Shown: positions 1 to 64,000 of the stretch, one piece after another | Layout: every line of letters starts with the position of its first letter | Position numbering within the stretch: position 1 is the stretch's first letter | Origin: Propionivibrio sp. | GTDB taxonomy: Bacteria; Pseudomonadota; Gammaproteobacteria; Burkholderiales; Rhodocyclaceae | Direction: 5' to 3' | Assembly: GCA_029975435.1 (NCBI GenBank) | Contig: JARKPC010000046.1 | Span: 55,873-119,872, forward strand | DNA length: 64,000 bases | The notes under the pieces: model-generated | Seen by the model: the letters and a program-made list of their open reading frames with translations, nothing else | What the model was told of the DNA's origin: nothing | Databases searched by the model: none | Position numbers and translations under genes: made by a program

Positions 1-918
1 GAAGCGATCGCCCGGCGCCAGGCCGTCGACGATCCGATGCAGGGCCCGCCGGGCCGCAGCGATGCTGTCGCCGTTCATCGATCCGGAACAGTCGACCAGC
101 AGCTTGATGTTGACCGGTGGCGCCTTGGGTGTGGGTAGGTGCGGACAGAAACTGGCGAGGACAACGACTTTCTCCGGTTCGACGGCATCACGGGCGAGCA
201 CGGCCAGCGACTCCGGCGCCAGCTGGTCAAGAACGAGAACGAAATCGCGATCCAGCGCCCCGCGGCGTGACAGGGACACCGTGCGCGTAAAGCCGTTGGC
301 GCTGCCGGGCAGTTCATCGCGGATCGGATGCGAGGGCGATGCGATCGTGGCGTGCTGGAACGCTCCGTTCAGGGTAATGGCCATTTCAAAGGGGTAGTCC
401 GCGGTGAGGCTGTGCTCGACGACCTGATGCGGTTTCAGACCACCGTCGCGGATCGGGTCGCCATAGCGCGGTGCGATGACTGTTGGGATCAGCAGACGCA
501 GGCCCTGTCCTTCGAAGACCAGAGTCTGGGCATAACGCAGGGTGATTACCGCGTCTTCCCCCGGCGCCAGGTTGCCGAGATTGAGCGTATAGCTGTGATC
601 CGGATTCTGCTCCAGCAGGATTGCGGCGTCGCCGTCGGAGAGGGCTTCCTCATAACGCGCTTCGGCCTCCGGCTTCTCGATGACGCAACCGCTCAATGTC
701 CGTTCGCCAAGACGTACGTCGACACCAAGCAGGACGGCCTGCCAGGGCAACGGGAAGGTATAGACGATCTCGACGTGGCGGTCTTCGCGGTTGGCGAAGC
801 GCTGCTCGACGGCGGCTTCGAAGAGCAGGCCGCGCAGGTCGCCCGTGAGCGCGACACCCTGCAGGGCGAGGCGATCGCCGTCAGCAGTGCGCAAGCCGTA
901 GTTATCCAGTGGTCTCAT
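1..918 (-). CDS. VIT domain / von Willebrand factor A domain protein (C-terminus runs off the window)
   Basis: Minus-strand reading from ATG at 918: MRPLDNYGLRTADGDRLALQGVALTGDLRGLLFEAAVEQRFANREDRHVEIVYTFPLPWQAVLLGVDVRLG..., then ...VNIKLLVDCSGSMNGDSI (MIDAS DxSxS). Open at window edge. Confidence 0.85.
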   Translation of the reverse strand, partial: MRPLDNYGLRTADGDRLALQGVALTGDLRGLLFEAAVEQRFANREDRHVEIVYTFPLPWQAVLLGVDVRLGERTLSGCVIEKPEAEARYEEALSDGDAAILLEQNPDHSYTLNLGNLAPGEDAVITLRYAQTLVFEGQGLRLLIPTVIAPRYGDPIRDGGLKPHQVVEHSLTADYPFEMAITLNGAFQHATIASPSHPIRDELPGSANGFTRTVSLSRRGALDRDFVLVLDQLAPESLAVLARDAVEPEKVVVLASFCPHLPTPKAPPVNIKLLVDCSGSMNGDSIAAARRALHRIVDGLAPGDRF

Positions 919-1028
919 GCAAGCTTCTCCTTGTTGTTGTTGGCCGGGCGGCAAGGGTATTTCGTACGACTCGTGCGATCCGAGAGTTGGGGCGGGTGTT
1001 TCGCCGGGGGTGTTCCGTTATCGAGGCG

Positions 1029-1448
1029 CTACACCGGTTCGATGGTCAGCGGCTCGGGCCAGGGGTCCATCCACGGCCGCTCGATCACCCGTACCTTGAC
1101 GCGGTCCATGGGAAAGCGGATGAAGCGGGCGTCTTCCCGGAAGAAAATCCGAATAGCCTCGTCCCCGTCGCGCTTCCACTCGCGCAGGATCATGTCGCTA
1201 TGGTCGAAGCCATCGATGTTGCTGGCTTCCGGAATGCCGGTACTGTCGATGGCCAGCAGGACGCCGGGCAGGATGGAAAGCTCATCCATGGGGAAATCGG
1301 TCAGTTCGATGATGCGCCCCTGGTATTCGATATAGGTCACGACCACCAGCGGATCGTCAGCACGTATCGGACCGGCGGAAAGCGCCAGAAACAGCGCTGC
1401 GACGAGGGCGTGCCAGGAACACCGGGCGGTGCGCTCAGTCGTTGCCAT
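1029..1448 (-). CDS. hypothetical exported protein
   Basis: 139 aa with N-terminal signal-like segment; between MerR and VIT/vWA genes in the same orientation. Confidence 0.6.
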   Translation of the reverse strand: MATTERTARCSWHALVAALFLALSAGPIRADDPLVVVTYIEYQGRIIELTDFPMDELSILPGVLLAIDSTGIPEASNIDGFDHSDMILREWKRDGDEAIRIFFREDARFIRFPMDRVKVRVIERPWMDPWPEPLTIEPV

Positions 1449-1980
1449 GCTCGGGGTTCCGGGACGGGTGCCGTGGGGCGGAGGAATCGACGGGAGCAGA
1501 GGCCGGCACAGCGCCAGGGCCTTGCGGTGGGGCGTCGGACGCCTGCGTACCGATGACTTCCCCGAATACCTGCATCACCCCTCGGATGAGCTGACGGACC
1601 TGTTCGGGCGACAGACCGGCACGTCCCGGGTCGATGACCAGCTCAATGCCGTCGGCGACGGTCAGGTGACTGCATACGGACACCGATCCCACCGGCCGGG
1701 TGCGCGGCGGGACGGGCGGCGGAGCGCCGTGCAGCAGTTCGCGGATGCGCTCCAGCGAGACGCCTGAGGCCGTCCATTTCTTGATCAGCAGCAGCTGTTC
1801 GAGGTGCTTGGCGCTATAGCGTGCGGCGCGGGTTTCGCCCTCGGGACGATCGACCAGCCCGTTCTGCACGTAGTAGCGCACGGTGCGGATGGGCAGGTCG
1901 GCGAGGACGCACAGTTCGCTGAGCGGGTAGGTTGCCGTGGAGGGCGAGGCGGAAGCGTCGGAGATGGATGGCAAGGTCAT
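1435..1980 (-). CDS. MerR-family transcriptional regulator
   Basis: LSELCVLADLPIRTVRYYVQNGLVDRPEGETRAARYSAKHLEQLLLIKKWTASGVSLERIRELL is a MerR HTH. Confidence 0.85.
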   Translation of the reverse strand: MTLPSISDASASPSTATYPLSELCVLADLPIRTVRYYVQNGLVDRPEGETRAARYSAKHLEQLLLIKKWTASGVSLERIRELLHGAPPPVPPRTRPVGSVSVCSHLTVADGIELVIDPGRAGLSPEQVRQLIRGVMQVFGEVIGTQASDAPPQGPGAVPASAPVDSSAPRHPSRNPEHGND

Positions 1981-2190
1981 GGGTTTATTAAATCACCAAC
2001 AATGACACAAAACAAGTGTATTAAAATAAAGCGGAACAAAAAGTAGAACGTCGATGGAACACGGCGGAACGGGAATCGGCGAAAAAAGCGGAGCAACCGA
2101 CTGAACAAATAGAGCAAGAACGGAGCATTGTCGGCATGGAAATCGGAACCAAATCGGTAGCGCTACGGGGCGGGTTCGCCGGGGACTGCC

Positions 2191-3564
2191 GTGCCTGAGC
2201 GCTTCGAAGACGTTGCGCTGACGTTGTGGTCGCCGCTGCAGCGACAGCTGGCCGCACTGCGTCAGGAGCGCGCGCCGGCGGCCCAGTGGGTGGGCATTCT
2301 CGGCAATCTGCTGCGTAAAGGTGTGAGCCAGGCGGAGTTGTCCGGTTCAGGCCTCCTGGGCTGGTTGCAGAGGTTGCCACCGGAACGGGTGCTGCCCCGC
2401 ACGTTGCTGCTTGGTTATCTGGAGGAGAGGAGCGATTGCGAACTGGTGGTGCAACGCCGGGTATGCGATGACTTCGCGCCGGCGGTGCGGTTCCAGAAGG
2501 TGGCCTTGCCTCGGGAATTGCCGGCGCCGCACGTCCGTCACGGGCAGCCGGAAGTGCGCATGTTGCATTTCCGGGAGCCGGTGTTCGGGCTGTGTGTCTG
2601 GCTGCATGTGCAGATCAACCGGGGGTTGTTCGGTCATCACCGATACTGGACGCTGTCGCTGCCGCACGGCCGCAAGAAGCTGTCGGCCTTGCCGCCCAAC
2701 AAGACCTTCGTTTCGGCGGCCGAGGCGGTGGCTGCGGGCCGGCGCTGGGTCGAGCGGGTGGTCACGCAACTGCGCCGGGAAGGCTTTGTCGGCGGCGCCA
2801 AGCCGCATAACCGGTATGGCTCTTATGTACTGCCGGGTGGCGCGCACTACACGGAGTGGTTGATTACCACGCCGTATCTGTCGGTCCATTACGAGAATCC
2901 GCATTTCGACATCGCGAATCTGCTGGCACACGTGCGTACGACGGAGCGGATGTCGGCTGAACCGACAACACGGCCACCGCGGCGGGTGCTGTTGCTGGAG
3001 GAAATCCAGAGCGACTGGTGTCAGGAACTGCGAAACATCGAACTGGACGATGATCCGTCGCGTGAGCTGCCGTGCGACACACCGCCGCCGAATCCGTATC
3101 GCCATCATTGGGTCGAGGCCGCGCTGCGGCTGATGCTGCTGCTGGCCGCCAAAAAGGGTTTCGATGTCCTGGCCTGGCTGCCGGGGGAACTGCAGGCGGA
3201 GCGCTTTCCGTGGGCGAACGAGTATGGCCTGACGATGTTCTACAACCAGGTGGTGCCGACGGCGGTAAAGAAGCTGGCGAAAGTGTGGGGGGCGGCGGTC
3301 GGGTCGGTCGAGATCGACACGACGACGCGGGATTACGTGGTGGACTGGAACCGGCACAGCGGCCGCTGGCAGCTGCGGCATGTGCCGTCCCAACAGTGGC
3401 GGGAAGAAACCTTCGACGGGCCGGAGTGGGCGGAGAACTTCCGGGCAACGCAGGAACGAGCGGCCCGGGAAGCGTTGCCGTGTCTGGTGATTACCCCGGC
3501 TATGCGGGCGGATTTGATCCGGAAGGGATTACCGCGGCTGGGGGCGGTGACGGCGGGGCGGTAA
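2191..3564 (+). CDS. protein related to the LLEEIQSDW-type domain of phage/mobile-element polyvalent proteins
   Basis: 457 aa, GTG start; motifs LLEEIQSDWCQELR, HHWVEAALRLMLLLAAKKGFDVLAWLPGELQAERF, YNQVVPTAVKKLAKVWGA recall the DEIQSDWHQ...ALKRALRYAAEqGYDRIAWTTGEQQADRY segment of large polyvalent proteins. Confidence 0.6.
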   Translation: MPERFEDVALTLWSPLQRQLAALRQERAPAAQWVGILGNLLRKGVSQAELSGSGLLGWLQRLPPERVLPRTLLLGYLEERSDCELVVQRRVCDDFAPAVRFQKVALPRELPAPHVRHGQPEVRMLHFREPVFGLCVWLHVQINRGLFGHHRYWTLSLPHGRKKLSALPPNKTFVSAAEAVAAGRRWVERVVTQLRREGFVGGAKPHNRYGSYVLPGGAHYTEWLITTPYLSVHYENPHFDIANLLAHVRTTERMSAEPTTRPPRRVLLLEEIQSDWCQELRNIELDDDPSRELPCDTPPPNPYRHHWVEAALRLMLLLAAKKGFDVLAWLPGELQAERFPWANEYGLTMFYNQVVPTAVKKLAKVWGAAVGSVEIDTTTRDYVVDWNRHSGRWQLRHVPSQQWREETFDGPEWAENFRATQERAAREALPCLVITPAMRADLIRKGLPRLGAVTAGR

Positions 3565-3990
3565 CGGCTGTCGTGCGGGTGTTGGCGATCGATTCACCCC
3601 TTATCGGTGCTTAAAGCTTTCAACGGATGGACTGGAGAAGCGCCGGTCAAGGTCGTAAGCGGTCGACGACTGCTTACAGAGAACGAGTCAAACCCACACT
3701 CTCGGCCATGACCAGCCAGTCGCTGACTCTCCGTTGCAGCCATTCATGGGACCGGTCTACTCCGAAAACTACCGGACGACCCACGGAAGCAGATCGGCCT
3801 GAACGACCGTTGGCCGATCGGTGTCGGGCGGCGACGTGGCGATAAGCCGCCCTTCAGTCTCTGGTAACCTTGAACGGTCGCTTCCTCATCGTCGCCACAG
3901 CCGGATCCGTCCCTCTGGAGACAACGATGGTCGATCTGTCTTGGAGAGCGATCGGCAGTGCAGATAGCTCATAGATCACCCGCGCAAGCC

Positions 3991-4030
3991 AAAAAAAGCC
4001 ACCCCGAAAAGTTCAAGAGTGGCATTTTTT
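3991..4030. terminator. bidirectional-looking intrinsic terminator
   Basis: AAAAAAAGCCAC...GTGGCATTTTTT: GCCAC/GTGGC stem with A-tract 5' and T-tract 3'; located 3' of the esterase gene. Confidence 0.6.
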
Positions 4031-4093
4031 GTCTTAACCTGAAACGGTTGTCTACATAAATTATGTGCGGAACCTTGAACTTCTCTTTGAGTA

Positions 4094-5698
4094 TTAGATT
4101 TCGCCGCGATCCATAATGACTGGCAGAGTACCCCACAACGCGCACTGGCCATCTTTCTCCAGTTGCATGATGCTACTCTCAGCACTGTGTTTGCCCGGGC
4201 GCAGCGCCAGTAGCTTGCCGCTCTCGGTCAGGCGTGGCCAATTTTGTTGGCCGGCGACCGCAGGGTTGTGGTTGCGCACGAATGCTCCCCAATAGCGGAT
4301 CATCTCATTTGAGAGGAAGGTCTGTCCTTCTGTCAGTGGAGGTGTCGTGGGATTTGGTCCCCACATGTACTGCGTCTCAAAACCATGAGACGCAAGATAT
4401 TCGTAGCCTGCTGGCGCCGTAGGAGCTGGCGGATTTGGATCTTCGAAGCGATAGTAATAGGTGGGGGTCTGAGTAGAAAAAGCCTTGGCAAGGGCAATAT
4501 TCGGGCATCCTCCCAAGCCACGCATACCACTATCGGTGACTACGTCGCCAACGATATATGGGATCGCGAAGGCTCCGCTGTACTTCGCTACGGGATAGGC
4601 GGTTAGTACTTCTGCGGCGCGTGTCGGTCCGACGAGGCGTCGGATCCAGTTTTCGTAGTCAGCAGCCTTGAAGCGGGCGAAAGGAACACCCGAGCTGCGC
4701 CCTTCTTGTCGCGTGCTGCCCATCAAAATGGGTACTCGTTGCCATTGCCCGGCCGCAATTAGCTTAGCCGCAGGTGTTGTCGCGGTGGGGTTCCACCCAG
4801 ATCCCTGCGGCCCCTTGCCGCCTGCTGCAACAAGTTCCGCTGGCGTTTTCGAACGCAAACACGCAGCAACATCTGTGGTGTCGAAACATCCGACCGCTCG
4901 CGCAAGATTCGCAGCACGAACACCAGCCTCTTGGGGGGTATCGACGTCGTGAACGCAATCCTCACTCAATAATGTGGCTGCATGGAACAGACCGGTTGAT
5001 TTAGGATCCACGAGAAGGCGACATGTATTGGTCGATCCAGAGGATTGTGAGGCAAGCGTGACGCGCTTCGGGTCTCCTCCAAATGCGGCGATGTTTCTTT
5101 GCACCCATTGCAGTGCCGCCATCGTATCCATTACGCCAAAATTGCCCCCATGTTCCAGCGGTGCTAATGCGGGGTGGTTCAAAAAGCCTAGTGCTCCAAG
5201 TCGGTAGTTGGGAACCACGACAATGATGCCATTGTCTCCGGCCATTCGTTTCCCATCAAAGTTTGCAGCGCCACCTCCCACGTTACCGCCTCCGTAGGCA
5301 TAAACCATCACGGGAAGCCGAGAACTTGCGTGCGTACCAGATGGACGAAATACATTCAGATACAAGCAATCCTCATTACCCTTGACGCTTTCCGCATTGC
5401 CCTGCGGGCATAGTGGTGGCATCGCAGTGGCATCGCGCACGCCTTGCCAGGCTATGGGCCGAACCGGCGGTTTCCAGCGCAGAGGGCCAACAGGCGGAGC
5501 AGCAAACGGAATGCTGAGGAAAGTCTCCGCTGAGCCACTTGCCGATGTTTGCGCTGTTCCGCGCACTTGTCCTGCCTCCGTATTCACAATCAACGGGTCA
5601 GGCATGTCGATGCTGGAACAAGCGGTCACAATTAGCGCTGTGGCAACACATGCTAAACGACACGTTGGCTGGTGAACTGCTGAAAGATCTAGCTTCAT
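4094..5698 (-). CDS. type-B carboxylesterase/lipase family lipoprotein
   Basis: 534 aa; LPVMVYAYGGGNVGGG oxyanion region, TLASQSSGS nucleophile elbow-like segment, EDCLYLNVF signature; lipobox-like LIVTACSS. Confidence 0.9.
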   Translation of the reverse strand: MKLDLSAVHQPTCRLACVATALIVTACSSIDMPDPLIVNTEAGQVRGTAQTSASGSAETFLSIPFAAPPVGPLRWKPPVRPIAWQGVRDATAMPPLCPQGNAESVKGNEDCLYLNVFRPSGTHASSRLPVMVYAYGGGNVGGGAANFDGKRMAGDNGIIVVVPNYRLGALGFLNHPALAPLEHGGNFGVMDTMAALQWVQRNIAAFGGDPKRVTLASQSSGSTNTCRLLVDPKSTGLFHAATLLSEDCVHDVDTPQEAGVRAANLARAVGCFDTTDVAACLRSKTPAELVAAGGKGPQGSGWNPTATTPAAKLIAAGQWQRVPILMGSTRQEGRSSGVPFARFKAADYENWIRRLVGPTRAAEVLTAYPVAKYSGAFAIPYIVGDVVTDSGMRGLGGCPNIALAKAFSTQTPTYYYRFEDPNPPAPTAPAGYEYLASHGFETQYMWGPNPTTPPLTEGQTFLSNEMIRYWGAFVRNHNPAVAGQQNWPRLTESGKLLALRPGKHSAESSIMQLEKDGQCALWGTLPVIMDRGEI

Positions 5699-5806
5699 GA
5701 CGCACTCCTCCCTTGGCTGGATAGTGGAATTTTTCTTCGCGACTAAACCCGTTTGAATTCTTGATAGAACAAGTAAATTATCTATACGTCTCTATGATTC
5801 GTCAAT

Positions 5807-7071
5807 CAGGGCTATCGCATACGCAGATGTCGTAGACACTGGCAAAAATTGGTTTACGTTCAGCGGGTTATGACCTGCTCTTGTGGACCCTGCTGAAATC
5901 AGGTTTACTCTCGACTTTTGTCGGGAGCGGAAATGACGCTGACGGAAGCCTTTGGTGGCCTGGGCGATCCGCGGACGGGGCCGGCACGACGGCACGATCT
6001 GGCGGAAATGATCCTGATGACACTGTGCGCGGTTGTGTGCGGGGCGGACAGTTGGGTGGATGTTGCCGAATGGGCCGAGGACAACGAAGCATGGCTGAAA
6101 CGCTATCTGGTCCTTGAGCACGGTACACCGTCGCACGACACCTTCGGTCGGGTATTTCGTTTGCTGGACGCCAAGGTGTTTGAGGCCTGTTTCCGCGCGT
6201 GGATCAGCAGCCTCGCTGGGGTCGTGTCGGGCGTGGTGGCGATTGACGGCAAGACGGCTTGCGGCTCCCGGGATGGGCACAACACGGCGCTGCACACGAT
6301 CAGCGCGTATGCCACGGCCAGCGGCCTGTGCCTGGGGCAGGAACATACCCGCGGCAAAGGCAACGAGATTCCGGCCATCAAGGCGCTGCTCGACACGCTG
6401 GCCCTCAAGGGTTGTATCGTCACGATCGACGCCATCGGTTGCCAGACCGAAATTGCCCAGAAGATTCTCGACCGGGGCGGCGATTACCTGTTGGCCGTCA
6501 AGAATAACCAGAAGGAATTGGCGGGCGCCCTGCGGGAATTCTTCGCCGACGGCGAGACCGGCAGCTTTGGCTCTCTGCCGGTCAGTCGCCACCGGAGCGT
6601 CGAGAAAGATCATGGCCGGATCGAAACACGCCAGGCACGGTGGATCACCGACCTGTCCTGGCTGGACAAGACACTGCGCGAACACTGGCCCAAACTCGCC
6701 GGGGTCGGGATGATCGAGCGGCAGCGGGAGATCAACGGCGCCGTGACCACCGAGCGCGCCTACTACATCGGCAGCCAAGGCGTCACCAGCGCCGAATCCT
6801 TTGCCCAGGCCGCACGCGACCACTGGGGCATCGAGAACAGTCTGCATTGGGTGCTCGATATCACGTTCCGTGAGGACGATTGCCGGGTGCGCAAAGACCA
6901 CGCTCCCCATAACTTCGCCTCCTTGCGCAAGTTCGCTCTCGTCTTGCTGCGCCAGGATGCCCAGTATCCCAAACGCAGCTTGCGTTCCCGTCGCAAAACC
7001 GCTGAACGACTCCCCGATTACCGTGCCTCATTGCTCGGCCTTATTCCTCGAAGCTAAATGCGATTGCCCTG
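5807..7071 (+). mobile_element. complete ISAs1-family insertion sequence
   Basis: Terminal inverted repeats CAGGGCTATCGCAT (5807-5820) and ATGCGATTGCCCTG (7058-7071), flanked by direct repeat ATTCGTCAAT at 5797-5806 and 7072-7081. Confidence 0.92.
5918..7057 (+). CDS. ISAs1-family (IS4-like DDE) transposase
   Basis: 379 aa; GGLGDPRTGPARRHDLAEMI, VVAIDGKTACGSRD, NNQKELAGALREFF, DHWGIENSLHWVLDITFREDDCRVRKDHAPHNFASLRKFAL. Confidence 0.95.
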   Translation: MSGAEMTLTEAFGGLGDPRTGPARRHDLAEMILMTLCAVVCGADSWVDVAEWAEDNEAWLKRYLVLEHGTPSHDTFGRVFRLLDAKVFEACFRAWISSLAGVVSGVVAIDGKTACGSRDGHNTALHTISAYATASGLCLGQEHTRGKGNEIPAIKALLDTLALKGCIVTIDAIGCQTEIAQKILDRGGDYLLAVKNNQKELAGALREFFADGETGSFGSLPVSRHRSVEKDHGRIETRQARWITDLSWLDKTLREHWPKLAGVGMIERQREINGAVTTERAYYIGSQGVTSAESFAQAARDHWGIENSLHWVLDITFREDDCRVRKDHAPHNFASLRKFALVLLRQDAQYPKRSLRSRRKTAERLPDYRASLLGLIPRS

Positions 7072-7100
7072 ATTCGTCAATGACTGAAAATACAAAATAA

Positions 7101-8051
7101 TTGCGTAATAGTTCTGAATTGCACGCAGACCCCTTGTCTGACCTGCTTCGTTTTGCCAACGTCGAGGCGATCGTGGTCGGGTGCTTCCGTGCAGGCGGTA
7201 AGAAATGGGCCATGCACTTCCCAGCGCCAACCGGGTTGAAGTTCACTGCAATCACAAAAGGTGAAGCGTGGTTGCGCCTAGATGGCCAGACCGAAGCCAG
7301 AAAACTTCGTGCCGGCGCGGTGGTGCTGATGAATACGAGATCCGAGTATGTGCTTGCCAGTGACCTGAACGAACCAGCCGTAGAAGCAATGGACTTCCTT
7401 CCAGGAATCGACCCGATCAGTCCGGTATTGATTTATCAGGGGGGAGAAGACTTCGAACAAATCGGTGCCCACATCCATCTCGACCTAGACTTGGTCAAAC
7501 CCCTTGCAGAAATCATTCCGGAATGCGTGGTTGTAATATCGGACGCTCCAGACGTTTCGACCATGAACTGGCTTATTAACCTGCTTTCCAGGGAACGCGT
7601 CGAAAAGATTTCGGGGTACCGCATCGTTGTGTCACAAGTGGCGCACATGCTTCTTGTGTTGGCATTGCGGAGGCTTCTGAATCAGCAACAATTAGTAGAA
7701 AAACGGAGTTGGCTACAAGCAATGAACGATCCGCATCTCGCCCCGGCCCTGCGTTGCATGCACGCATCCCCCGAACGGGATTGGAACCTGGAAGAACTCG
7801 CCTGTGCGGCGGCGATGTCACGTACGGCTTTTACCGTGAAATTTAAGGAGGTTGCTGGCACGACACCATTGAATTATCTGACACAGTGGCGAATGATAGT
7901 TGCACGGGAGAGACTGTGCGCGGATGAGGAACCGATTGGGTCATGGGTCCAAGAAATCGGCTATGCGTCGGAAAGCGCGTTCAGCCATGCGTTTAAGCGA
8001 ATCGTTGGTGTCTATCCAAATCAATATCGGCAACGAAGCAAAAACTTATAG
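7101..8051 (+). CDS. AraC-family transcriptional regulator (cupin N-terminus)
   Basis: 316 aa, TTG start in the track; C-terminal DWNLEELACAAAMSRTAFTVKFKEVAGTTPLNYLTQWRMIVARERL...IGYASESAFSHAFKRIVGVYPNQYR. Confidence 0.9.
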   Translation: MRNSSELHADPLSDLLRFANVEAIVVGCFRAGGKKWAMHFPAPTGLKFTAITKGEAWLRLDGQTEARKLRAGAVVLMNTRSEYVLASDLNEPAVEAMDFLPGIDPISPVLIYQGGEDFEQIGAHIHLDLDLVKPLAEIIPECVVVISDAPDVSTMNWLINLLSRERVEKISGYRIVVSQVAHMLLVLALRRLLNQQQLVEKRSWLQAMNDPHLAPALRCMHASPERDWNLEELACAAAMSRTAFTVKFKEVAGTTPLNYLTQWRMIVARERLCADEEPIGSWVQEIGYASESAFSHAFKRIVGVYPNQYRQRSKNL

Positions 8052-8823
8052 ATTTGTAGTCCGCTAATGTGGCAACGGGGCTGAGTGAGCAATGCTTCCG
8101 TGTAGCACTTGATCTTTACAACAGTGGATGCGCAACTGCGTTGACGCCTACAATACGAGGAAAGAACCTTGGTGTTCGGGCCAGATCAATAGTGCTGGAT
8201 CAGCTTATCCTTCGTTGAGGGCGCATTAGGCCGACTGTCCGCGTAGAGTAATCCACACAAAGTAGCCGTTGTCTCAAGGCGTGTAATTCTGACCGGCAGC
8301 TTACTGATGTGAATCCGGATTCGTACTCCCGGCCATAATCGGCCGTAGCGAAAACGTATCGAAAGCAGTCATTGAGTTGGAATGCACGGCTTCTCAGAGA
8401 GTACAACTGCATGCCTAATGTCGTGGTTTTCCTACTGATTGTGATGTCCATCTGGGCGCCGTCAACGTACTTTTCGAGTTGGCTTTACTGCCCAAAGGCA
8501 CACTTGGAACCGAAGAGTATTGTTGCCAAGCTTCTCTTTGGTCAGGTTTGGCGATGGCTTATATCGCTGACTGGTTTAATGGGGCTTTTTTTGACGCGCT
8601 ATTTTTGACCGCGTAGTGCCCTAAAGCGAACGTCCACTCACCCGAACCCGAATGTCAGCCCTTGGGTCGGAAGCACGAATTCGCTGAATGAGGAAGCTGC
8701 CGTTAAGGGTCATCAACGGTTCAATGGTAAGCACCCGATGGTTTCCGACACAGCAGACTGGCCAATGGTAGGATTCGCCGAAGACAATGCATCTGTTTTC
8801 TTCGACATTTGCTTGTCCGGCAC

Positions 8824-9099
8824 CTAACAACCACGACCATCGCTCACCCAACAGCGAATCCTTTTCCCCTCCCTGAACAGCAACCAGCCAAGACCGGCAC
8901 AGTGTTGGCACACATCGTCCCCAAGGATGCCTTCTCCCCAACATGCCGGGCATACGGTCCATTCGTTGGGATCAGAGACCTGTTCAAAAATGCCTCGGCG
9001 CTTCTTCCGGAAGCACTTGGGGCAGAGGCTTGATGCCTGGCTGGCGTCGTACATGACAAAGCCGCAGGTCGTGTAAAAGGCTTGTGGTCGCTCTTTCAT
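8824..9099 (-). CDS. small zinc-ribbon protein with DnaJ-like CxxCxGxG-type motifs
   Basis: 91 aa from ATG at 9099: ...SLCPKCFRKKRRG...TVCPACWGEGILGDDVCQHCAGLGW. Confidence 0.55.
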   Translation of the reverse strand: MKERPQAFYTTCGFVMYDASQASSLCPKCFRKKRRGIFEQVSDPNEWTVCPACWGEGILGDDVCQHCAGLGWLLFREGKRIRCWVSDGRGC

Positions 9100-9118
9100 C
9101 GAGAGTTTCTCCGTCTTG

Positions 9119-9616
9119 TCAGCGTTGCCGCCCATTGTGCCGCCATTCCCACGGTGGCGTGGGATTCGGACCGCTCCACAATCCATAGCGATGCCGTTTC
9201 GCCAAGGACTCGGCGTGTTCGTAATCGAGGCGCTCCAGTTGCGTCTGTTCCTTGGCGTACTGCTGATACCACCAAGCCATTCCGGCCTTGATCTGTTCCA
9301 GGCCGACATCCTTGCCGCCGACGACGACGACACAGACGTTTCGACGGTAGCGGTCGATCTTTCGGCAATCGGCTTCGGCTTGCCGGTTGTATACCATTTC
9401 CGACAGTTTGGTCTTCGCCTTTTCCCCGAACGGTTGCTTTTTCTCCGGCGCATCGATGCCGGCGATCCGGATTTTGTGCGAGACATGTTCGGCGTCGAGC
9501 AGCGTGAGCGTATCGCCGTCGCTGATGCCGACGATGCGTCCGGTCAGCGTGTCAGCTGGCGCACCGGCAGAGAGCAACAGGAGGAGCAGGTAAACGAACC
9601 AGTGGTGATGCGGCAT
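9119..9616 (-). CDS. thermonuclease (SNase-like) family exported protein
   Basis: GRIVGISDGDTLTLLDAEHVSHKIRIAGIDAPEKKQPFGEKAKTKLS...NVCVVVVGGKDVGLEQIKAGMAWWYQQYAKEQ. Confidence 0.9.
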   Translation of the reverse strand: MPHHHWFVYLLLLLLSAGAPADTLTGRIVGISDGDTLTLLDAEHVSHKIRIAGIDAPEKKQPFGEKAKTKLSEMVYNRQAEADCRKIDRYRRNVCVVVVGGKDVGLEQIKAGMAWWYQQYAKEQTQLERLDYEHAESLAKRHRYGLWSGPNPTPPWEWRHNGRQR

Positions 9617-9840
9617 GGAAAAACTCCGGGGCGGGTTGACTCACAGAACACTGGGGCAAGCCTGTGGACAACTGCAGGACAAGTGCCGTAGCGCCTTCAT
9701 CAGCAAAGGAAAAACTACATTGCCTCAAAAACATGCGCTCGACGGTTTCGGTACCAGGGCACCCGATGTCGTACACGGCGTTACACAAACTGGGAAAAGT
9801 CACTACAGACGCGTTTCGGGTCGGGGTCTATATTGAAACC

Positions 9841-9938
9841 GTTGCTTCAGCGTCCCCCGCTGGCAACTGTTTGACCCTCCCTGACCCATCGCAAAGATGG
9901 GATTTCAATCCCGAGCCATACCGGCCCGGGATTTTTTT
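9841..9938 (+). ncRNA. candidate small RNA, copy 1 (three hairpins ending in an intrinsic terminator)
   Basis: GTTGC-TT-CAGCG-TCCCC-CGCTG-GCAAC hairpin; unpaired GACCCTCCCTGA; CCCATC-GCAAA-GATGGG hairpin; CCCGAGCC-ATACC-GGCCCGGG hairpin + T7. Second copy at 60766-60862. Confidence 0.55.
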
Positions 9939-9957
9939 ATCCGCGTGTTGGCCCGTA

Positions 9958-10215
9958 TTAGCCAGCGTCGGCTTCGCACTTCTTCATGAAGGAATTCTTG
10001 GCCGCGCCCGAGAGTTTCTTGCCGCTTTCGCTGACAGCCTTGGCTTCGCAGGCTACCTTGATGTCGGCCTGGCACTTCTTGATGAAGGACGTCTTGGCGG
10101 CGCCTGCCAGTGGCTTGCCATCCTTGCTGACAGCCTTGGCTTCACAGCCGGTCGGTGTCTGGGCAAAAGCAACGGCGGAACAGAGCGAAAAAACCAGAGC
10201 GGCGATGAGTTTCAC
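9958..10215 (-). CDS. psiF: PsiF repeat-containing exported protein
   Basis: 85 aa: signal peptide then two repeats CEAKAVSKDGKPLAGAAKTSFIKKC and CEAKAVSESGKKLSGAAKNSFMKKCEAD. Confidence 0.85.
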   Translation of the reverse strand: MKLIAALVFSLCSAVAFAQTPTGCEAKAVSKDGKPLAGAAKTSFIKKCQADIKVACEAKAVSESGKKLSGAAKNSFMKKCEADAG

Positions 10216-10336
10216 GGTAGCGTCCTTTCAGTGGCAACGATAATGAAGATTGGGCTGCGTGGGATTCTCTGCGTCGTGGGCGTGTTTGGCAAGCTCGTCG
10301 AGGGAAGTCCCGTCCCGGTGATTCCAGCGGCTTGAT

Positions 10337-10663
10337 TCACCCACACCGCGCACGCTCGGTGACCCGGCAGCGCCATTCCTGAACAAAACTGACCGTGCCA
10401 CCGTCGGTGATAGCCAGCGACTCGAATCCGCGGAAAGTGAGCCAGCCATTGCCGAGACCGATGATTACCGGTTCGTATAGGCACAACAGTTTGCCTCTCT
10501 CGGTATGATTATTCACCGCCTGAAGCGTCAGAACGGTGCAACCCGGACCGCCCGTCCCGACATGGGCCAATTGCAGGGCGCCATGGCGTGGCGTCTGCGC
10601 ACTTTCGTCAGATGGACGCAGGCGCTGGCCACGGTATCGGCGGAGATAGACGTCGGCGAACAT
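10337..10663 (-). CDS. hypothetical protein
   Basis: 108 aa ORF divergent from yedK-like gene; no recognisable family. Confidence 0.4.
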   Translation of the reverse strand: MFADVYLRRYRGQRLRPSDESAQTPRHGALQLAHVGTGGPGCTVLTLQAVNNHTERGKLLCLYEPVIIGLGNGWLTFRGFESLAITDGGTVSFVQEWRCRVTERARCG

Positions 10664-10725
10664 AGCGAATACTGAATAAATACACAGTATATCGAACCTG
10701 TGCGTCGCGGCGTAGTCTGTCCGGC

Positions 10726-11391
10726 ATGTGTGGTCGCTACGTGCTCTACGGTCCGCAGTCCCGTTACCAGGCGTATTTCGATACGAAGTACTGGCCGGAA
10801 TTTGCTGACCACTACAATATTGCCCCGACGTCGGTCGTTCCGGTCATCCGGCAGTCACCGGAGGGCGAGCGTGTGGCCGATCTGTTGAAATGGGGGTTGA
10901 TTCCACATTGGGCCAAAGACCCCGGCATAGGATTGAAATTGAACAATGCACGGGGGGAGTCGTTGACGGAGAAGCCGTCGTTCCGCGATGCCTTCAAGCG
11001 TCGCCGCTGCATCGTGCCGGCGTCGGGTTTCTACGAGTGGAAGGCGGAAAGCACCGGCAAGCAGCCGTACTACATCCGCCTCAAGTCGGAGGAACCCTTG
11101 GCCATCGCCGGGCTATGGGAATCCTGGCGCGACTCGGATGGCGTCGTAGTGCGCACCTTCTGCATCATCACGACCGAAGCCAATGCCCTGATGGCAACGA
11201 TTCATGAGCGGATGCCGGTGCTGCTGCATCGAGACAATTTCTCCCGCTGGCTCGACCCAGCGATTCCCGAAGCAGACCTCCGCGAGATGCTCAGCCCCTA
11301 TCCAGCCGAACCGATGGAAGCCTGGCCGGTATCCAAGGCGGTGAGCCGGTCAAGTAATGAGGGGGAAGCATTGATTCGGCGCGTGGAGTAG
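10726..11391 (+). CDS. yedK: SOS response-associated peptidase / abasic-site processing protein (YedK/HMCES family)
   Basis: MCGRYVLYG... (catalytic Cys2), NIAPTSVVPVIR, LKWGLIPHWAKD, NNARGESLTEKPSFRDAFKRRRCIVPASGFYEWK. Confidence 0.95.
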   Translation: MCGRYVLYGPQSRYQAYFDTKYWPEFADHYNIAPTSVVPVIRQSPEGERVADLLKWGLIPHWAKDPGIGLKLNNARGESLTEKPSFRDAFKRRRCIVPASGFYEWKAESTGKQPYYIRLKSEEPLAIAGLWESWRDSDGVVVRTFCIITTEANALMATIHERMPVLLHRDNFSRWLDPAIPEADLREMLSPYPAEPMEAWPVSKAVSRSSNEGEALIRRVE

Positions 11392-11557
11392 AGCGTGAAC
11401 CGTAGCAAGAATAGCAACTGTAGCCATAGCAACGCTTGATACCGAGCAGAAATTCGTGAACGCACAGACGTTCGCCTCGGCACCTTTGTTCGCTTTGAAT
11501 TCAGTCTGCCCGCACCGATCGCCGAAAAGGCGACTCCCGCTGGTCCTCTGTGCGCGA

Positions 11558-12586
11558 CTACGCCAACGAGAACTCTGTCCATAACGGATAATGGTCGGAA
11601 ATCCGGTACGAGATCGCCTGCTTGGTCAGGTCGAGTTCCCGATACACGTAGGGCAGGAAATCGACGAATCCGGCGGAGCGATAGGTCAGACTCAGCCGCG
11701 GGCGGCCGTTGGCGTCGTGGAACCAGGCAATCTGATCGTAGAACTTTCCGGAATCCGGTTTGTTTGGGTCGGAGAAGATTGTCCGCGGCACGTTGTTGAG
11801 GGCCTCCGGTGATTTCAGTCCGGTCGAGGTAAACGCCTGCCACAGCGGATCGCCGTGACGGTCAATGTTGAAATCCCCCAACGCAATGAGATTGTGCGAC
11901 CAATCATCTTCCTGTTTCGCCCAGGCGCTCATCCAGCGGGCGATCGCGCGGAGTTCCGGAACACGATCGACGGCCTGCGCGCCGAACGTCACGTGCAAGG
12001 TCACCAGCACGAACGTAGTGTTCCCAGACTTGAAGCTGACCGCGTACGGGGTCCGGGCAAACTGCGTGCGGAGCGCGTCGGTGCCGACTTCAGCCAGCCA
12101 TTCGGGCGGCACCACCAGTTCGCACGCCAGGCCCGACGGCTTCAGTCGTCGCGTGTCGAAGAGGAAGGCCATGCGTTCTCCGTTCCCCGAGGCGCCGAGC
12201 GTCACGTCTGTCATCAGGAATGCCCAGTCGTCACCCAGCCAGCGCAAGAGATCACGCAACGCGCGCAAGTCGCCTTTGACTTCCTGGAGCGCCACGACAT
12301 CGAAGCGGCGCAGGATTTCTCCAATCGCCAACAGGCCGCGCAGATCGCGCTTGGGGGTGTCCTTAGCCCCGGCGGTCCACACCCGGTTCATCGAGGCAAA
12401 GGCGCGCAGATTCCACGTGGCAATGAGCAGGTTTTGGTTCTCCTGCTTGGCAGGCACCGTTCGGTCAAGATAACCACGCAGTGCGGCGATGTCTTTCTTG
12501 ACGGCAAGCGGAGGAACATGAGTAATCTCGGGCATGGCAAGGCTCCTTGGCATGGACGTCGATACGGCATTGGACCCAGCGATCAA
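11558..12586 (-). CDS. endonuclease/exonuclease/phosphatase family protein
   Basis: NLLIATWNLRAF, VVALQEVKGD, LIALGDFNIDRHGDPLW, ISDHYPLWTEF motifs. Confidence 0.85.
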   Translation of the reverse strand: MIAGSNAVSTSMPRSLAMPEITHVPPLAVKKDIAALRGYLDRTVPAKQENQNLLIATWNLRAFASMNRVWTAGAKDTPKRDLRGLLAIGEILRRFDVVALQEVKGDLRALRDLLRWLGDDWAFLMTDVTLGASGNGERMAFLFDTRRLKPSGLACELVVPPEWLAEVGTDALRTQFARTPYAVSFKSGNTTFVLVTLHVTFGAQAVDRVPELRAIARWMSAWAKQEDDWSHNLIALGDFNIDRHGDPLWQAFTSTGLKSPEALNNVPRTIFSDPNKPDSGKFYDQIAWFHDANGRPRLSLTYRSAGFVDFLPYVYRELDLTKQAISYRISDHYPLWTEFSLA

Positions 12587-12832
12587 CGGCAGCGGCTACC
12601 CCCGTGATCGCATCTCCGTGCTTGCGCTGCAATCATCCTTTAGCCAATCCGATCGGAACGCACGCGCTTCAACCGCCCGATGACAGGACGGAGAGGCTGC
12701 ACCAGTCTAGGCCATTGCCGCGCGGAAACCCAGTGACCGGAACAACACCTGGGCTTTCGAGATGAAGGCCAACTCGGATTTCCCACGCAGGACGGCTGAC
12801 AGCCGGTAATTGCCTCCTTTACAATCGCCGCT

Positions 12833-13126
12833 ATGACCCGTTCCGAACTTATCGAGGCCTTGGCGACCCGTTTCCCGCAACTGACCGTTCAAGATGCGGA
12901 CGTGGCGGTCAAAGAACTGATTGAGGCGATCAGCCAAGCGCTGGTGAACGGGCAGCGGGTCGAAATTCGTGGTTTTGGCAGTTTCTCGCTAAATTATCGG
13001 GCGCCGAGGATAGGACGCAATCCCAAGACGGGCGAAAAGGTTGCTGTTCGCGGCAAATACACGCCGCACTTCAAACCTGGCAAAGAACTGCGCGATCGGG
13101 TCGATGCCGCCGCGGCCGTAGCCTAA
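12833..13126 (+). CDS. ihfB: integration host factor beta-like / HU-family DNA-binding protein
   Basis: [90 protein letters not shown]. Confidence 0.9.
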
Positions 13127-13357
13127 CCGCTCCGGAAAGTGGCGTAACGGCCATCTGCCGTAATCACCAGCCCGAATGTTTCTTCCATGGGGTTGAATCT
13201 GGTCGTATGCCTCTCGCTTGGGCGAAAGCGGGTTCTGCATCCTCCGCTCTGAGGACTCGTCCCGCAATGGTCCAAGGACCCGACCATCGTCAGCAAGCTA
13301 GATGCGGGGGAGGGTTTGTTGCAAGGTATGGTTAGTGGTGTGGTCAGCGTGCTGTGC

Positions 13358-13942
13358 TTAACTTCTTGCAAAGGCAAGTAAAGGAGCGATGTCGCGCCGG
13401 TCGGCGGCTTGCAGAGCGGCAATATATTGCTGACGCGTTTCGCTGGTATCCACCAAACTGCGACGACCCCACGTAAAACGAGGCTGCCCCAAGCGCTCGA
13501 CCAGCAGATCAGCCATCAGTCGGGCATGGCGCCCGTTGCCGTTGGGAAAGGGATGAATGGCGACCAGACGGTGGTGGAAGCGCACGGCGATTTCATCGGG
13601 AGGGTAACTGGCATGCTCAACCTGGTAGTGCGCATCGTCGATCAATTTCCTGAGTTCGACGCCGATCTTGAGCCAATCGACGCCAATGTTCTTGTCCGTC
13701 CTACGAAACTCGCCCGCCCACTTCCAGGTTTCGCCGAACATCTGCTTGTGCAACTGGCGGAGGAAACCCTCGTTCAGGATTTCCTTGCGCTGTTTGCGCG
13801 CCCAGCTCTCGCCCTCGACGATGTTGAGTTGTTCCCATTCGTTTAACTCGCCCTGCGTGGTGATGTGGCCAGGGATCAGACTGGCGAGTTCGTCGGCGTC
13901 GAGCGGCGTGGCGCCGGGGGGATAGTCGAGCTTGACGGTCAT
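13358..13942 (-). CDS. mobile mystery protein B (Fic/DOC domain)
   Basis: Fic motif HPFPNGNGRHARLMADLL; start at MTVKLDYPPGATPLD overlaps the end of the upstream gene. Confidence 0.88.
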   Translation of the reverse strand: MTVKLDYPPGATPLDADELASLIPGHITTQGELNEWEQLNIVEGESWARKQRKEILNEGFLRQLHKQMFGETWKWAGEFRRTDKNIGVDWLKIGVELRKLIDDAHYQVEHASYPPDEIAVRFHHRLVAIHPFPNGNGRHARLMADLLVERLGQPRFTWGRRSLVDTSETRQQYIAALQAADRRDIAPLLAFARS

Positions 13943-14427
13943 GTTGCCGATTTCTCCCGAGCCGGTTCTTTCCACAGGGCGCGACGCGAGCCTTTGAGCA
14001 GGTTCTCGGCCAGGGCACGAGTCTGCGCCTCGACGGCGTCGGGCGTAGTGGCTTGCGCTTCCAGCGCCATGGTGTGGCTGACGGCGGCCATCTGCTCGCG
14101 TGCCAGCGCCAAGGCACGGTTCTCCAGTGTATCGGCAAGGCTCTGCCTGGGTACCAGGGCATAGTGCAACTCGCAGCCCAATGCCTCGGCGGCGCGGCGT
14201 AAGGTGGCCAGGCTGATGGTGTCGTCGGCCTCGGAGGTTTCCAGCCGGGTGACGGTGGAGGTGGTCACGCCCAGCCGGGCGGCGAGGTGCGTCGCGGCCA
14301 TGCCCAGGCCCTCTCGGATAGCCTTGATCCAGCCCGAGGGCGGGCGCGGCGGTAAATTGGTACTACGCCAGGTGGCCAATGCCCCATCGAGTTGACGCAG
14401 CTTGAGTTCGGAGAAGTTTGTTTTCAT
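13939..14427 (-). CDS. mobile mystery protein A (XRE-type HTH)
   Basis: WIKAIREGLGMAATHLAARLGVTTSTVTRLETSEADDTISLATLRRAAEALGCELHYALVPR; paired with Fic gene. Confidence 0.88.
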   Translation of the reverse strand: MKTNFSELKLRQLDGALATWRSTNLPPRPPSGWIKAIREGLGMAATHLAARLGVTTSTVTRLETSEADDTISLATLRRAAEALGCELHYALVPRQSLADTLENRALALAREQMAAVSHTMALEAQATTPDAVEAQTRALAENLLKGSRRALWKEPAREKSAT

Positions 14428-14484
14428 AGTATTGCACCATGACGCAAAATAAGTATTTTATATTTTGCATCAAGAAGCAATACT
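14428..14484. promoter_or_regulatory. nested palindromic operator upstream of mobile mystery A/B
   Basis: AGTATTGC(14428-14435)/GCAATACT(14477-14484) enclosing GCAAAATA(14444-14451)/TATTTTGC(14461-14468), immediately 5' of the start codon. Confidence 0.6.
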
Positions 14485-14621
14485 TGTGAATATTTATTTG
14501 CTCTATAGTGCAACATTAAACCCACGCGAGCCCGTCGGCAAGCTTGACCAGCGCCGTTTGACGCACTTCTGCCAGCCAGGTATCAAGATCAGCCTCGTCA
14601 TGCAGAATGCGGTGCGGCGGG

Positions 14622-15758
14622 CTACAACATTGCTACTCGGTCGAGTTTGCTGGTTACCACATCGTGGCGTAGGTGGCCGTAGTTCTTCTCGATCATGGCT
14701 ACAGAAGTTCCAGCCAGCTTGGCAACTATGAAACTGTCCATGCCAGCGAGGATCATTTCGCTGATAGCTGTATGCCGAAGGCTATACATGACTACCGTTT
14801 CAGGTAATCCCGCTGTGTCGACCGCGTCCTTGAATATCTTTTTCCAGCTGTCCTTATTCCAGCGTTGGCCGTATCCTGTGGTCAGCATGGGGGCGGCTGG
14901 TACTTTCCCTTTTACGGCTTCAGCAAAGAAAACGGCAGCGGCGGTTGAGACAGCCACCTGCCGACGTCCTGTCTTGCCGGTAAGAGTCAGGGCGCACAGT
15001 TGCTTGTCGAAGTCGCCCGCGTTCAAATTGGCGAGTTCTCCAGGGCGGGCGCCAGTGAGAAGTGCGGCCTTGACGAAGAGAGCTAGATCGTCGGGACATG
15101 CGTCGAGCAGGGCTTTGCGTTGTTCCATGTTGAGAAACGCATCTCTGCGGCGTGCACTAACCTTTGCGAAGGCTTGCACGGTTACCCAGCCCGCGTCGGT
15201 GGCAACGAGGCGGTTGCGTAGGGCGAGGTTTAGCGCGGCTTTGAATGTTGCAAGATTGCGGTTTGCCGAGTCTTTCGATTTTCGTACATCCTCATCGTCG
15301 GCGTCTTCGTCGTCGTCAATCTGGTCGTTCATCCACTTTGATATTTGCGACGTGCGGAGCTTGTCGAGTGCTAGCTTTCCTATTGTGGAACAGTAGATCA
15401 GGCGTCGAAAGCGTCCTTCGGCGTCCTTGGCTGTTGATCCCCGGCCTTCGTTCTTGAGGGCAGTCACGTACGCCTCGCATGCCTCTTTTACCGTTGTTGC
15501 CTGTGGGCTTGCTCCCTGTTCGCAACTAGCGATCCACGAGCGTGCAGCCTTGGCTGCATCGTCGTACTTGTCGAAGTTCCCGAGTGCCCGGTATTTTTGT
15601 TTGCCCTCGTCGTCGCGCCAGCGGGCTATCCATGTTCCATCGCCGCTGTTGAGTTTGCGGAATCCAACCGCTGCGCCTTTTTGCATTGGCTCCCAGTAGG
15701 GTTCGCGGCGCGGGGTGAGCTTGTCGCGTTTCGTCTTGCTGTCCAGTGCGTTTGCCAT
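14622..15758 (-). CDS. tyrosine recombinase / phage-type integrase
   Basis: 378 aa; LLTGARPGELANLNAGDF, SLRHTAISEMILAGMDSFIVAKLAGTSVAMIEKNYGH catalytic R...HxxR...Y pattern. Confidence 0.93.
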   Translation of the reverse strand: MANALDSKTKRDKLTPRREPYWEPMQKGAAVGFRKLNSGDGTWIARWRDDEGKQKYRALGNFDKYDDAAKAARSWIASCEQGASPQATTVKEACEAYVTALKNEGRGSTAKDAEGRFRRLIYCSTIGKLALDKLRTSQISKWMNDQIDDDEDADDEDVRKSKDSANRNLATFKAALNLALRNRLVATDAGWVTVQAFAKVSARRRDAFLNMEQRKALLDACPDDLALFVKAALLTGARPGELANLNAGDFDKQLCALTLTGKTGRRQVAVSTAAAVFFAEAVKGKVPAAPMLTTGYGQRWNKDSWKKIFKDAVDTAGLPETVVMYSLRHTAISEMILAGMDSFIVAKLAGTSVAMIEKNYGHLRHDVVTSKLDRVAML

Positions 15759-15892
15759 GATTTTTCTTCATACGGAAACTGTACGGAAATTATATCATGG
15801 ACAATGATGGATATATGTGGACAAAAAATATAGTAAATACGGATACTTAAGAGTTGTTGTTGGATGGGTATGGACGTCATTGGAGCCAATTT

Positions 15893-15943
15893 CCCGCCTT
15901 CACACGGCAGGGGTCACTGGTTCGATCCCAGTACCGCCCACCA
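15893..15943 (+). other. tRNA-Val(CAC) 3' fragment (probable att site)
   Basis: CCCGCCTTCACACGGCAGGGGTCACTGGTTCGATCCCAGTACCGCCCACCA: anticodon arm onward, T-arm and CCA; no pairing 5' half upstream. Confidence 0.75.
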
Positions 15944-15960
15944 ATGGAATCAGGTACTTA

Positions 15961-15984
15961 GGCCATCCAATCGGATGGCCTTTT
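15961..15984 (+). terminator. intrinsic terminator after tRNA remnant
   Basis: GGCCATCC-AATC-GGATGGCC-TTTT perfect hairpin. Confidence 0.75.
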
Positions 15985-15990
15985 GTATTT

Positions 15991-16029
15991 GTGCCCACTC
16001 TGTGCCCATTTTGTGCCCAGCTTGTGCCT
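15991..16029. repeat. four 11-bp-phased GTGCC(CA) repeats
   Basis: GTGCCCA at 15991, 16002, 16013 and GTGCCT at 16024: exact 11-bp period. Confidence 0.75.
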
Positions 16030-16084
16030 TTCCGTATCAGACCAAGGCGAATGATCAGGAAAGATGACCACTGCCCTCCGTGCG

Positions 16085-16303
16085 TTACTCTTGTGACGGC
16101 ACGTCGGGGATGTACTCGAATAGATCACCCACTGCACACCTAAAAAGCGCGCACAGACGGTCAATTGTCTCGACGTCGAGGCGGGTGGCAGTCTCGTTGT
16201 AAAGCAGCGTAATAGTATTTCGATGTAGTCCTGTGATTCGAGCGACATCGACTATTTTCATCTTGCGCTCTCCCATCATTCGAGAGAGGTGACATCTCAC
16301 CAT
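16085..16303 (-). CDS. XRE-family transcriptional regulator
   Basis: MVRCHLSRMMGERKMKIVDVARITGLHRNTITLLYNETATRLDVETIDRLCALFRCAVGDLFEYIP. Confidence 0.85.
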   Translation of the reverse strand: MVRCHLSRMMGERKMKIVDVARITGLHRNTITLLYNETATRLDVETIDRLCALFRCAVGDLFEYIPDVPSQE

Positions 16304-16450
16304 GTCAATCTCCAGGAAAAAATTACATACAGAATGACAAAAAGCTCTTGACAGAGGTCTTTTGCGCCTTAGAATGTCGTTCAGGATGACAAAACGAACG
16401 ATGTAATGGAGTTTTGACATTCCTGATAATCTTAATCTTTGGAGACCGTT

Positions 16451-16684
16451 ATGTCACTAACTTATCTGACTACTGATGAGCTTTCCTCTCTCATCAAGTA
16501 CGACCCCAGAACCATCAGAGAACGCTTGAAAGACAGCGTTCTTCTCGAGGGAACTCATTACATACGCCCATTTGGTGGCCGGAAGATTCTATATATCTGG
16601 GAACACATCGAGCGAGATATGGGAATCATGGTCGCGCAAACGTTTGCTATTCCAATGGCCAATGGAGGAATTTGCCATGGGTAG
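16451..16684 (+). CDS. excisionase-like / small HTH protein
   Basis: MSLTYLTTDELSSLIKYDPRTIRERLKDSVLLEGTHYIRPFGGRKILYIWEHIERDM; directly upstream of and overlapping an integrase gene. Confidence 0.6.
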   Translation: MSLTYLTTDELSSLIKYDPRTIRERLKDSVLLEGTHYIRPFGGRKILYIWEHIERDMGIMVAQTFAIPMANGGICHG

Positions 16685-17951
16685 TGTTCGGGCCAGAAGT
16701 GACAATGGGCTGCTTTTTTTGGATTTTCGGTTCAGGGAAATACGGTGCCGCGAACAAACGGCTCTAACGAATACGGTGGCGAATAGAAAGCGTTTAGAAA
16801 AGGTCATGGAAAGAATTGAAAGCGAGATTGATGCTTGCACCCTCAATTACCGCCAGTTCTTCCCCAACAGCAAGAACGCCGCCAAGTTCGATGCGATTGC
16901 CTCCGTCGTGACGGAGGCGGCGGTACCCGTGTTCGCGCCATCGATGAGTGCGGCGTCCGCAAAGAGCACCCCGCTGTTCAAGGACTTTGCCGAAACTTGG
17001 TTCTCGGAGAAATCGGTGGAATGGCGCGCGTCCCATAAAAAGACGGTGCGCGACGATCTCGACAAGCGCCTCATTCCCCGCTTCGGGGAACAGGAGGTCG
17101 GCAACATCACCAAGGCAGATATTCTCTCGTTCCGTGCAGATCTCGCCAAAGTTCAGGCACGGGGCAAGAGCAGTGCATTGTCCAACCCGCGTATCAACAA
17201 GATCTTGAATCCGCTCAGGCAAGTCCTCAACGAAGCCGCCGACCGCTTTGATTTTCGCATGCCTTTCCAGAACATCAAACAGCTCAAGGTCAAACGCACC
17301 GACGTCGAACCGTTCTCGCTCGACGAAGTCAAGCGACTGATCGAGAGCGTCCGTCAGGACTTCCGCAACTACTTCACCGTGCGCTTCTTCACCGGCATGC
17401 GCACCGGCGAAGTGAACGGCCTGCAATGGAAATACGTCGACTTCGAACGCCGCCTGATCCTCGTCCGGGAAACCATCGTCGACGGCGAAGAGGAATACAC
17501 CAAGACCGACGGCAGCCAGCGCGACATCCAGATGAGCCAGCTCGTCTACGACGCCCTGAAGGAACAGGAGCAGGGCACCCGTCCCGTGTCGAAGTTCGTC
17601 TTCTGCAACCGCTTGGGGCAACCGCTCGACTACAAGAACGTCACCAACCGCGTGTGGAAGCCGCTGCTCCGCCACCTCGGCCTCAAGGTCCGCCGTCCCT
17701 ACCAGTGCCGGCACACCGCCGCCACCCTGTGGCTGGCCAGCGGCGAAGCCCCCGAATGGATCGCCCGGCAACTCGGGCATACCACCACGGAAATGCTCTT
17801 CCGGGTGTACAGCCGCTATGTTCCCAACCTCACCCGGCGCGACGGCTCCGCCTTCGAACGCCTGCTCACCTCGGCGATCGGTAACGGAACCCGTCAGGTC
17901 GTACTCCATGAAGGGGATACCGCATCCCACGTCACGGAGGGCCAAGTATGA
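16677..17951 (+). CDS. tyrosine recombinase with Arm DNA-binding domain
   Basis: MGSVRARSDNGLLFLDFRFREIRCREQTALTNT...; FFTGMRTGEVNGLQWKYVD, QCRHTAATLWLASGEAPEWIARQLGHTTTEMLFRVYSRYVPN. Confidence 0.93.
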   Translation: MGSVRARSDNGLLFLDFRFREIRCREQTALTNTVANRKRLEKVMERIESEIDACTLNYRQFFPNSKNAAKFDAIASVVTEAAVPVFAPSMSAASAKSTPLFKDFAETWFSEKSVEWRASHKKTVRDDLDKRLIPRFGEQEVGNITKADILSFRADLAKVQARGKSSALSNPRINKILNPLRQVLNEAADRFDFRMPFQNIKQLKVKRTDVEPFSLDEVKRLIESVRQDFRNYFTVRFFTGMRTGEVNGLQWKYVDFERRLILVRETIVDGEEEYTKTDGSQRDIQMSQLVYDALKEQEQGTRPVSKFVFCNRLGQPLDYKNVTNRVWKPLLRHLGLKVRRPYQCRHTAATLWLASGEAPEWIARQLGHTTTEMLFRVYSRYVPNLTRRDGSAFERLLTSAIGNGTRQVVLHEGDTASHVTEGQV

Positions 17952-18865
17952 GCGACTTCATTACTACGGCCGCGCCGTCCGGCACGCCCGCGGCGTCAGA
18001 ACGACGGCCCCTGGCTCCGTACTACCGCCTGACCAGCCTGATGCGACTCCCCGCCAAGAGCGGAACCGGCGTCTATAACGAAGCCACCCTCTATCACGCC
18101 GGAGAGACCCTGCGCATCGCCTGGACCTCGCCGACCGTCGACAGTCGCCTGCGCCGCGGCGACATCGTCACCGTCCGCGAAGGGCGGGCGAGGGCGCACC
18201 GCCCCGAGGTGCTCCCGGTGCTGCGCATCGCCCGCGTCGATCAGCCGGTGGCCGCGGTCAACCCGTTCGATCTCGTGCCTTCGTCTTGGCTTCATGATCG
18301 AGCGCTCACCCAACGCGCAAAAAATCTTTGGGAGCAGATGGAGCGTCCCCTGCAGCATCTGGTCACAGCCGTCTTCTGGGACGGGGCGCGTTTCTATCGC
18401 TATGTCACCGGCCCTCGGTCGGCGGCCGATTATCCGGCGCCGCCCGGCGCCAACTTCCGCCGCTCCGTCGCCCTCGCCGAAGAAGCGCTGCTGCTGGCCG
18501 ACGGCCTGCCGAATGTCGCGCGCGGCGTGCTCATCGCCGCCGCTCTCTTGCACGAGGCCGGCAAGGCCGACGATTTCCATCTCGCGGCGGACGGCAGCGG
18601 GGTGACGCTGAGTGAGCGCGGCCGCTGGATCGGCTACCCGCAGACCGTTCTTGAATGGCTGGCGGTCGCCCGAACCAAGGTCATCGTCCCGGACGCGCTG
18701 TACCACTTGTTGGTCCACGTCCTGATCGCCGTCCACCGGCCGCCGGAATCCCCACAGGCGATCGAGACGGCCATCCTGAAGGTGGCCCGCGGCTTTGTCG
18801 ACAGCCCCGAACGTGTGCGGAACGCGGACAGGCTCATCGCCCGCGCCTCGCCCTCCCTACACTGA
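17948..18865 (+). CDS. OB-fold + HD-domain protein, YhaM-like architecture
   Basis: N-terminal OB-like region, then GVLIAAALLHEAGKADDF and LLVHVLIAVHRPPESPQAIETAILKVARGFVDS; overlaps integrase stop by ATGA. Confidence 0.6.
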   Translation: MSDFITTAAPSGTPAASERRPLAPYYRLTSLMRLPAKSGTGVYNEATLYHAGETLRIAWTSPTVDSRLRRGDIVTVREGRARAHRPEVLPVLRIARVDQPVAAVNPFDLVPSSWLHDRALTQRAKNLWEQMERPLQHLVTAVFWDGARFYRYVTGPRSAADYPAPPGANFRRSVALAEEALLLADGLPNVARGVLIAAALLHEAGKADDFHLAADGSGVTLSERGRWIGYPQTVLEWLAVARTKVIVPDALYHLLVHVLIAVHRPPESPQAIETAILKVARGFVDSPERVRNADRLIARASPSLH

Positions 18866-18929
18866 TCCGCGCGCGCGGTGCCGTCGGCACGACGTCGACG
18901 GCGCCGCCCCAGCCAACCTGGAAACTTCC

Positions 18930-19145
18930 ATGACTCAAACCCAACTCCAACCGACCTTCATGCAACGCTGCCGCGCCGAATGGCAGCGCCTTAATCCCCA
19001 TTACCTCCCTGAATCGAAAGGACTCATCGCCGTATTCAAGGCCGGGTGCCGGGAGGGATGGGTGGGGTTTTTCGCTCCGCTGCGCTTCGTGTGGTGGCTG
19101 CTCATCCGGAGCTGGCGCCAAGAGGGAAGGAGGGGGCCCCCATGA
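18930..19145 (+). CDS. small hypothetical protein
   Basis: 71 aa ORF in the operon: MTQTQLQPTFMQRCRAEWQRLNPHYLPESKGLIAVFKAGCREGWVGFFAPLRFVWWLLIRSWRQEGRRGPP. Confidence 0.5.
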   Translation: MTQTQLQPTFMQRCRAEWQRLNPHYLPESKGLIAVFKAGCREGWVGFFAPLRFVWWLLIRSWRQEGRRGPP

Positions 19146-19480
19146 AACCGCCTCGCCACTCCCCGGCCCGGACCACGGTGCGCCTCAAACCCGGACGGCT
19201 TCTCAGACTGACGCCCCGCTTCCTCAAACACGCCGGATGGCGAGTCGGAGACCAATTGCTCGTGCGCCTTGAACAGGATCACCTCGTCTGGACCCGTCTG
19301 CCGGAGGAACGGACCTGGCGGGTCGATCGTCTGCGCCGGCGCACCGGATCCACGGCAGACCGTGACGCCGCCAGCCGACGGATCCGAACCTTCGGGGAGT
19401 ACCTCGCCTTGAGACGGGAACGCCCCGGGCAGGCGAGCTTCTTTGACCCGATACGCGATTGTTCCACGGAGAAACCATGA
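19142..19480 (+). CDS. SymE/AbrB-fold-like protein
   Basis: RTTVRLKPGRLLRLTPRFLKHAGWRVGDQLLVRLEQDHLVWTRL resembles the SymE-type swapped-hairpin segment; overlaps upstream stop. Confidence 0.5.
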   Translation: MKPPRHSPARTTVRLKPGRLLRLTPRFLKHAGWRVGDQLLVRLEQDHLVWTRLPEERTWRVDRLRRRTGSTADRDAASRRIRTFGEYLALRRERPGQASFFDPIRDCSTEKP

Positions 19481-19833
19481 TGGATCGAGAGACACGACGG
19501 GTCCTGCTCTGTTTGGGGCTCATGATGACCGTGTGCCTGGCCACGATCGCGGTGATCCGGAGGGACGGGGCGCCCCGGGAGAGACGCCTCCTGGTTCTCG
19601 ATGCCGTGGGCGGCGAGGGCGCCCGGCGGCTCGGCCTGACGACCTCACCGGTGGAGCACAGCGTCTGTGAAGTGGAGGCGGAGGCGGCCCAGGGTTTACG
19701 ATGGGTCACGATCGGAACGGTGGACATTCGCGCCGAGCACCTCATCGCCGTGCGTGAAGCGGGGCCGCCATCGCCCGATGCGGCCATACAACAGCAGCGT
19801 GAACAGCAACAACCCCTGAAGGAACATGCATGA
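19477..19833 (+). CDS. hypothetical single-TM protein
   Basis: MMDRETRRVLLCLGLMMTVCLATIAVIRRDG... start overlaps upstream stop. Confidence 0.5.
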   Translation: MMDRETRRVLLCLGLMMTVCLATIAVIRRDGAPRERRLLVLDAVGGEGARRLGLTTSPVEHSVCEVEAEAAQGLRWVTIGTVDIRAEHLIAVREAGPPSPDAAIQQQREQQQPLKEHA

Positions 19834-20744
19834 AAGTGACTTACGACAGCACCGAGGACGTATTCTGCATCCGCTTCTCCGACACCCCGGTCGTCAAGGA
19901 CATCTCCTACGACTGGAATGTCAGCGTGGGTTACGATGCCGACGGCCAACTTGCCGAACTGACGATCGTCGATTTGTCCAGCGTCCTTTCCCGGGATACC
20001 GAAAAGGACGAGACAACGCTGGTTCTCTCCGAACGGGAATCGCGCCGGCTGCTTGAATTGATGGAATCTCCGACGCCGCGAACGGAGCGCTTTCTGGCGG
20101 CAATCGCGCGGCACCGTGAATGGCTCCGCGACAACGAGCCGTCCGCTGGTGTCGACGCCTGCGCCTGGATGGCCCATCAGGCGAGCCTGTTGCGGAGCGG
20201 AGCGCTCAACGACGCGCAACGCGACATTCTGGCCACTTTCTTTGAGGAGCAGGTCGCGACAAAACGCCTGGACGTCGAGGCCCCTCTGCGCCGACTGCTC
20301 GTGGATCGGTGGAGGTTGGACCATCTGGCGTCCGACGCGGGCGTGGCACAGCAAATGGGGGAGTTCCAGTTACGAGTACGTGAAGCACTGCAGGCCTCCC
20401 CATCGCTTCGAGAAACCGTGACGGCCCGACTCGATGCCGTCTGGGGCGAAGCGAGAATGGCGCTCGATCATTCCCCCGCGATCATAGGATACAAGGTGCC
20501 GGAACGACCGGAGACGTGCCCCTATACCCTCGTTGACTTGGGGCTGGCCGAAGCGGCACCGAACGGGCGAACGGAACCCCCGTCCAGCACGTCCAGCGGC
20601 GGTGGATTGTCCACGTGCAGTTCCCACATCACCCCCGTCGGTAGAAACCTCTTCCTCGACCTTGGCTTCCCGCCCGAGGAGGCGGAGCGGTTGAAAGCGG
20701 AAAGCGATCGACGCCTGTCTGGCAAGAGCGACAACGGCCCGTAA
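19830..20744 (+). CDS. composite antitoxin-like protein: DUF2283-like + DUF1778-like + DUF29-like + HigA/XRE-like segment
   Basis: MKVTYDSTEDVFCIRFSDTPVVKDISYDWNVSVGYDADGQLAELTIVDLS (DUF2283-like); TTLVLSERESRRLLELMESPTPRTERFLAA (DUF1778-like); WMAHQASLLRSGALNDAQRDILATFFEEQ...CPYTLVDLGLAEAAP (DUF29-like); NLFLDLGFPPEEAERLKAESDRRL (HigA-type). Confidence 0.6.
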   Translation: MKVTYDSTEDVFCIRFSDTPVVKDISYDWNVSVGYDADGQLAELTIVDLSSVLSRDTEKDETTLVLSERESRRLLELMESPTPRTERFLAAIARHREWLRDNEPSAGVDACAWMAHQASLLRSGALNDAQRDILATFFEEQVATKRLDVEAPLRRLLVDRWRLDHLASDAGVAQQMGEFQLRVREALQASPSLRETVTARLDAVWGEARMALDHSPAIIGYKVPERPETCPYTLVDLGLAEAAPNGRTEPPSSTSSGGGLSTCSSHITPVGRNLFLDLGFPPEEAERLKAESDRRLSGKSDNGP

Positions 20745-21001
20745 GGGTTTTACGATCAGGCGGCGATGAGAGACACCCACGCGATCCAATCGAAGGAAGG
20801 TTCTCTCATGAAGACGCGTCTGATTCCCCGTTCGCTGCCGTGAAGACGGAGCCCTTCGAACGTCCCTTTGTTTTTTCGAGTCACCGCGTCTTTGATACCC
20901 TACTCGCCGCGTCGGTCTCTTGATCGGCCACTGCGGTCATTGAGCATCTGGCCTCAATCGGGCGGTAATGCGCTGGATAGGCGAAGCTCCATCGGAACGA
21001 G

Positions 21002-21451
21002 CTATGCTTTTCCATTTTGCTGTTTTTCCAGTGCTCCGAGGCGTTCTCGGAGCTCTCGTTCATTCTGGCGGCGTTGTGTTGCATCGCGAGCTACAGCAAC
21101 GGACCCGATCACTTTCCCATTTCCGTTGTGAACGACGGCAAAGCTCATTTCGACGTAGATCGCGCCCTTGGAGTGGGTAAGAGACCGAGTGATCGCGGCA
21201 TGTCCTTCAAGTCGGGTCTTACCGGATGCCATGGCACGATTAAAACCTGACCAATGAGCCTCGCGCAGGTGTTCTGGAATGATCAGATCGAGGCTTTGTC
21301 CAATGGCACCCTCTTTGGGATAGCCAAATAGGGCTTCGGCCGCTGCGTTCCATCCACGGATAATTCCTTCCTTATCCGAATAGATCATGGCGTCGGCCAT
21401 TTGCTCGACGATCAGGCGGTTGATATCGGCATATTCGGTGTTTTCCATCAT
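21002..21451 (-). CDS. stand-alone PAS domain protein
   Basis: LIVEQMADAMIYSDKEGIIRGWNAAAEALFGYPKEGAIGQSLDLIIPEHLREAHWSGFNRAMASGKTR...GSVAVARDATQRRQ. Confidence 0.9.
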   Translation of the reverse strand: MMENTEYADINRLIVEQMADAMIYSDKEGIIRGWNAAAEALFGYPKEGAIGQSLDLIIPEHLREAHWSGFNRAMASGKTRLEGHAAITRSLTHSKGAIYVEMSFAVVHNGNGKVIGSVAVARDATQRRQNERELRERLGALEKQQNGKA

Positions 21452-21597
21452 TTCTCCTTTGTACGGTTCTCCAACAAAACGTCAGGATTCGTGACGAATC
21501 GCCATTTGTTCCCGCTTGCGGCCGGGACAAATGCGCACAGGCAACAATAATCGAACATCTGTGGCACAAAGCGCCAAATCGTCCGTCTGTCGAATCG

Positions 21598-21825
21598 CTA
21601 TGGGTACATGAACACAATTTCCCATCCGTCTTCAAGCGGCAAGGACATATCCCGGAAACACATGCCGTTCACCGCCACAGCCGAAATCGATAACAAGGCT
21701 CCCGGATACGACAGCTTCAGCTGCCCGACCAAATCCTGCAGGCTCATTCCCTCGGCGTAAGCGACTTCCAGGCGATCCCTACCGGCCCGCTCCGCCACTG
21801 TGTCAAAAAACCGCACCATGATCAT
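21598..21825 (-). CDS. MoaD/ThiS family sulfur carrier-like protein
   Basis: MIMVRFFDTVAERAGRDRLEVAYAEGMSLQDLVGQLKLSYPGALLSISAVAVNGMCFRDMSLPLEDGWEIVFMYP (no C-terminal GG). Confidence 0.7.
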   Translation of the reverse strand: MIMVRFFDTVAERAGRDRLEVAYAEGMSLQDLVGQLKLSYPGALLSISAVAVNGMCFRDMSLPLEDGWEIVFMYP

Positions 21826-22254
21826 CAGGCACCACCTCCAGTGAGTTTCTGCCAGTGCCTTGCATCGCACCTCCTGGTGTTTCTGCAGGCTCGTTGACCA
21901 CTGTTTGGCCGGCATGGAAATGACGATTCAAGAGCCCCGGCCACGACCCGCAGCCCATGGAGTATCTCCCCATCCCGAGCGACAAGTTCTTGTACTCAGG
22001 ACTCCAAAGCGTCTTCAGCCAAGGCATCGGATGGAGGAGTGTCACGCCTCGCTTCATTTGAACCAGCACCCTCCGAGCTCGTGGAAACAGCCACACCTTC
22101 GGTGTCCGAACTCCGATCAAGCGGCAGAATCGGTGACCACATGCAGCATCCGGGTTTTGTAGCAGGGCGTTTTGATACGACGCGAGTGCTGAGTTCTTCT
22201 TTCATCGCTGCCTCCCTTTCCTTTATAGAACCTTCTTCATTCCTTTTTGCATCT

Positions 22255-23052
22255 TCATTGAACCAATGGCGTGTCAGCCGCTTCGATGTCCACGCCGACG
22301 ATCTTGGCCTGCCCTGCGAGTTGGTGCATATATTGACGCAAGGCGGTGACATAGGTCTTCTGCCGCATCGACATGGTCACGGCACCGCGCACGTCCTCGA
22401 AGGCGGGTGCGACGCCCGCCTTGCGCTCCAGCACTTCCACCACGTGCAGGCCGAAACGGCTATGTACCAGGCGCGGCAGCACCCCGATCTCGGTGTGGCC
22501 GAACAGTTCCTTGGCGAATTCCGGCGCGCAGTCGCTCTGCGTCAGCCAGCCGAGGTGACCGCCCTCGGCACCGCTCGGGCAGTTGGACTGGTCGCGCGCC
22601 GCCTGGGCGAAACGGTCTTCGAGCGCATTAGCGTTGTTTCCGTCGTGGCAGCGCACGTCGAGCAGGGTCGTTTCAGCGCGATTGCGCAGGGCAACGACGT
22701 CGACGCCCTGCGTGACGGCAAAGAGGATGTGCCGTGCCCTGACGCGTTCGCCGGTGGCATAGCGCGCCGGATTCGCGGCGTAATGGCGCCGGCATTCTTC
22801 TTCCGACGGCTCGGGAATCGTCAGCTTTCGTTCCAGCAAGGCTTCGATGGCCTGCGTCGCGGCTTCACTGAGGATGCCGTCGGTGCCCGGCTCATTGCCG
22901 ACCGGCAACAGTCCTTCGGTAACGGCGGCCTGGCGTAGCAGTTCGGAGCACGCACGCTGGCGTCGTTCGTCGGCCGAGAGTGCTTCGTTGGCGCTGTTGA
23001 GTGCGACGCCGTTGATCGAGGCGATTTCCTGCTTTATCTGGCTCGTCTGCAT
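22255..23052 (-). CDS. parvulin-type peptidyl-prolyl isomerase (nar-cluster PpiC/NifM-like)
   Basis: RVRARHILFAVT...CPSGAEGGHLGWLTQSDCAPEFAKELFGHTEIGVLPRLVHSRFGLHVVEVLERK. Confidence 0.9.
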   Translation of the reverse strand: MQTSQIKQEIASINGVALNSANEALSADERRQRACSELLRQAAVTEGLLPVGNEPGTDGILSEAATQAIEALLERKLTIPEPSEEECRRHYAANPARYATGERVRARHILFAVTQGVDVVALRNRAETTLLDVRCHDGNNANALEDRFAQAARDQSNCPSGAEGGHLGWLTQSDCAPEFAKELFGHTEIGVLPRLVHSRFGLHVVEVLERKAGVAPAFEDVRGAVTMSMRQKTYVTALRQYMHQLAGQAKIVGVDIEAADTPLVQ

Positions 23053-23062
23053 GATCGGATCC

Positions 23063-23797
23063 TTAAACGCTGGCGCCGGGATGGCGCGGTTGGTTGTGCC
23101 CGGCCGGGACGTTCAGGCGGCGCGAACGGACCACCTGGTACGGCCGCAATAGATAGCCGACGGTAGCGAAGCCGCTCCAGACGTGGGCCAGTCGGGTGAA
23201 GGGGAAAATCAGAAAGATGCTCATACCGAGCACGATGTGCGCCTTGAACACCCAGCTCACATCGGCCAGCAGTGCCGACGCCCCCGGACGGAAAGTCACG
23301 ATGCGCTGCGCCCATTCAGCCAGCAGCAGCATCACACTACCGTCGAGATGCTGCGCCGACAGCGGCACGCTGGCCAGACCGAGCGCCAGTTGCAGCCAGA
23401 GCAACACGAGCATCACGATGTCGCTGGTCTTCGAGTTCACGCGGATACGCGGTTCGGAGAGACGGCGATGCAGCAGGATCGTCACGCCGATAAAGGCCAG
23501 CGTGCCGGCAATGCCGCCGGCGGTCATCGCCAGCACCTGCTTCTGGCCGGCGGTGATGAACGGCTCGTAGACGAAATGTGGCGTCAGCATGCCGGCGAAG
23601 TGCCCGAAGAACAAGAACAGCACGCCGACGTGGAACAGGTTGCTGCCCCACCGCAATTGCCCCGCCTTGAGCAGCTGCGACGAATCGCTCTTCCAGGTGT
23701 ACTGGTCGCGGTCGAAGCGGATCAGGCTGCCGAGCAGGAAAACGCTGAGGCAGATGTAGGGATACAGGCCGAACAGGAAGGTGTCGAGTGTTTTCAT
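23063..23797 (-). CDS. narI: respiratory nitrate reductase gamma subunit
   Basis: FLFGLYPYICLSVFLLGSLIRFDRDQYTWKSDSSQLL...HVGVLFLFFGHFAGMLTPH...FPFTRLAHVWS. Confidence 0.95.
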   Translation of the reverse strand: MKTLDTFLFGLYPYICLSVFLLGSLIRFDRDQYTWKSDSSQLLKAGQLRWGSNLFHVGVLFLFFGHFAGMLTPHFVYEPFITAGQKQVLAMTAGGIAGTLAFIGVTILLHRRLSEPRIRVNSKTSDIVMLVLLWLQLALGLASVPLSAQHLDGSVMLLLAEWAQRIVTFRPGASALLADVSWVFKAHIVLGMSIFLIFPFTRLAHVWSGFATVGYLLRPYQVVRSRRLNVPAGHNQPRHPGASV

Positions 23798-24507
23798 GGG
23801 GATACTCCGTTGTGTGCAGCGCCTGGAGATTTCAGTCCGGACGCTTCGTTTCTGACGAAGGTGATCGGCTGCGCCTGGCCCGATCGGCCTTGGCCCTTCG
23901 ACGAGCAGCCGTCGAACACGGCCGGTTCTTCCCAGGCCGCGTCGATGGCTTCGTCGGGCTCGATCCTGACGGCGTGCGCCTGCTCTCCGGCCAGTTCGAG
24001 CAGCGCGCCGAGCACGCTGGCGTACGGGCTCTTGCGCTGCTGCAGGGCGTTGAAGATGGCGTTGAGCAGATGCGCCATCTCGCCGAGGAAGGCGCGCGCG
24101 ATCTGCGGCGTCTGCGTCGAGGCGAATTCGAGCATCACCGGCAGATAGTCCGGCAACTCACCCGGTGCCAGGAAGAGGCCGGCCTGTTCGTAGATCTTGA
24201 TCAGATCGGTCATCGCCGGGCCACGGTCGCGCGAGTCGCCATGCACGTGCTCGAAGAGATGAAGCGAGGTCGAACGGCCGCGATCGAACAGCTCGATGAA
24301 CTCGCTCTCGTTACGGAGCGGGTCGCCGGTTTCGAGCTTTTGCATCAGCGCGTACAGCTCGTCCTTGCGTGCGCCGCTCAGGGCGCTGTCGGCGTGAAGT
24401 GCGGTGCGCATGTCGATGAGATCGACGCGCAAGGCGCTGTCGGGATAGGCCAGGAGCCGCGACAGCACGCGCAGGGCGATGGAGAGATTTGGAAGGCTGG
24501 CTGCCAT
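23794..24507 (-). CDS. narJ: nitrate reductase molybdenum cofactor assembly chaperone
   Basis: RVLSRLLAYPDSALR...TSLHLFEHVHGDSRDRGPAMTDLIKIYEQAGL; position between narH and narI. Confidence 0.95.
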   Translation of the reverse strand: MAASLPNLSIALRVLSRLLAYPDSALRVDLIDMRTALHADSALSGARKDELYALMQKLETGDPLRNESEFIELFDRGRSTSLHLFEHVHGDSRDRGPAMTDLIKIYEQAGLFLAPGELPDYLPVMLEFASTQTPQIARAFLGEMAHLLNAIFNALQQRKSPYASVLGALLELAGEQAHAVRIEPDEAIDAAWEEPAVFDGCSSKGQGRSGQAQPITFVRNEASGLKSPGAAHNGVSP

Positions 24508-24509
24508 GG

Positions 24510-26033
24510 CTAGACCTCCGCCTTGATCGGGATGGTGCGGTGCTTCTTGCCGCCGAACAGGCTGGCTTCGCTGGCGCCATCCGAGCAGCCGTTGCCGAAC
24601 GAGAAGCCGCAGCCGCCGCGCATGTCGAAGGTGTTCTCGGCATACTCGCGATGCGTGCTCGGAATCACGAAACGGTCCTCGTAATTTGCGATGGCCATCA
24701 CGTGGTACATCTCTTCAACTTCCGCCTGGGTCATTTTTACCTGCTCCAGAACCGCCATGTTGACCTTTCCATCGACATGCTTTGAGCGCTGGAAGGCGCG
24801 CATGGCCAGCATGCGTTCCAGTGCGCGCTCAACCGGTTGCGTATCGCCCGCTGTGAGCAGATTGGCCAGGTACTTGACCGGGATACGCAACTGTTTGACG
24901 TCCGGAATCTCGCCATTGACGCCGAGATGGCCGGCATTGGCGGCGGCACTGATCGGCGAGAGCGGTGGCACGTACCAGACCATCGGCAGCGTGCGGTACT
25001 CGGGGTGCAGCGGCAGCGCCACCTTCCATTCGACGGCCATCTTGTACACCGGGCTGTTGCGCGCGGCGTCCATCCAGGCGTCGGGGATGCCGTCTATGCG
25101 GGCCTGTTCGATGACCTTCGGGTCGTGCGGATCGAGGAACACGTTGAGTTGCGCCTGGTACAGGTCCCGGTCGTGCTCGACGCTGGCCGCAGCTTCGATG
25201 CGGTCGGCGTCATAGAGCAGCACGCCGAGGTAGCGGATGCGGCCGACGCAGGTTTCCGAACAAACGGTCGGCTGACCTGCTTCGATGCGCGGGTAGCAGA
25301 AGATGCACTTCTCGGCCTTGCCGCTTTTCCAGTTGTAGTAGATCTTCTTGTACGGACAGCCGGACACGCACATGCGCCAGCCGCGGCACTTGTCCTGGTC
25401 GATCAGCACGATGCCGTCTTCCTCGCGCTTGTAGATCGAACCGGACGGGCAGCTCGCCACGCAGGTCGGGTTGAGGCAGTGCTCGCACAGACGCGGCAGG
25501 TACATCATGAAAGTATTTTCAAACTGGCCGTACATCTCCTTCTGGATGTCGTCAAAGTTCTTGTCCTTGCTGCGCTTGGAGAACTCGCCGCCGAGAATTT
25601 CTTCCCAGTTCGGACCCCAGACGATCTTCTCCATGCGCTTGCCGGTAATCAGGCTGCGCGGCCGTGCCGTCGGCATCGCCTTGGATTCGGGTGCCGATTG
25701 CAGATGGTCGTAGTCGAACGTGAAGGGTTCGTAGTAGTCGTCGATCTCCGGCAGATTCGGGTTGGCGAAGATGCGCATGAGCAGCTTCCACTTGCCGCCC
25801 TGGCGCGGTTCGATCTTGCCGTCCGCCTTGCGGACCCAACCGCCGTTCCAGCGATCCTGGTTCTCCCATTCCTTCGGGTAGCCGATGCCGGGCTTGGTCT
25901 CGACGTTGTTGAACCACGCGTACTCCATGCCGGGACGGCTGGTCCACACGTTCTTGCAGGTGACCGAGCAGGTGTGGCAACCGATGCATTTGTCCAGGTT
26001 CAGGACCATGCCGATTTGAGCGCGAATTTTCAT
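24510..26033 (-). CDS. narH: respiratory nitrate reductase beta subunit
   Basis: MKIRAQIGMVLNLDKCIGCHTCSVTCKNVWTSRPGMEYAWFNNVETKPGIGYPKEWENQ; CEHCLNPTCVASCPSGSIYKREEDGIVLIDQDKCRGWRMCVSGCPYKKIYYNWKSGKAEKC. Confidence 0.98.
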   Translation of the reverse strand: MKIRAQIGMVLNLDKCIGCHTCSVTCKNVWTSRPGMEYAWFNNVETKPGIGYPKEWENQDRWNGGWVRKADGKIEPRQGGKWKLLMRIFANPNLPEIDDYYEPFTFDYDHLQSAPESKAMPTARPRSLITGKRMEKIVWGPNWEEILGGEFSKRSKDKNFDDIQKEMYGQFENTFMMYLPRLCEHCLNPTCVASCPSGSIYKREEDGIVLIDQDKCRGWRMCVSGCPYKKIYYNWKSGKAEKCIFCYPRIEAGQPTVCSETCVGRIRYLGVLLYDADRIEAAASVEHDRDLYQAQLNVFLDPHDPKVIEQARIDGIPDAWMDAARNSPVYKMAVEWKVALPLHPEYRTLPMVWYVPPLSPISAAANAGHLGVNGEIPDVKQLRIPVKYLANLLTAGDTQPVERALERMLAMRAFQRSKHVDGKVNMAVLEQVKMTQAEVEEMYHVMAIANYEDRFVIPSTHREYAENTFDMRGGCGFSFGNGCSDGASEASLFGGKKHRTIPIKAEV

Positions 26034-26043
26034 GGCCTTCTCC

Positions 26044-29000
26044 TTAGGCAGTTGCACTGGCGTTGTCGGCGGAAACCGGCTCGTCATCCAACCAGTCGAT
26101 CTTGTTCATCTTGCGCACGATCACGAACTCGTCGCGGTTGGTGCCGATCGTCCCGTAGTAGTTGAATCCGTACGAAAACTGGGCATAGCCGCCGATCATG
26201 TGCGTCGGTTTCAGGACGATGCGCGTCACCGAGTTGTGGATACCGCCGCGCATGCCGGTGATTTCCGAGCCCGGCGTGTTGATGATCTTTTCCTGCGCGT
26301 GGTACATCAGCACCATGCCCGGATTGACCCGCTGGCTGACCACGGCGCGCGCGGCGATGGCACCGTTGATGTTGAACAGCTCGACCCAGTCGTTATCGAC
26401 AATGCCGGCACGTTTGGCGTCGTCCTCGGAGAGCCAGATGACCGGCCCGCCGCGATTCAGGGTGAGCATGATCAGGTTGTCGGTGTAGGTCGAGTGGATG
26501 CCCCACTTCTGGTGCGGCGTGATGAAGTTGAGCGCGATCTCGGTGTTGCCGTTCGGCTTGATGTTGTGGAGATCGGCGGTCGTCTTGAGATCAACCGGCG
26601 GACGATAGCTCGAGAAGCCTTCTCCGAACGCGGTCATCCACGGGTGATCCATGTAGAACTGCTGGCGCCCGGTCAGCGTGCGCCATGGAATCAGCTCGTG
26701 CACGTTGGTGTAGCCGGCGTTGTAGGAAACCGTCTCCGACTCGATGCCGCTCCACGTCGGCGAGCTGATGATCTTGCGCGGCTGAGCCTGGATGTCGCGG
26801 AAGCGGATCTTCTCGTCCTCGCGATACAGCGCCAGATGCCTGTGATCGCGTCCAGTCTGCTTGCTCAGCGCCTCCCAGGCCTTGACGGCGACGTGGCCGT
26901 TAGTTTCCGGTGCCAGTTGCAGCACGACTTCGCAGGCGTCGATGTCGGTCGCGATGCTCGGCATGCCGCAGGTCGCACCTTCGTCTTTGACCAGCCCGTT
27001 CAACTCGCCAAGTTGCTTCACCTCGGTCTGCGTGTTCCAGGCGATGCCCTTTCCGCCGTTGCCGACCTTGTTCATCAAGGGGCCGAGCGCAGTGAAGCGC
27101 TTGTAGAGGTTCGGGTAGTCACGCTCGACGACGGCGATGTTCGGTGCCGTCTTGCCGGGGATCAGGTCGATCTCGCCGCGCTTCCAGTCCTGCACGCCAA
27201 AGGGCTGCGCCAACTCGGCCGGCGAGTCGTGCATCAGCGGCGAGAGCACAATTTCGCGTTCGACACCGAGATGACCAACGCAGACTTCGCTGAACTTTTT
27301 GGCGAAGCCCTTGTAGATCTCCCAGTCGCTGCGCGATTGCCAGGCCGGATCGACCGCCGTCGACAGCGGATGGATGAAGGGGTGCATGTCGCTGGTGTTG
27401 AGATCGTTCTTCTCGTACCAGGTTGCCGTCGGCAGCACGATGTCGCTGTAAAGGCAGGTGGTGCTCATGCGGAAGTCCAGCGTCACCAGCAGATCCAGCT
27501 TGCCTTCCGGCGCTTTGTCGTGCCACACCACTTCGCTGGGCTTGGCTTCATCGTGGCCCAAATCCTTGCCCTGCACGCCGTGGGAGGTGCCGAGCAGGTG
27601 CTTGAGGAAGTATTCGTGGCCTTTGCCTGAAGAACCCAAGATGTTGGAACGCCAGACGAACATGTTGCGCGGCCAGTTGTCCGGGTGGTCCGGATCTTCG
27701 CAGCTCATTTGCAGCGTGCCGTCCTTCAGCCCCTTGGCCGTGTAGTCCTTGGGATCGAGGCCGGCAGCGACAGCATTCTTCACCACCTGCATCGGGTTGG
27801 TCTTGAGTTGCGGCGCGGAAGGCAGCCAGCCCATGCGTTCGGCGCGCACGTTGTAGTCGATCATGCTGCCGCCGTACTGCGCCTTGTCGGCGAGCGGCGA
27901 GAGCACTTCTTCCATGCCCAGTTTTTCGTAGCGCCACTGATCGGTGTGCGCGTAGAAGAAGCTGGTCGAGTTCATCTGGCGTGGCGGACGGATCCAGTCC
28001 AGGGCAAAGGCGAGCGCCGTCCAACCGGTCTGCGGGCGCAGTTTTTCCTGCCCGACGTAGTGCGCCCAGCCGCCGCCGCTCTGGCCGATACACCCGCACA
28101 TCATCAGCATGTTGATGACGCCGCGGTAGTTCATGTCCGAGTGATACCAGTGGTTCATCGCGGCGCCGATGATGACCATCGAGCGGCCGTGCGTCTTGTC
28201 GGCGTTGTCAGCGAACTGGCGCGCGACCGTGATCAACTGCTCGCGTGGCGTGCCGGTGATGCGTTCCTGCCAGGCCGGCGTGTAGGGCGTGTCGTCGTCG
28301 AAGTCCTTCGCCGCCAGTTCACCCGGCAGACCGCGCGCGACGCCGTAGTTGGCGACCTGCAGGTCGAAGACCGTGGCGACCAGCACATCCTTTCCATCCT
28401 TGCCCAGTGCGATGCGCTGCACGGGGACGGTACGCACCAGCACGTTGTTGCTGGCGGCGCCGGTGGCGTTGTTGGGGAAATGCTCGCTTTCGATGCCGCC
28501 GAAGTAAGGGAAACCCACCTTCGCAGTTGCCGCACTTGGGTTCTGGCCTTCCAGCACCGAGAGTTTTAGCTTGACCTCGTTACCGTGCGTGGCTTCCTTG
28601 GCTTCCAGATTCCATTGCCCCTGATCGGCGCGCCCGTCCGGACCCCAGCGGAAACCGATTGCGCCGTTCGGCAGTACAACCTGGCCGTTTTCGTCGAAGG
28701 CGACGGTCTTCCACTCTGGGTTGTTGGTCGCGCCGAGCGCGTCGGCGAAGTCGGACGCACGCACATAGCGATCGGGCACCATCGCCGTTTCACCGTTTGG
28801 CAGTTGCTGCTCCTTGAGCATGACCAGCATCGGCATGTCGGTGTAGCGGCGCACGTAGTCGTCGAAGTAGGTACTTCGCTGCTTGCCCCCCTCGGGGAAG
28901 TAGAACTCCTTGAGGATGACGTGGCCCATCGCCATGGCCACGGCGGCGTCGGTGCCCTGCTTGGGCTTCATCCAGATGTCGGAGAGCTTGGCGACTTCGG

Positions 29001-29853
29001 AGTAATCCGGCGTGACGGCGACCGTCTTGGTGCCCTTGTAGCGCACCTCAGTGAAGAAGTGCGCGTCCGGCGTGCGCGTCTGCGGCACGTTCGAACCCCA
29101 GGCGATGATGAAGTTGGCGTTGTACCAGTCGGCCGATTCAGGCACGTCGGTTTGTTCGCCCCAGATCTGCGGGCTGGCCGGCGGCAGGTCGCAATACCAG
29201 TCGTAAAAGCTCATGCAGACGCCGCCGATCAGGCTCAGGTAGCGGCTGCCGGCGGCGTAGGAAACCATCGACATGGCCGGGATCGGCGAGAAACCGATGA
29301 CGCGGTCCGGACCGTACTTCTTGATGGTATGTACGTTGGCGGCAGCGACGATCTCGTTGACCTCGTCCCAGTTCGACCGCACGAAACCGCCGAGGCCGCG
29401 CACGCTTTGATAGTTCTTGCGCTTGGCGTCGTCCTGAACGATCGACGTCCACGCGTCGACCGGATCCTTCGACAACCGTGCCTCGCGCCACAGCTTGAGC
29501 AGGCGGCCGCGCACCATTGGATACTTCACGCGGTTGGCGCTGTAGAGATACCACGAGTACGACGCGCCGCGCGCGCAACCCCGCGGTTCGTGGTTGGGCA
29601 TGTCCCAGCGTGTGCGCGGGTAATCGGTCTGCTGGGTTTCCCAGGTGACGATGCCGCCCTTGACGTAGATCTTCCACGAGCAGGAACCCGTGCAATTGAC
29701 GCCGTGCGTTGAACGCACGATCTTGTCGTGCGCCCAGCGGTCGCGGTAGGCGTCTTCCCAGGTGCGGTCTTCGCCGTTGGTGACGCCGTGGTCGCCGGAG
29801 AATGGCTCTCGGGCTTGCGAAAAATAGCTGAGTCGATCGAGGAAATGGCTCAT
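26044..29853 (-). CDS. narG: respiratory nitrate reductase alpha subunit
   Basis: 1269 aa; THGVNCTGSCSWKIYVKGGIVTWETQQTDYPRTRWDMPNHEPRGCARGASYSWYLYSANRVKYPMVRG. Confidence 0.98.
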   Translation of the reverse strand: MSHFLDRLSYFSQAREPFSGDHGVTNGEDRTWEDAYRDRWAHDKIVRSTHGVNCTGSCSWKIYVKGGIVTWETQQTDYPRTRWDMPNHEPRGCARGASYSWYLYSANRVKYPMVRGRLLKLWREARLSKDPVDAWTSIVQDDAKRKNYQSVRGLGGFVRSNWDEVNEIVAAANVHTIKKYGPDRVIGFSPIPAMSMVSYAAGSRYLSLIGGVCMSFYDWYCDLPPASPQIWGEQTDVPESADWYNANFIIAWGSNVPQTRTPDAHFFTEVRYKGTKTVAVTPDYSEVAKLSDIWMKPKQGTDAAVAMAMGHVILKEFYFPEGGKQRSTYFDDYVRRYTDMPMLVMLKEQQLPNGETAMVPDRYVRASDFADALGATNNPEWKTVAFDENGQVVLPNGAIGFRWGPDGRADQGQWNLEAKEATHGNEVKLKLSVLEGQNPSAATAKVGFPYFGGIESEHFPNNATGAASNNVLVRTVPVQRIALGKDGKDVLVATVFDLQVANYGVARGLPGELAAKDFDDDTPYTPAWQERITGTPREQLITVARQFADNADKTHGRSMVIIGAAMNHWYHSDMNYRGVINMLMMCGCIGQSGGGWAHYVGQEKLRPQTGWTALAFALDWIRPPRQMNSTSFFYAHTDQWRYEKLGMEEVLSPLADKAQYGGSMIDYNVRAERMGWLPSAPQLKTNPMQVVKNAVAAGLDPKDYTAKGLKDGTLQMSCEDPDHPDNWPRNMFVWRSNILGSSGKGHEYFLKHLLGTSHGVQGKDLGHDEAKPSEVVWHDKAPEGKLDLLVTLDFRMSTTCLYSDIVLPTATWYEKNDLNTSDMHPFIHPLSTAVDPAWQSRSDWEIYKGFAKKFSEVCVGHLGVEREIVLSPLMHDSPAELAQPFGVQDWKRGEIDLIPGKTAPNIAVVERDYPNLYKRFTALGPLMNKVGNGGKGIAWNTQTEVKQLGELNGLVKDEGATCGMPSIATDIDACEVVLQLAPETNGHVAVKAWEALSKQTGRDHRHLALYREDEKIRFRDIQAQPRKIISSPTWSGIESETVSYNAGYTNVHELIPWRTLTGRQQFYMDHPWMTAFGEGFSSYRPPVDLKTTADLHNIKPNGNTEIALNFITPHQKWGIHSTYTDNLIMLTLNRGGPVIWLSEDDAKRAGIVDNDWVELFNINGAIAARAVVSQRVNPGMVLMYHAQEKIINTPGSEITGMRGGIHNSVTRIVLKPTHMIGGYAQFSYGFNYYGTIGTNRDEFVIVRKMNKIDWLDDEPVSADNASATA

Positions 29854-29885
29854 GGAATGCCTCTTTGGTAAGGGTTAAGCCGAAG

Positions 29886-31514
29886 TCAGGGGTTCTTGAT
29901 TTCCGAACCGGCGCGCAGGTAGAACCACCAGTTCAGGATCAGGCACAGGGCATAGAAGACCGCGAAGCCGTACATCGCCACTTGCGGCGTGCCTCGGGTG
30001 ATCTGCTCGCCGATCACGACCGGCGCGATGAAAGCGCCGTAGGCGGCGACGGCCGACGTCCAGCCGAGGACCGGGCCGGCCTGCTGGCGATCGAAGATGA
30101 AGCCGATGCTGCGGAAGGTCGAGCCGTTACCGATGCCGCTGGCCAGGAAAAGCACGATGAACAAGCCCATGAACGCCGGGAAATGCTCCTCCGGTGTTGC
30201 CGAGCCGTAGGCGAGCAGCATTACGTAGCCGACGGCGCCGGACGCCACGACCATTACGGCGGAAATGATCTGGGTGACGATCGAGCCGCCGATCTTGTCG
30301 GAAATCCAGCCGCCGACCGGGCGCGCCGCGGCACCGACGAAGGGGCCGATCCACGAGTAGGTCAGCGCGGGCGGCGCGTTCGGGTTGGTCAGCGTGTGCT
30401 GCATGACGCCCGCCGCGTCGGGTACGTGGCTGATGCCGAAGATCACCTTGATCGATAGCGGCAATACCATCGAAAAGCCGATGAACGAGCCGAAGGTGAC
30501 GATGTAGAGAACGGTCATGGACCAGGTGTGTTTGTTCCTGAAGATCGCGAACTGGCGGGCGACGTTTTCCTTCATCGCACCGAATGCCGCCAGACGCATG
30601 GCCAGGAGCGCGCTCGTGATGTCCAGCGGTACCGCCACCCACATGCTGATCAGGCCGAGGCCTGTCGGCTTCGGAAGGTAAAGGTAGAGGCAGAGGATCG
30701 AGGGAACGAAGGCCAGGGTGTAGAGGTAGGTGATCTTGCTGAAAGCGAACAACGGGTTGCCGGTGTCGGGCGAAACGGTTTTCAGGTTGTTCATGCCGAA
30801 CCAGCAGAGGATGGACAGCGGCACCAGCGAGAGCACCCAGGCGAAGCCGGCGTTCTGGACCCAGGTTGGCGTGCCGGCGGCGATCTTGCCGAGAATCCAG
30901 CCGCTGTCCTTCTGCAAGGTCATCGGTTCGCCCCCGATGACACCGAACAGGCTCACCGTCATCACCAGCGGGATGACGATTTGCATGGTGGTGACGCCGA
31001 AGTTGCCGAGGCCGGCGTTGAGGCCGAGCGCCGTGCCCTGCAACCGCTTGGGGAAAAAGGTGCTGATGTTGGACATCGAGCTGGCGAAGTTGCCGCCGCC
31101 GACGCCCGACCACAGCGCCATCAGCTGGAACGCCCACAACGGCCACTCTGGATGCTGCAGCACGATGCCAGTGCCGATCGCCGGCGAGAGCAGCATCGCC
31201 GTCGTCAGGAAGATGGTGTTACGGCCCCCGGCCAGACGGATCAGGAAGGAGGCGGGGATGCGCATCGTTGCGCCGGAGATGCCGGCGATGGCGGTCAGCG
31301 TAAACAGTTCGGCCTGGCTGAACGGGAAGCCGAGGTTCAGCAGCTGCACGGTGATGACGCCCCACATTCCCCAAACGGCAAAACCGCAGAGCAGGGCCGG
31401 GATCGAGATCCAGAGGTTGCGGTAGGCGATGCGTTTGCCGGTCGATTCCCAGAATCCGTCCTCTTCTGGCCGCCAGTCCGCGATATCGGTGCGCGACGAT
31501 GCTGTTTTTTCCAT
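29886..31514 (-). CDS. narK: NarK-family MFS nitrate/nitrite transporter
   Basis: 542 aa; GNFASSMSNISTFFPKRLQGTALGLNAGLGNFGVTTMQ nitrate signature; precedes narG. Confidence 0.93.
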   Translation of the reverse strand: MEKTASSRTDIADWRPEEDGFWESTGKRIAYRNLWISIPALLCGFAVWGMWGVITVQLLNLGFPFSQAELFTLTAIAGISGATMRIPASFLIRLAGGRNTIFLTTAMLLSPAIGTGIVLQHPEWPLWAFQLMALWSGVGGGNFASSMSNISTFFPKRLQGTALGLNAGLGNFGVTTMQIVIPLVMTVSLFGVIGGEPMTLQKDSGWILGKIAAGTPTWVQNAGFAWVLSLVPLSILCWFGMNNLKTVSPDTGNPLFAFSKITYLYTLAFVPSILCLYLYLPKPTGLGLISMWVAVPLDITSALLAMRLAAFGAMKENVARQFAIFRNKHTWSMTVLYIVTFGSFIGFSMVLPLSIKVIFGISHVPDAAGVMQHTLTNPNAPPALTYSWIGPFVGAAARPVGGWISDKIGGSIVTQIISAVMVVASGAVGYVMLLAYGSATPEEHFPAFMGLFIVLFLASGIGNGSTFRSIGFIFDRQQAGPVLGWTSAVAAYGAFIAPVVIGEQITRGTPQVAMYGFAVFYALCLILNWWFYLRAGSEIKNP

Positions 31515-31541
31515 GGTTTGTTCTCGAAGGGTCGATATCAG

Positions 31542-32795
31542 TCAGGCGACGTGAGCGGGCGCGGTGTCCTTGCCCATGAAGTCGCTGCGGCGGACTTCAG
31601 TGAGGTACATCCAGATCAGCGAGACCCAGACGACGCCGTAGAGCAGCATGAAGGCGCTCGATCGGATGCCGGTGATGTCGAGCAGCGCGCCGAACATGAT
31701 GGGCAGGATGAATCCGCCGAGTCCGCCGGCGAGGCCGACGACGCCGCTGATGGTGCCGATGTTGTTCGGGTACTCGTCGCTGATGTACTTGAAGACGCTG
31801 GCCTTGCCGAACGCGAAGGCGATGCCGAGGATGAACATCAAGGCCGTGAAAGCGTAAACGTTGAGGCCGATGTGCAGGGTCAACGAACCATTCACCGTGG
31901 TGATGGTCAGCTCCGTCTGCGGATAGCTCAGGAGGAAGAGACAGATCCAGCTCACCCACATCACCCACCAGGTCACGCTGTGGGCGCCCCATTTGTCCGA
32001 CATCCAGCCGCCGACCGCGCGCAGCACGCCGCCCGGCAGCGAAAAGCAGGCGGCGAGCAGCGCGGCGGTGCGGATGTCGAGTCCGAATTCGCCGACGTAG
32101 TACTGCACCATCCACAAGGCCAGCGCGACGTAGCCGCCGAAGACGATGCTGTAGAATTGGCAGTACTTCATTACCCTGGGGTCTTTCAGCGTCTTGAGCT
32201 GATCGGTGAATTTGACGTGGCCGCCGGTGAGATGCTCCGGGTCGCTGTGGCTGAAAAGCCAGAAGGCGATCAGGGTCACGGTCATTACTCCGGCGTAGAC
32301 GAGCGGCACCATCGTCCATCCGAACGCGACCACGAGCGCCGGAGCAATGAATTTATTGACCGCCGCGCCGGAGTTGCCGGCGCCGTAGATGCCCATTGCA
32401 AAGCCCTGCTGGCGCCGCGGAAACCAGCGCGCGACGTAGGGCGTGCCGACCGAGAACGATCCGCCGGCGAGGCCGACGAAGAGGCCGATGACGAGGAAAT
32501 GCCAGTACTCGGTGGCGTAGCTCATCAGCCAGATGGCCGGGATCGTCAGCGCCATCAGCGTCGCCATGACGATGCGGCCGCCGAACTTGTCGGTCCAGAT
32601 ACCGAGCGGCACCCGGATCAGCGAACCGGTAAGCACCGGCGTCGCCGTCAGGAGCCCGAACTCCGTGGCGTTAAGATTGAGCGCCTTTTTGATCGGAATG
32701 CCGATCACGCCGAACATCATCCAGACCATGAAGCACACCGTGAATGCCAGCGTGCTGACCAGCAAAACGGAAAGCGCCTGTCCTTTTCTTGTCAT
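31542..32795 (-). CDS. narK: NarK-family MFS nitrate/nitrite transporter (NarK1-like)
   Basis: 417 aa; GLFVGLAGGSFSVGTPYVARWFPRRQQGFAMGIYGAGNSGAAVNKFIAP; GIAFAFGKASVFKYISDEYPNNIGTISGVVGLAGGLGGFILPI. Confidence 0.93.
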   Translation of the reverse strand: MTRKGQALSVLLVSTLAFTVCFMVWMMFGVIGIPIKKALNLNATEFGLLTATPVLTGSLIRVPLGIWTDKFGGRIVMATLMALTIPAIWLMSYATEYWHFLVIGLFVGLAGGSFSVGTPYVARWFPRRQQGFAMGIYGAGNSGAAVNKFIAPALVVAFGWTMVPLVYAGVMTVTLIAFWLFSHSDPEHLTGGHVKFTDQLKTLKDPRVMKYCQFYSIVFGGYVALALWMVQYYVGEFGLDIRTAALLAACFSLPGGVLRAVGGWMSDKWGAHSVTWWVMWVSWICLFLLSYPQTELTITTVNGSLTLHIGLNVYAFTALMFILGIAFAFGKASVFKYISDEYPNNIGTISGVVGLAGGLGGFILPIMFGALLDITGIRSSAFMLLYGVVWVSLIWMYLTEVRRSDFMGKDTAPAHVA

Positions 32796-32904
32796 GTAAG
32801 CTCCCTTCGTTACATGACGCGAATTTAGAGGAGGCAGCGCTTTAGCGGCATCCTTCCGTAGAAACAGGGAGCCGGTTCATTGGAACTACCCGGATCAGGC
32901 AAGA

Positions 32905-32924
32905 CATAGTTCTTTCGAACTATG
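32905..32924. repeat. perfect 8-bp palindrome with TTTC loop upstream of narK
   Basis: CATAGTTC-TTTC-GAACTATG. Confidence 0.6.
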
Positions 32925-32950
32925 GGTGATATACGATCGCGCCAAAACTC

Positions 32951-32978
32951 CGTCATGCCGGCGAAAGCCGGTATCCAG
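32951..32978. repeat. REP-like repeat
   Basis: CCGTCATGCCGGCGAAAGCCGGTATCCAG: matches the common cgtcAttcccgCGAAAGcgggAATCCAG-type intergenic repeat. Confidence 0.5.
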
Positions 32979-33091
32979 TGTCGGAGACCAGCTGGTTGCG
33001 TCCCCCCGAGATTGCTGAAGCGCCGGTTTCCGCGCGTCGGGCGCGGAACCCTGCGTCTCAGAAAACTCCCCCGCCAAAAGTCACAAACACC

Positions 33092-33629
33092 TCAGAGCAA
33101 CCCATTCTCCGAAGCAATCACCGCCGCATGCACGCGCGAACTGACGTTGAGCTTGCGCAGGACGTGCTGTACGTGGATCTTGACGGTCGTCTCGGCGATG
33201 CCGTGGTCACGGGCGATCTCCTTGTTGCTCGCGCCGCGTACGATGCCGCGCAGGACATCGAGTTCGCGCGGCGACAGGCTGGCGATTGCCGCTGCGCCGG
33301 GGGAGTCGGGCACGGGTGATTCGCTTGTCGCCGGAGCCGGCGCGGGGCTTGCCGACGTCGCACCGCGGTAGGCGGCGACGAGCTTGCTCATCATTTCCGG
33401 TGCGACCACACTGTCGCCGTCCATGGCTCGCCGGATAGCGGCGGTCAAAGCATCGCCTTCCGCCGTCTTCAGCAGGTAGCCGATCGCGCCGGCGCGCAAG
33501 GCGGCCGCCAGGTCGTTCTCGTCCTCGCTGACGGTAAGCATCAGGATGCGCGCTGCCGGTGCCGCATCCTGCAGCGCCGGCAGCGCGTCGACGCCATTCA
33601 CGCCCGGCAGGTGATTGTCGAGCAGAATT
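33092..33629 (-). pseudogene. narL: narL C-terminal fragment (phospho-acceptor region through LuxR HTH), separated from its N-terminus by a transposon
   Basis: Reads ILLDNHLPGVNGVDALPALQ...ASLSPRELDVLRGIVRGASNKEIARDHGIAETTVKIHVQHVLRKLNVSSRVHAAVI; begins at the target-site duplication. Confidence 0.92.
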
Positions 33630-33690
33630 GGGTATCCGGATTAACCGGTGGACGGCGTCTGCCGGATGAGTGCGTAAGGCGCGTGTAGAC

Positions 33691-33712
33691 TCCGGATTAT
33701 CGGGTGGACGGA
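33691..33712 (+). repeat. second, internal transposon-end-like repeat
   Basis: TCCGGATTATCGGGTGGACGGA, exact match to the inner 22 bp of the right-end repeat, 61 bp inside the left end. Confidence 0.8.
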
Positions 33713-33896
33713 CTCCCTTGGCGATAAAATATGCTGTGGTGCACAATTGCATTGCCATGCAAAATGGGTTGATGCTCTAGGTCCGAGTCCGGCCATCAGC
33801 GGACGCAGGGAGGACTTTCCGCAACCGGCCGTTCGATGCGGCACCGATGGCCTTCGCGCAGGGGTAGTGAATCCGCCAGGATTGACTTGCGCTGCC

Positions 33897-34910
33897 CTAC
33901 CTCTCACTAGTGAGGGGCGGCAGCGCATCAAGCGGTGAGCGCACTCCGGCACCGCCAACTTTCAGCACATGCGTGTAAATCATCGTCGTAGAGACGTCGG
34001 AATGGCCGAGCAGATCCTGCACGGTTCGAATGTCGTAACCGCTGCGGAGCAAGGCCGTCGCGAACGAGTGGCGGAGGGTGTGCGGTGTGGCGGGCTTCGT
34101 GATGCCTGCTTGTTCTACGGCACGTTTGAAGGCGCGCTGAAAGGTCTGGTCATACATGTGATGGCGACGCACGACACCGCTCCGTGGATCGGTCGAATGC
34201 GTGTGCTGCGCAAAAACCCAGAACCACGGCCAGGAATGCCCGGCGCGCGGATACTTCCGCTCAAGGGCGTCGGGAAGCGCAACGCCGCTGCGGCCCTCGG
34301 CCTGGTCCTTCAGCCACCATGCCCGTGCACGCGACAGCTGCTCGCGCAGGCTGGGTGCCAAGCTCTCGGGTAACATCAAGGCCCGATCCTTGGAGCCCTT
34401 GCCCTCCCGCACGATGATCGTGCCGTGATCGAAATCCAGATCCTTGACCCGCAGTTGCAAACCCTCACTGATCCGCATGCCCGTTCCATACAGAAGCTGG
34501 GCGAACAAACGATGCTCGCCTTCCAGAAAACCGAGGATGCGAACCACTTCATCCGGGGTCAGCACCACCGGCAAGCGCCGCGACGGCCGAGGTCTTCCGA
34601 TCTCCTGAAGCCAAGGCAGATCCACACACAGCACCTTGCCGTAGAAGAACAGCAAGGCCGCCAATGCCTGCCGATGCGTGGATGCCGAAACCTTACGCTC
34701 GTTTGCCAGCCAGGACAGAAATGCCTCGACTTCGCTGCTGCCCAAGGTTGCCGGGTGACGCACTCCGTGGAAACGGATGAAGGCACGAACCCAGTGGACA
34801 TACGCCTGTTCGGTTCGTAAGCTGTAATGCAAGTAGCGTATGCGCTCGCGCAGTTGGTCCAGAACCTTGACCGAACGCAGCGGTGGTAACGGTGCAGTGC
34901 TGGTTTTCAT
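33897..34910 (-). CDS. intI1: class 1 integron integrase
   Basis: 337 aa [123 protein letters not shown]...; recalled canonical IntI1 differs at only a few residues. Confidence 0.97.
34795..34823 (+). promoter_or_regulatory. integron cassette promoter Pc (PcW-type hexamers)
   Basis: TGGACA-N17-TAAGCT inside intI1, at the canonical Pc position. Confidence 0.85.
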
Positions 34911-34922
34911 GGCTTGTTATGA

Positions 34923-34938
34923 CTGTTGTTTTGTACAG
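34923..34938. promoter_or_regulatory. LexA box in intI1 promoter
   Basis: CTGT-TGTTTTGT-ACAG. Confidence 0.8.
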
Positions 34939-34983
34939 TCTATGCCTCGGGCATCCAAGCAGCAAGCGCGTTACGCCGTGGGT

Positions 34984-35052
34984 CGATGTGTGATATTATG
35001 GAGCAGTAACGATGTTACGCAGCTGGGCAGTCGCCCGAAAACAAAGTTAGCC
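34984..35052 (+). other. attI1 recombination site
   Basis: GTCGATGTGTGATATTATGGAGCAGTAACGATGTTACGCAGCTGGGCAGTCGCCCGAAAACAAAGTTAGCC; near-canonical attI1 with crossover G^TTAGCC at 35046/35047. Confidence 0.88.
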
Positions 35053-35072
35053 TTCTCAAGGACAACTATCCC

Positions 35073-35612
35073 GTGGCTCTCAAGAACGACTTTGACTTCA
35101 TCGCAAGTCTCGCGGATGAGTTTTTCCGCGGAACTCACGTCAAACACATTCTCGGTGCAATCGACGAATCAGCGATGACGGGTTGGGAAAAATGGCTGCA
35201 AATTGAGTTTGCTTCATTCCTTGGTACGCACAAAGGGGTGAGAGCTTGGTGGCGAGAGTCAAAGTACGAACTAGATCAGCGCGTTCTTGACTCTCGAAAA
35301 ACGTGCGCAGTTGATTTCTTGATCCATGAAAAATGGAAACAGTCTCACTTGGCTCTTGAGCTAAAGCAGGCGAACTCTCCCAACGGTTGCATCAAGGGTA
35401 TGCTTCGTGACAAGAAGAAAATATCCACGATCAAATACGCAAAGTTTGATATTCGAAGTGTTTGGTGCCTTGGCGTTCATCGAGAGGAGGAGCCAAGCGA
35501 AATTCGTCGGCTCACCAACTACCACGCGGACAAAATGAGAACTGCGATCAAGCCAGCGCTCCTCGTCACAAAATCGATCGGTAAAACCGGATATGCATAC
35601 ACCGTTTTCTGA
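35073..35612 (+). CDS. cassette 1: hypothetical protein, possible PD-(D/E)XK nuclease fold
   Basis: 179 aa; AVDFLIHEKWKQSHLALELKQAN (D...ExK). Cassette spans 35047-35702. Confidence 0.7.
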   Translation: MALKNDFDFIASLADEFFRGTHVKHILGAIDESAMTGWEKWLQIEFASFLGTHKGVRAWWRESKYELDQRVLDSRKTCAVDFLIHEKWKQSHLALELKQANSPNGCIKGMLRDKKKISTIKYAKFDIRSVWCLGVHREEEPSEIRRLTNYHADKMRTAIKPALLVTKSIGKTGYAYTVF

Positions 35613-35618
35613 GCAGAA

Positions 35619-35708
35619 GGCTAACACTGCGGTCAAGGCCGCTCCCTCCGGTCGCTGGACGCTGCGCGATAAAGCGTCGCGCAGCGCCCCTTACCTTCGA
35701 CGTTATGC
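35619..35708 (+). other. attC of cassette 1
   Basis: GGCTAAC...imperfect palindrome GACGCTGCGCGATAAAGCGTCGCGCAGCGCC...GTTATGC; 5' inverse core complements the TTAGCC at attI1. Confidence 0.8.
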
Positions 35709-35734
35709 GGCACTCATCGAAATGGAGATTGAAA

Positions 35735-36151
35735 ATGAACAGACTAACTAAACTCATCTTATTCGGGGCGGCTCTAGCTGCGTCTGTAGCTCACGCACAA
35801 GATCCGAAAGACATCCCACAAAAATCTGGGGTAACACCTACGGATCTCATAGTACGCGGAGTGGACGGCACAGCGAATCTGGACTTCACAGTCATAGATG
35901 TGAAGTACGAGCCAGGTGGTGTCAACCGTCGCCATTTTCATCCGGCGGCGGTCACCTTCTATGTAGTTTCTGGGACACCAGTTTTCCAGCAGGAGGGCAA
36001 GGAACCCATTACCCTAAAACCCGGTGACAGCCTACTCGTTCCGGCCGGCACCACTCATTCCCATTGGAACCCTAGTAAGACTGAAGGTGTTCGATGGCTG
36101 GAATTCATCGTGGCTGAAAAAGGTAAAGGAAGATCCATCCGAAAGCCTTGA
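35735..36151 (+). CDS. cassette 2: exported cupin-domain protein
   Basis: Signal peptide MNRLTKLILFGAALAASVAHAQ; NRRHFHPAAVTFYVVSGTPVFQQEGKEPITLKPGDSLLVPAGTTHSHWN. Confidence 0.85.
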   Translation: MNRLTKLILFGAALAASVAHAQDPKDIPQKSGVTPTDLIVRGVDGTANLDFTVIDVKYEPGGVNRRHFHPAAVTFYVVSGTPVFQQEGKEPITLKPGDSLLVPAGTTHSHWNPSKTEGVRWLEFIVAEKGKGRSIRKP

Positions 36152-36257
36152 ATAGAAAGTTTCGCCTCATAATCACGAAAGGAAAATGTAACCGCGACCA
36201 GCCGCCTTTGGTCGTAAGCAGAAAAGTAGAGGCCCATGAAGTACACAACCAAGTGCC

Positions 36258-36350
36258 GCATAACCATGCGCTGCAGCGAACCCGGCATGACGTCGTGGTT
36301 TGCAATCCACGCGTCCCGTGCGCCGGGTCGCTGAGCTTGGGTCGTTGAAC
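36258..36350 (+). other. attC of cassette 2
   Basis: GCATAAC...GTTGAAC; GCATAAC is complementary to the TTATGC start of cassette 2. Confidence 0.8.
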
Positions 36351-36522
36351 GACAGCTTTCCCAAAAGCTCTACGGCGGTTCAGGGTCGAACCCGGCCTTT
36401 CGACCACGCGAAGGCCACTAGGCGGAATAGTCAAATCGCTGTGCAACGCAGCATGACTTTCGCGGACTGACCGAACACATAGGTTTCTTGCACCATATCC
36501 CGATTTGGGACTATACTTTCGT

Positions 36523-36828
36523 ATGCGAATCATTGCCGTCAGCTACCTGCGACCTTTCTGGGAATCCAATCCGGACGCCGAGCAGCCCTTGAAGTCGTGG
36601 GTGGATGAGGTGAAGAAGGCGAATTGGAGCCAGCCGTCGGACATCAAGGCGCAGTACCGAAGCGCCAGCATCCTGAAGAATCGCCGGGTCGTATTCAACA
36701 TCAAGGGCAATGACTATCGTCTGGTGGTCTCGGTGGCTTATCGCTTCCAAGCCATCTACGTGAAATTTATCGGCACGCACGCCGAGTACGATCTGATTGA
36801 CGCCGAAACCGTCGAAATGGAGCCCTGA
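36523..36828 (+). CDS. higB: HigB-type toxin (mRNA interferase)
   Basis: LRPFWESNPDAEQPLKSWVDEVKKANWSQPSDIKAQYRSASILKNRRVVFNIKGNDYRLVVSVAYRFQAIYVKFIGTHAEYD. Confidence 0.9.
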   Translation: MRIIAVSYLRPFWESNPDAEQPLKSWVDEVKKANWSQPSDIKAQYRSASILKNRRVVFNIKGNDYRLVVSVAYRFQAIYVKFIGTHAEYDLIDAETVEMEP

Positions 36829-36829
36829 C

Positions 36830-37210
36830 ATGGAAATCCGCCCAATTCATACCGACGCCGACTATCGAGCCGTTCTGCGCGAGGTATCAGCGTACTTCGA
36901 AAACGAGCCGGAGCCCGGCTCGCCAGAAGGAGACCGGTTCGAGGTGTTGGTGACGCTGGTTGAAGCCTATGAGGCTAAGCACTTCCCCGTCGACCTTCCA
37001 GATCCGGTGGAAGCCATCAAGTTCCGCATGGAGCAAGCCGGGCTGGCACCGAAGGATTTGGTGCCAGCCATTGGCCGTCTGAATCGTGTCTATGAAATCC
37101 TGAATCACAAGCGTCCGCTAACGCTCAACATGATCTGGCGGCTACACGAGAAATTCGGAATTCCTGCTGAGAGCCTAATTCGCCCATCCAAGCTATCCGC
37201 TGCTGCTTGA
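36830..37210 (+). CDS. higA: HigA-type antitoxin
   Basis: MEIRPIHTDADYRAVLREVSAYFENEPEPGSPEGDRFEVLVTLVEAYEAKHFPVDLPDPVEAIKFRMEQAGLAPKDLVPAIG. Confidence 0.92.
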   Translation: MEIRPIHTDADYRAVLREVSAYFENEPEPGSPEGDRFEVLVTLVEAYEAKHFPVDLPDPVEAIKFRMEQAGLAPKDLVPAIGRLNRVYEILNHKRPLTLNMIWRLHEKFGIPAESLIRPSKLSAAA

Positions 37211-37226
37211 TCCGGTAGGCATCGCT

Positions 37227-38579
37227 GTGCCCGTCAACATCCTCAACCTGTCTGGTCTGGATGTGGTGGACTTTCGGGAAACCGACACCGAATATCACGT
37301 TCGTGCAATGCCCAAGGCGATCTCCCGCCTTTGCCCGCATTGCGGCCGATCCAACGACACGGTAGTTCACGCCAAACGTACGTTGGTCATCCGGGATATT
37401 CCGAGTCACGGAAAGGCTGTCGTTATCCATCTCGACGTTCCCCGCCTGAAGTGCCGGCCATGCATCCAAACATTCACGGCATCCGTCCCGGAAGTCGATA
37501 CCGGTCGGGAGATGACCGAACGATTGGCCAAGTGGATTGGTCGCCAGTCCATCGAATACACTTACGCGGAAATTGCCAAGCAGGTCAAGGTCGACGAGAA
37601 AACTGTCCGCAACATCTTTGACGAGTACGTGGCGGTACTGGCCAATGAGTATCAGCGTGAAACACCTGTGTGGCTGGGTATCGATGAAATCAAGCTCAAG
37701 CGCTTCCGAGCTATTTTCACGAACCTGCACGGCAGATCGCTCATCGATATGTTGCCAGACCGGTATGTTTCGACCGTCACGGCATACCTGTTGTCCTTAC
37801 CGGACAAGGATCGCATTACGCATGTCGCTATCGATATGTGGTCGGGCTACCGTCGCGCTGTCCAGGAAGCACTGCCGAACGCCAAGATCGTAATCGACAA
37901 GTTCCATGTCCTGATGAAAGCCAATATGGCCTTCGAGGCAGTGCGTCGGAAAATCGCCAGGGAGAGCGACAACGGCGCTGGACTCGGACTCAAGCGCGCC
38001 CACAAACTGTTCGACAAGCGAGCCAAGGATTTGAATGACGAGCAATATCTGACCGTCTCGGGCTGGCTCAATACCTTCCCGTTGCTCGCCGCCGCCTACG
38101 ACCTCAAGGAACGGCTTTACGTGATCTACGAGGTCAAGACGCCTGAGGAAGCCTGGGGCGAGTTTCTGCATTGGGAAAGTACGATCCCCAGTGAACTCGC
38201 AAAGCCGTTCCGGGTGGTGAAGACGGCCTTTCGCAACTGGAAGCCCTACATCTTGAATTACTTCGACGACCAGCGGGTGACCAACGCCTTCACCGAGAGT
38301 TTCAATGCCAAGGTCCGGGCCGTCTATCGCAATGGGCGGGGCTACACCTTTGAGCGGCTACGCGCCAAGGTGCTCTATACAGACATGTTCCAGAAGCGTG
38401 CCCGAATGCAGGAAAAAGTTCGGGTTAGGAAGCAGAAGTTCGAAGAAGTGGCGATGGTGCGATACATGTGTCTGGCAACCATGGACGACGAGTACGAGAC
38501 ACGCATTCAAACCCGGGAGGTAAACCTTGGAGTAGACCTGTCCACACTGGAGCAGGCTTTTGATTCAGGCAAGTTTTAA
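37227..38579 (+). CDS. ISL3-family transposase
   Basis: 450 aa; RLCPHCGRSNDTVVHAKRTLVIRDIPSHGKAVVIHLDVPRLKCRPC zinc-finger; DMWSGYRRAVQEALPNAKIVIDKFHVLMKANMAFEAVRR; VTNAFTESFNAKVRAVYRNGRGYTFERLRAKVLY. Confidence 0.95.
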   Translation: MPVNILNLSGLDVVDFRETDTEYHVRAMPKAISRLCPHCGRSNDTVVHAKRTLVIRDIPSHGKAVVIHLDVPRLKCRPCIQTFTASVPEVDTGREMTERLAKWIGRQSIEYTYAEIAKQVKVDEKTVRNIFDEYVAVLANEYQRETPVWLGIDEIKLKRFRAIFTNLHGRSLIDMLPDRYVSTVTAYLLSLPDKDRITHVAIDMWSGYRRAVQEALPNAKIVIDKFHVLMKANMAFEAVRRKIARESDNGAGLGLKRAHKLFDKRAKDLNDEQYLTVSGWLNTFPLLAAAYDLKERLYVIYEVKTPEEAWGEFLHWESTIPSELAKPFRVVKTAFRNWKPYILNYFDDQRVTNAFTESFNAKVRAVYRNGRGYTFERLRAKVLYTDMFQKRARMQEKVRVRKQKFEEVAMVRYMCLATMDDEYETRIQTREVNLGVDLSTLEQAFDSGKF

Positions 38580-38619
38580 ACTGAAATCAGGCTCCGTCCA
38601 CCCGATAATCCGGATACCC

Positions 38620-38809
38620 GCAGAATTATGTCGGGTTGGAGCTCTTGCGCCTTGCGCTGCGCCTGACCGGCGTCGGCGGCGTCCCCGACAACCCGCAGTT
38701 GCGGGTCGCGCGCAAGGAGCGCAGTCAGTCCGCGCCGAAAGAGCGTGTGGTCATCGACAACGAGGATTCGAATGGGAATGGCCGGAATGGTTTGGCTGTG
38801 ATCGTTCAT
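38620..38809 (-). pseudogene. narL: narL N-terminal (receiver) fragment
   Basis: MNDHSQTIPAIPIRILVVDDHTLFRRGLTALLARDPQLRVVGDAADAGQAQRKAQELQPDIIL, then transposon end. Confidence 0.92.
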
Positions 38810-40725
38810 GTTCGGGTGCTCGTAGTGTCCGTGCTGGCAAGCGACGATACGGGGTGGGCATTGGGCTGAAGCGTCAGAATGATCGAACTGCCATGGCCCG
38901 GCGAGGAAATGAGTTCGAGGTTGGCGCCGATGAGTTGCGCCCTTTCCCTCATGATGCGCAGTCCGACATGTGTCTCGTCCGGCCGGTCTTCATCAAGGTT
39001 GAAGCCAACGCCGTCGTCCCGCACTTCGAAACGCCACGCCGGTTGCTGTTGAACGTCAAGGCTGACGTGCGACGCGTGAGCGTGCTTGCGTACGTTGGAC
39101 AAGGCTTCCTGAACGATATGCAACACCTGGATCTGCGAGTCCGGGAACAGCGGAATGCCGCGTCCTTTAATGGATAGTGAGGTTTTGACGCCGCTCTGAT
39201 GTTCGAACTTGCGCAGCGTCGTCGCCAAGGCGGGTTCGATGTCTTCGGTGTTGGCCCGGGTCCTGAAATGAATCAGCAACTCGCGAACGTCGCCATAGCT
39301 TTCGCGGACGCCGGTGTCGATTTCTTCAAGGATCTCCTGTATCGCGTCCGGATTGCCCGATCGAACGGCATCGCGCATCAATTGCACCTGGATCTTGATG
39401 AAGGCCAGCGACTGGGCGATGGAGTCGTGGAGTTCACGTGCAAGATAGATGCGTTCCTGCGAAACCGCTGCCTCTTTTTCCAGCGCGTTCAACCGCAGGT
39501 TCTCCATGGCGCTTGCCAGATGGCTGGCCAGCGCTTCCAGCAATGACCGTAGCGCTGGGGTCGGGCTGATTTTGGCGTTGAAGAACAGATCGACTTCGCC
39601 CATCAGACGCTCATGCAAACGCACCGGAATGTTGATTACCGTCTTGAATCCGGCTTTGGCACAAGATAGCTGTGATTCGTCCGAATCGTCTCGAATCGGG
39701 ATAATCCTCAAGTCTGAATTTGCAACGACGTTCCCGCAGTAACACCCGCCCTTGTCAATGCATTGCTCGGCGTCCACCAGCGATTGGGGCATGCCTTGAG
39801 CCGCCAACATCAGGTAGCGTTTGTTGTCGCGGTCTGACCAACGAATCGTCGCGCCGTCAGCGCGCGCGATTCTGACCACGCTCTTGGCGAAACCCTGTGC
39901 CAGTTCATCCAGGACTGTTGTATTTGCGACCAGGGCCGTGACTTCATACAACCCCTCAAGACGTTCCCTTTTCTCCTCCAGTTCCGCAGTTTTCTCGGCA
40001 ACCTTGTGTTCCAGGTTGCGGTACATGAACTGCAAGTTGTCTGCCATGCCATTGAATCCTCTGGCAAGCGTCCCGAACTCATCGCTGCTCTCATGCACGA
40101 CCCGAGCGTCGAAATTGCCTTCCTGGATTTTTTCGATGGCTCGTTTGAGCAGCCCCACGGGTTCCAGCACGAAGACATAGCCCGTGTAGATCAGAATTGC
40201 CGCCCCCACGATCGCCAAGGCTAGAACGGACATCTGGAACACGTAAAGTAAAGCTGTCCACCGAGCCATGTGCGACTCGATTCCCACTACCAGTTCATCG
40301 ATACCCCGAACGAATGCGCCTGTTTCAGAACTCAAGGCGGCGAGATCGTCCTGCTTGCCCTCCAGCCAGCGAGAACGGAAATCGGACCAATCACGTGCAA
40401 CAAGATCATATTTCTCCCGCACCCTATCGTCCCACGGGACAAAGAGAGGCCGCTCGGGATTTCCAGTGCGCAGCAGCGACATGCTTTGATCGAATTCCCT
40501 GATTTGATTCTGCTGTACCGCATCCGGGAGGCCCAAGCCTACAGACAGGGATATCCGGTAAGCCTGCATTCGCATTCGACCGGCCTCATTGACGGCGGCG
40601 GCCCCACCGTCGAGTTGCCACGACACCCAAAGTGTTGCAGCGGTCGAGAACAGCACAAGTAGCAGGAAGGGAGCGCCCAATAAAGCTAATTTGGCGCCTA
40701 AACTCCATTGCCTGTTTGATGTCAT
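38806..40725 (-). CDS. narX: NarX-like nitrate/nitrite sensor histidine kinase
   Basis: 639 aa; HAMP-like segment, GAF-like region with CIDKGGCYCGNVV, ERIYLARELHDSIAQSLAFIKIQVQLM (HisKA_3), VREALSNVRKHAHASHV..VRDDGVGFN. Confidence 0.93.
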   Translation of the reverse strand: MTSNRQWSLGAKLALLGAPFLLLVLFSTAATLWVSWQLDGGAAAVNEAGRMRMQAYRISLSVGLGLPDAVQQNQIREFDQSMSLLRTGNPERPLFVPWDDRVREKYDLVARDWSDFRSRWLEGKQDDLAALSSETGAFVRGIDELVVGIESHMARWTALLYVFQMSVLALAIVGAAILIYTGYVFVLEPVGLLKRAIEKIQEGNFDARVVHESSDEFGTLARGFNGMADNLQFMYRNLEHKVAEKTAELEEKRERLEGLYEVTALVANTTVLDELAQGFAKSVVRIARADGATIRWSDRDNKRYLMLAAQGMPQSLVDAEQCIDKGGCYCGNVVANSDLRIIPIRDDSDESQLSCAKAGFKTVINIPVRLHERLMGEVDLFFNAKISPTPALRSLLEALASHLASAMENLRLNALEKEAAVSQERIYLARELHDSIAQSLAFIKIQVQLMRDAVRSGNPDAIQEILEEIDTGVRESYGDVRELLIHFRTRANTEDIEPALATTLRKFEHQSGVKTSLSIKGRGIPLFPDSQIQVLHIVQEALSNVRKHAHASHVSLDVQQQPAWRFEVRDDGVGFNLDEDRPDETHVGLRIMRERAQLIGANLELISSPGHGSSIILTLQPNAHPVSSLASTDTTSTRT

Positions 40726-40949
40726 TGAAAGTGTCTGATGGCCAAATAATCCGATTTTAAGGTGACTGGAAGCCTTTCGGTTGAGAACCGATCAGTAGGA
40801 ATATTGATCAGCTAACTCGTTTTCTTGGGGGTGTTCGCCATAAAGCGCAATCTGAGGAATAGTGCCGTCCAGACCCCGAATTTCAATGCTGCGTTTGAGT
40901 AGTCCGCGATTGTCTCTGTGTCAATTCGACCTGCCGCCTGAGGGGGCAT

Positions 40950-41351
40950 TCAGATATTAGGGCTTGTTTTCCGGCAGCGCGCCAACCAGGCAATGCCCAC
41001 CCATACCGCAGTACGCAGGGCCATCGCGCCGACGGTGCGCATTTCGAAGGGCGAACCGGTTAGGACGAGTGCGCCGAATGCAAGAAACACCAAAGCCGTA
41101 GCCGCTGCGATGATCAGCGCCAGGCGCGGCGCCCAGCGCTGCGCGGTCAGTAGTCCTATGGCTGCGGCAACGTAGGCAAATCCGGCAATGAAGTTGAACC
41201 CCACGACAAAGGGCAGGTAATTGCCCGCCGCCTCGCGCGCGGCCGCTCCGCCAAAGATTACCTGGCCGCCCGAGTAAATAGTGAGAAGTCCGAATATCAG
41301 GGCGAAGACAGCAAAGCCCATCAGGGCGAATCGGGAGACTTTTGCGTTCAT
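40950..41351 (-). CDS. hypothetical four-TM membrane protein
   Basis: 133 aa, four hydrophobic segments; divergent from TetR gene. Confidence 0.7.
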   Translation of the reverse strand: MNAKVSRFALMGFAVFALIFGLLTIYSGGQVIFGGAAAREAAGNYLPFVVGFNFIAGFAYVAAAIGLLTAQRWAPRLALIIAAATALVFLAFGALVLTGSPFEMRTVGAMALRTAVWVGIAWLARCRKTSPNI

Positions 41352-41441
41352 GTCATTCCTTTCCCAACGATTGGTTCAATGTTCGTCATTGGCGAACAAA
41401 TCATCGTTTTCTTGATTTACGAGGTCGCATGAAGTATGTTA

Positions 41442-41453
41442 GTAACAAGTTAC
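41442..41453. promoter_or_regulatory. candidate TetR operator
   Basis: GTAAC-AA-GTTAC palindrome just 5' of the likely tetR start. Confidence 0.4.
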
Positions 41454-41467
41454 TTACTTTACAAGCC

Positions 41468-42121
41468 ATGAACGCAAACCTTTCCATTTCCCCTGCCGTC
41501 ATCCAAAAACGCCCCCGCCTGTCCGCTGAAGAGCGACGCCGTGAAGTGGTGGCTGCTGTTGTGGAACTCGCCCGTGACAACGGCCCGGAGGCCATCACCA
41601 CGCAGGCCATTGCCGACCGCGTCGGAGTCACTCACGGCGCGTTGTTTCGCCATTTTCACGACAAGACGGCCATGTGGGCAGCAGTCTTTGACTGGGTTCA
41701 GGCGGAACTCGGCCGGGTCGTTGGCGAAGCCTTCGCAGCGGGCGGAGATCCTCTGGCGACCATTGAACGCGTCTTTCTGGCTCATGTCGGTTTCGTCGCG
41801 CTTCATCCGGGCGTGCCGCGCATCCTGTTTCATGAATTGCAGCGCCCGGCCGATACGGCATTTCACGACCACGTGCGCAGCATGATTGGCGCGTACCGGG
41901 AACGTCTGTGCGTGCTGTTGAGACTGGCCAAGGCACAGGGGCAGTTGCCGCAACATCTCGATGAGGAAGCCGCAGCCATCCTGTTCCTCGGCACGGTGCA
42001 GGGACTGGTTGTACAGAGCACATTGTTTCACGGCGAGGCCGGCATGCTCGATGCCGCCCGTCGAATCTTCCCCTTGCTGCTGGATGGCTTCCGGGGGGCG
42101 CCACCGAGGGACGTCGCATGA
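41468..42121 (+). CDS. TetR-family transcriptional regulator
   Basis: RREVVAAVVELARDNGPEAITTQAIADRVGVTHGALFRHFHDKTAMWAAVFDWV. Confidence 0.9.
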   Translation: MNANLSISPAVIQKRPRLSAEERRREVVAAVVELARDNGPEAITTQAIADRVGVTHGALFRHFHDKTAMWAAVFDWVQAELGRVVGEAFAAGGDPLATIERVFLAHVGFVALHPGVPRILFHELQRPADTAFHDHVRSMIGAYRERLCVLLRLAKAQGQLPQHLDEEAAAILFLGTVQGLVVQSTLFHGEAGMLDAARRIFPLLLDGFRGAPPRDVA

Positions 42122-43302
42122 AGATGCTTTCCCGACGTTCCGCGCTATTGGGCGCAGTGGCTATCCTCTTTCTCATCGGCTTCGGCTGGGTTGTGGCCAA
42201 CCAGGGGCCGCTTGCTGCCATCAAGGTGACGATAGCCGGTGCCCGCGAAACCACCCTGCAGCGTACGCTGTTCGGTATCGGCACGCTGGAGGCGCGGCGC
42301 AGCTATGCGGTCGGCCCGACTGTTGCCGGTCGCGTCGCGGCCGTGCGGGTCGACCAGGGCGACGTGGTTCATGCCGGACAATTGCTGGCCGAGATGGACC
42401 CCGTCGATCTTGAATCGCGTCAGGCCGCAAGCGGAGCCGCGGCCGCACGCGCGGCGCAACTCGTGTTTTCCGCCCAGGCCGCGCTCGCCGAAGCGGCCAG
42501 CCGGGCGCAAATGGCCCAAGCGAACGCGGCGCGCTTTGCCAGCCTGCGCAGCAGGAACTTTGTCAGTCAGGAAGCCGCTGACACCAAGGCGCATGAAGCT
42601 GCCGCGGCTCATGCTGGCCGCGATAGCGCTACGGCTGCCTTGGCTGCGGCCAGGGAAGAAGCCCGTCGCGCGCAATCCGACCGGGAGGGCCTCGGAAAAA
42701 GCCGTGCGCACTTGCGATTGACCAGTCCGGTCAACGGTGTCGTCAGTGCGCGTCTGGCGGAGCCGGGCTCGACCGTGGTGGCCGGCCAATCCGTGGTGCA
42801 GGTCATCGATCCAGCCAGCCTGTGGCTGCGTGTACGCATTGATCAGGGGCGATCGGTCGGTCTTGCCGTGGGGCTTGCGGCGGATATCGTCTTGCGCTCG
42901 TATCCCGGTCAGGTTCTGAAAGGGCGCGTCGAGCGCGTCGACATGGTGGGCGATGCCGTGGCCGAGGAACGTATCGCCAATATCAGTATTGGCCAGGCGC
43001 CCGGCAATATGGCCATCGGGGAACTGGCCGAAGTGACGCTGCATCTCCCCGCGCTGGACGGAGTGCTGGCGGTGCCCGCCGCAGCAGTCAAGCGACTGGG
43101 CCGGGACGAAGGCGTCTGGCGCATCGAGAATGGCCGGGCCGAGTTCAGCAGGGTCACCACGGGCATTACCTCCAGCGACGGCATGACGCAGGTGCGGAAC
43201 GGCCTGACCGCCGGCGACAACGTCATCGTGCATAGCGAAAAGGTGCTGTCGGCGGGTGTGCGCGTAAAGACTGTCGATGCGCTGGTGCAATCCGCGCCAT
43301 GA
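42118..43302 (+). CDS. HlyD/RND-type periplasmic adaptor (membrane fusion protein)
   Basis: GRVAAVRVDQGDVVHAGQLLAEMD; LRLTSPVNGVVSARLAEPGSTVVAGQSVVQVIDPASLWLRVRID. Confidence 0.92.
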   Translation: MKMLSRRSALLGAVAILFLIGFGWVVANQGPLAAIKVTIAGARETTLQRTLFGIGTLEARRSYAVGPTVAGRVAAVRVDQGDVVHAGQLLAEMDPVDLESRQAASGAAAARAAQLVFSAQAALAEAASRAQMAQANAARFASLRSRNFVSQEAADTKAHEAAAAHAGRDSATAALAAAREEARRAQSDREGLGKSRAHLRLTSPVNGVVSARLAEPGSTVVAGQSVVQVIDPASLWLRVRIDQGRSVGLAVGLAADIVLRSYPGQVLKGRVERVDMVGDAVAEERIANISIGQAPGNMAIGELAEVTLHLPALDGVLAVPAAAVKRLGRDEGVWRIENGRAEFSRVTTGITSSDGMTQVRNGLTAGDNVIVHSEKVLSAGVRVKTVDALVQSAP

Positions 43303-44501
43303 TCAACCTGGCCGGTCGCGACATCCTGCACGGGTGGGGACGATTCCTCTTCACCGGTGTCGGCCTGGGGCTTTTGATCGGCGTGACGCTGTCGATGGCA
43401 GGAATCTTTCGCGGCATGGTTGACGATGGGCAGGTGTTGATCGACAACAGCGGCGCTGACCTGTGGGTTGTGCAGCAGGGCACGCTGGGCCCGTATGCCG
43501 AACCATCGAGCCTGCGCGACGACGTCTGGCGCGGCATCGCCGGATTGCCCGGTGTCGCGGAGACCGGAAATGCCGCCTATCTCACCATGCAGATCGAGCA
43601 TAAGGGCCGGGAAGATCGCGTGATGCTGGTCGGCATGGAGGTGGACCGGCCGCACCGCCCCGGTGCTCCGGCCTACCTCACCGCAGGCCGTCCCGTGCTG
43701 GTCGGGCATTATGAGGCCATTGCCGACGAGCGCACCGGCCTTGAACTGAACGAAAAGGTACGTATCCGCCGCCATGACTATAGGATCGTCGGCCTGACGC
43801 GGCGCATGGTTTCGGCGAGCGGCGATCCGATGATCTTCGTGCCGCTCAAGGATGCCCAGGAAATCCAGTTCCTCAAGGACAACGATGCGTTGCTCAACGA
43901 ACGCGCACGCACCGCCGCCAACCCGGCCTTCAACCGTCCCGGCGTGCCGGGCCTGCTGGAAGCCGTGCAGGCCGCGGGAGCGCAAAGCCGGATGGTCAAC
44001 GCCGTGCTGGTGCGCCTTGAACCGGGCGCGGACCCGGAAGCGGTAGCCGCCGAGATCCGCCGCTGGAAGCGCTTTCAGGCGTACACGCGCGTCCAGATGG
44101 AAGACATCCTGATCGCCAAGCTGATTGCCACGTCGTCGAAGCAGATTGCGATGTTCCTGGTCATCCTGTCCGTGGTAACCGCCGCCATCGTCGCCTTCAT
44201 TATCTACACCATGACCCTGGCCAAGGTACGCGAAATCGCGGTGCTCAAGCTCATCGGCGCCAGGAATAGCACGATTGCCGGCATGATCCTGCAGCAGGCG
44301 CTGGGCCTTGGCCTGATCGGCTTTCTGGTGGGTCGCGTCGCCGCCGGACTGTGGGTGCCGATCTTTCCAAAATACGTGTTGCTGCTGCCCGAGGACGCCT
44401 TGCGCGGATTTGCCATCATCATGGTCATCTGCGCATTGGCCAGCGTCATTGCCATCCGTGCCGCGCTGCGTATCGATCCCGCGGAGGCCATAGGTGGATA
44501 G
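43299..44501 (+). CDS. ABC transporter permease (MacB/DevC-like FtsX domain)
   Basis: 400 aa; FIIYTMTLAKVREIAVLKLIGARNSTIAGMILQQALGLGLIGFLVG. Confidence 0.92.
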   Translation: MINLAGRDILHGWGRFLFTGVGLGLLIGVTLSMAGIFRGMVDDGQVLIDNSGADLWVVQQGTLGPYAEPSSLRDDVWRGIAGLPGVAETGNAAYLTMQIEHKGREDRVMLVGMEVDRPHRPGAPAYLTAGRPVLVGHYEAIADERTGLELNEKVRIRRHDYRIVGLTRRMVSASGDPMIFVPLKDAQEIQFLKDNDALLNERARTAANPAFNRPGVPGLLEAVQAAGAQSRMVNAVLVRLEPGADPEAVAAEIRRWKRFQAYTRVQMEDILIAKLIATSSKQIAMFLVILSVVTAAIVAFIIYTMTLAKVREIAVLKLIGARNSTIAGMILQQALGLGLIGFLVGRVAAGLWVPIFPKYVLLLPEDALRGFAIIMVICALASVIAIRAALRIDPAEAIGG

Positions 44502-45231
44502 TCCTGATGAAACGAGGGTTCCCGCGATCCGGCTGAGCGGTTTGAAGAAACGCTATGGCACGGGTGAGGCTGCCGTCGATGCGCTCAAGGGCGTTGACAT
44601 GACCGTCTGGCCGGGCGAAGTCGTCGGACTGATCGGTCCCAGCGGCTCGGGCAAGACAACGCTGCTCAAGTGCCTGGGCGCCGTGATCGAGCCGACCGGC
44701 GGACGCATGGAAATGTCTGGTGAAACGCTCTACGACGCTGCCGCGGGCGGCTGGAAAGTGGCCGACCTGCGCGCGATGCGCCGTGACCGCATCGGGTTCA
44801 TCTTCCAGGCGCCTTACTTGATTCCCTTTCTCGATGTCACCGACAACGTCGCGTTGCTGCCCATGTTGGCCGGCGTTGATAACAGCGCGGCGCGCCAGCG
44901 GGCGCTGGAGTTGCTCACCGCGCTGGATGTCGCCCATCGTGCCGGAGCCCAGGTCTCGCAACTCTCCGGAGGCGAACAGCAACGCGTGGCCATTGCCCGC
45001 GCGTTGGCCAATCATGCGCCGGTGATCCTGGCGGACGAACCCACGGCGCCGCTTGATTCGGAACGTGCCCTGACCGTGGTGCGCATCCTCAACGAAATGG
45101 CCGTGCAATTCCGCACGGCAATCATCGTCGTTACCCACGACGAGAAGATCATTCCCACCTTCAAGCGCATTTACCATATCCGCGATGGCGTCACGCACGA
45201 AGAGGTGGGCGAGGGGCGGGCATCCTATTAG
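44494..45231 (+). CDS. ABC transporter ATP-binding protein
   Basis: GLIGPSGSGKTTLLKCLGAV (Walker A), QLSGGEQQRVAIARAL, VILADEPTAPLD. Confidence 0.97.
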   Translation: MDSPDETRVPAIRLSGLKKRYGTGEAAVDALKGVDMTVWPGEVVGLIGPSGSGKTTLLKCLGAVIEPTGGRMEMSGETLYDAAAGGWKVADLRAMRRDRIGFIFQAPYLIPFLDVTDNVALLPMLAGVDNSAARQRALELLTALDVAHRAGAQVSQLSGGEQQRVAIARALANHAPVILADEPTAPLDSERALTVVRILNEMAVQFRTAIIVVTHDEKIIPTFKRIYHIRDGVTHEEVGEGRASY

Positions 45232-45437
45232 AACTGGCCAAATTCGGTAATTCAATGAACTGAGACAATCGACGAGTGGAATTGCCGAAAACGATGAAAA
45301 TCCGGCCGTCCGACCCTCCTAGAATAAATTGACCACGCTATCGTGCCTATTCCGGTTATTGAATGTCTGAGCTGTTGAAATCCGCTGTTGATTCGTTCTC
45401 TAACGTCAGTCGGGTAAGTGCTACCGCCAGCTACCTG

Positions 45438-45773
45438 CTATTTTGCTTCCCCACGAATCATGATCAGGAGCATCTTGAAGCCACCCAACGGATTGACCGC
45501 ATGCGGCACGTTGGCCGGCATGAGCAGGGAATCCCCTTCGCCCACCGTGTGGCTTACTCCGCCGATCGGAATCTCGGCACGACCCTCGACCCCAATCACC
45601 AGAGCGTCGAAAGGGGCGGTATGCTCGCTCAGCCCCTCATTGCCGTCGAAGGCAAACAGTGTGACATTGCCGGCAGAATTCTTGACCAGCATTCGGCTAA
45701 CGACGGCCTTCTCCTGGTACTGAAGCATTTGTTTCAGATTGCGTACTTCAGGCACTGCGTTTTCATTGCTCAT
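45438..45773 (-). CDS. cupin-domain protein
   Basis: LSEHTAPFDALVIGVEGRAEIPIGGVSHTVGEGDSLLMPANVPHAVNPL. Confidence 0.88.
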   Translation of the reverse strand: MSNENAVPEVRNLKQMLQYQEKAVVSRMLVKNSAGNVTLFAFDGNEGLSEHTAPFDALVIGVEGRAEIPIGGVSHTVGEGDSLLMPANVPHAVNPLGGFKMLLIMIRGEAK

Positions 45774-45790
45774 CGCTGTATTCTCCTTGA

Positions 45791-46369
45791 TTAAGCTTCG
45801 TCCCGTGGTCCGATTCCGGACTGCCTGTCGGGTGAGTACTTCTCCATCAACCCTTTGAGCAGGGCGTGCAGTTGTTCGTGGCGGCCTTGGCCGACAACGG
45901 TGGCCTCGTGGTTTTCAAAGGACTCATACAACTCACCGAGTTGCGTTGCGGTAAGCAACTTCTCGGCGATGGGAAAGAGAACGGTATTCTCTTTCTCGAT
46001 ATGGGATTGCAAAAGGTCCATGTAGCCTTTCGAGGCCGTTCTGAATTCATCGCTCCTGAGCAGGGGGAACGTCGCCGCCTCTAGTGCCCGAATCCATTCC
46101 CGCCCTTTAACGTGTTCCGCGAGCAGCACAGCGACCGGCGCCTGTTGTTCCGGGAGACCCGCCTTGATCAAGGCGGGAAAAAGGAAGCCCTCTTCTTTGC
46201 CGTGGTGGCACTTGTCGGCGAACTCTTTAAGGAAACCGAGGAAATCGGAAACGTCAGTGACGTCGATACTCTTCCTGGTCGCCAGTTCGCGATTCATGCC
46301 TTCCAGGATTTCCAGGGCGAACAGAATTGCATTATGTTCATGCTTGAGATCATCGATCGCTTTGCTCAT
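45791..46369 (-). CDS. hemerythrin HHE domain protein
   Basis: LKHEHNAILFALEILEGMN...KCHHGKEEGFLFPALIKAG...LLAEHVKGREWIRAL...HIEKENTVLFPIAEKLL. Confidence 0.93.
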   Translation of the reverse strand: MSKAIDDLKHEHNAILFALEILEGMNRELATRKSIDVTDVSDFLGFLKEFADKCHHGKEEGFLFPALIKAGLPEQQAPVAVLLAEHVKGREWIRALEAATFPLLRSDEFRTASKGYMDLLQSHIEKENTVLFPIAEKLLTATQLGELYESFENHEATVVGQGRHEQLHALLKGLMEKYSPDRQSGIGPRDEA

Positions 46370-46540
46370 CGAAACTCTCCTTCGTAAGAGAAATCGGGCG
46401 GGGTGCTTTCGGCCGAGTGACGAGAGAGCACTCCCCGAGATTCATTTATAGACGGATGAACAGCCCCAAGTAAGGCAAATCTTGGGGCCTTCGTCGTCTA
46501 GTAACGGGGCTTATTCCCGTCGAAGCTGGACAGCCCGAGC

Positions 46541-47185
46541 TCAATGCACATGGCCAGAGGTTTTTGCATCGGCGGGGTGGTGCTCCGGTTTCTGAGTTGC
46601 CATGTTGTTCAACTCTTCCACAAAGTGGACGTACTGAACGTAGTTGTTCACGAACTCACGTCCCTTCTCGACGGACTGGTCTGCGGTCTTCCTGCTGTGC
46701 GCCGTTTTCTCGAATTTCTCACGGACGGAATTCTCCACCTGTGCAGCGACGTGCTTTGCGAGGTGATCGACGTTCTTCCTGGCTAGCGCGGCGTCCGCTT
46801 CGACCACGACGGACGCGATTTGCCCAGCGGGCTTGATGCCCGTAAAAGGCGCCCCCTCGGACTCTCGGTGAACCCGGACGAGGGTTTCGAAGAGTTTTCT
46901 ATCGGCTGCTTCCTGCGCTGCCTTGCCGTTCGTCCGTTCCTGCAACGTCTTGGCGAAGGATTCCTTGATCGTATGTTCGCTGGCTTCGGGGATCCATTTT
47001 AGCAATGGAGTGACGTCCTTTTTTTCAAGCGCCGATCGGGCTTCAATGATGACCGGGCCGTCGAGCCCATCGCAGTGCGCCGCAGCGGATCCCGCCAAGG
47101 CGAAGTTTGCGAGGATCAACACGCCTGCAGCCAACGCCGTTTTGGTTTTCAAGAGGTTTCTCATGTTTATGCTCCTTTGTCTCAA
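46541..47185 (-). CDS. exported DUF6448-like protein
   Basis: SAAAHCDGLDGPVIIEARSALEKKDVTPLLKWI...FVNNYVQYVHFVEEL. Confidence 0.7.
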   Translation of the reverse strand: MRQRSINMRNLLKTKTALAAGVLILANFALAGSAAAHCDGLDGPVIIEARSALEKKDVTPLLKWIPEASEHTIKESFAKTLQERTNGKAAQEAADRKLFETLVRVHRESEGAPFTGIKPAGQIASVVVEADAALARKNVDHLAKHVAAQVENSVREKFEKTAHSRKTADQSVEKGREFVNNYVQYVHFVEELNNMATQKPEHHPADAKTSGHVH

Positions 47186-47453
47186 TTAAATGAATGATGC
47201 TTTTGCCGAAGTCGGCTTGAAGAAATGGTGTCGGACGTTCATCCGCGATGGCGTCCAAACACTCAGGCTTCGGTGTCCAATGTAGGCACTTGCGCCGGAA
47301 TTCTCGTTCGTATGCACGAAATCGAACGTTCGAGACGGAGAATCGAACGTTGTTAGGGTGCCCAGATGGCACAACACCGGCGTGGATTCGTGTTTTCGGG
47401 GTGGGCGCGTTATTCTGGGATGAGGATTGATGGAGATGAGGTGACTGCTACCC

Positions 47454-48587
47454 ATGCAGATTGACGTGTCGAATTTCCTGCTTGCCGCCAGCGTGACCCA
47501 AGCGGTCGTGCTCTCGGTATTTCTGCTCCTGCCGTCAAACATCGGGCAGATGAGCAACAGGCTGCTGGTGGTCGTCCTGCTTTCCATTGCCGCCGAGTAC
47601 GCCGAGATTCTTCTCTATAGCGCCGGGATGACCGTGCGACATCCAAATTACGCCTATCTCGGAACCCTGCTGTCAATCTTGCAGCCGCCGGCGATCTACT
47701 TATATACGAAGTCTCTGATGCGCCGTGACTTCGCCATCAAACCACGGCATTTTGTGCACCTGTTGCCGTTTTGCGCGGCGGCCGTTGTGTTCTTCTTCGC
47801 CTATTACCTGAAACCGGTCGAGGTAAAGACCCAAATTCTTCTCGATCAGGACCTTCCCGGCATGCCCACGTCGCTGTCGCTCGCGCTCGTCATCCATGGA
47901 GTTTTCCTCTCGTATCTGATCTATTCCGTGCAGGCCTTGAGAAAATTTGCGGCGAGCGTCAAGGATATTTTCTCGGACGTCGAGAGCAAGCAGATGGCGT
48001 GGCTGAAAGTCCTGTTGTCCGGATATGCAGTGATCTGGACGGTAAGCCTGATCTATTGCCTGGCGTTCTTCATCTTCAAATGTTCCGCCGAAATCGGTTA
48101 TGTACTGATGGTCGCCGGCGCGTCGGGGTTCATCTTCATCAACATGCTAGTCATTCATGCGCTGAAACAGTCGGTCGTATTTTCCGGGTTGACGAGCGAA
48201 GAGGCGGGGCTGCTCGAAGAACGCGAGCTTTGCAAGGAATCAGTCTTGCCTACGGATGAGCAGAAAGATCGGATTGAGCGGTTCATGGACGGAGAAAAAC
48301 CATTCCTGAACGCGAATTTGTCGTTGAATCAGTTGGCCAAGCAGATGGGTGTGTCTCCCCGCGAGCTCTCATTTGTGATCAATCACGGATTTGAGAAAAA
48401 TTTCTTTGATTTCGTGGGTGACTATCGAATACGCCATGCCGCGGGACTCCTCGACCTTCGGGAAGAGGGTAAGACCATCCTGGAGGTAATGATCGCCTCC
48501 GGCTTCAATTCAAAGTCCGTGTTCAATACGGCGTTCAAGCAAAAAACCGGCATGACCCCGACGCAGTACAGGAACCGGAACGCCTGA
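47454..48587 (+). CDS. AraC-family regulator with N-terminal membrane domain
   Basis: Seven-ish TM segments then LSLNQLAKQMGVSPRELSFVINHGFEKNFFDFVGDYRIRHAAGLL...ILEVMIASGFNSKSVFNTAFKQKTGMTPTQYR. Confidence 0.92.
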   Translation: MQIDVSNFLLAASVTQAVVLSVFLLLPSNIGQMSNRLLVVVLLSIAAEYAEILLYSAGMTVRHPNYAYLGTLLSILQPPAIYLYTKSLMRRDFAIKPRHFVHLLPFCAAAVVFFFAYYLKPVEVKTQILLDQDLPGMPTSLSLALVIHGVFLSYLIYSVQALRKFAASVKDIFSDVESKQMAWLKVLLSGYAVIWTVSLIYCLAFFIFKCSAEIGYVLMVAGASGFIFINMLVIHALKQSVVFSGLTSEEAGLLEERELCKESVLPTDEQKDRIERFMDGEKPFLNANLSLNQLAKQMGVSPRELSFVINHGFEKNFFDFVGDYRIRHAAGLLDLREEGKTILEVMIASGFNSKSVFNTAFKQKTGMTPTQYRNRNA

Positions 48588-48754
48588 TTGGCGTTGTCTG
48601 GCGGGCTCGACTCCTGAAGACGGTCGCTTCGTCATCGGCGTTGTCGGCGTGCTCCTTTTGGTGTGGTGCGGCTCTGAACTTGTTATCACGGCTCGACGAA
48701 AGGGGCGATAACGTCAAACAACCACGGGTGGGGGAGAATCGAACTTCCAATCCT

Positions 48755-48782
48755 CGGCCTTATGAAAAGCTTCATAAGGCCG
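48755..48782. repeat. perfect 12-bp stem-loop
   Basis: CGGCCTTATGAA-AAGC-TTCATAAGGCCG. Confidence 0.8.
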
Positions 48783-48922
48783 AACAGTGTGAATTCGGCA
48801 AAGCGACTTGCGCGCATCGACGTGTTGAACCAGATTCTGGACTGTAATGCGTTGGAACGATCCGTAATTGGAAGAATATTTGCGTCGACTATGTCAGCCG
48901 CGGCGGCTCGACGGCACAAGTG

Positions 48923-49315
48923 TCATGCAGGTTGTCGTACCGGAGGTGGTGCAGGACGCGCCATGGCCATCGATCCGAATACGGTGCCCTCTTCGGAGAC
49001 AATGGCGGAAAAACTCATCTGCACGTAGATGGATACCCCTGATTTATGTAATGCCTTGGTTAGTGTTGGGCGTCCGGCGTGCTTTGTCTTTCCCGATTTC
49101 ATCGCTGCCGTGTATCCGCGCCAATGCGGTTCACGAAGGCGTTCTGGGATGATGATGTCGAGCGATTGTCCGAGGACTTCTTCGGTACTGAAGCCGAATA
49201 GGCGCTCGGATGCTGCGTTCCATATGCCAATCAGCCCGTTGGGATCGGCAAAAATGATCGCATCAGCGCTTTGCTCCACAATGGCGCGATAAAGATCCGG
49301 AGGTTGGTGGAACAT
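48923..49315 (-). CDS. stand-alone PAS domain protein (paralogue of 21002-21451)
   Basis: AIVEQSADAIIFADPNGLIGIWNAASERLFGFSTEEVLGQSLDIIIPERLREPHWRGYTAAMKSGKTKHAGRPTLTKALHKSGVSIYVQMSF. Confidence 0.9.
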   Translation of the reverse strand: MFHQPPDLYRAIVEQSADAIIFADPNGLIGIWNAASERLFGFSTEEVLGQSLDIIIPERLREPHWRGYTAAMKSGKTKHAGRPTLTKALHKSGVSIYVQMSFSAIVSEEGTVFGSMAMARPAPPPVRQPA

Positions 49316-49397
49316 GGCATTTTCCTTTCGAGGGAGTGAAGTCCTTGAAACGGCGGTAGGGATTGTGAGTCACGCAGTGTGGCGGTTCTGCGTGCTA

Positions 49398-49817
49398 TTA
49401 AACAGACATCCTGGGTTCGTCCTTCTCTGCCCCAGTCGCCGCGGCGGAAAACAATAACACCTCGGCGACAGGAAACAACTCGCGTTCCTCGAAACGGACG
49501 TGTGCGCCCAACAACTTACCGAATGCTTCGACAGCATCGGTACATCCAGCACGAATACGGGCGACCTCATTGCGCAAGGAGCGATGGTCGGCGAGCGTGC
49601 GGTCCACCAGGTCATTTTGCCCGCACGCACGCAACGCCGGGAGAAGACCCCTTTCTTCGGTCTGGAAATGCGGTTCCATTTCGCGGTCGAATACTGCCGC
49701 GAGTTGTGTCACCAACGTCTTCGGATTGCCGGAACCTCCGCGTTGGGCGCGTTTTGCCCACACCAAGGCCGTGTGGTGTTCGCGGGATAGGGCGACAAGG
49801 GACGGGCTGCGCTTCAA
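49398..49817 (-). CDS. hemerythrin HHE domain protein
   Basis: LVALSREHHTALVWAKRAQ...MEPHFQTEERGLLPALRACG...ADHRSLRNEVARI...HVRFEERELFPVAE. Confidence 0.92.
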   Translation of the reverse strand: MKRSPSLVALSREHHTALVWAKRAQRGGSGNPKTLVTQLAAVFDREMEPHFQTEERGLLPALRACGQNDLVDRTLADHRSLRNEVARIRAGCTDAVEAFGKLLGAHVRFEERELFPVAEVLLFSAAATGAEKDEPRMSV

Positions 49818-49833
49818 GGCATTTCTCCGTTGG

Positions 49834-50277
49834 TCAGGTCTGTTTCAGGAGCGCCCGAATCTGGCTTGATTGGCGCGAGTCTTTGACGAGGTCCGCGAGG
49901 GAATACTCGTCGAGCGTCTGATACAGCGCGTCGAAAGCGCGCACGAGGATTGGCGCCAGCCGGCAGGCGCGAGTGATCCTGCATCCACCCGGCTCGCCGG
50001 AAAGGCACTCGACGATGGGGCTGTTGCCTTCGCTTGCCCGCACGATCTTCCCCAACCGGATGTCAGCGGGATCCTGTAGCAGCCGGACGCCGCCGCCTTT
50101 CCCGCGCACCGTCTCGATCACCCCAGTCCGCGCCAGCTGGTGGACGACTTTCATCAGGTGGTTTTCCGAGATGCCGTAGGCCGCGGCAATTTCGGTAATC
50201 GTCGCCAATCCGTCCCGCTCGACCGCCAGATACATCAGGACGCGCAGGGTGTAGTCGGAAAACGTGGTCAGCTTCAT
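49834..50277 (-). CDS. nsrR: Rrf2-family regulator, NsrR-like
   Basis: MKLTTFSDYTLRVLMYLAVERDGLATITEIAAAYGISENHLMKVVHQLARTGVIETVRGKGGGVRLLQDPADIRLG; CLSGEPGGCRITRACRL cysteines. Confidence 0.92.
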   Translation of the reverse strand: MKLTTFSDYTLRVLMYLAVERDGLATITEIAAAYGISENHLMKVVHQLARTGVIETVRGKGGGVRLLQDPADIRLGKIVRASEGNSPIVECLSGEPGGCRITRACRLAPILVRAFDALYQTLDEYSLADLVKDSRQSSQIRALLKQT

Positions 50278-50297
50278 GGTCTTCGCTCGAAGTTTTA

Positions 50298-50320
50298 AAG
50301 ATGTACTAATTATATTGCTT
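50298..50320. promoter_or_regulatory. candidate NsrR operator 1
   Basis: AAGATGTACTAATTATATTGCTT vs recalled NsrR consensus AAGATGTATTTAAAATACATCTT (16/23 by eye). Confidence 0.5.
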
Positions 50321-50344
50321 TACTCTGGCGATGTCGTTATTATT

Positions 50345-50367
50345 AACATGTATAAATTATACTTCTT
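50345..50367. promoter_or_regulatory. candidate NsrR operator 2
   Basis: AACATGTATAAATTATACTTCTT (17/23 by eye), ending directly before the ATG at 50368. Confidence 0.5.
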
Positions 50368-50736
50368 ATGAACGCCGTGGCCATCGAACCCGAATTGCGA
50401 GCAAATCAGAGCGAAAACCCTCCAGCGACCGTGTCGGATGATGAGCGTGTCCGCGATCTTTTGCGACAGGTCATCGACCCCGAGGTCGGGGTGAATATCG
50501 TCGATCTCGGTCTTATCTACCGCATCGACGCCGGTGCTGCAGGAGTCCGCGTCGAAATGACGATGACGTCGCCGGTGTGCCCGCTGGGCGAGATGATCGT
50601 CGACGAGGCGCGTACGGTACTTGCCGCCGGATTTCCGGGCAGCGGCGAGCCGGATATTTCGTTGGTCTGGAATCCGCCCTGGGAGCCCTCGATGATGAGC
50701 AAGCGCGCCAAGGAAACCCTCGGCTGGTCGGAGTGA
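50368..50736 (+). CDS. DUF59/MIP18-type metal-sulfur cluster assembly factor
   Basis: VRDLLRQVIDPEVGVNIVDLGLIYRIDAGAAGVRVEMTMTSPVCPLGEMIVDEAR. Confidence 0.9.
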   Translation: MNAVAIEPELRANQSENPPATVSDDERVRDLLRQVIDPEVGVNIVDLGLIYRIDAGAAGVRVEMTMTSPVCPLGEMIVDEARTVLAAGFPGSGEPDISLVWNPPWEPSMMSKRAKETLGWSE

Positions 50737-50804
50737 AGGCCGGTCAGTCCTCTGCCACGATTTTTCGAACCAGTTTTTCACACCCGATGTACAGGAGCCA
50801 CACC

Positions 50805-51089
50805 ATGACTACCCCGCAAGCTTTCAAGACGATCGTCGATGTCCGCACCATCGTGCCGCGCGAGCGGCATCCGCTGATCTTCGGCACTTTCGACGGCCTT
50901 CTTCCCGGCGAAGCGCTGCTGCTGGTCAACGATCACGACCCGAAACCGCTGTTCTATCAGTTCCAGGCCGAATCGGCCGGCGAATTCACGTGGGAATACG
51001 TCGAGAAGGGACCGGAGGTCTGGCAGGTCAGGATTGGCAAGGTCGGAGAAAGCGACTCGCCCACCGTCGCCAAAGGCTGCTGTCACTAA
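50805..51089 (+). CDS. DUF2249-domain protein
   Basis: VDVRTIVPRERHPLIFGTFDGLLPGEALLLVNDHDPKPLFYQFQAESAGEFTWEYVEKGPEVWQVRIGK. Confidence 0.9.
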   Translation: MTTPQAFKTIVDVRTIVPRERHPLIFGTFDGLLPGEALLLVNDHDPKPLFYQFQAESAGEFTWEYVEKGPEVWQVRIGKVGESDSPTVAKGCCH

Positions 51090-51099
51090 AAGAGGAACC

Positions 51100-52221
51100 A
51101 TGAACGACGTTCGCCCGCTCGCCCGCCTGCCGATCCTGGTGCTGGGCATGCTGTCCCTGCTCGGCGGCGTGCTCGCGGGACTGGCCCGGCTCGGCTGGGA
51201 TGTCCCGACGATCGCGGCGAACGCCTCGGGCGTGCACGGGGCGTTGATGGTCTCGGCCTTCTTCGGCACGGTGATCAGCCTGGAGCGCGCGGTGGCGCTC
51301 GGACGCGCCTGGGCGTATCTGGCGCCCGCGGCGGCCGGCGCCGGCGGCGTGGCCTTGCTCGGCGGCGCGCCGCTCGTTGTTCCCCAAGGGCTCTCTCTCG
51401 TCGCCTCGGCCATCATGCTGGCCGCCAGTATCCAGGTGCTGCGCCGCCTTCTGGCGCCGTTCACCGTGGTGCTGGCCAGCGGCGCGCTGTGCTGGGCAGT
51501 CGGCAATCTCGTCTGGTTCGTTTTTGGCGCGACGAGCGTTGCGACGCCGTGGTGGTTCGCCTTCCTCGTCCTGACCATCGGCGGCGAACGACTGGAGTTG
51601 AGCCGCTTCATTCCGACGCCGCGGGCGGCCCGCCGGGTCTTTTTCGCCATCGTCGGCGCGCTGCTGGCCGGCGCGGCGCTGTCTCTCTACGAGGAGGGCC
51701 ATGGCCTGGCGCTGTTCTCCGTCGCGTTGTTATCTCTGGCGGCCTGGCTGCTGGCCTTCGACATCGCCTCGCGCAACGTTCGCCGCGACGGCCTGCCGCG
51801 CTTCATCGCACTGTGCCTGCTGACCGGTTACGTCTGGCTGGGAGTCGCCGGCATTCTCGGCACCGGCGGAGGCTTCGCACTGGGCCACGCCTGGCGCGAC
51901 AGCACCCTGCATGCCGTCGGGCTGGGCTTCGTATTCTCGATGGTGCTCGGTCATGCACCGATCATCTTTCCGGCGGTGGCCCGGGTAAAGATTCCGTATC
52001 ACCTCTCCTTCTACCTGCCGCTGGTGGCACTGCACACGACGCTTCTGTTGCGCGTGTGCGGCGGAATCGCCGGCGACTTTACCTTGCGCCGCATCGGCGG
52101 ACTGGCCAACGCCTACGCGCTGCTGGCGTTCATCGCGGTCCTGGTGATCGGCATCCTGCGCGGGAAGGTGGGTACCCGGCTCGATTCGCGGCAATGCACT
52201 TCTTCGGCAGAGGCAAACTGA
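51100..52221 (+). CDS. multi-TM membrane protein associated with NnrS
   Basis: 373 aa, about 12 hydrophobic segments; stop overlaps nnrS start (TGATG). Confidence 0.8.
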   Translation: MNDVRPLARLPILVLGMLSLLGGVLAGLARLGWDVPTIAANASGVHGALMVSAFFGTVISLERAVALGRAWAYLAPAAAGAGGVALLGGAPLVVPQGLSLVASAIMLAASIQVLRRLLAPFTVVLASGALCWAVGNLVWFVFGATSVATPWWFAFLVLTIGGERLELSRFIPTPRAARRVFFAIVGALLAGAALSLYEEGHGLALFSVALLSLAAWLLAFDIASRNVRRDGLPRFIALCLLTGYVWLGVAGILGTGGGFALGHAWRDSTLHAVGLGFVFSMVLGHAPIIFPAVARVKIPYHLSFYLPLVALHTTLLLRVCGGIAGDFTLRRIGGLANAYALLAFIAVLVIGILRGKVGTRLDSRQCTSSAEAN

Positions 52222-53384
52222 TGAAAATCTCCGAACAACCCATCTGGCTCGTCGGCTTCCGGCCGTTCTTTGCGCTGGCCTTCCTGGCCGGGGCGCTCCT
52301 GCCCATCGCCTGGGTGCTGATGTTCTCGGGCAAGTTACCGGCGCCGCAGGCGTCCTTCTCGCCCGTCCAGTGGCATGCGCACGAAATGCTCTTCGGCTTC
52401 GGCTGGGCCGTGCTGGGGGGGTTCATGCTGACCGCGACCAAGAACTGGGTGAAGATTCGCGGCTACCACGGCCCCCTGCTGATGATGCTCGTGCTCTTCT
52501 GGCTGGTCGAGCGCGGAGGCATGTGGTTCGCGGGCAGTCTTTCTCCGATGACGTTTGCCATCACCAACAATCTGTTCCTGGCGACGATCATCGCCATGCT
52601 GCTCTGGACCTTGCTTCATCACCGCGAGAACGACAGCTATCGTTCGGAGAACTGGGCGTTCCTGATCATTCTGCCGCTCTTCGTCGTCGCCAAGCAGCTG
52701 CTGCTCAGCGAGGCGTACTTCGCCGCCGGTTCGGGCATGGCCATCGCGCTGTTCCGCATGGCCTTCCTGGTCATGCTCGAACGCACGCTGACGCAGTTCA
52801 TGACGAACGTCTTCCAGGTGGCGATCCTGCGCAATATCTGGCTCGACCGCTCGATCAAGCTGCTCGCGCTGGTTTTCGTCGCCGAAGGCTTCCTGCCGCG
52901 AACGCTCGTGGGCGGGGCCGCGTTGCTGCTCGCGCTGCTCTTGCTCTTCCGCCTGGCCTTCTGGAAGCCGCTGCTGGCCATGCGCCGGCTCGACCTCGGC
53001 ATCATGTACCTGGGCTACCTGGGCATCGTCGCCCAACTCCTGATCGAGTTCGTGAACACCGTGATGGCCGTCGCCTGGGTCGGCAGCGTCTCGGTGCACG
53101 TGTTTACCTTCGGCGTCATGGGCCTGATCATTCCGGCCATGTTGACCCGTATCTGCAATGGGCATACCGGGCGCAAGGTGATCTTCGGTGGCCTCGACAA
53201 GGCGGCGCTGTGGATCATGATGGCCGGCTTCGTCGCCCGGATTGTCATGCCGCAGCTGGCCCCTCGGTTGTACATGCGCTGGATCGATCTCGCGGCCTTT
53301 TGTTGGTTCGCCAGCTTTGCGTTGCTGGCTTGGCGCTATATCCCGTTCCTGCTGGCGGCACGCGTTGATGGGAAGGAACACTGA
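52221..53384 (+). CDS. nnrS: NnrS-family protein
   Basis: GFRPFFALAFLAGALLPIAWVL...WHAHEMLFGFGWAVLGGFMLTATKNW...FTFGVMGLIIPAMLTRICNGHTGRK. Confidence 0.93.
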   Translation: MKISEQPIWLVGFRPFFALAFLAGALLPIAWVLMFSGKLPAPQASFSPVQWHAHEMLFGFGWAVLGGFMLTATKNWVKIRGYHGPLLMMLVLFWLVERGGMWFAGSLSPMTFAITNNLFLATIIAMLLWTLLHHRENDSYRSENWAFLIILPLFVVAKQLLLSEAYFAAGSGMAIALFRMAFLVMLERTLTQFMTNVFQVAILRNIWLDRSIKLLALVFVAEGFLPRTLVGGAALLLALLLLFRLAFWKPLLAMRRLDLGIMYLGYLGIVAQLLIEFVNTVMAVAWVGSVSVHVFTFGVMGLIIPAMLTRICNGHTGRKVIFGGLDKAALWIMMAGFVARIVMPQLAPRLYMRWIDLAAFCWFASFALLAWRYIPFLLAARVDGKEH

Positions 53385-53472
53385 GAATACCAGTGGCATT
53401 TCGACGAATGAAACGGACGCAGGCATAAACCCTTTATTTCTGTGGGGTAATCTTGACTTTTTTAGTCGGCTT

Positions 53473-53486
53473 TTAATCTGAATCAA
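53473..53486. promoter_or_regulatory. candidate FNR/DNR-type box upstream of norC
   Basis: TTAAT-CTGA-ATCAA (one mismatch to TTGAT-N4-ATCAA), 64 bp 5' of norC. Confidence 0.5.
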
Positions 53487-53549
53487 TGTAGTATCGCCTT
53501 CGCGAACATAACCTGTACGCGTTGATCACCATGAACGAAGGAGGACCGA

Positions 53550-55387
<1,838 letters not shown>

Positions 55388-55446
55388 GATCGGGAAGGAG
55401 GCGGCCCGGCGGCAGCCTCCTTCCCCGAGTGTTTTCAATCTTTCAG

Positions 55447-56064
55447 ATGTCAGCCATGTCCAGTTCCCGAACCTCGTCGTCCTCGCTCGTTCTGTCTACA
55501 CCGCGGGTATTGCAGGGCGATATTGCCGTATGGATCTTCCTCCTGGCCGAACTGCTCGCCTTCGGCGTCTTCTTCCTCGCCTACGCTTTTGCCCGCGCGC
55601 GCAATCCTGGGCTTTTCGACGCGGAGCAGGCCGGCCTCGATCGTCAATCGGGCCTGATCAACACGCTACTGCTGGTATCGTCCAGCGCCCTGGTGGCCCA
55701 GGCCGTAGCGGTGGTCCGTCGCGCGGGTGCGGATGCTTCGCAACGCGCGGCCGCTGCGCTGCTCGGCGCGATCGCCTGCGGGCTGGGCTTCATCGTCGTC
55801 AAGGGGCATGAATATGCCGCCCACTTTGCGGCTGGCATGGAGTTGTCGAGCAGCACGTTCAGCATGTTCTACCTTGGCTTGACCGGTTTCCATTTCTTTC
55901 ACGTCGTTCTCGGCTTGGTCGTGCTGGTGGTGCTATGGCGGCAGACCGCCGCCGGTGTTTATCGGCCCGGAGATGCCAATGGCCTGGAAAGTGGAGCTGC
56001 CTACTGGCACATGGTCGACCTGGTCTGGCTGGTGCTTTTCCCCCTGGTTTATGTGATGCATTGA
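55447..56064 (+). CDS. norE: cytochrome c oxidase subunit III-like NorE
   Basis: GDIAVWIFLLAELLAFGVFFLAYA; LGFIVVKGHEYAAH; GFHFFHVVLGLVVL; AAYWHMVDLVWLVLFPLVY. Confidence 0.92.
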   Translation: MSAMSSSRTSSSSLVLSTPRVLQGDIAVWIFLLAELLAFGVFFLAYAFARARNPGLFDAEQAGLDRQSGLINTLLLVSSSALVAQAVAVVRRAGADASQRAAAALLGAIACGLGFIVVKGHEYAAHFAAGMELSSSTFSMFYLGLTGFHFFHVVLGLVVLVVLWRQTAAGVYRPGDANGLESGAAYWHMVDLVWLVLFPLVYVMH

Positions 56065-56343
56065 ATGCCCATGCCAACGCGTGATTCGGTTTATTCGCCC
56101 CTGACGGTCTGGCAGACGCTGGTCGTCACCACCGCCATTACCTTCTTTGCTGGCGAGTTTGGTCCTGCCGGTCGCTGGCTCGTCGTCGGCGTGTTGGCGC
56201 TGGCCTTGCTCAAGGGTAGCCTTGTGGCCCTGCATTTCATGGAACTGCGCCATGCGCCGACGGTCTGGCGATTGAGCGTGCTGGGCTGGTTGTGGTTGGT
56301 CGTGCTCGGCATCGTCGGGGCCTATTTGAAGGGAATGCCATGA
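56065..56343 (+). CDS. norF: cytochrome c oxidase subunit IV-like NorF
   Basis: 92 aa, three TM; ALLKGSLVALHFMELRHAPTVWR. Confidence 0.85.
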   Translation: MPMPTRDSVYSPLTVWQTLVVTTAITFFAGEFGPAGRWLVVGVLALALLKGSLVALHFMELRHAPTVWRLSVLGWLWLVVLGIVGAYLKGMP

Positions 56344-57164
56344 CTATTAACAGCAATGCGCTGGCAGAGCCACGGCTCACGGCCTTGCGCGAAATCCCGA
56401 GCTATACCCCGGCCGGCAACGAAGCCGAGGTGTTCGAACTGGCATGGAAGAACCGGCTGCCACTGCTTCTCAAGGGGCCGACCGGCTGCGGCAAGACGCG
56501 CTTCGTCGCGCACATGGCGGCGCGGCTGGGGCTGCCGCTATTTACCGTGGCCTGCCACGACGATCTGACCGCCGCCGACTTGGTTGGCCGCCATCTGATC
56601 TCGGGCAACGGTACGGTGTGGAGCGACGGCCCGCTGACGCGGGCGGTGCGCGCCGGCGGCATCTGTTACCTCGACGAGGTGGTCGAGGCGCGCAAGGACA
56701 CGACAGTTGTGCTGCACCCGCTGGCCGACGACCGGCGCGTGCTGCCGATCGACCGTACCGGCGAACTGCTTGCCGCGCCGCCCTCGTTCATGCTGGTGGT
56801 CTCGTACAACCCGGGCTATCAGAATCTGCTCAAGGGAATGAAGCCATCGACGCGCCAACGCTTCGTCAGCCTGAGTTTCGACTTTCCGGCGCCGGAGCGC
56901 GAAGCGGCTATCGTGCATGGCGAAAGCGGCCTCGATCTCGCCGTTTGTGCGCAATTGGTGAAACTCGCGTTGTCGCTGCGCGCGCTCAAGGACCGCGACC
57001 TCGAAGAAGCGCCGAGCACGCGCCTGCTGGTCTATGCCGCGACCCTGATTGCCGGCGGACTGGCCGCCGAGGATGCCTGCCGGGTGGCCGTCGTCGATGG
57101 CCTGACCGACGACCCGCCGACGGCGGCGGCCTTGATGGACGTCGTGCGGGCCGTGCTGGGCTAG
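56340..57164 (+). CDS. norQ: NorQ/CbbQ-type MoxR AAA+ ATPase
   Basis: LPLLLKGPTGCGKTRFVAHMAARLGLPLFTVACHDDLTAADLVGRHLISG...DGPLTRAVRAGGICYLDEVVEARKDT. Confidence 0.97.
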   Translation: MTINSNALAEPRLTALREIPSYTPAGNEAEVFELAWKNRLPLLLKGPTGCGKTRFVAHMAARLGLPLFTVACHDDLTAADLVGRHLISGNGTVWSDGPLTRAVRAGGICYLDEVVEARKDTTVVLHPLADDRRVLPIDRTGELLAAPPSFMLVVSYNPGYQNLLKGMKPSTRQRFVSLSFDFPAPEREAAIVHGESGLDLAVCAQLVKLALSLRALKDRDLEEAPSTRLLVYAATLIAGGLAAEDACRVAVVDGLTDDPPTAAALMDVVRAVLG

Positions 57165-57208
57165 GGCCGCGGCTCCCCGTCCGACGACAATTCTGAGCAC
57201 CAGCGTCC

Positions 57209-57598
57209 ATGTTCTCTCCACCCGACGATCCAGGACGACGCTTCGCCGTCATCGCCGAGAGTTTGTACCTCGCCAACCTGCTGATTGCGCCCGGGGTCGC
57301 TTTCCTCGGTTTGCTCTGCCTGTGGCGGCGTGCCGACGTTCGCACCTTGCCGCTGGCCCGCCAGCACCTGCGGCAGACACTGGCGGCCAGCCTGTGGGCC
57401 GGCGTCCTGTTGGTCGGACTGAGCGCGATCATTCTGCTGGTCGGTGGTTTTGCGTCGATGTGGAGTTGGTTCGCGGTGATCCTCTACTTCATCGTTTTTC
57501 ACTCGACACTGGTGTTGTGCGGCATGGTCGGCCTGTCGCGCGCACTCGCCGGCCAACCTTACCGTTTCCCCCTGGTCGGGCCCGGCGACCCGACATGA
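57209..57598 (+). CDS. membrane protein in nor cluster
   Basis: 129 aa with three hydrophobic segments between norQ and polyferredoxin gene. Confidence 0.8.
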   Translation: MFSPPDDPGRRFAVIAESLYLANLLIAPGVAFLGLLCLWRRADVRTLPLARQHLRQTLAASLWAGVLLVGLSAIILLVGGFASMWSWFAVILYFIVFHSTLVLCGMVGLSRALAGQPYRFPLVGPGDPT

Positions 57599-58617
57599 GC
57601 TATCGTGTCATCCCCATCGCCATTCACGCGCCCGCCAGCACCCGCGCGGCCGAACGCCGCAAGCAGGTCTGGCGCCTGCTGGCCCAGGCGGTGTTCTTCA
57701 TTGTGTTTGTGCTAACGCCGGTGTTCGATCTCTTCCGTTACGACCTGACGCACGGCCACGCGTATTTCCTCGGCATGGAGTGGCGTCTGGGCATCGACGC
57801 TTTCCTGAATGGCGAGGTCGGAGCCGGCATGGCCGCGATCAACGTTCTCGGCCGCCTGTTCGTTCCGCTGTTCTCGATCGCCGGCCTGGTGATATTCATT
57901 TCCTGGAAGTGGGGGCGGCTGTACTGCGGCTGGCTGTGCCCGCACTTTTCGGTCGTCGAGACCATCAACCGGCTGATGCTGGTGGCCACCGGCAAGCCCA
58001 GCCTGTGGGAGCCGCGCGTGCTGCCGACCCGCCAGCCCGACGGCTCGGTGGTCCGGCCCGACCGGCGCGTCTGGGTGCTGGTGCTCCCGCTGGCGGTGTT
58101 CTTCGCCTTCCTCTGGGCGGTAGTGCTGCTCAGCTACCTGATGCCGCCGCTGGAAATGTACCCGCGCCTGTTCAGCCTGTCGCTGCAACGCTACGAAGCC
58201 ATCTTCATTGCCGCCGCGACCGTAGTGCTGAGCCTCGAATTCCTGCTCGCGCGCCATCTTTTCTGCCGCTACGCCTGCGCCGTCGGCATGTTCCAGAGCC
58301 TGGCCTGGATGGGTAACAAGAAGGCGCTGGTGGTCGGTGTGGACCGCGCGCGGCTGGCGGAATGCGCCGACTGTCTGCACGGCGAGGGTAGCGCCTGCGA
58401 CGCGGTCTGTCCGATGCGTCTGAAGCCGCGCAGCATCAAGCGGCTGATGTTCGCCTGCACCCAGTGCGCGCAATGCCTCTCGGCCTGTGCCGCGGTGCAG
58501 GCGGAAAATCCGCAGGGTGGGTTGCTGGCCTGGGTGCAGGGCGAGGAAGCACGACAGCTCGAAGGCGGGTTCAAGGCGCCGCGCCCGGCGCGTAATCCAG
58601 GCGCGGGGGAATGCTGA
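57595..58617 (+). CDS. membrane polyferredoxin (NapH/CcoG-like 4Fe-4S protein)
   Basis: WGRLYCGWLCPHFSVVETINR; LFCRYACAVGMFQSLAWMG; CADCLHGEGSACDAVCPMRL; CTQCAQCLSAC. Confidence 0.92.
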   Translation: MSYRVIPIAIHAPASTRAAERRKQVWRLLAQAVFFIVFVLTPVFDLFRYDLTHGHAYFLGMEWRLGIDAFLNGEVGAGMAAINVLGRLFVPLFSIAGLVIFISWKWGRLYCGWLCPHFSVVETINRLMLVATGKPSLWEPRVLPTRQPDGSVVRPDRRVWVLVLPLAVFFAFLWAVVLLSYLMPPLEMYPRLFSLSLQRYEAIFIAAATVVLSLEFLLARHLFCRYACAVGMFQSLAWMGNKKALVVGVDRARLAECADCLHGEGSACDAVCPMRLKPRSIKRLMFACTQCAQCLSACAAVQAENPQGGLLAWVQGEEARQLEGGFKAPRPARNPGAGEC

Positions 58618-58618
58618 A

Positions 58619-60481
58619 ATGGAAGAGTGGGTCGGCGGAATCTGGCACCGGCTGGTCACGCGCAGTGCCGGCGGCCACCACCCCGACGCCGTCGTGTATC
58701 TGGCCGAGATGGAGCGGCCGCTCGGCATTCTGTACCGCGCGTTCGGCGGCGACCGCGGCCATCGCGTCGGCGGCGCCGCGCTCGATCGCCACCATGGCCG
58801 CCGGCGCTGGCTGCAGCGGCTTGCCGGTAGCGGCGAGCGGGTCGCCCTGGCTTCGGTCGAGAACGACACGCTGCGCCTGCCGGCCAGCATCGACTGCTTT
58901 GCCGATCGTGAACTGAATCGCGATCTCTACCTGTGGCTGGCGGCACTGGCGGCTTGCGCTGCGAAGATTCCATCGCCCCATGGCGGCTGGCTGGCCCGCA
59001 ATCAGCAGGCCACCAAGGATGCGCTGGTACGTTTCCCCGGTCTGGCCGGTCGTTACCGGCGACTGGTGGCGGCGCATCTGGCACAGCGCCTGGCGCCGGA
59101 TGCGCTGCCCTTGGAGGAAGCCGCACAGGAGAACGCCATTCGCGCTGCGTTGCTCGATCCGGGCAGCGTGGCCCAAATGCCGACGGGTAGGCGTAAGGCG
59201 AGGCCCCTGCAACCCGTTATGCTCTGGCTTTCACCGCTTTCCCACGATGCGGCGCAGACATCCGAGAACTCTCCCTTGCCTGCTCCGGACGGGGCGGCGG
59301 CACAAGCGGCGGAGTCCGATTCGGCGGAGGAGACAGAGCACAAGCACCGCGCCGAACGCGTCGACCTGCCGCAGCCCAAGAGCCCGTTCATCCTGATGTT
59401 TCGCGCCGAGAGCCTGCCGACCTGGGGCGAATACGTGCACGTGAATCGAGCGCTCGACGACGAACCTGATCCGTATGCCAAAGTCGCGGCGCGCGACCTC
59501 GACCGTCTGTCATTGGCACGCGGCGGGGCACCGACGCGCTCGAAGGTGAAGTTCGACCTCGACCTGCCGTCCGACTCGTCCGACGATTTGCGTCTCGGCG
59601 AGGGAATTCCGCTGCCGGAATGGGACTACCGCCAGGGGCTGCTGCTCCCGGGCCACGTCCGCCTGCAGCCGATGCAGGCGCGTGAGGCTTCGCCCGCGGC
59701 GTTGCCGGGTCACCTGGCCTCGCCAGCGCGCCGCCTGCGCAACCGTTTCGCGGCGCTGGTCGACAGCCGACGCTGGCAACGCGGCCAGAGCGACGGCGAC
59801 GAGATCGACCTCGACGCCTGCATCCGCTATTTCGCTGATCGGCGCACCGGTGTCACGCCGGCCCCGGGGTTGTATTGCGCGCGCCGTCCGCTCGATCGCG
59901 ACCTCGCCTGCCTGCTGTTGGCCGACCTGTCGATGTCGACCGATGCCTGGGTCTCGAACGCGCATCGCGTGATCGACGTCGTGCGCGATGCGGCCTTCCT
60001 GTTCTGCGAAGCGTTGACCGCGACCGGTGACCGCTTCGGGGTATACGGCTTTTCCTCGGTGAAGCGCGGCCATGTCCGTTTTCACCTCGTCAAGGACTTC
60101 GCAGCGCCATACGATGCCAGCGCCCGCGGCCGCATCGCCGCGCTACGGCCCGGCTACTACACCCGGATGGGCGCCGCCGTGCGCCAGGCGACGCGCATCC
60201 TGGCCGAGCAGCCGGCCAATCGCCGCCTGCTCCTGCTGCTCTCGGACGGCAAGCCGAACGATCTCGACGAGTACGACAGCCGCTACGGCATTGAGGACAC
60301 CCGCATGGCGGTCGTGGAAGCACGCCGGATCGGCATCACGCCGTTCTGCGTCACGATCGACCGCGCGGGCGGCGCGTACCTTCCGCACCTGTTCGGGCAG
60401 GACGGTTTCCTGATGATCAGCGATCCGGAAAGGCTGCCGGAGCGCCTGCCGAAACTCTATGCGGAGCTGAGCGGGCTGTAG
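58619..60481 (+). CDS. norD: NorD-type von Willebrand factor A protein
   Basis: 620 aa; LACLLLADLSMSTDAWV (MIDAS), RRLLLLLSDGKPNDLDEYDSRYGIEDTRMAVVEARRIGITPFCVTID. Confidence 0.96.
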   Translation: MEEWVGGIWHRLVTRSAGGHHPDAVVYLAEMERPLGILYRAFGGDRGHRVGGAALDRHHGRRRWLQRLAGSGERVALASVENDTLRLPASIDCFADRELNRDLYLWLAALAACAAKIPSPHGGWLARNQQATKDALVRFPGLAGRYRRLVAAHLAQRLAPDALPLEEAAQENAIRAALLDPGSVAQMPTGRRKARPLQPVMLWLSPLSHDAAQTSENSPLPAPDGAAAQAAESDSAEETEHKHRAERVDLPQPKSPFILMFRAESLPTWGEYVHVNRALDDEPDPYAKVAARDLDRLSLARGGAPTRSKVKFDLDLPSDSSDDLRLGEGIPLPEWDYRQGLLLPGHVRLQPMQAREASPAALPGHLASPARRLRNRFAALVDSRRWQRGQSDGDEIDLDACIRYFADRRTGVTPAPGLYCARRPLDRDLACLLLADLSMSTDAWVSNAHRVIDVVRDAAFLFCEALTATGDRFGVYGFSSVKRGHVRFHLVKDFAAPYDASARGRIAALRPGYYTRMGAAVRQATRILAEQPANRRLLLLLSDGKPNDLDEYDSRYGIEDTRMAVVEARRIGITPFCVTIDRAGGAYLPHLFGQDGFLMISDPERLPERLPKLYAELSGL

Positions 60482-60765
60482 TAGCGCGCGACGTCGGTTT
60501 TACCGAGCGCCCGGGTACTCACCATGGCCGCTTTGCGGCGGACCGAAAGCCCCGATTTTGATGCGAAAGCCATTAATCAGTGTTCGGCGAAGGATTCGAG
60601 GAATTTCCTCCAAGTGCATTTGACGCGAGAGACAATCACAAAGTGCCGGTGACAGTCACGTTCATGACCGCGACGGTACCGGGATACACGAGGTTACACA
60701 CAGCGTTACACAAACCGGGAAAGGTCGCTACAGACGCGTTCCGGATCGGGGTCTATATTGGAAGT

Positions 60766-60862
60766 GTTGCTTCAGCGTCCCCCGCTGACAATGTTTGACC
60801 CTCCCTGACCCATCGCAACGATGGGATTTCTATCCCGAGCCACACCGGCCCGGGTTTTTTTT
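60766..60862 (+). ncRNA. candidate small RNA, copy 2
   Basis: GTTGCTTCAGCGTCCCCCGCTGACAATGTTTGACCCTCCCTGACCCATCGCAACGATGGGATTTCTATCCCGAGCCACACCGGCCCGGGTTTTTTTT; near-identical to 9841-9938 with covariation in hairpin 2. Confidence 0.55.
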
Positions 60863-60882
60863 GCCTGTGAGGTTGGCGGGGT

Positions 60883-60966
60883 TCATCCGTCCTCGGCTTC
60901 ACACTTCTTCATGCAGCAGTTTTTTGCCGCTCCCGAGTGTTCCTTGCCGCTCTCGCTTACGTTGCA
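60883..60966 (-). pseudogene. psiF: psiF 3' remnant
   Basis: Minus-strand frame VSESGKEHSGAAKNCCMKKCEAEDG* aligns with the intact PsiF C-terminus VSESGKKLSGAAKNSFMKKCEADAG*. Confidence 0.8.
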
Positions 60967-61255
60967 CGGCGGGTGATTGGTGTGCCCGGTATCGAGAAAG
61001 ACAAAAGGACGCGAAACGGCCACAAGCGGACCTACGTGCAAGCTCCCCGAAGCAGTCATAGTCCCTCACTTACGTCCGGTATATTGATGTTGTTATACTG
61101 ACAACAAGAAGACCAAGTATATGAAAATAATGAACTTAGGGAAGAATGACCGGCGTCATCAATATCAATTGTTATACGGACCATACGGACCACAGTGTCC
61201 GTGTAAACACTCAGCCACTAACAAGCCACTTCACTTTTTCTAAGGGAGTAGCAGA

Positions 61256-61633
61256 ATGAAACGCAACTGGGACACCATCAGGGAACTCCTCGCAAAGGTG
61301 GAGGAATGCACATTACCCGCCGAGATGGTTCGTCTCGCTGATTTCCCAGAGGAAAGGGCCGCTGAGATCTCCTACCACATGGCGCTGCTGATTGAGGCTG
61401 GCTTAGTGAATGGGCAGATGGTCAATACAATTGGGCCAGAGGTCAAGGATTTCTTTGCTCACAAGTTGACGTGGGGTGGGCATGAGTTCCTGGATTCAAT
61501 TCGCAGCGACACAGTCTGGCAAAAGACGAAGAAGATATTCGCCGAGCAAGGCCTGTCAATGACGTTTGACTTAGTCAAAGAAGGAGCCAAACAGGTGGGA
61601 GCGGCAATCTTGACTGCCACAATTGGTGGCTAA
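61256..61633 (+). CDS. DUF2513-like protein
   Basis: MKRNWDTIRELLAKVEECTLPAEMVRLADFPEERAAEISYHMALLIEAGLVNGQMV...LTWGGHEFLDSIRSDTVWQKTK. Confidence 0.85.
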   Translation: MKRNWDTIRELLAKVEECTLPAEMVRLADFPEERAAEISYHMALLIEAGLVNGQMVNTIGPEVKDFFAHKLTWGGHEFLDSIRSDTVWQKTKKIFAEQGLSMTFDLVKEGAKQVGAAILTATIGG

Positions 61634-61714
61634 CAGTCATTGCAGCGGACCTGCCCCAGCTATGATGACTGAGTCGCTGGATTCAAATGTTGATAGTACT
61701 CATACGAAGCCATC

Positions 61715-62437
61715 ATGAGCAGCAAGCGTTTTAGAGGAAAACTCTGTGTCTACTGCTCCGATCGCCCCAGTGTGACCGGCGACCACGTCTTTGCCAGAGA
61801 GTTCTTCCTGCCCGAAGTTCGCGCGAACCTCCCGCAAGTTCCGGTCTGCGACCGCTGTAACAACGACAAGAGCAAGCTCGAACACTATCTAACCGCATTG
61901 CTCCCATTCGGCGGCCGCCATGCTCACGCACACGAAAACCTTGCAACACAGGTTCCTGGACGCCTCGCAAAGAACCAGCGTCTGGCACGGGAACTAATCG
62001 CAGGCCGAGGCCGAATCTGGCACCTTGAAGGGGGAATCGTTCAGCCAACCATGACGATGCCTATCGACCCGCATCGAACTTGCGAGTTGTTTGCCCAAAT
62101 CGGCCGGGGTCTGGCGTGGTACCACTGGGGAACATATCTACAACCCGGTCAGATGAGCGAAGCCTTGTTCCTTTCCAATTTCGGCCGCGAGTTCTTCGCG
62201 CGCATCTTCTCCATGAATGCTGCCAACCGAGTTCAACACAACTTAGGGAAAGGGACCGTGAGCTACAGCGGAGTCCAGGCGGCAGACACTCCTCAACTCA
62301 CTCTCTGGCGAGTTCACTTCTACGGCGGCATGGTGCTTTCTGGTGATCCGCAGGCTCCCAACGCAATCGCCACCGAAATCGCCATAGTCACTGGCCCCAA
62401 GCGGATCGTTGGTTTACTTACCGAGAGACCACAATGA
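61715..62437 (+). CDS. HNH-like endonuclease domain protein
   Basis: KLCVYCSDRPSVTGDHVFAREFFLPEVRANLPQVPVCDRCNNDKSKLEHYL: CxxC...DHV...CxxCNxxKS pattern. Confidence 0.75.
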   Translation: MSSKRFRGKLCVYCSDRPSVTGDHVFAREFFLPEVRANLPQVPVCDRCNNDKSKLEHYLTALLPFGGRHAHAHENLATQVPGRLAKNQRLARELIAGRGRIWHLEGGIVQPTMTMPIDPHRTCELFAQIGRGLAWYHWGTYLQPGQMSEALFLSNFGREFFARIFSMNAANRVQHNLGKGTVSYSGVQAADTPQLTLWRVHFYGGMVLSGDPQAPNAIATEIAIVTGPKRIVGLLTERPQ

Positions 62438-62674
62438 GATCCTAATATTGCGGTCAGCCATTGGCCACAAGTGGCCCCATGAATACCCGTCCACGAAGCA
62501 GCCATTGCCACAGCGCAGTTGTTCGGCATAGTGATGTTGCTATACTGACAGGCAAAATTCCAAGCGACCGAAATCATGTATTTGGTGCAACGAATCCTTC
62601 TTCAGCAATATCATTTGTCATGCCAACACTGGCGTTCGTGTAAACAATGCTAGAGCGCTCTTGGACGAGTTCTT

Positions 62675-62787
62675 ATGAATCAGTTACCGTTTAAAGCGTA
62701 CGACGTCTTCGCATACTTGGCATCTGGTTCTGTTGTGGCGGCTGGCGCCGACTATATTTATGGTTCACAGTGGCTTCTGCAGGAAAA
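62675..62787 (+). pseudogene. 5' fragment of a gene interrupted by an IS3-family element
   Basis: MNQLPFKAYDVFAYLASGSVVAAGADYIYGSQWLLQEK... runs into the IS left end. Confidence 0.6.
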
Positions 62788-62838
62788 GCGACGGCTCCCC
62801 ACTTTGAGTAGCGGTTTGGATTAGAGTCCTGTTGCTGA

Positions 62839-63672
62839 TCATACCGTGTTTGCCTCGGCGAGTTGCCGGGCATAAGCGGCGGGGGTGAGTCCTCCAAGAG
62901 ATTTCTTGGGTCGTTCGTGGTTGTATTCCTGACGCCAGGCTTCGATGATCGTCTTGGCGTGACCCAGACTGACAAACCAGTGTTCGTTCAGGCATTCGTC
63001 GCGCAGACGTCCGTTGAACGATTCGATATAGGCATTCTGATTCGGTTTGCCGGGCTGGATTTGCCGCAACTGCACACCACGCTGATGCGCCCAGTTCAAC
63101 ATGGCGCGGCCACAGAATTCCTTGCCGTTGTCGGTCCGGATCACGCGGGGCAAACCGCGTTCGAACCACAGTCGATCGAGAATTCGGGTCAGCGGTTCGC
63201 CGCCGATCGCCCGTTCTGGAACAACGGCAACCGCTTCGTGTGTAGCATCATCCACGACCGTCAGGCATTTGATCACCCGGCCATCCGCCGTGCGATCAAA
63301 CACGAAATCCATCGACCAGACCTCGTTCGCCTGCTGAGGGCGTAGCAACGGCTGCCGGTCACAGGCCGGCACCTTCTTGCGTTTGCGCCGCCTTACCTGC
63401 AAGCCCGACAACGCATAAAGCCGTTCGACGCGTTTGTGATTGACGCGCCAGCCCGATTGCCTGAGTTTCAAGCCGATCATGCTGGCTCCGTAGCGCTTGT
63501 ACCGGTGCGCCAGGCGAACGATCTCGCTCCGCAGTTCGATATTACGATCCGGCCGCCTTTGATAACGAAATGCGCTGGCACTGATCCGCGCAATCCGCAG
63601 GGATCGTCGCTCACTCAGGCCTCTACAAGACAAATACCGCACCAACTCGCGCCGGGCTGGTGCGGTCACCAC
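62839..63672 (-). CDS. IS3-family transposase OrfB (IS407-like)
   Basis: [33 protein letters not shown]...[57 protein letters not shown] (DDE). Confidence 0.96.
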
Positions 63673-63935
63673 TTTTTTTGCAGCGCCTCTTTGATGACTT
63701 CGTTCTCCAGCATGGCGTTGGCCAGCAACCGCTTGAGCCGCGTGTTCTCACCTTCCAGTTCCTTGAGCCGCTTGGCGTCCGAAACGCTCATGCCTCCGAA
63801 TTTGTTGCGCCACAGATAGAAGCTCGCCTCCGAAAAACCGTGCCGACGACACAACTCCACAATCGGAACGCCTGCATCCGCTTCCCGCAAAAATCCAATG
63901 ATCTGTTCTTCCGTGTAACGCTTCTTCATGTCCAA
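63666..63935 (-). CDS. IS3-family transposase OrfA
   Basis: [83 protein letters not shown]. Confidence 0.96.
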
Positions 63936-64000
63936 TCTCCTTCATCGATGGGATTGGACTCTAATTCCAGCTGCTACTCAATTACGGGGAGCCGTCGCCA

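Follow-up and report, generated by a model that had tools for sequence, protein, structure and literature searches.

The window, meaning the whole 64-kb stretch of Propionivibrio DNA analysed here, contains at positions 16085-20744 a divergent XRE repressor gene that faces a packed rightward run of genes. In order, these encode an excisionase-like (xis-like) protein, a tyrosine integrase (int), the YhaM-like protein HDOB, the small protein S71, a weakly SymE/AbrB-like protein, a membrane protein and a DUF2283-DUF29 protein. The features of the locus and its flanks are:

14622-15758, minus strand: integrase (PF00589) of a different, neighbouring element (element A), outside the module
15896-15943, plus strand: 3' half of tRNA-Val(CAC), anticodon arm to CCA, left attachment-side junction
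15960-15981, plus strand: terminator-like hairpin 3' of the tRNA fragment (consensus match only)
15988-16028: four TGTGCCC direct repeats with 11-bp spacing, candidate arm-type integrase sites
16085-16303, minus strand: XRE/Cro-C1 repressor, 72 aa (PF13443, E=4e-21)
16329-16401, plus strand: control region with a promoter-like site between CAGAATGA and CAGGATGA repeats
16451-16684, plus strand: small protein resembling an excisionase, 77 aa, conserved ahead of int in 57/61 loci
16677-17951, plus strand: tyrosine integrase with Arm-DNA-bind_2 domain, 424 aa (PF00589, E=4e-20; PF12167, E=1.2e-15)
17948-18865, plus strand: HDOB, OB-fold and HD-domain YhaM-like protein, 305 aa (profile and fold match)
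18930-19145, plus strand: S71, small conserved protein, clade accessory (relatives in loci L008, L033, L094, L096, L097 and L107)
19142-19480, plus strand: weakly SymE/AbrB-like protein, 112 aa, cargo or accessory (PF08845, E=0.12)
19477-19833, plus strand: small predicted membrane protein, cargo or accessory (from the ORF listing)
19830-20744, plus strand: fusion of DUF2283 and DUF29 plus an additional C-terminal segment, 304 aa, cargo
20745-20773: probable right end, no attachment repeat found

Gene layout and attachment side

Every reading frame and overlap listed in the initial annotation is present, including the divergent repressor. The xis-like stop (16684) overlaps the integrase ATG (16677) and the integrase stop (17951) overlaps the HDOB ATG (17948), with further overlaps at 19142/19145, 19477/19480 and 19830/19833; the single gap in the run lies between HDOB and S71 (18865 to 18930). 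These overlaps make it plausible that the run is read as one transcript starting at the integrase promoter. For the repressor, a start at 16303 (72 aa) is more likely than the 111-aa reading frame at 16085-16420, because the longer frame would extend across the most promoter-like sequence in the region and because XRE proteins of the family are about 66-86 aa long. ATG 16451 is the more likely start of the xis-like gene, whose 77-aa product has no match in Pfam, NCBIfam or PHROG. The integrase is of the proposed Arm type, combining PF00589 with an arm-binding domain (Arm-DNA-bind_2, PF12167) that scores above the Pfam cut-off.

No intact tRNA lies in the 64-kb window. The tRNA-Val fragment is identical to the matching part of an intact tRNA-Val on contig C142, and in two Dechloromonas relatives an intact tRNA-Val(CAC) is found 619 nt before int. 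In 36 of the 61 family loci, the window among them, repeats spaced by 11 bp surpass every one of 60 shuffles. Between repressor and xis-like gene, this most promoter-like sequence (TTGACA-16-TAGAAT, 16348-16375) is flanked by repeats that are similar in D. agitata and L094 relatives and may form a putative XRE operator. A shared operator motif was rejected for the family as a whole, since two copies occur in only 5/61 loci.

To the left, the TACGGAAA repeats of element A at ~15770-15797 are also present directly after the intact tRNA-Val on C142. This sharing suggests that element A probably sits between the intact tRNA-Val and the module, as read across a contig gap. To the right, the module likely ends at 20.75-20.77 kb: genome G018 matches the window from 20773 to 32483 at 99.7-99.98% identity, with its contig breaking off at 20773, and a search of that genome gave no close copy of the module. 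Direct repeats and empty sites, which the initial annotation had proposed as a check, were recovered only in part. Direct tRNA repeats bound elements of ~9.8 kb (L058) and ~11.0 kb (L109) among the relatives. For the window copy, no right attachment repeat was found with the tRNA 3' end (up to 3 mismatches), by exact 12-mers across the window or by 9-mers across 19-25 kb. Another tRNA-Val fragment was sought in the same genome, yielding only C105 and C142, and an 11-mer search of 40 kb in D. agitata (G799) gave no second repeat beyond the tRNA and one chance-like match. As the right repeat was not found, the window copy may be less than intact, possibly only a remnant. No clean empty site was recovered, either from G018, whose contig ends at the junction, or from the tRNA-Val loci of the genus (gltX upstream). 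The sequence downstream of this locus differs in nearly every genome of the genus, and the locus is an integration hotspot.

A family of related loci and its cargo

The order XRE-xis-int-HDOB is found in ~54/61 comparable loci, mostly in Betaproteobacteria. HDOB is accompanied by an opposite-strand XRE gene in 54/61 loci, by xis in 57/61 and by int in 58/61; this recurrence in dozens of genomes places the gene order beyond chance. An intact same-strand tRNA lies upstream in 38 of the 61 loci, which usually follow it by 0.6-0.9 kb, the sites being tRNA-Arg, tRNA-Pro, tRNA-Met and tRNA-Val. The nearest integrase relative shares the tRNA target in 38/42 loci, against a mean of 17.4 and a maximum of 29 in label shuffles. 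All integrase relatives of at least 62% identity with downstream sequence carry HDOB, with one exception at a contig end, and those of 51-60% identity are mostly without it, indicating that HDOB is dispensable for the integrase cassette in general. Divergence of integrase and HDOB is modestly correlated (Spearman 0.235; 10/999 permutations as high), which leaves room for HDOB to part from its integrase at times.

The conserved set is limited to XRE, xis, int and HDOB; the genes from S71 rightward, which had been counted into the module, are cargo or clade accessories. The label 'SymE-like' is weak, its PF08845 match lying below the cut-off (E=0.12, 13 bits against 29). This protein gave no match among solved structures and has a 74% identical copy on contig C131. 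The small membrane protein has no family match in Pfam, NCBIfam or PHROG. The last gene does encode a fusion (DUF2283, PF10049, and DUF29, PF01724, both at about E=1e-8 and above the Pfam cut-offs), but neither domain is an established antitoxin, as 'antitoxin fusion' would require; the protein's three parts match separate small proteins elsewhere.

Cargo elsewhere in the family is variable, including type I restriction-modification (R-M), Zac-like and type I CRISPR systems alongside genes unrelated to defence. On C131, the same genome holds a second copy, which carries Zac-like defence cargo beside a tRNA-Arg(CCG) fragment. PADLOC models at E<=1e-20 numbered 68 downstream and 32 upstream of the tRNA (77 large proteins each), figures that count models and not proteins or independent loci, with other islands included in the upstream tracts. 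The claim is therefore limited to some of the cargo being defence; enrichment is not claimed, as the counts are not independent.

HDOB, a YhaM-like protein

HDOB has the OB and HD architecture of YhaM. Its family profile matches YhaM (9h3f) at E=1.9e-17, and YhaM is the top Foldseek match (E=6e-6) of its AlphaFold model (pLDDT 89.5). HDOB thus appears related to YhaM in sequence and predicted fold and is termed YhaM-like, its possible function being read from the fold alone. Against the NCBIfam YhaM equivalog, a relative scores 47 bits (cut-off 460 bits) and the window copy has no match. HD motifs are intact in most relatives. In the window copy, HH has become YP, H has become R, HD has become HE, GH has become GY and the distal D is lost. 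In S. aureus YhaM, the substitution D193A abolishes activity (PMC11347170). With most HD ligands lost, the window HDOB is probably not a nuclease. No description of an integrase paired with a YhaM-like gene was found in the literature.

Identity of the island and competing explanations

The module is very probably the attachment-proximal head of an integrative island (element B) seated in the 3' half of tRNA-Val(CAC). Islands in tRNA or tmRNA genes with a tyrosine integrase, variable and often defensive cargo and no transfer genes are a known class (PMC12595487; hitchers, PMC11389934). The locus matches this class, contrary to the initial annotation, which recognised no standard element type. 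The IntY islands I23/I44/I55 share a tRNA-like target, a tyrosine integrase near one end, direct repeats and variable cargo that includes defence systems, without genes for autonomous transfer (PMC12595487). Their tmRNA-targeted core consists of intY and alpA at opposite ends, often with RadC, YqaJ or inovirus Gp2-like genes (PMC12595487), whereas here a compact XRE-xis-int-HDOB cassette with a YhaM-like protein lies beside tRNA-Arg, tRNA-Pro, tRNA-Met or tRNA-Val. Plasmid pALWED3.4 of Acinetobacter lwoffii (NZ_CP032289.1), circular and annotated at 12.4 kb, resembles the module in its XRE-xis-int cassette (int 53%), tRNA 3' end and GTGACC-type arm-type repeats; it lacks HDOB, and int is followed by a small protein, a DUF1376 protein and an ATP-binding protein. 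YhaM, or CBF1, is a 3'-5' exonuclease with an OB fold and then an HD domain, as in HDOB, which differs in that its gene lies on an island, after an integrase gene, and in its remote sequence similarity. Gamma-Mobile-Trio islands are also led by a tyrosine recombinase and carry defensive cargo; they are defined by a different gene trio and are set apart here by description.

The main competing explanation, that these genes form the left margin of an ordinary ICE or prophage cut short at this point, is improbable. PF12167 (DUF3596) marks the IntBPP-1 subgroup of tyrosine recombinases, whose Arm-DNA-bind_2, SAM-like and catalytic domains the module integrase shares and whose named examples include integrases of phages BPP-1, Stx2a and Gifsy-2 (PMC8138268). 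The missing right end and a weak match of one family member to the HD region of TraI relaxase (TraI_2, E=3e-4) also fit such an edge. The islands here, however, lack virion genes. As first noted, no phage or conjugation genes are apparent: within the module the integrase is not accompanied by the transfer genes of an ICE or the virion genes of a prophage, and the 25 commonest Pfam families among the relatives' largest downstream proteins include no conjugation or phage structural family. There is no phage DNA match, and HDOB relatives occur on 0 of 72,556 plasmids and once in 2.9 million viral contigs. The neighbourhood search recovered a conserved cassette in relatives, L058 and L109 look complete at ~10-11 kb with both attachment repeats and without transfer or virion genes, and right of 20.77 kb the sequence is >99.7% shared with a genome that yielded no close module copy.

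That HDOB is a divergent MOBH-type relaxase, making the islands mobilizable (IMEs), is highly improbable. MOBH relaxases do have an HD-type fold, and weak HD-region matches to MobH and ICE TraI models were found, but these are short (~30 residues) and far below the MobH cut-off (17.8 against 200 bits), which speaks against a relaxase; YhaM gives the stronger match (1.3e-12) and heads the fold comparison, and the window HDOB has lost its HD ligands. The OB domain is not known to be part of MOBH. It is also unlikely that the operon from the integrase to the DUF2283-DUF29 gene is one functional defence or toxin-antitoxin unit expressed with the integrase. Overlaps extend to the last gene, S71, SymE-like and membrane-protein genes recur in the C131 copy, and a DUF2283-like gene also lies downstream in L107. 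Yet no operon gene has a PADLOC match, the SymE-like gene occurs in 1/61 comparable loci and S71 in 5/61, and the C131 copy has a Zac-like system instead of the DUF gene.

As an integrative island, the element would be controlled by the XRE protein repressing the promoter at 16348-16375. Once repression is lifted, the xis-like protein and the integrase, the latter bound to the four 11-bp-spaced arm repeats, would recombine the island's two ends, releasing it in circular form. HDOB, a putative OB/HD nucleic-acid-binding protein whose translation is coupled to that of the integrase, would probably act on single-stranded nucleic acid while the island excises, re-integrates or is maintained, the window copy binding without cutting. 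The genes behind HDOB would be exchangeable cargo. Since no transfer genes were seen, movement between cells would depend on a helper phage or conjugative element, and element A, lying between the intact tRNA and element B, would make a tandem array in the tRNA hotspot.

In summary, the XRE-xis-int-HDOB islands are a new family, within the known class, of non-autonomous, integrase-driven, cargo-bearing islands. The proposed mobile module stands as a distinct integrase-led unit with its own attachment-side anatomy and unrelated cargo across relatives, and 'undescribed' holds for the integrase/YhaM-like pair, found in no paper, but not for the island type. A fuller reading is offered tentatively: an undescribed family of helper-dependent islands may have recruited a YhaM-like OB/HD protein as a recombination or maintenance factor, with catalysis lost and single-stranded nucleic acid binding kept in the window lineage. 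The four-gene head and its arm repeats can serve as a marker for otherwise hard-to-delimit islands at tRNA genes, mainly in Betaproteobacteria; R-M, Zac-like or CRISPR systems are present on some of these islands. That a YhaM-like gene constantly follows the integrase also raises the question of what YhaM-type nucleic-acid handling would do for an integrating element, and why one lineage has kept the protein without its active site.

Gene content and the HDOB protein

The initial annotation described an integrase-led run of mostly overlapping genes, and both the genes and their overlaps are present as stated. Better-fitting starts lie at 16303 for the XRE gene and at 16451 for the xis-like gene, and the integrase carries the PF00589 and PF12167 domains. 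Similarity of the SymE-like gene to SymE remains under threshold. The last gene, the proposed antitoxin fusion, is DUF2283-DUF29. Three parts of the 304-aa protein (window 19830-20744; residues 1-51, 109-244 and 262-299) match separate small proteins of relatives.

The 305-aa protein with OB and HD domains (HDOB, 17948-18865) resembles YhaM. Its family profile matches YhaM with E-values of 1.9e-17 and 2.3e-12, and the AlphaFold model of the window protein (pLDDT 89.5, pTM 0.84) shows a five-stranded OB fold followed by a helical HD bundle. When this model was compared with the PDB, YhaM was the sole match below 0.001. YhaM degrades both ssRNA and ssDNA, is inactivated by the D193A substitution, and has homologues that were originally discovered as DNA-binding proteins (PMC11347170). 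In an alignment of 27 HDOB members, the HH...H, HD, GH and D residues are kept in most. The first HH and the GH are missing from the window protein and from those of four other loci (L094, L097, L100 and L108). Additionally, the window HDOB has H changed to R and HD changed to HE, and it has no matching distal D. Given these lost HD residues and the background on YhaM inactivation and binding, the window HDOB is probably a binder rather than a nuclease. For YhaM together with integrases or mobile elements, nothing relevant was found in the open-access literature, an absence that is weak evidence.

Recurrence and cargo of the family

A single scan of 84,980 species genomes returned 69 HDOB loci, chiefly in Rhodocyclaceae, Zoogloea, Gallionellaceae and other Betaproteobacteria. 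Neighbours were counted over the 61 loci with sufficient upstream sequence; as HDOB served to choose the loci, its own count is no evidence. An integrase was present in 58/61, a xis gene in 57/61 and a divergent XRE gene in 54/61, while the small protein S71 (18930-19145) occurred in five and the SymE-like gene in one. When the search was instead begun from the integrase, HDOB lay behind all relatives of at least 62% identity, except for one cut by a contig end. Below 60% identity, HDOB was mostly missing. More distant HDOB-like proteins, from Planctomycetes and others (L113-L119), have no recognised integrase neighbour.

An intact tRNA was found at 38 of the 61 loci, specifically Arg(CCG) at 22, Pro(CGG) at seven, Met(CAT) at five, Val(CAC) at two and others at two. 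For 38 of the 42 loci, the tRNA target was the same as that of the nearest integrase relative, against a mean of 17.4 and a maximum of 29 in shuffles; shared ancestry contributes to this agreement. Repeats with 11-bp spacing scored better than 60 shuffles in 36/61 loci. At L058 and L109, direct tRNA repeats enclose elements roughly 9.8 and 11.0 kb long, respectively. Distal tRNA fragments at three loci (L058:17560-17700, L109:18640-18740 and L008:11640-11800) retain the anticodon loop and 3' end, but part of the variable/T arm is missing. This pattern suggests that exchange took place at the anticodon loop and that the pseudo-tRNA subsequently decayed.

Several copies can occur in one genome. 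For instance, G295 has three int-HDOB modules at separate places (L042 and L043 on contig C6, and L050 on C31). In the Propionivibrio genome itself, a second copy on contig C131 (integrase 73-74% and HDOB 85% identical) includes S71 and SymE-like relatives and adjoins a 3' fragment of tRNA-Arg(CCG). Further on, ORFs of this copy match ZacB (2e-18) and defence-system helicases of the SNF2 type, ZacC among them. Cargo elsewhere includes type I R-M systems (L104, L074 and L056), a methylase system (L110) and a type I-E Cas3 (L082), all assigned by proximity because the right ends at those loci are not known. The part of the L058 and L109 cargo that was tested is not recognised as defence.

Integration site and ends of the window module

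Two features mark the left side of the module:

15896-15943: 3' half of tRNA-Val(CAC), 48 nt, directly left of the module
right of this tRNA 3' half: four TGTGCCC repeats, 11-bp spacing

The intact tRNA-Val(CAC) gene lies after gltX on contig C142. Across the contig gap, a separate element A most likely sits between this tRNA and the module, because TACGGAAA repeats lie close to the start of the neighbouring integrase (14622-15758, minus strand) and similar repeats come after the intact tRNA on C142. This second integrase element (window 14622-15758; L007 on C142, 7022-7300) apparently uses the tRNA-Val(CAC) site together with the module, forming a tandem array. On the C142 side, an 860-aa ORF (L007:8410-10992) lies past the tRNA.

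The sequence beyond gltX-tRNA-Val(CAC) differs between nearly all of the genomes compared within the genus (L175-L187), and in two (G005 and G024) the tRNA 3' half is present twice, 12-14 kb apart. By these comparisons, the locus is an integration hotspot in the genus.

On the right, a search for an attachment repeat found none. Between 20773 and 32483, the window shares 99.7-99.98% identity with G018, a genome of the same genus. The G018 contig stops at 20773, and the genome's sole match to the module is a 68%-identical integrase fragment elsewhere. This comparison agrees with a right end at about 20.75-20.77 kb, without proving it.

Left of the window, the same contig (C105) carries phage-like genes at 1-40 kb (L195-L196), including a tail sheath protein (PF04984); they resemble a prophage, which may be Mu-like. 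At about 44-51 kb (L197:4273-10901) lie genes of a type I-F CRISPR-Cas system (Cas2/3f, PADLOC E=0).

Among known systems, the 12.4-kb pALWED3.4 shares the XRE-xis-int arrangement (integrase 53%) and has a tRNA 3' end with GTGACC repeats, without the full tRNA, a make-up as expected for an excised circle. Comparable islands at tmRNA are also known (PMC12595487). The module represents a genuine family of integrative islands that recurs across genomes, as a variant of an already known kind, with putative mobility.
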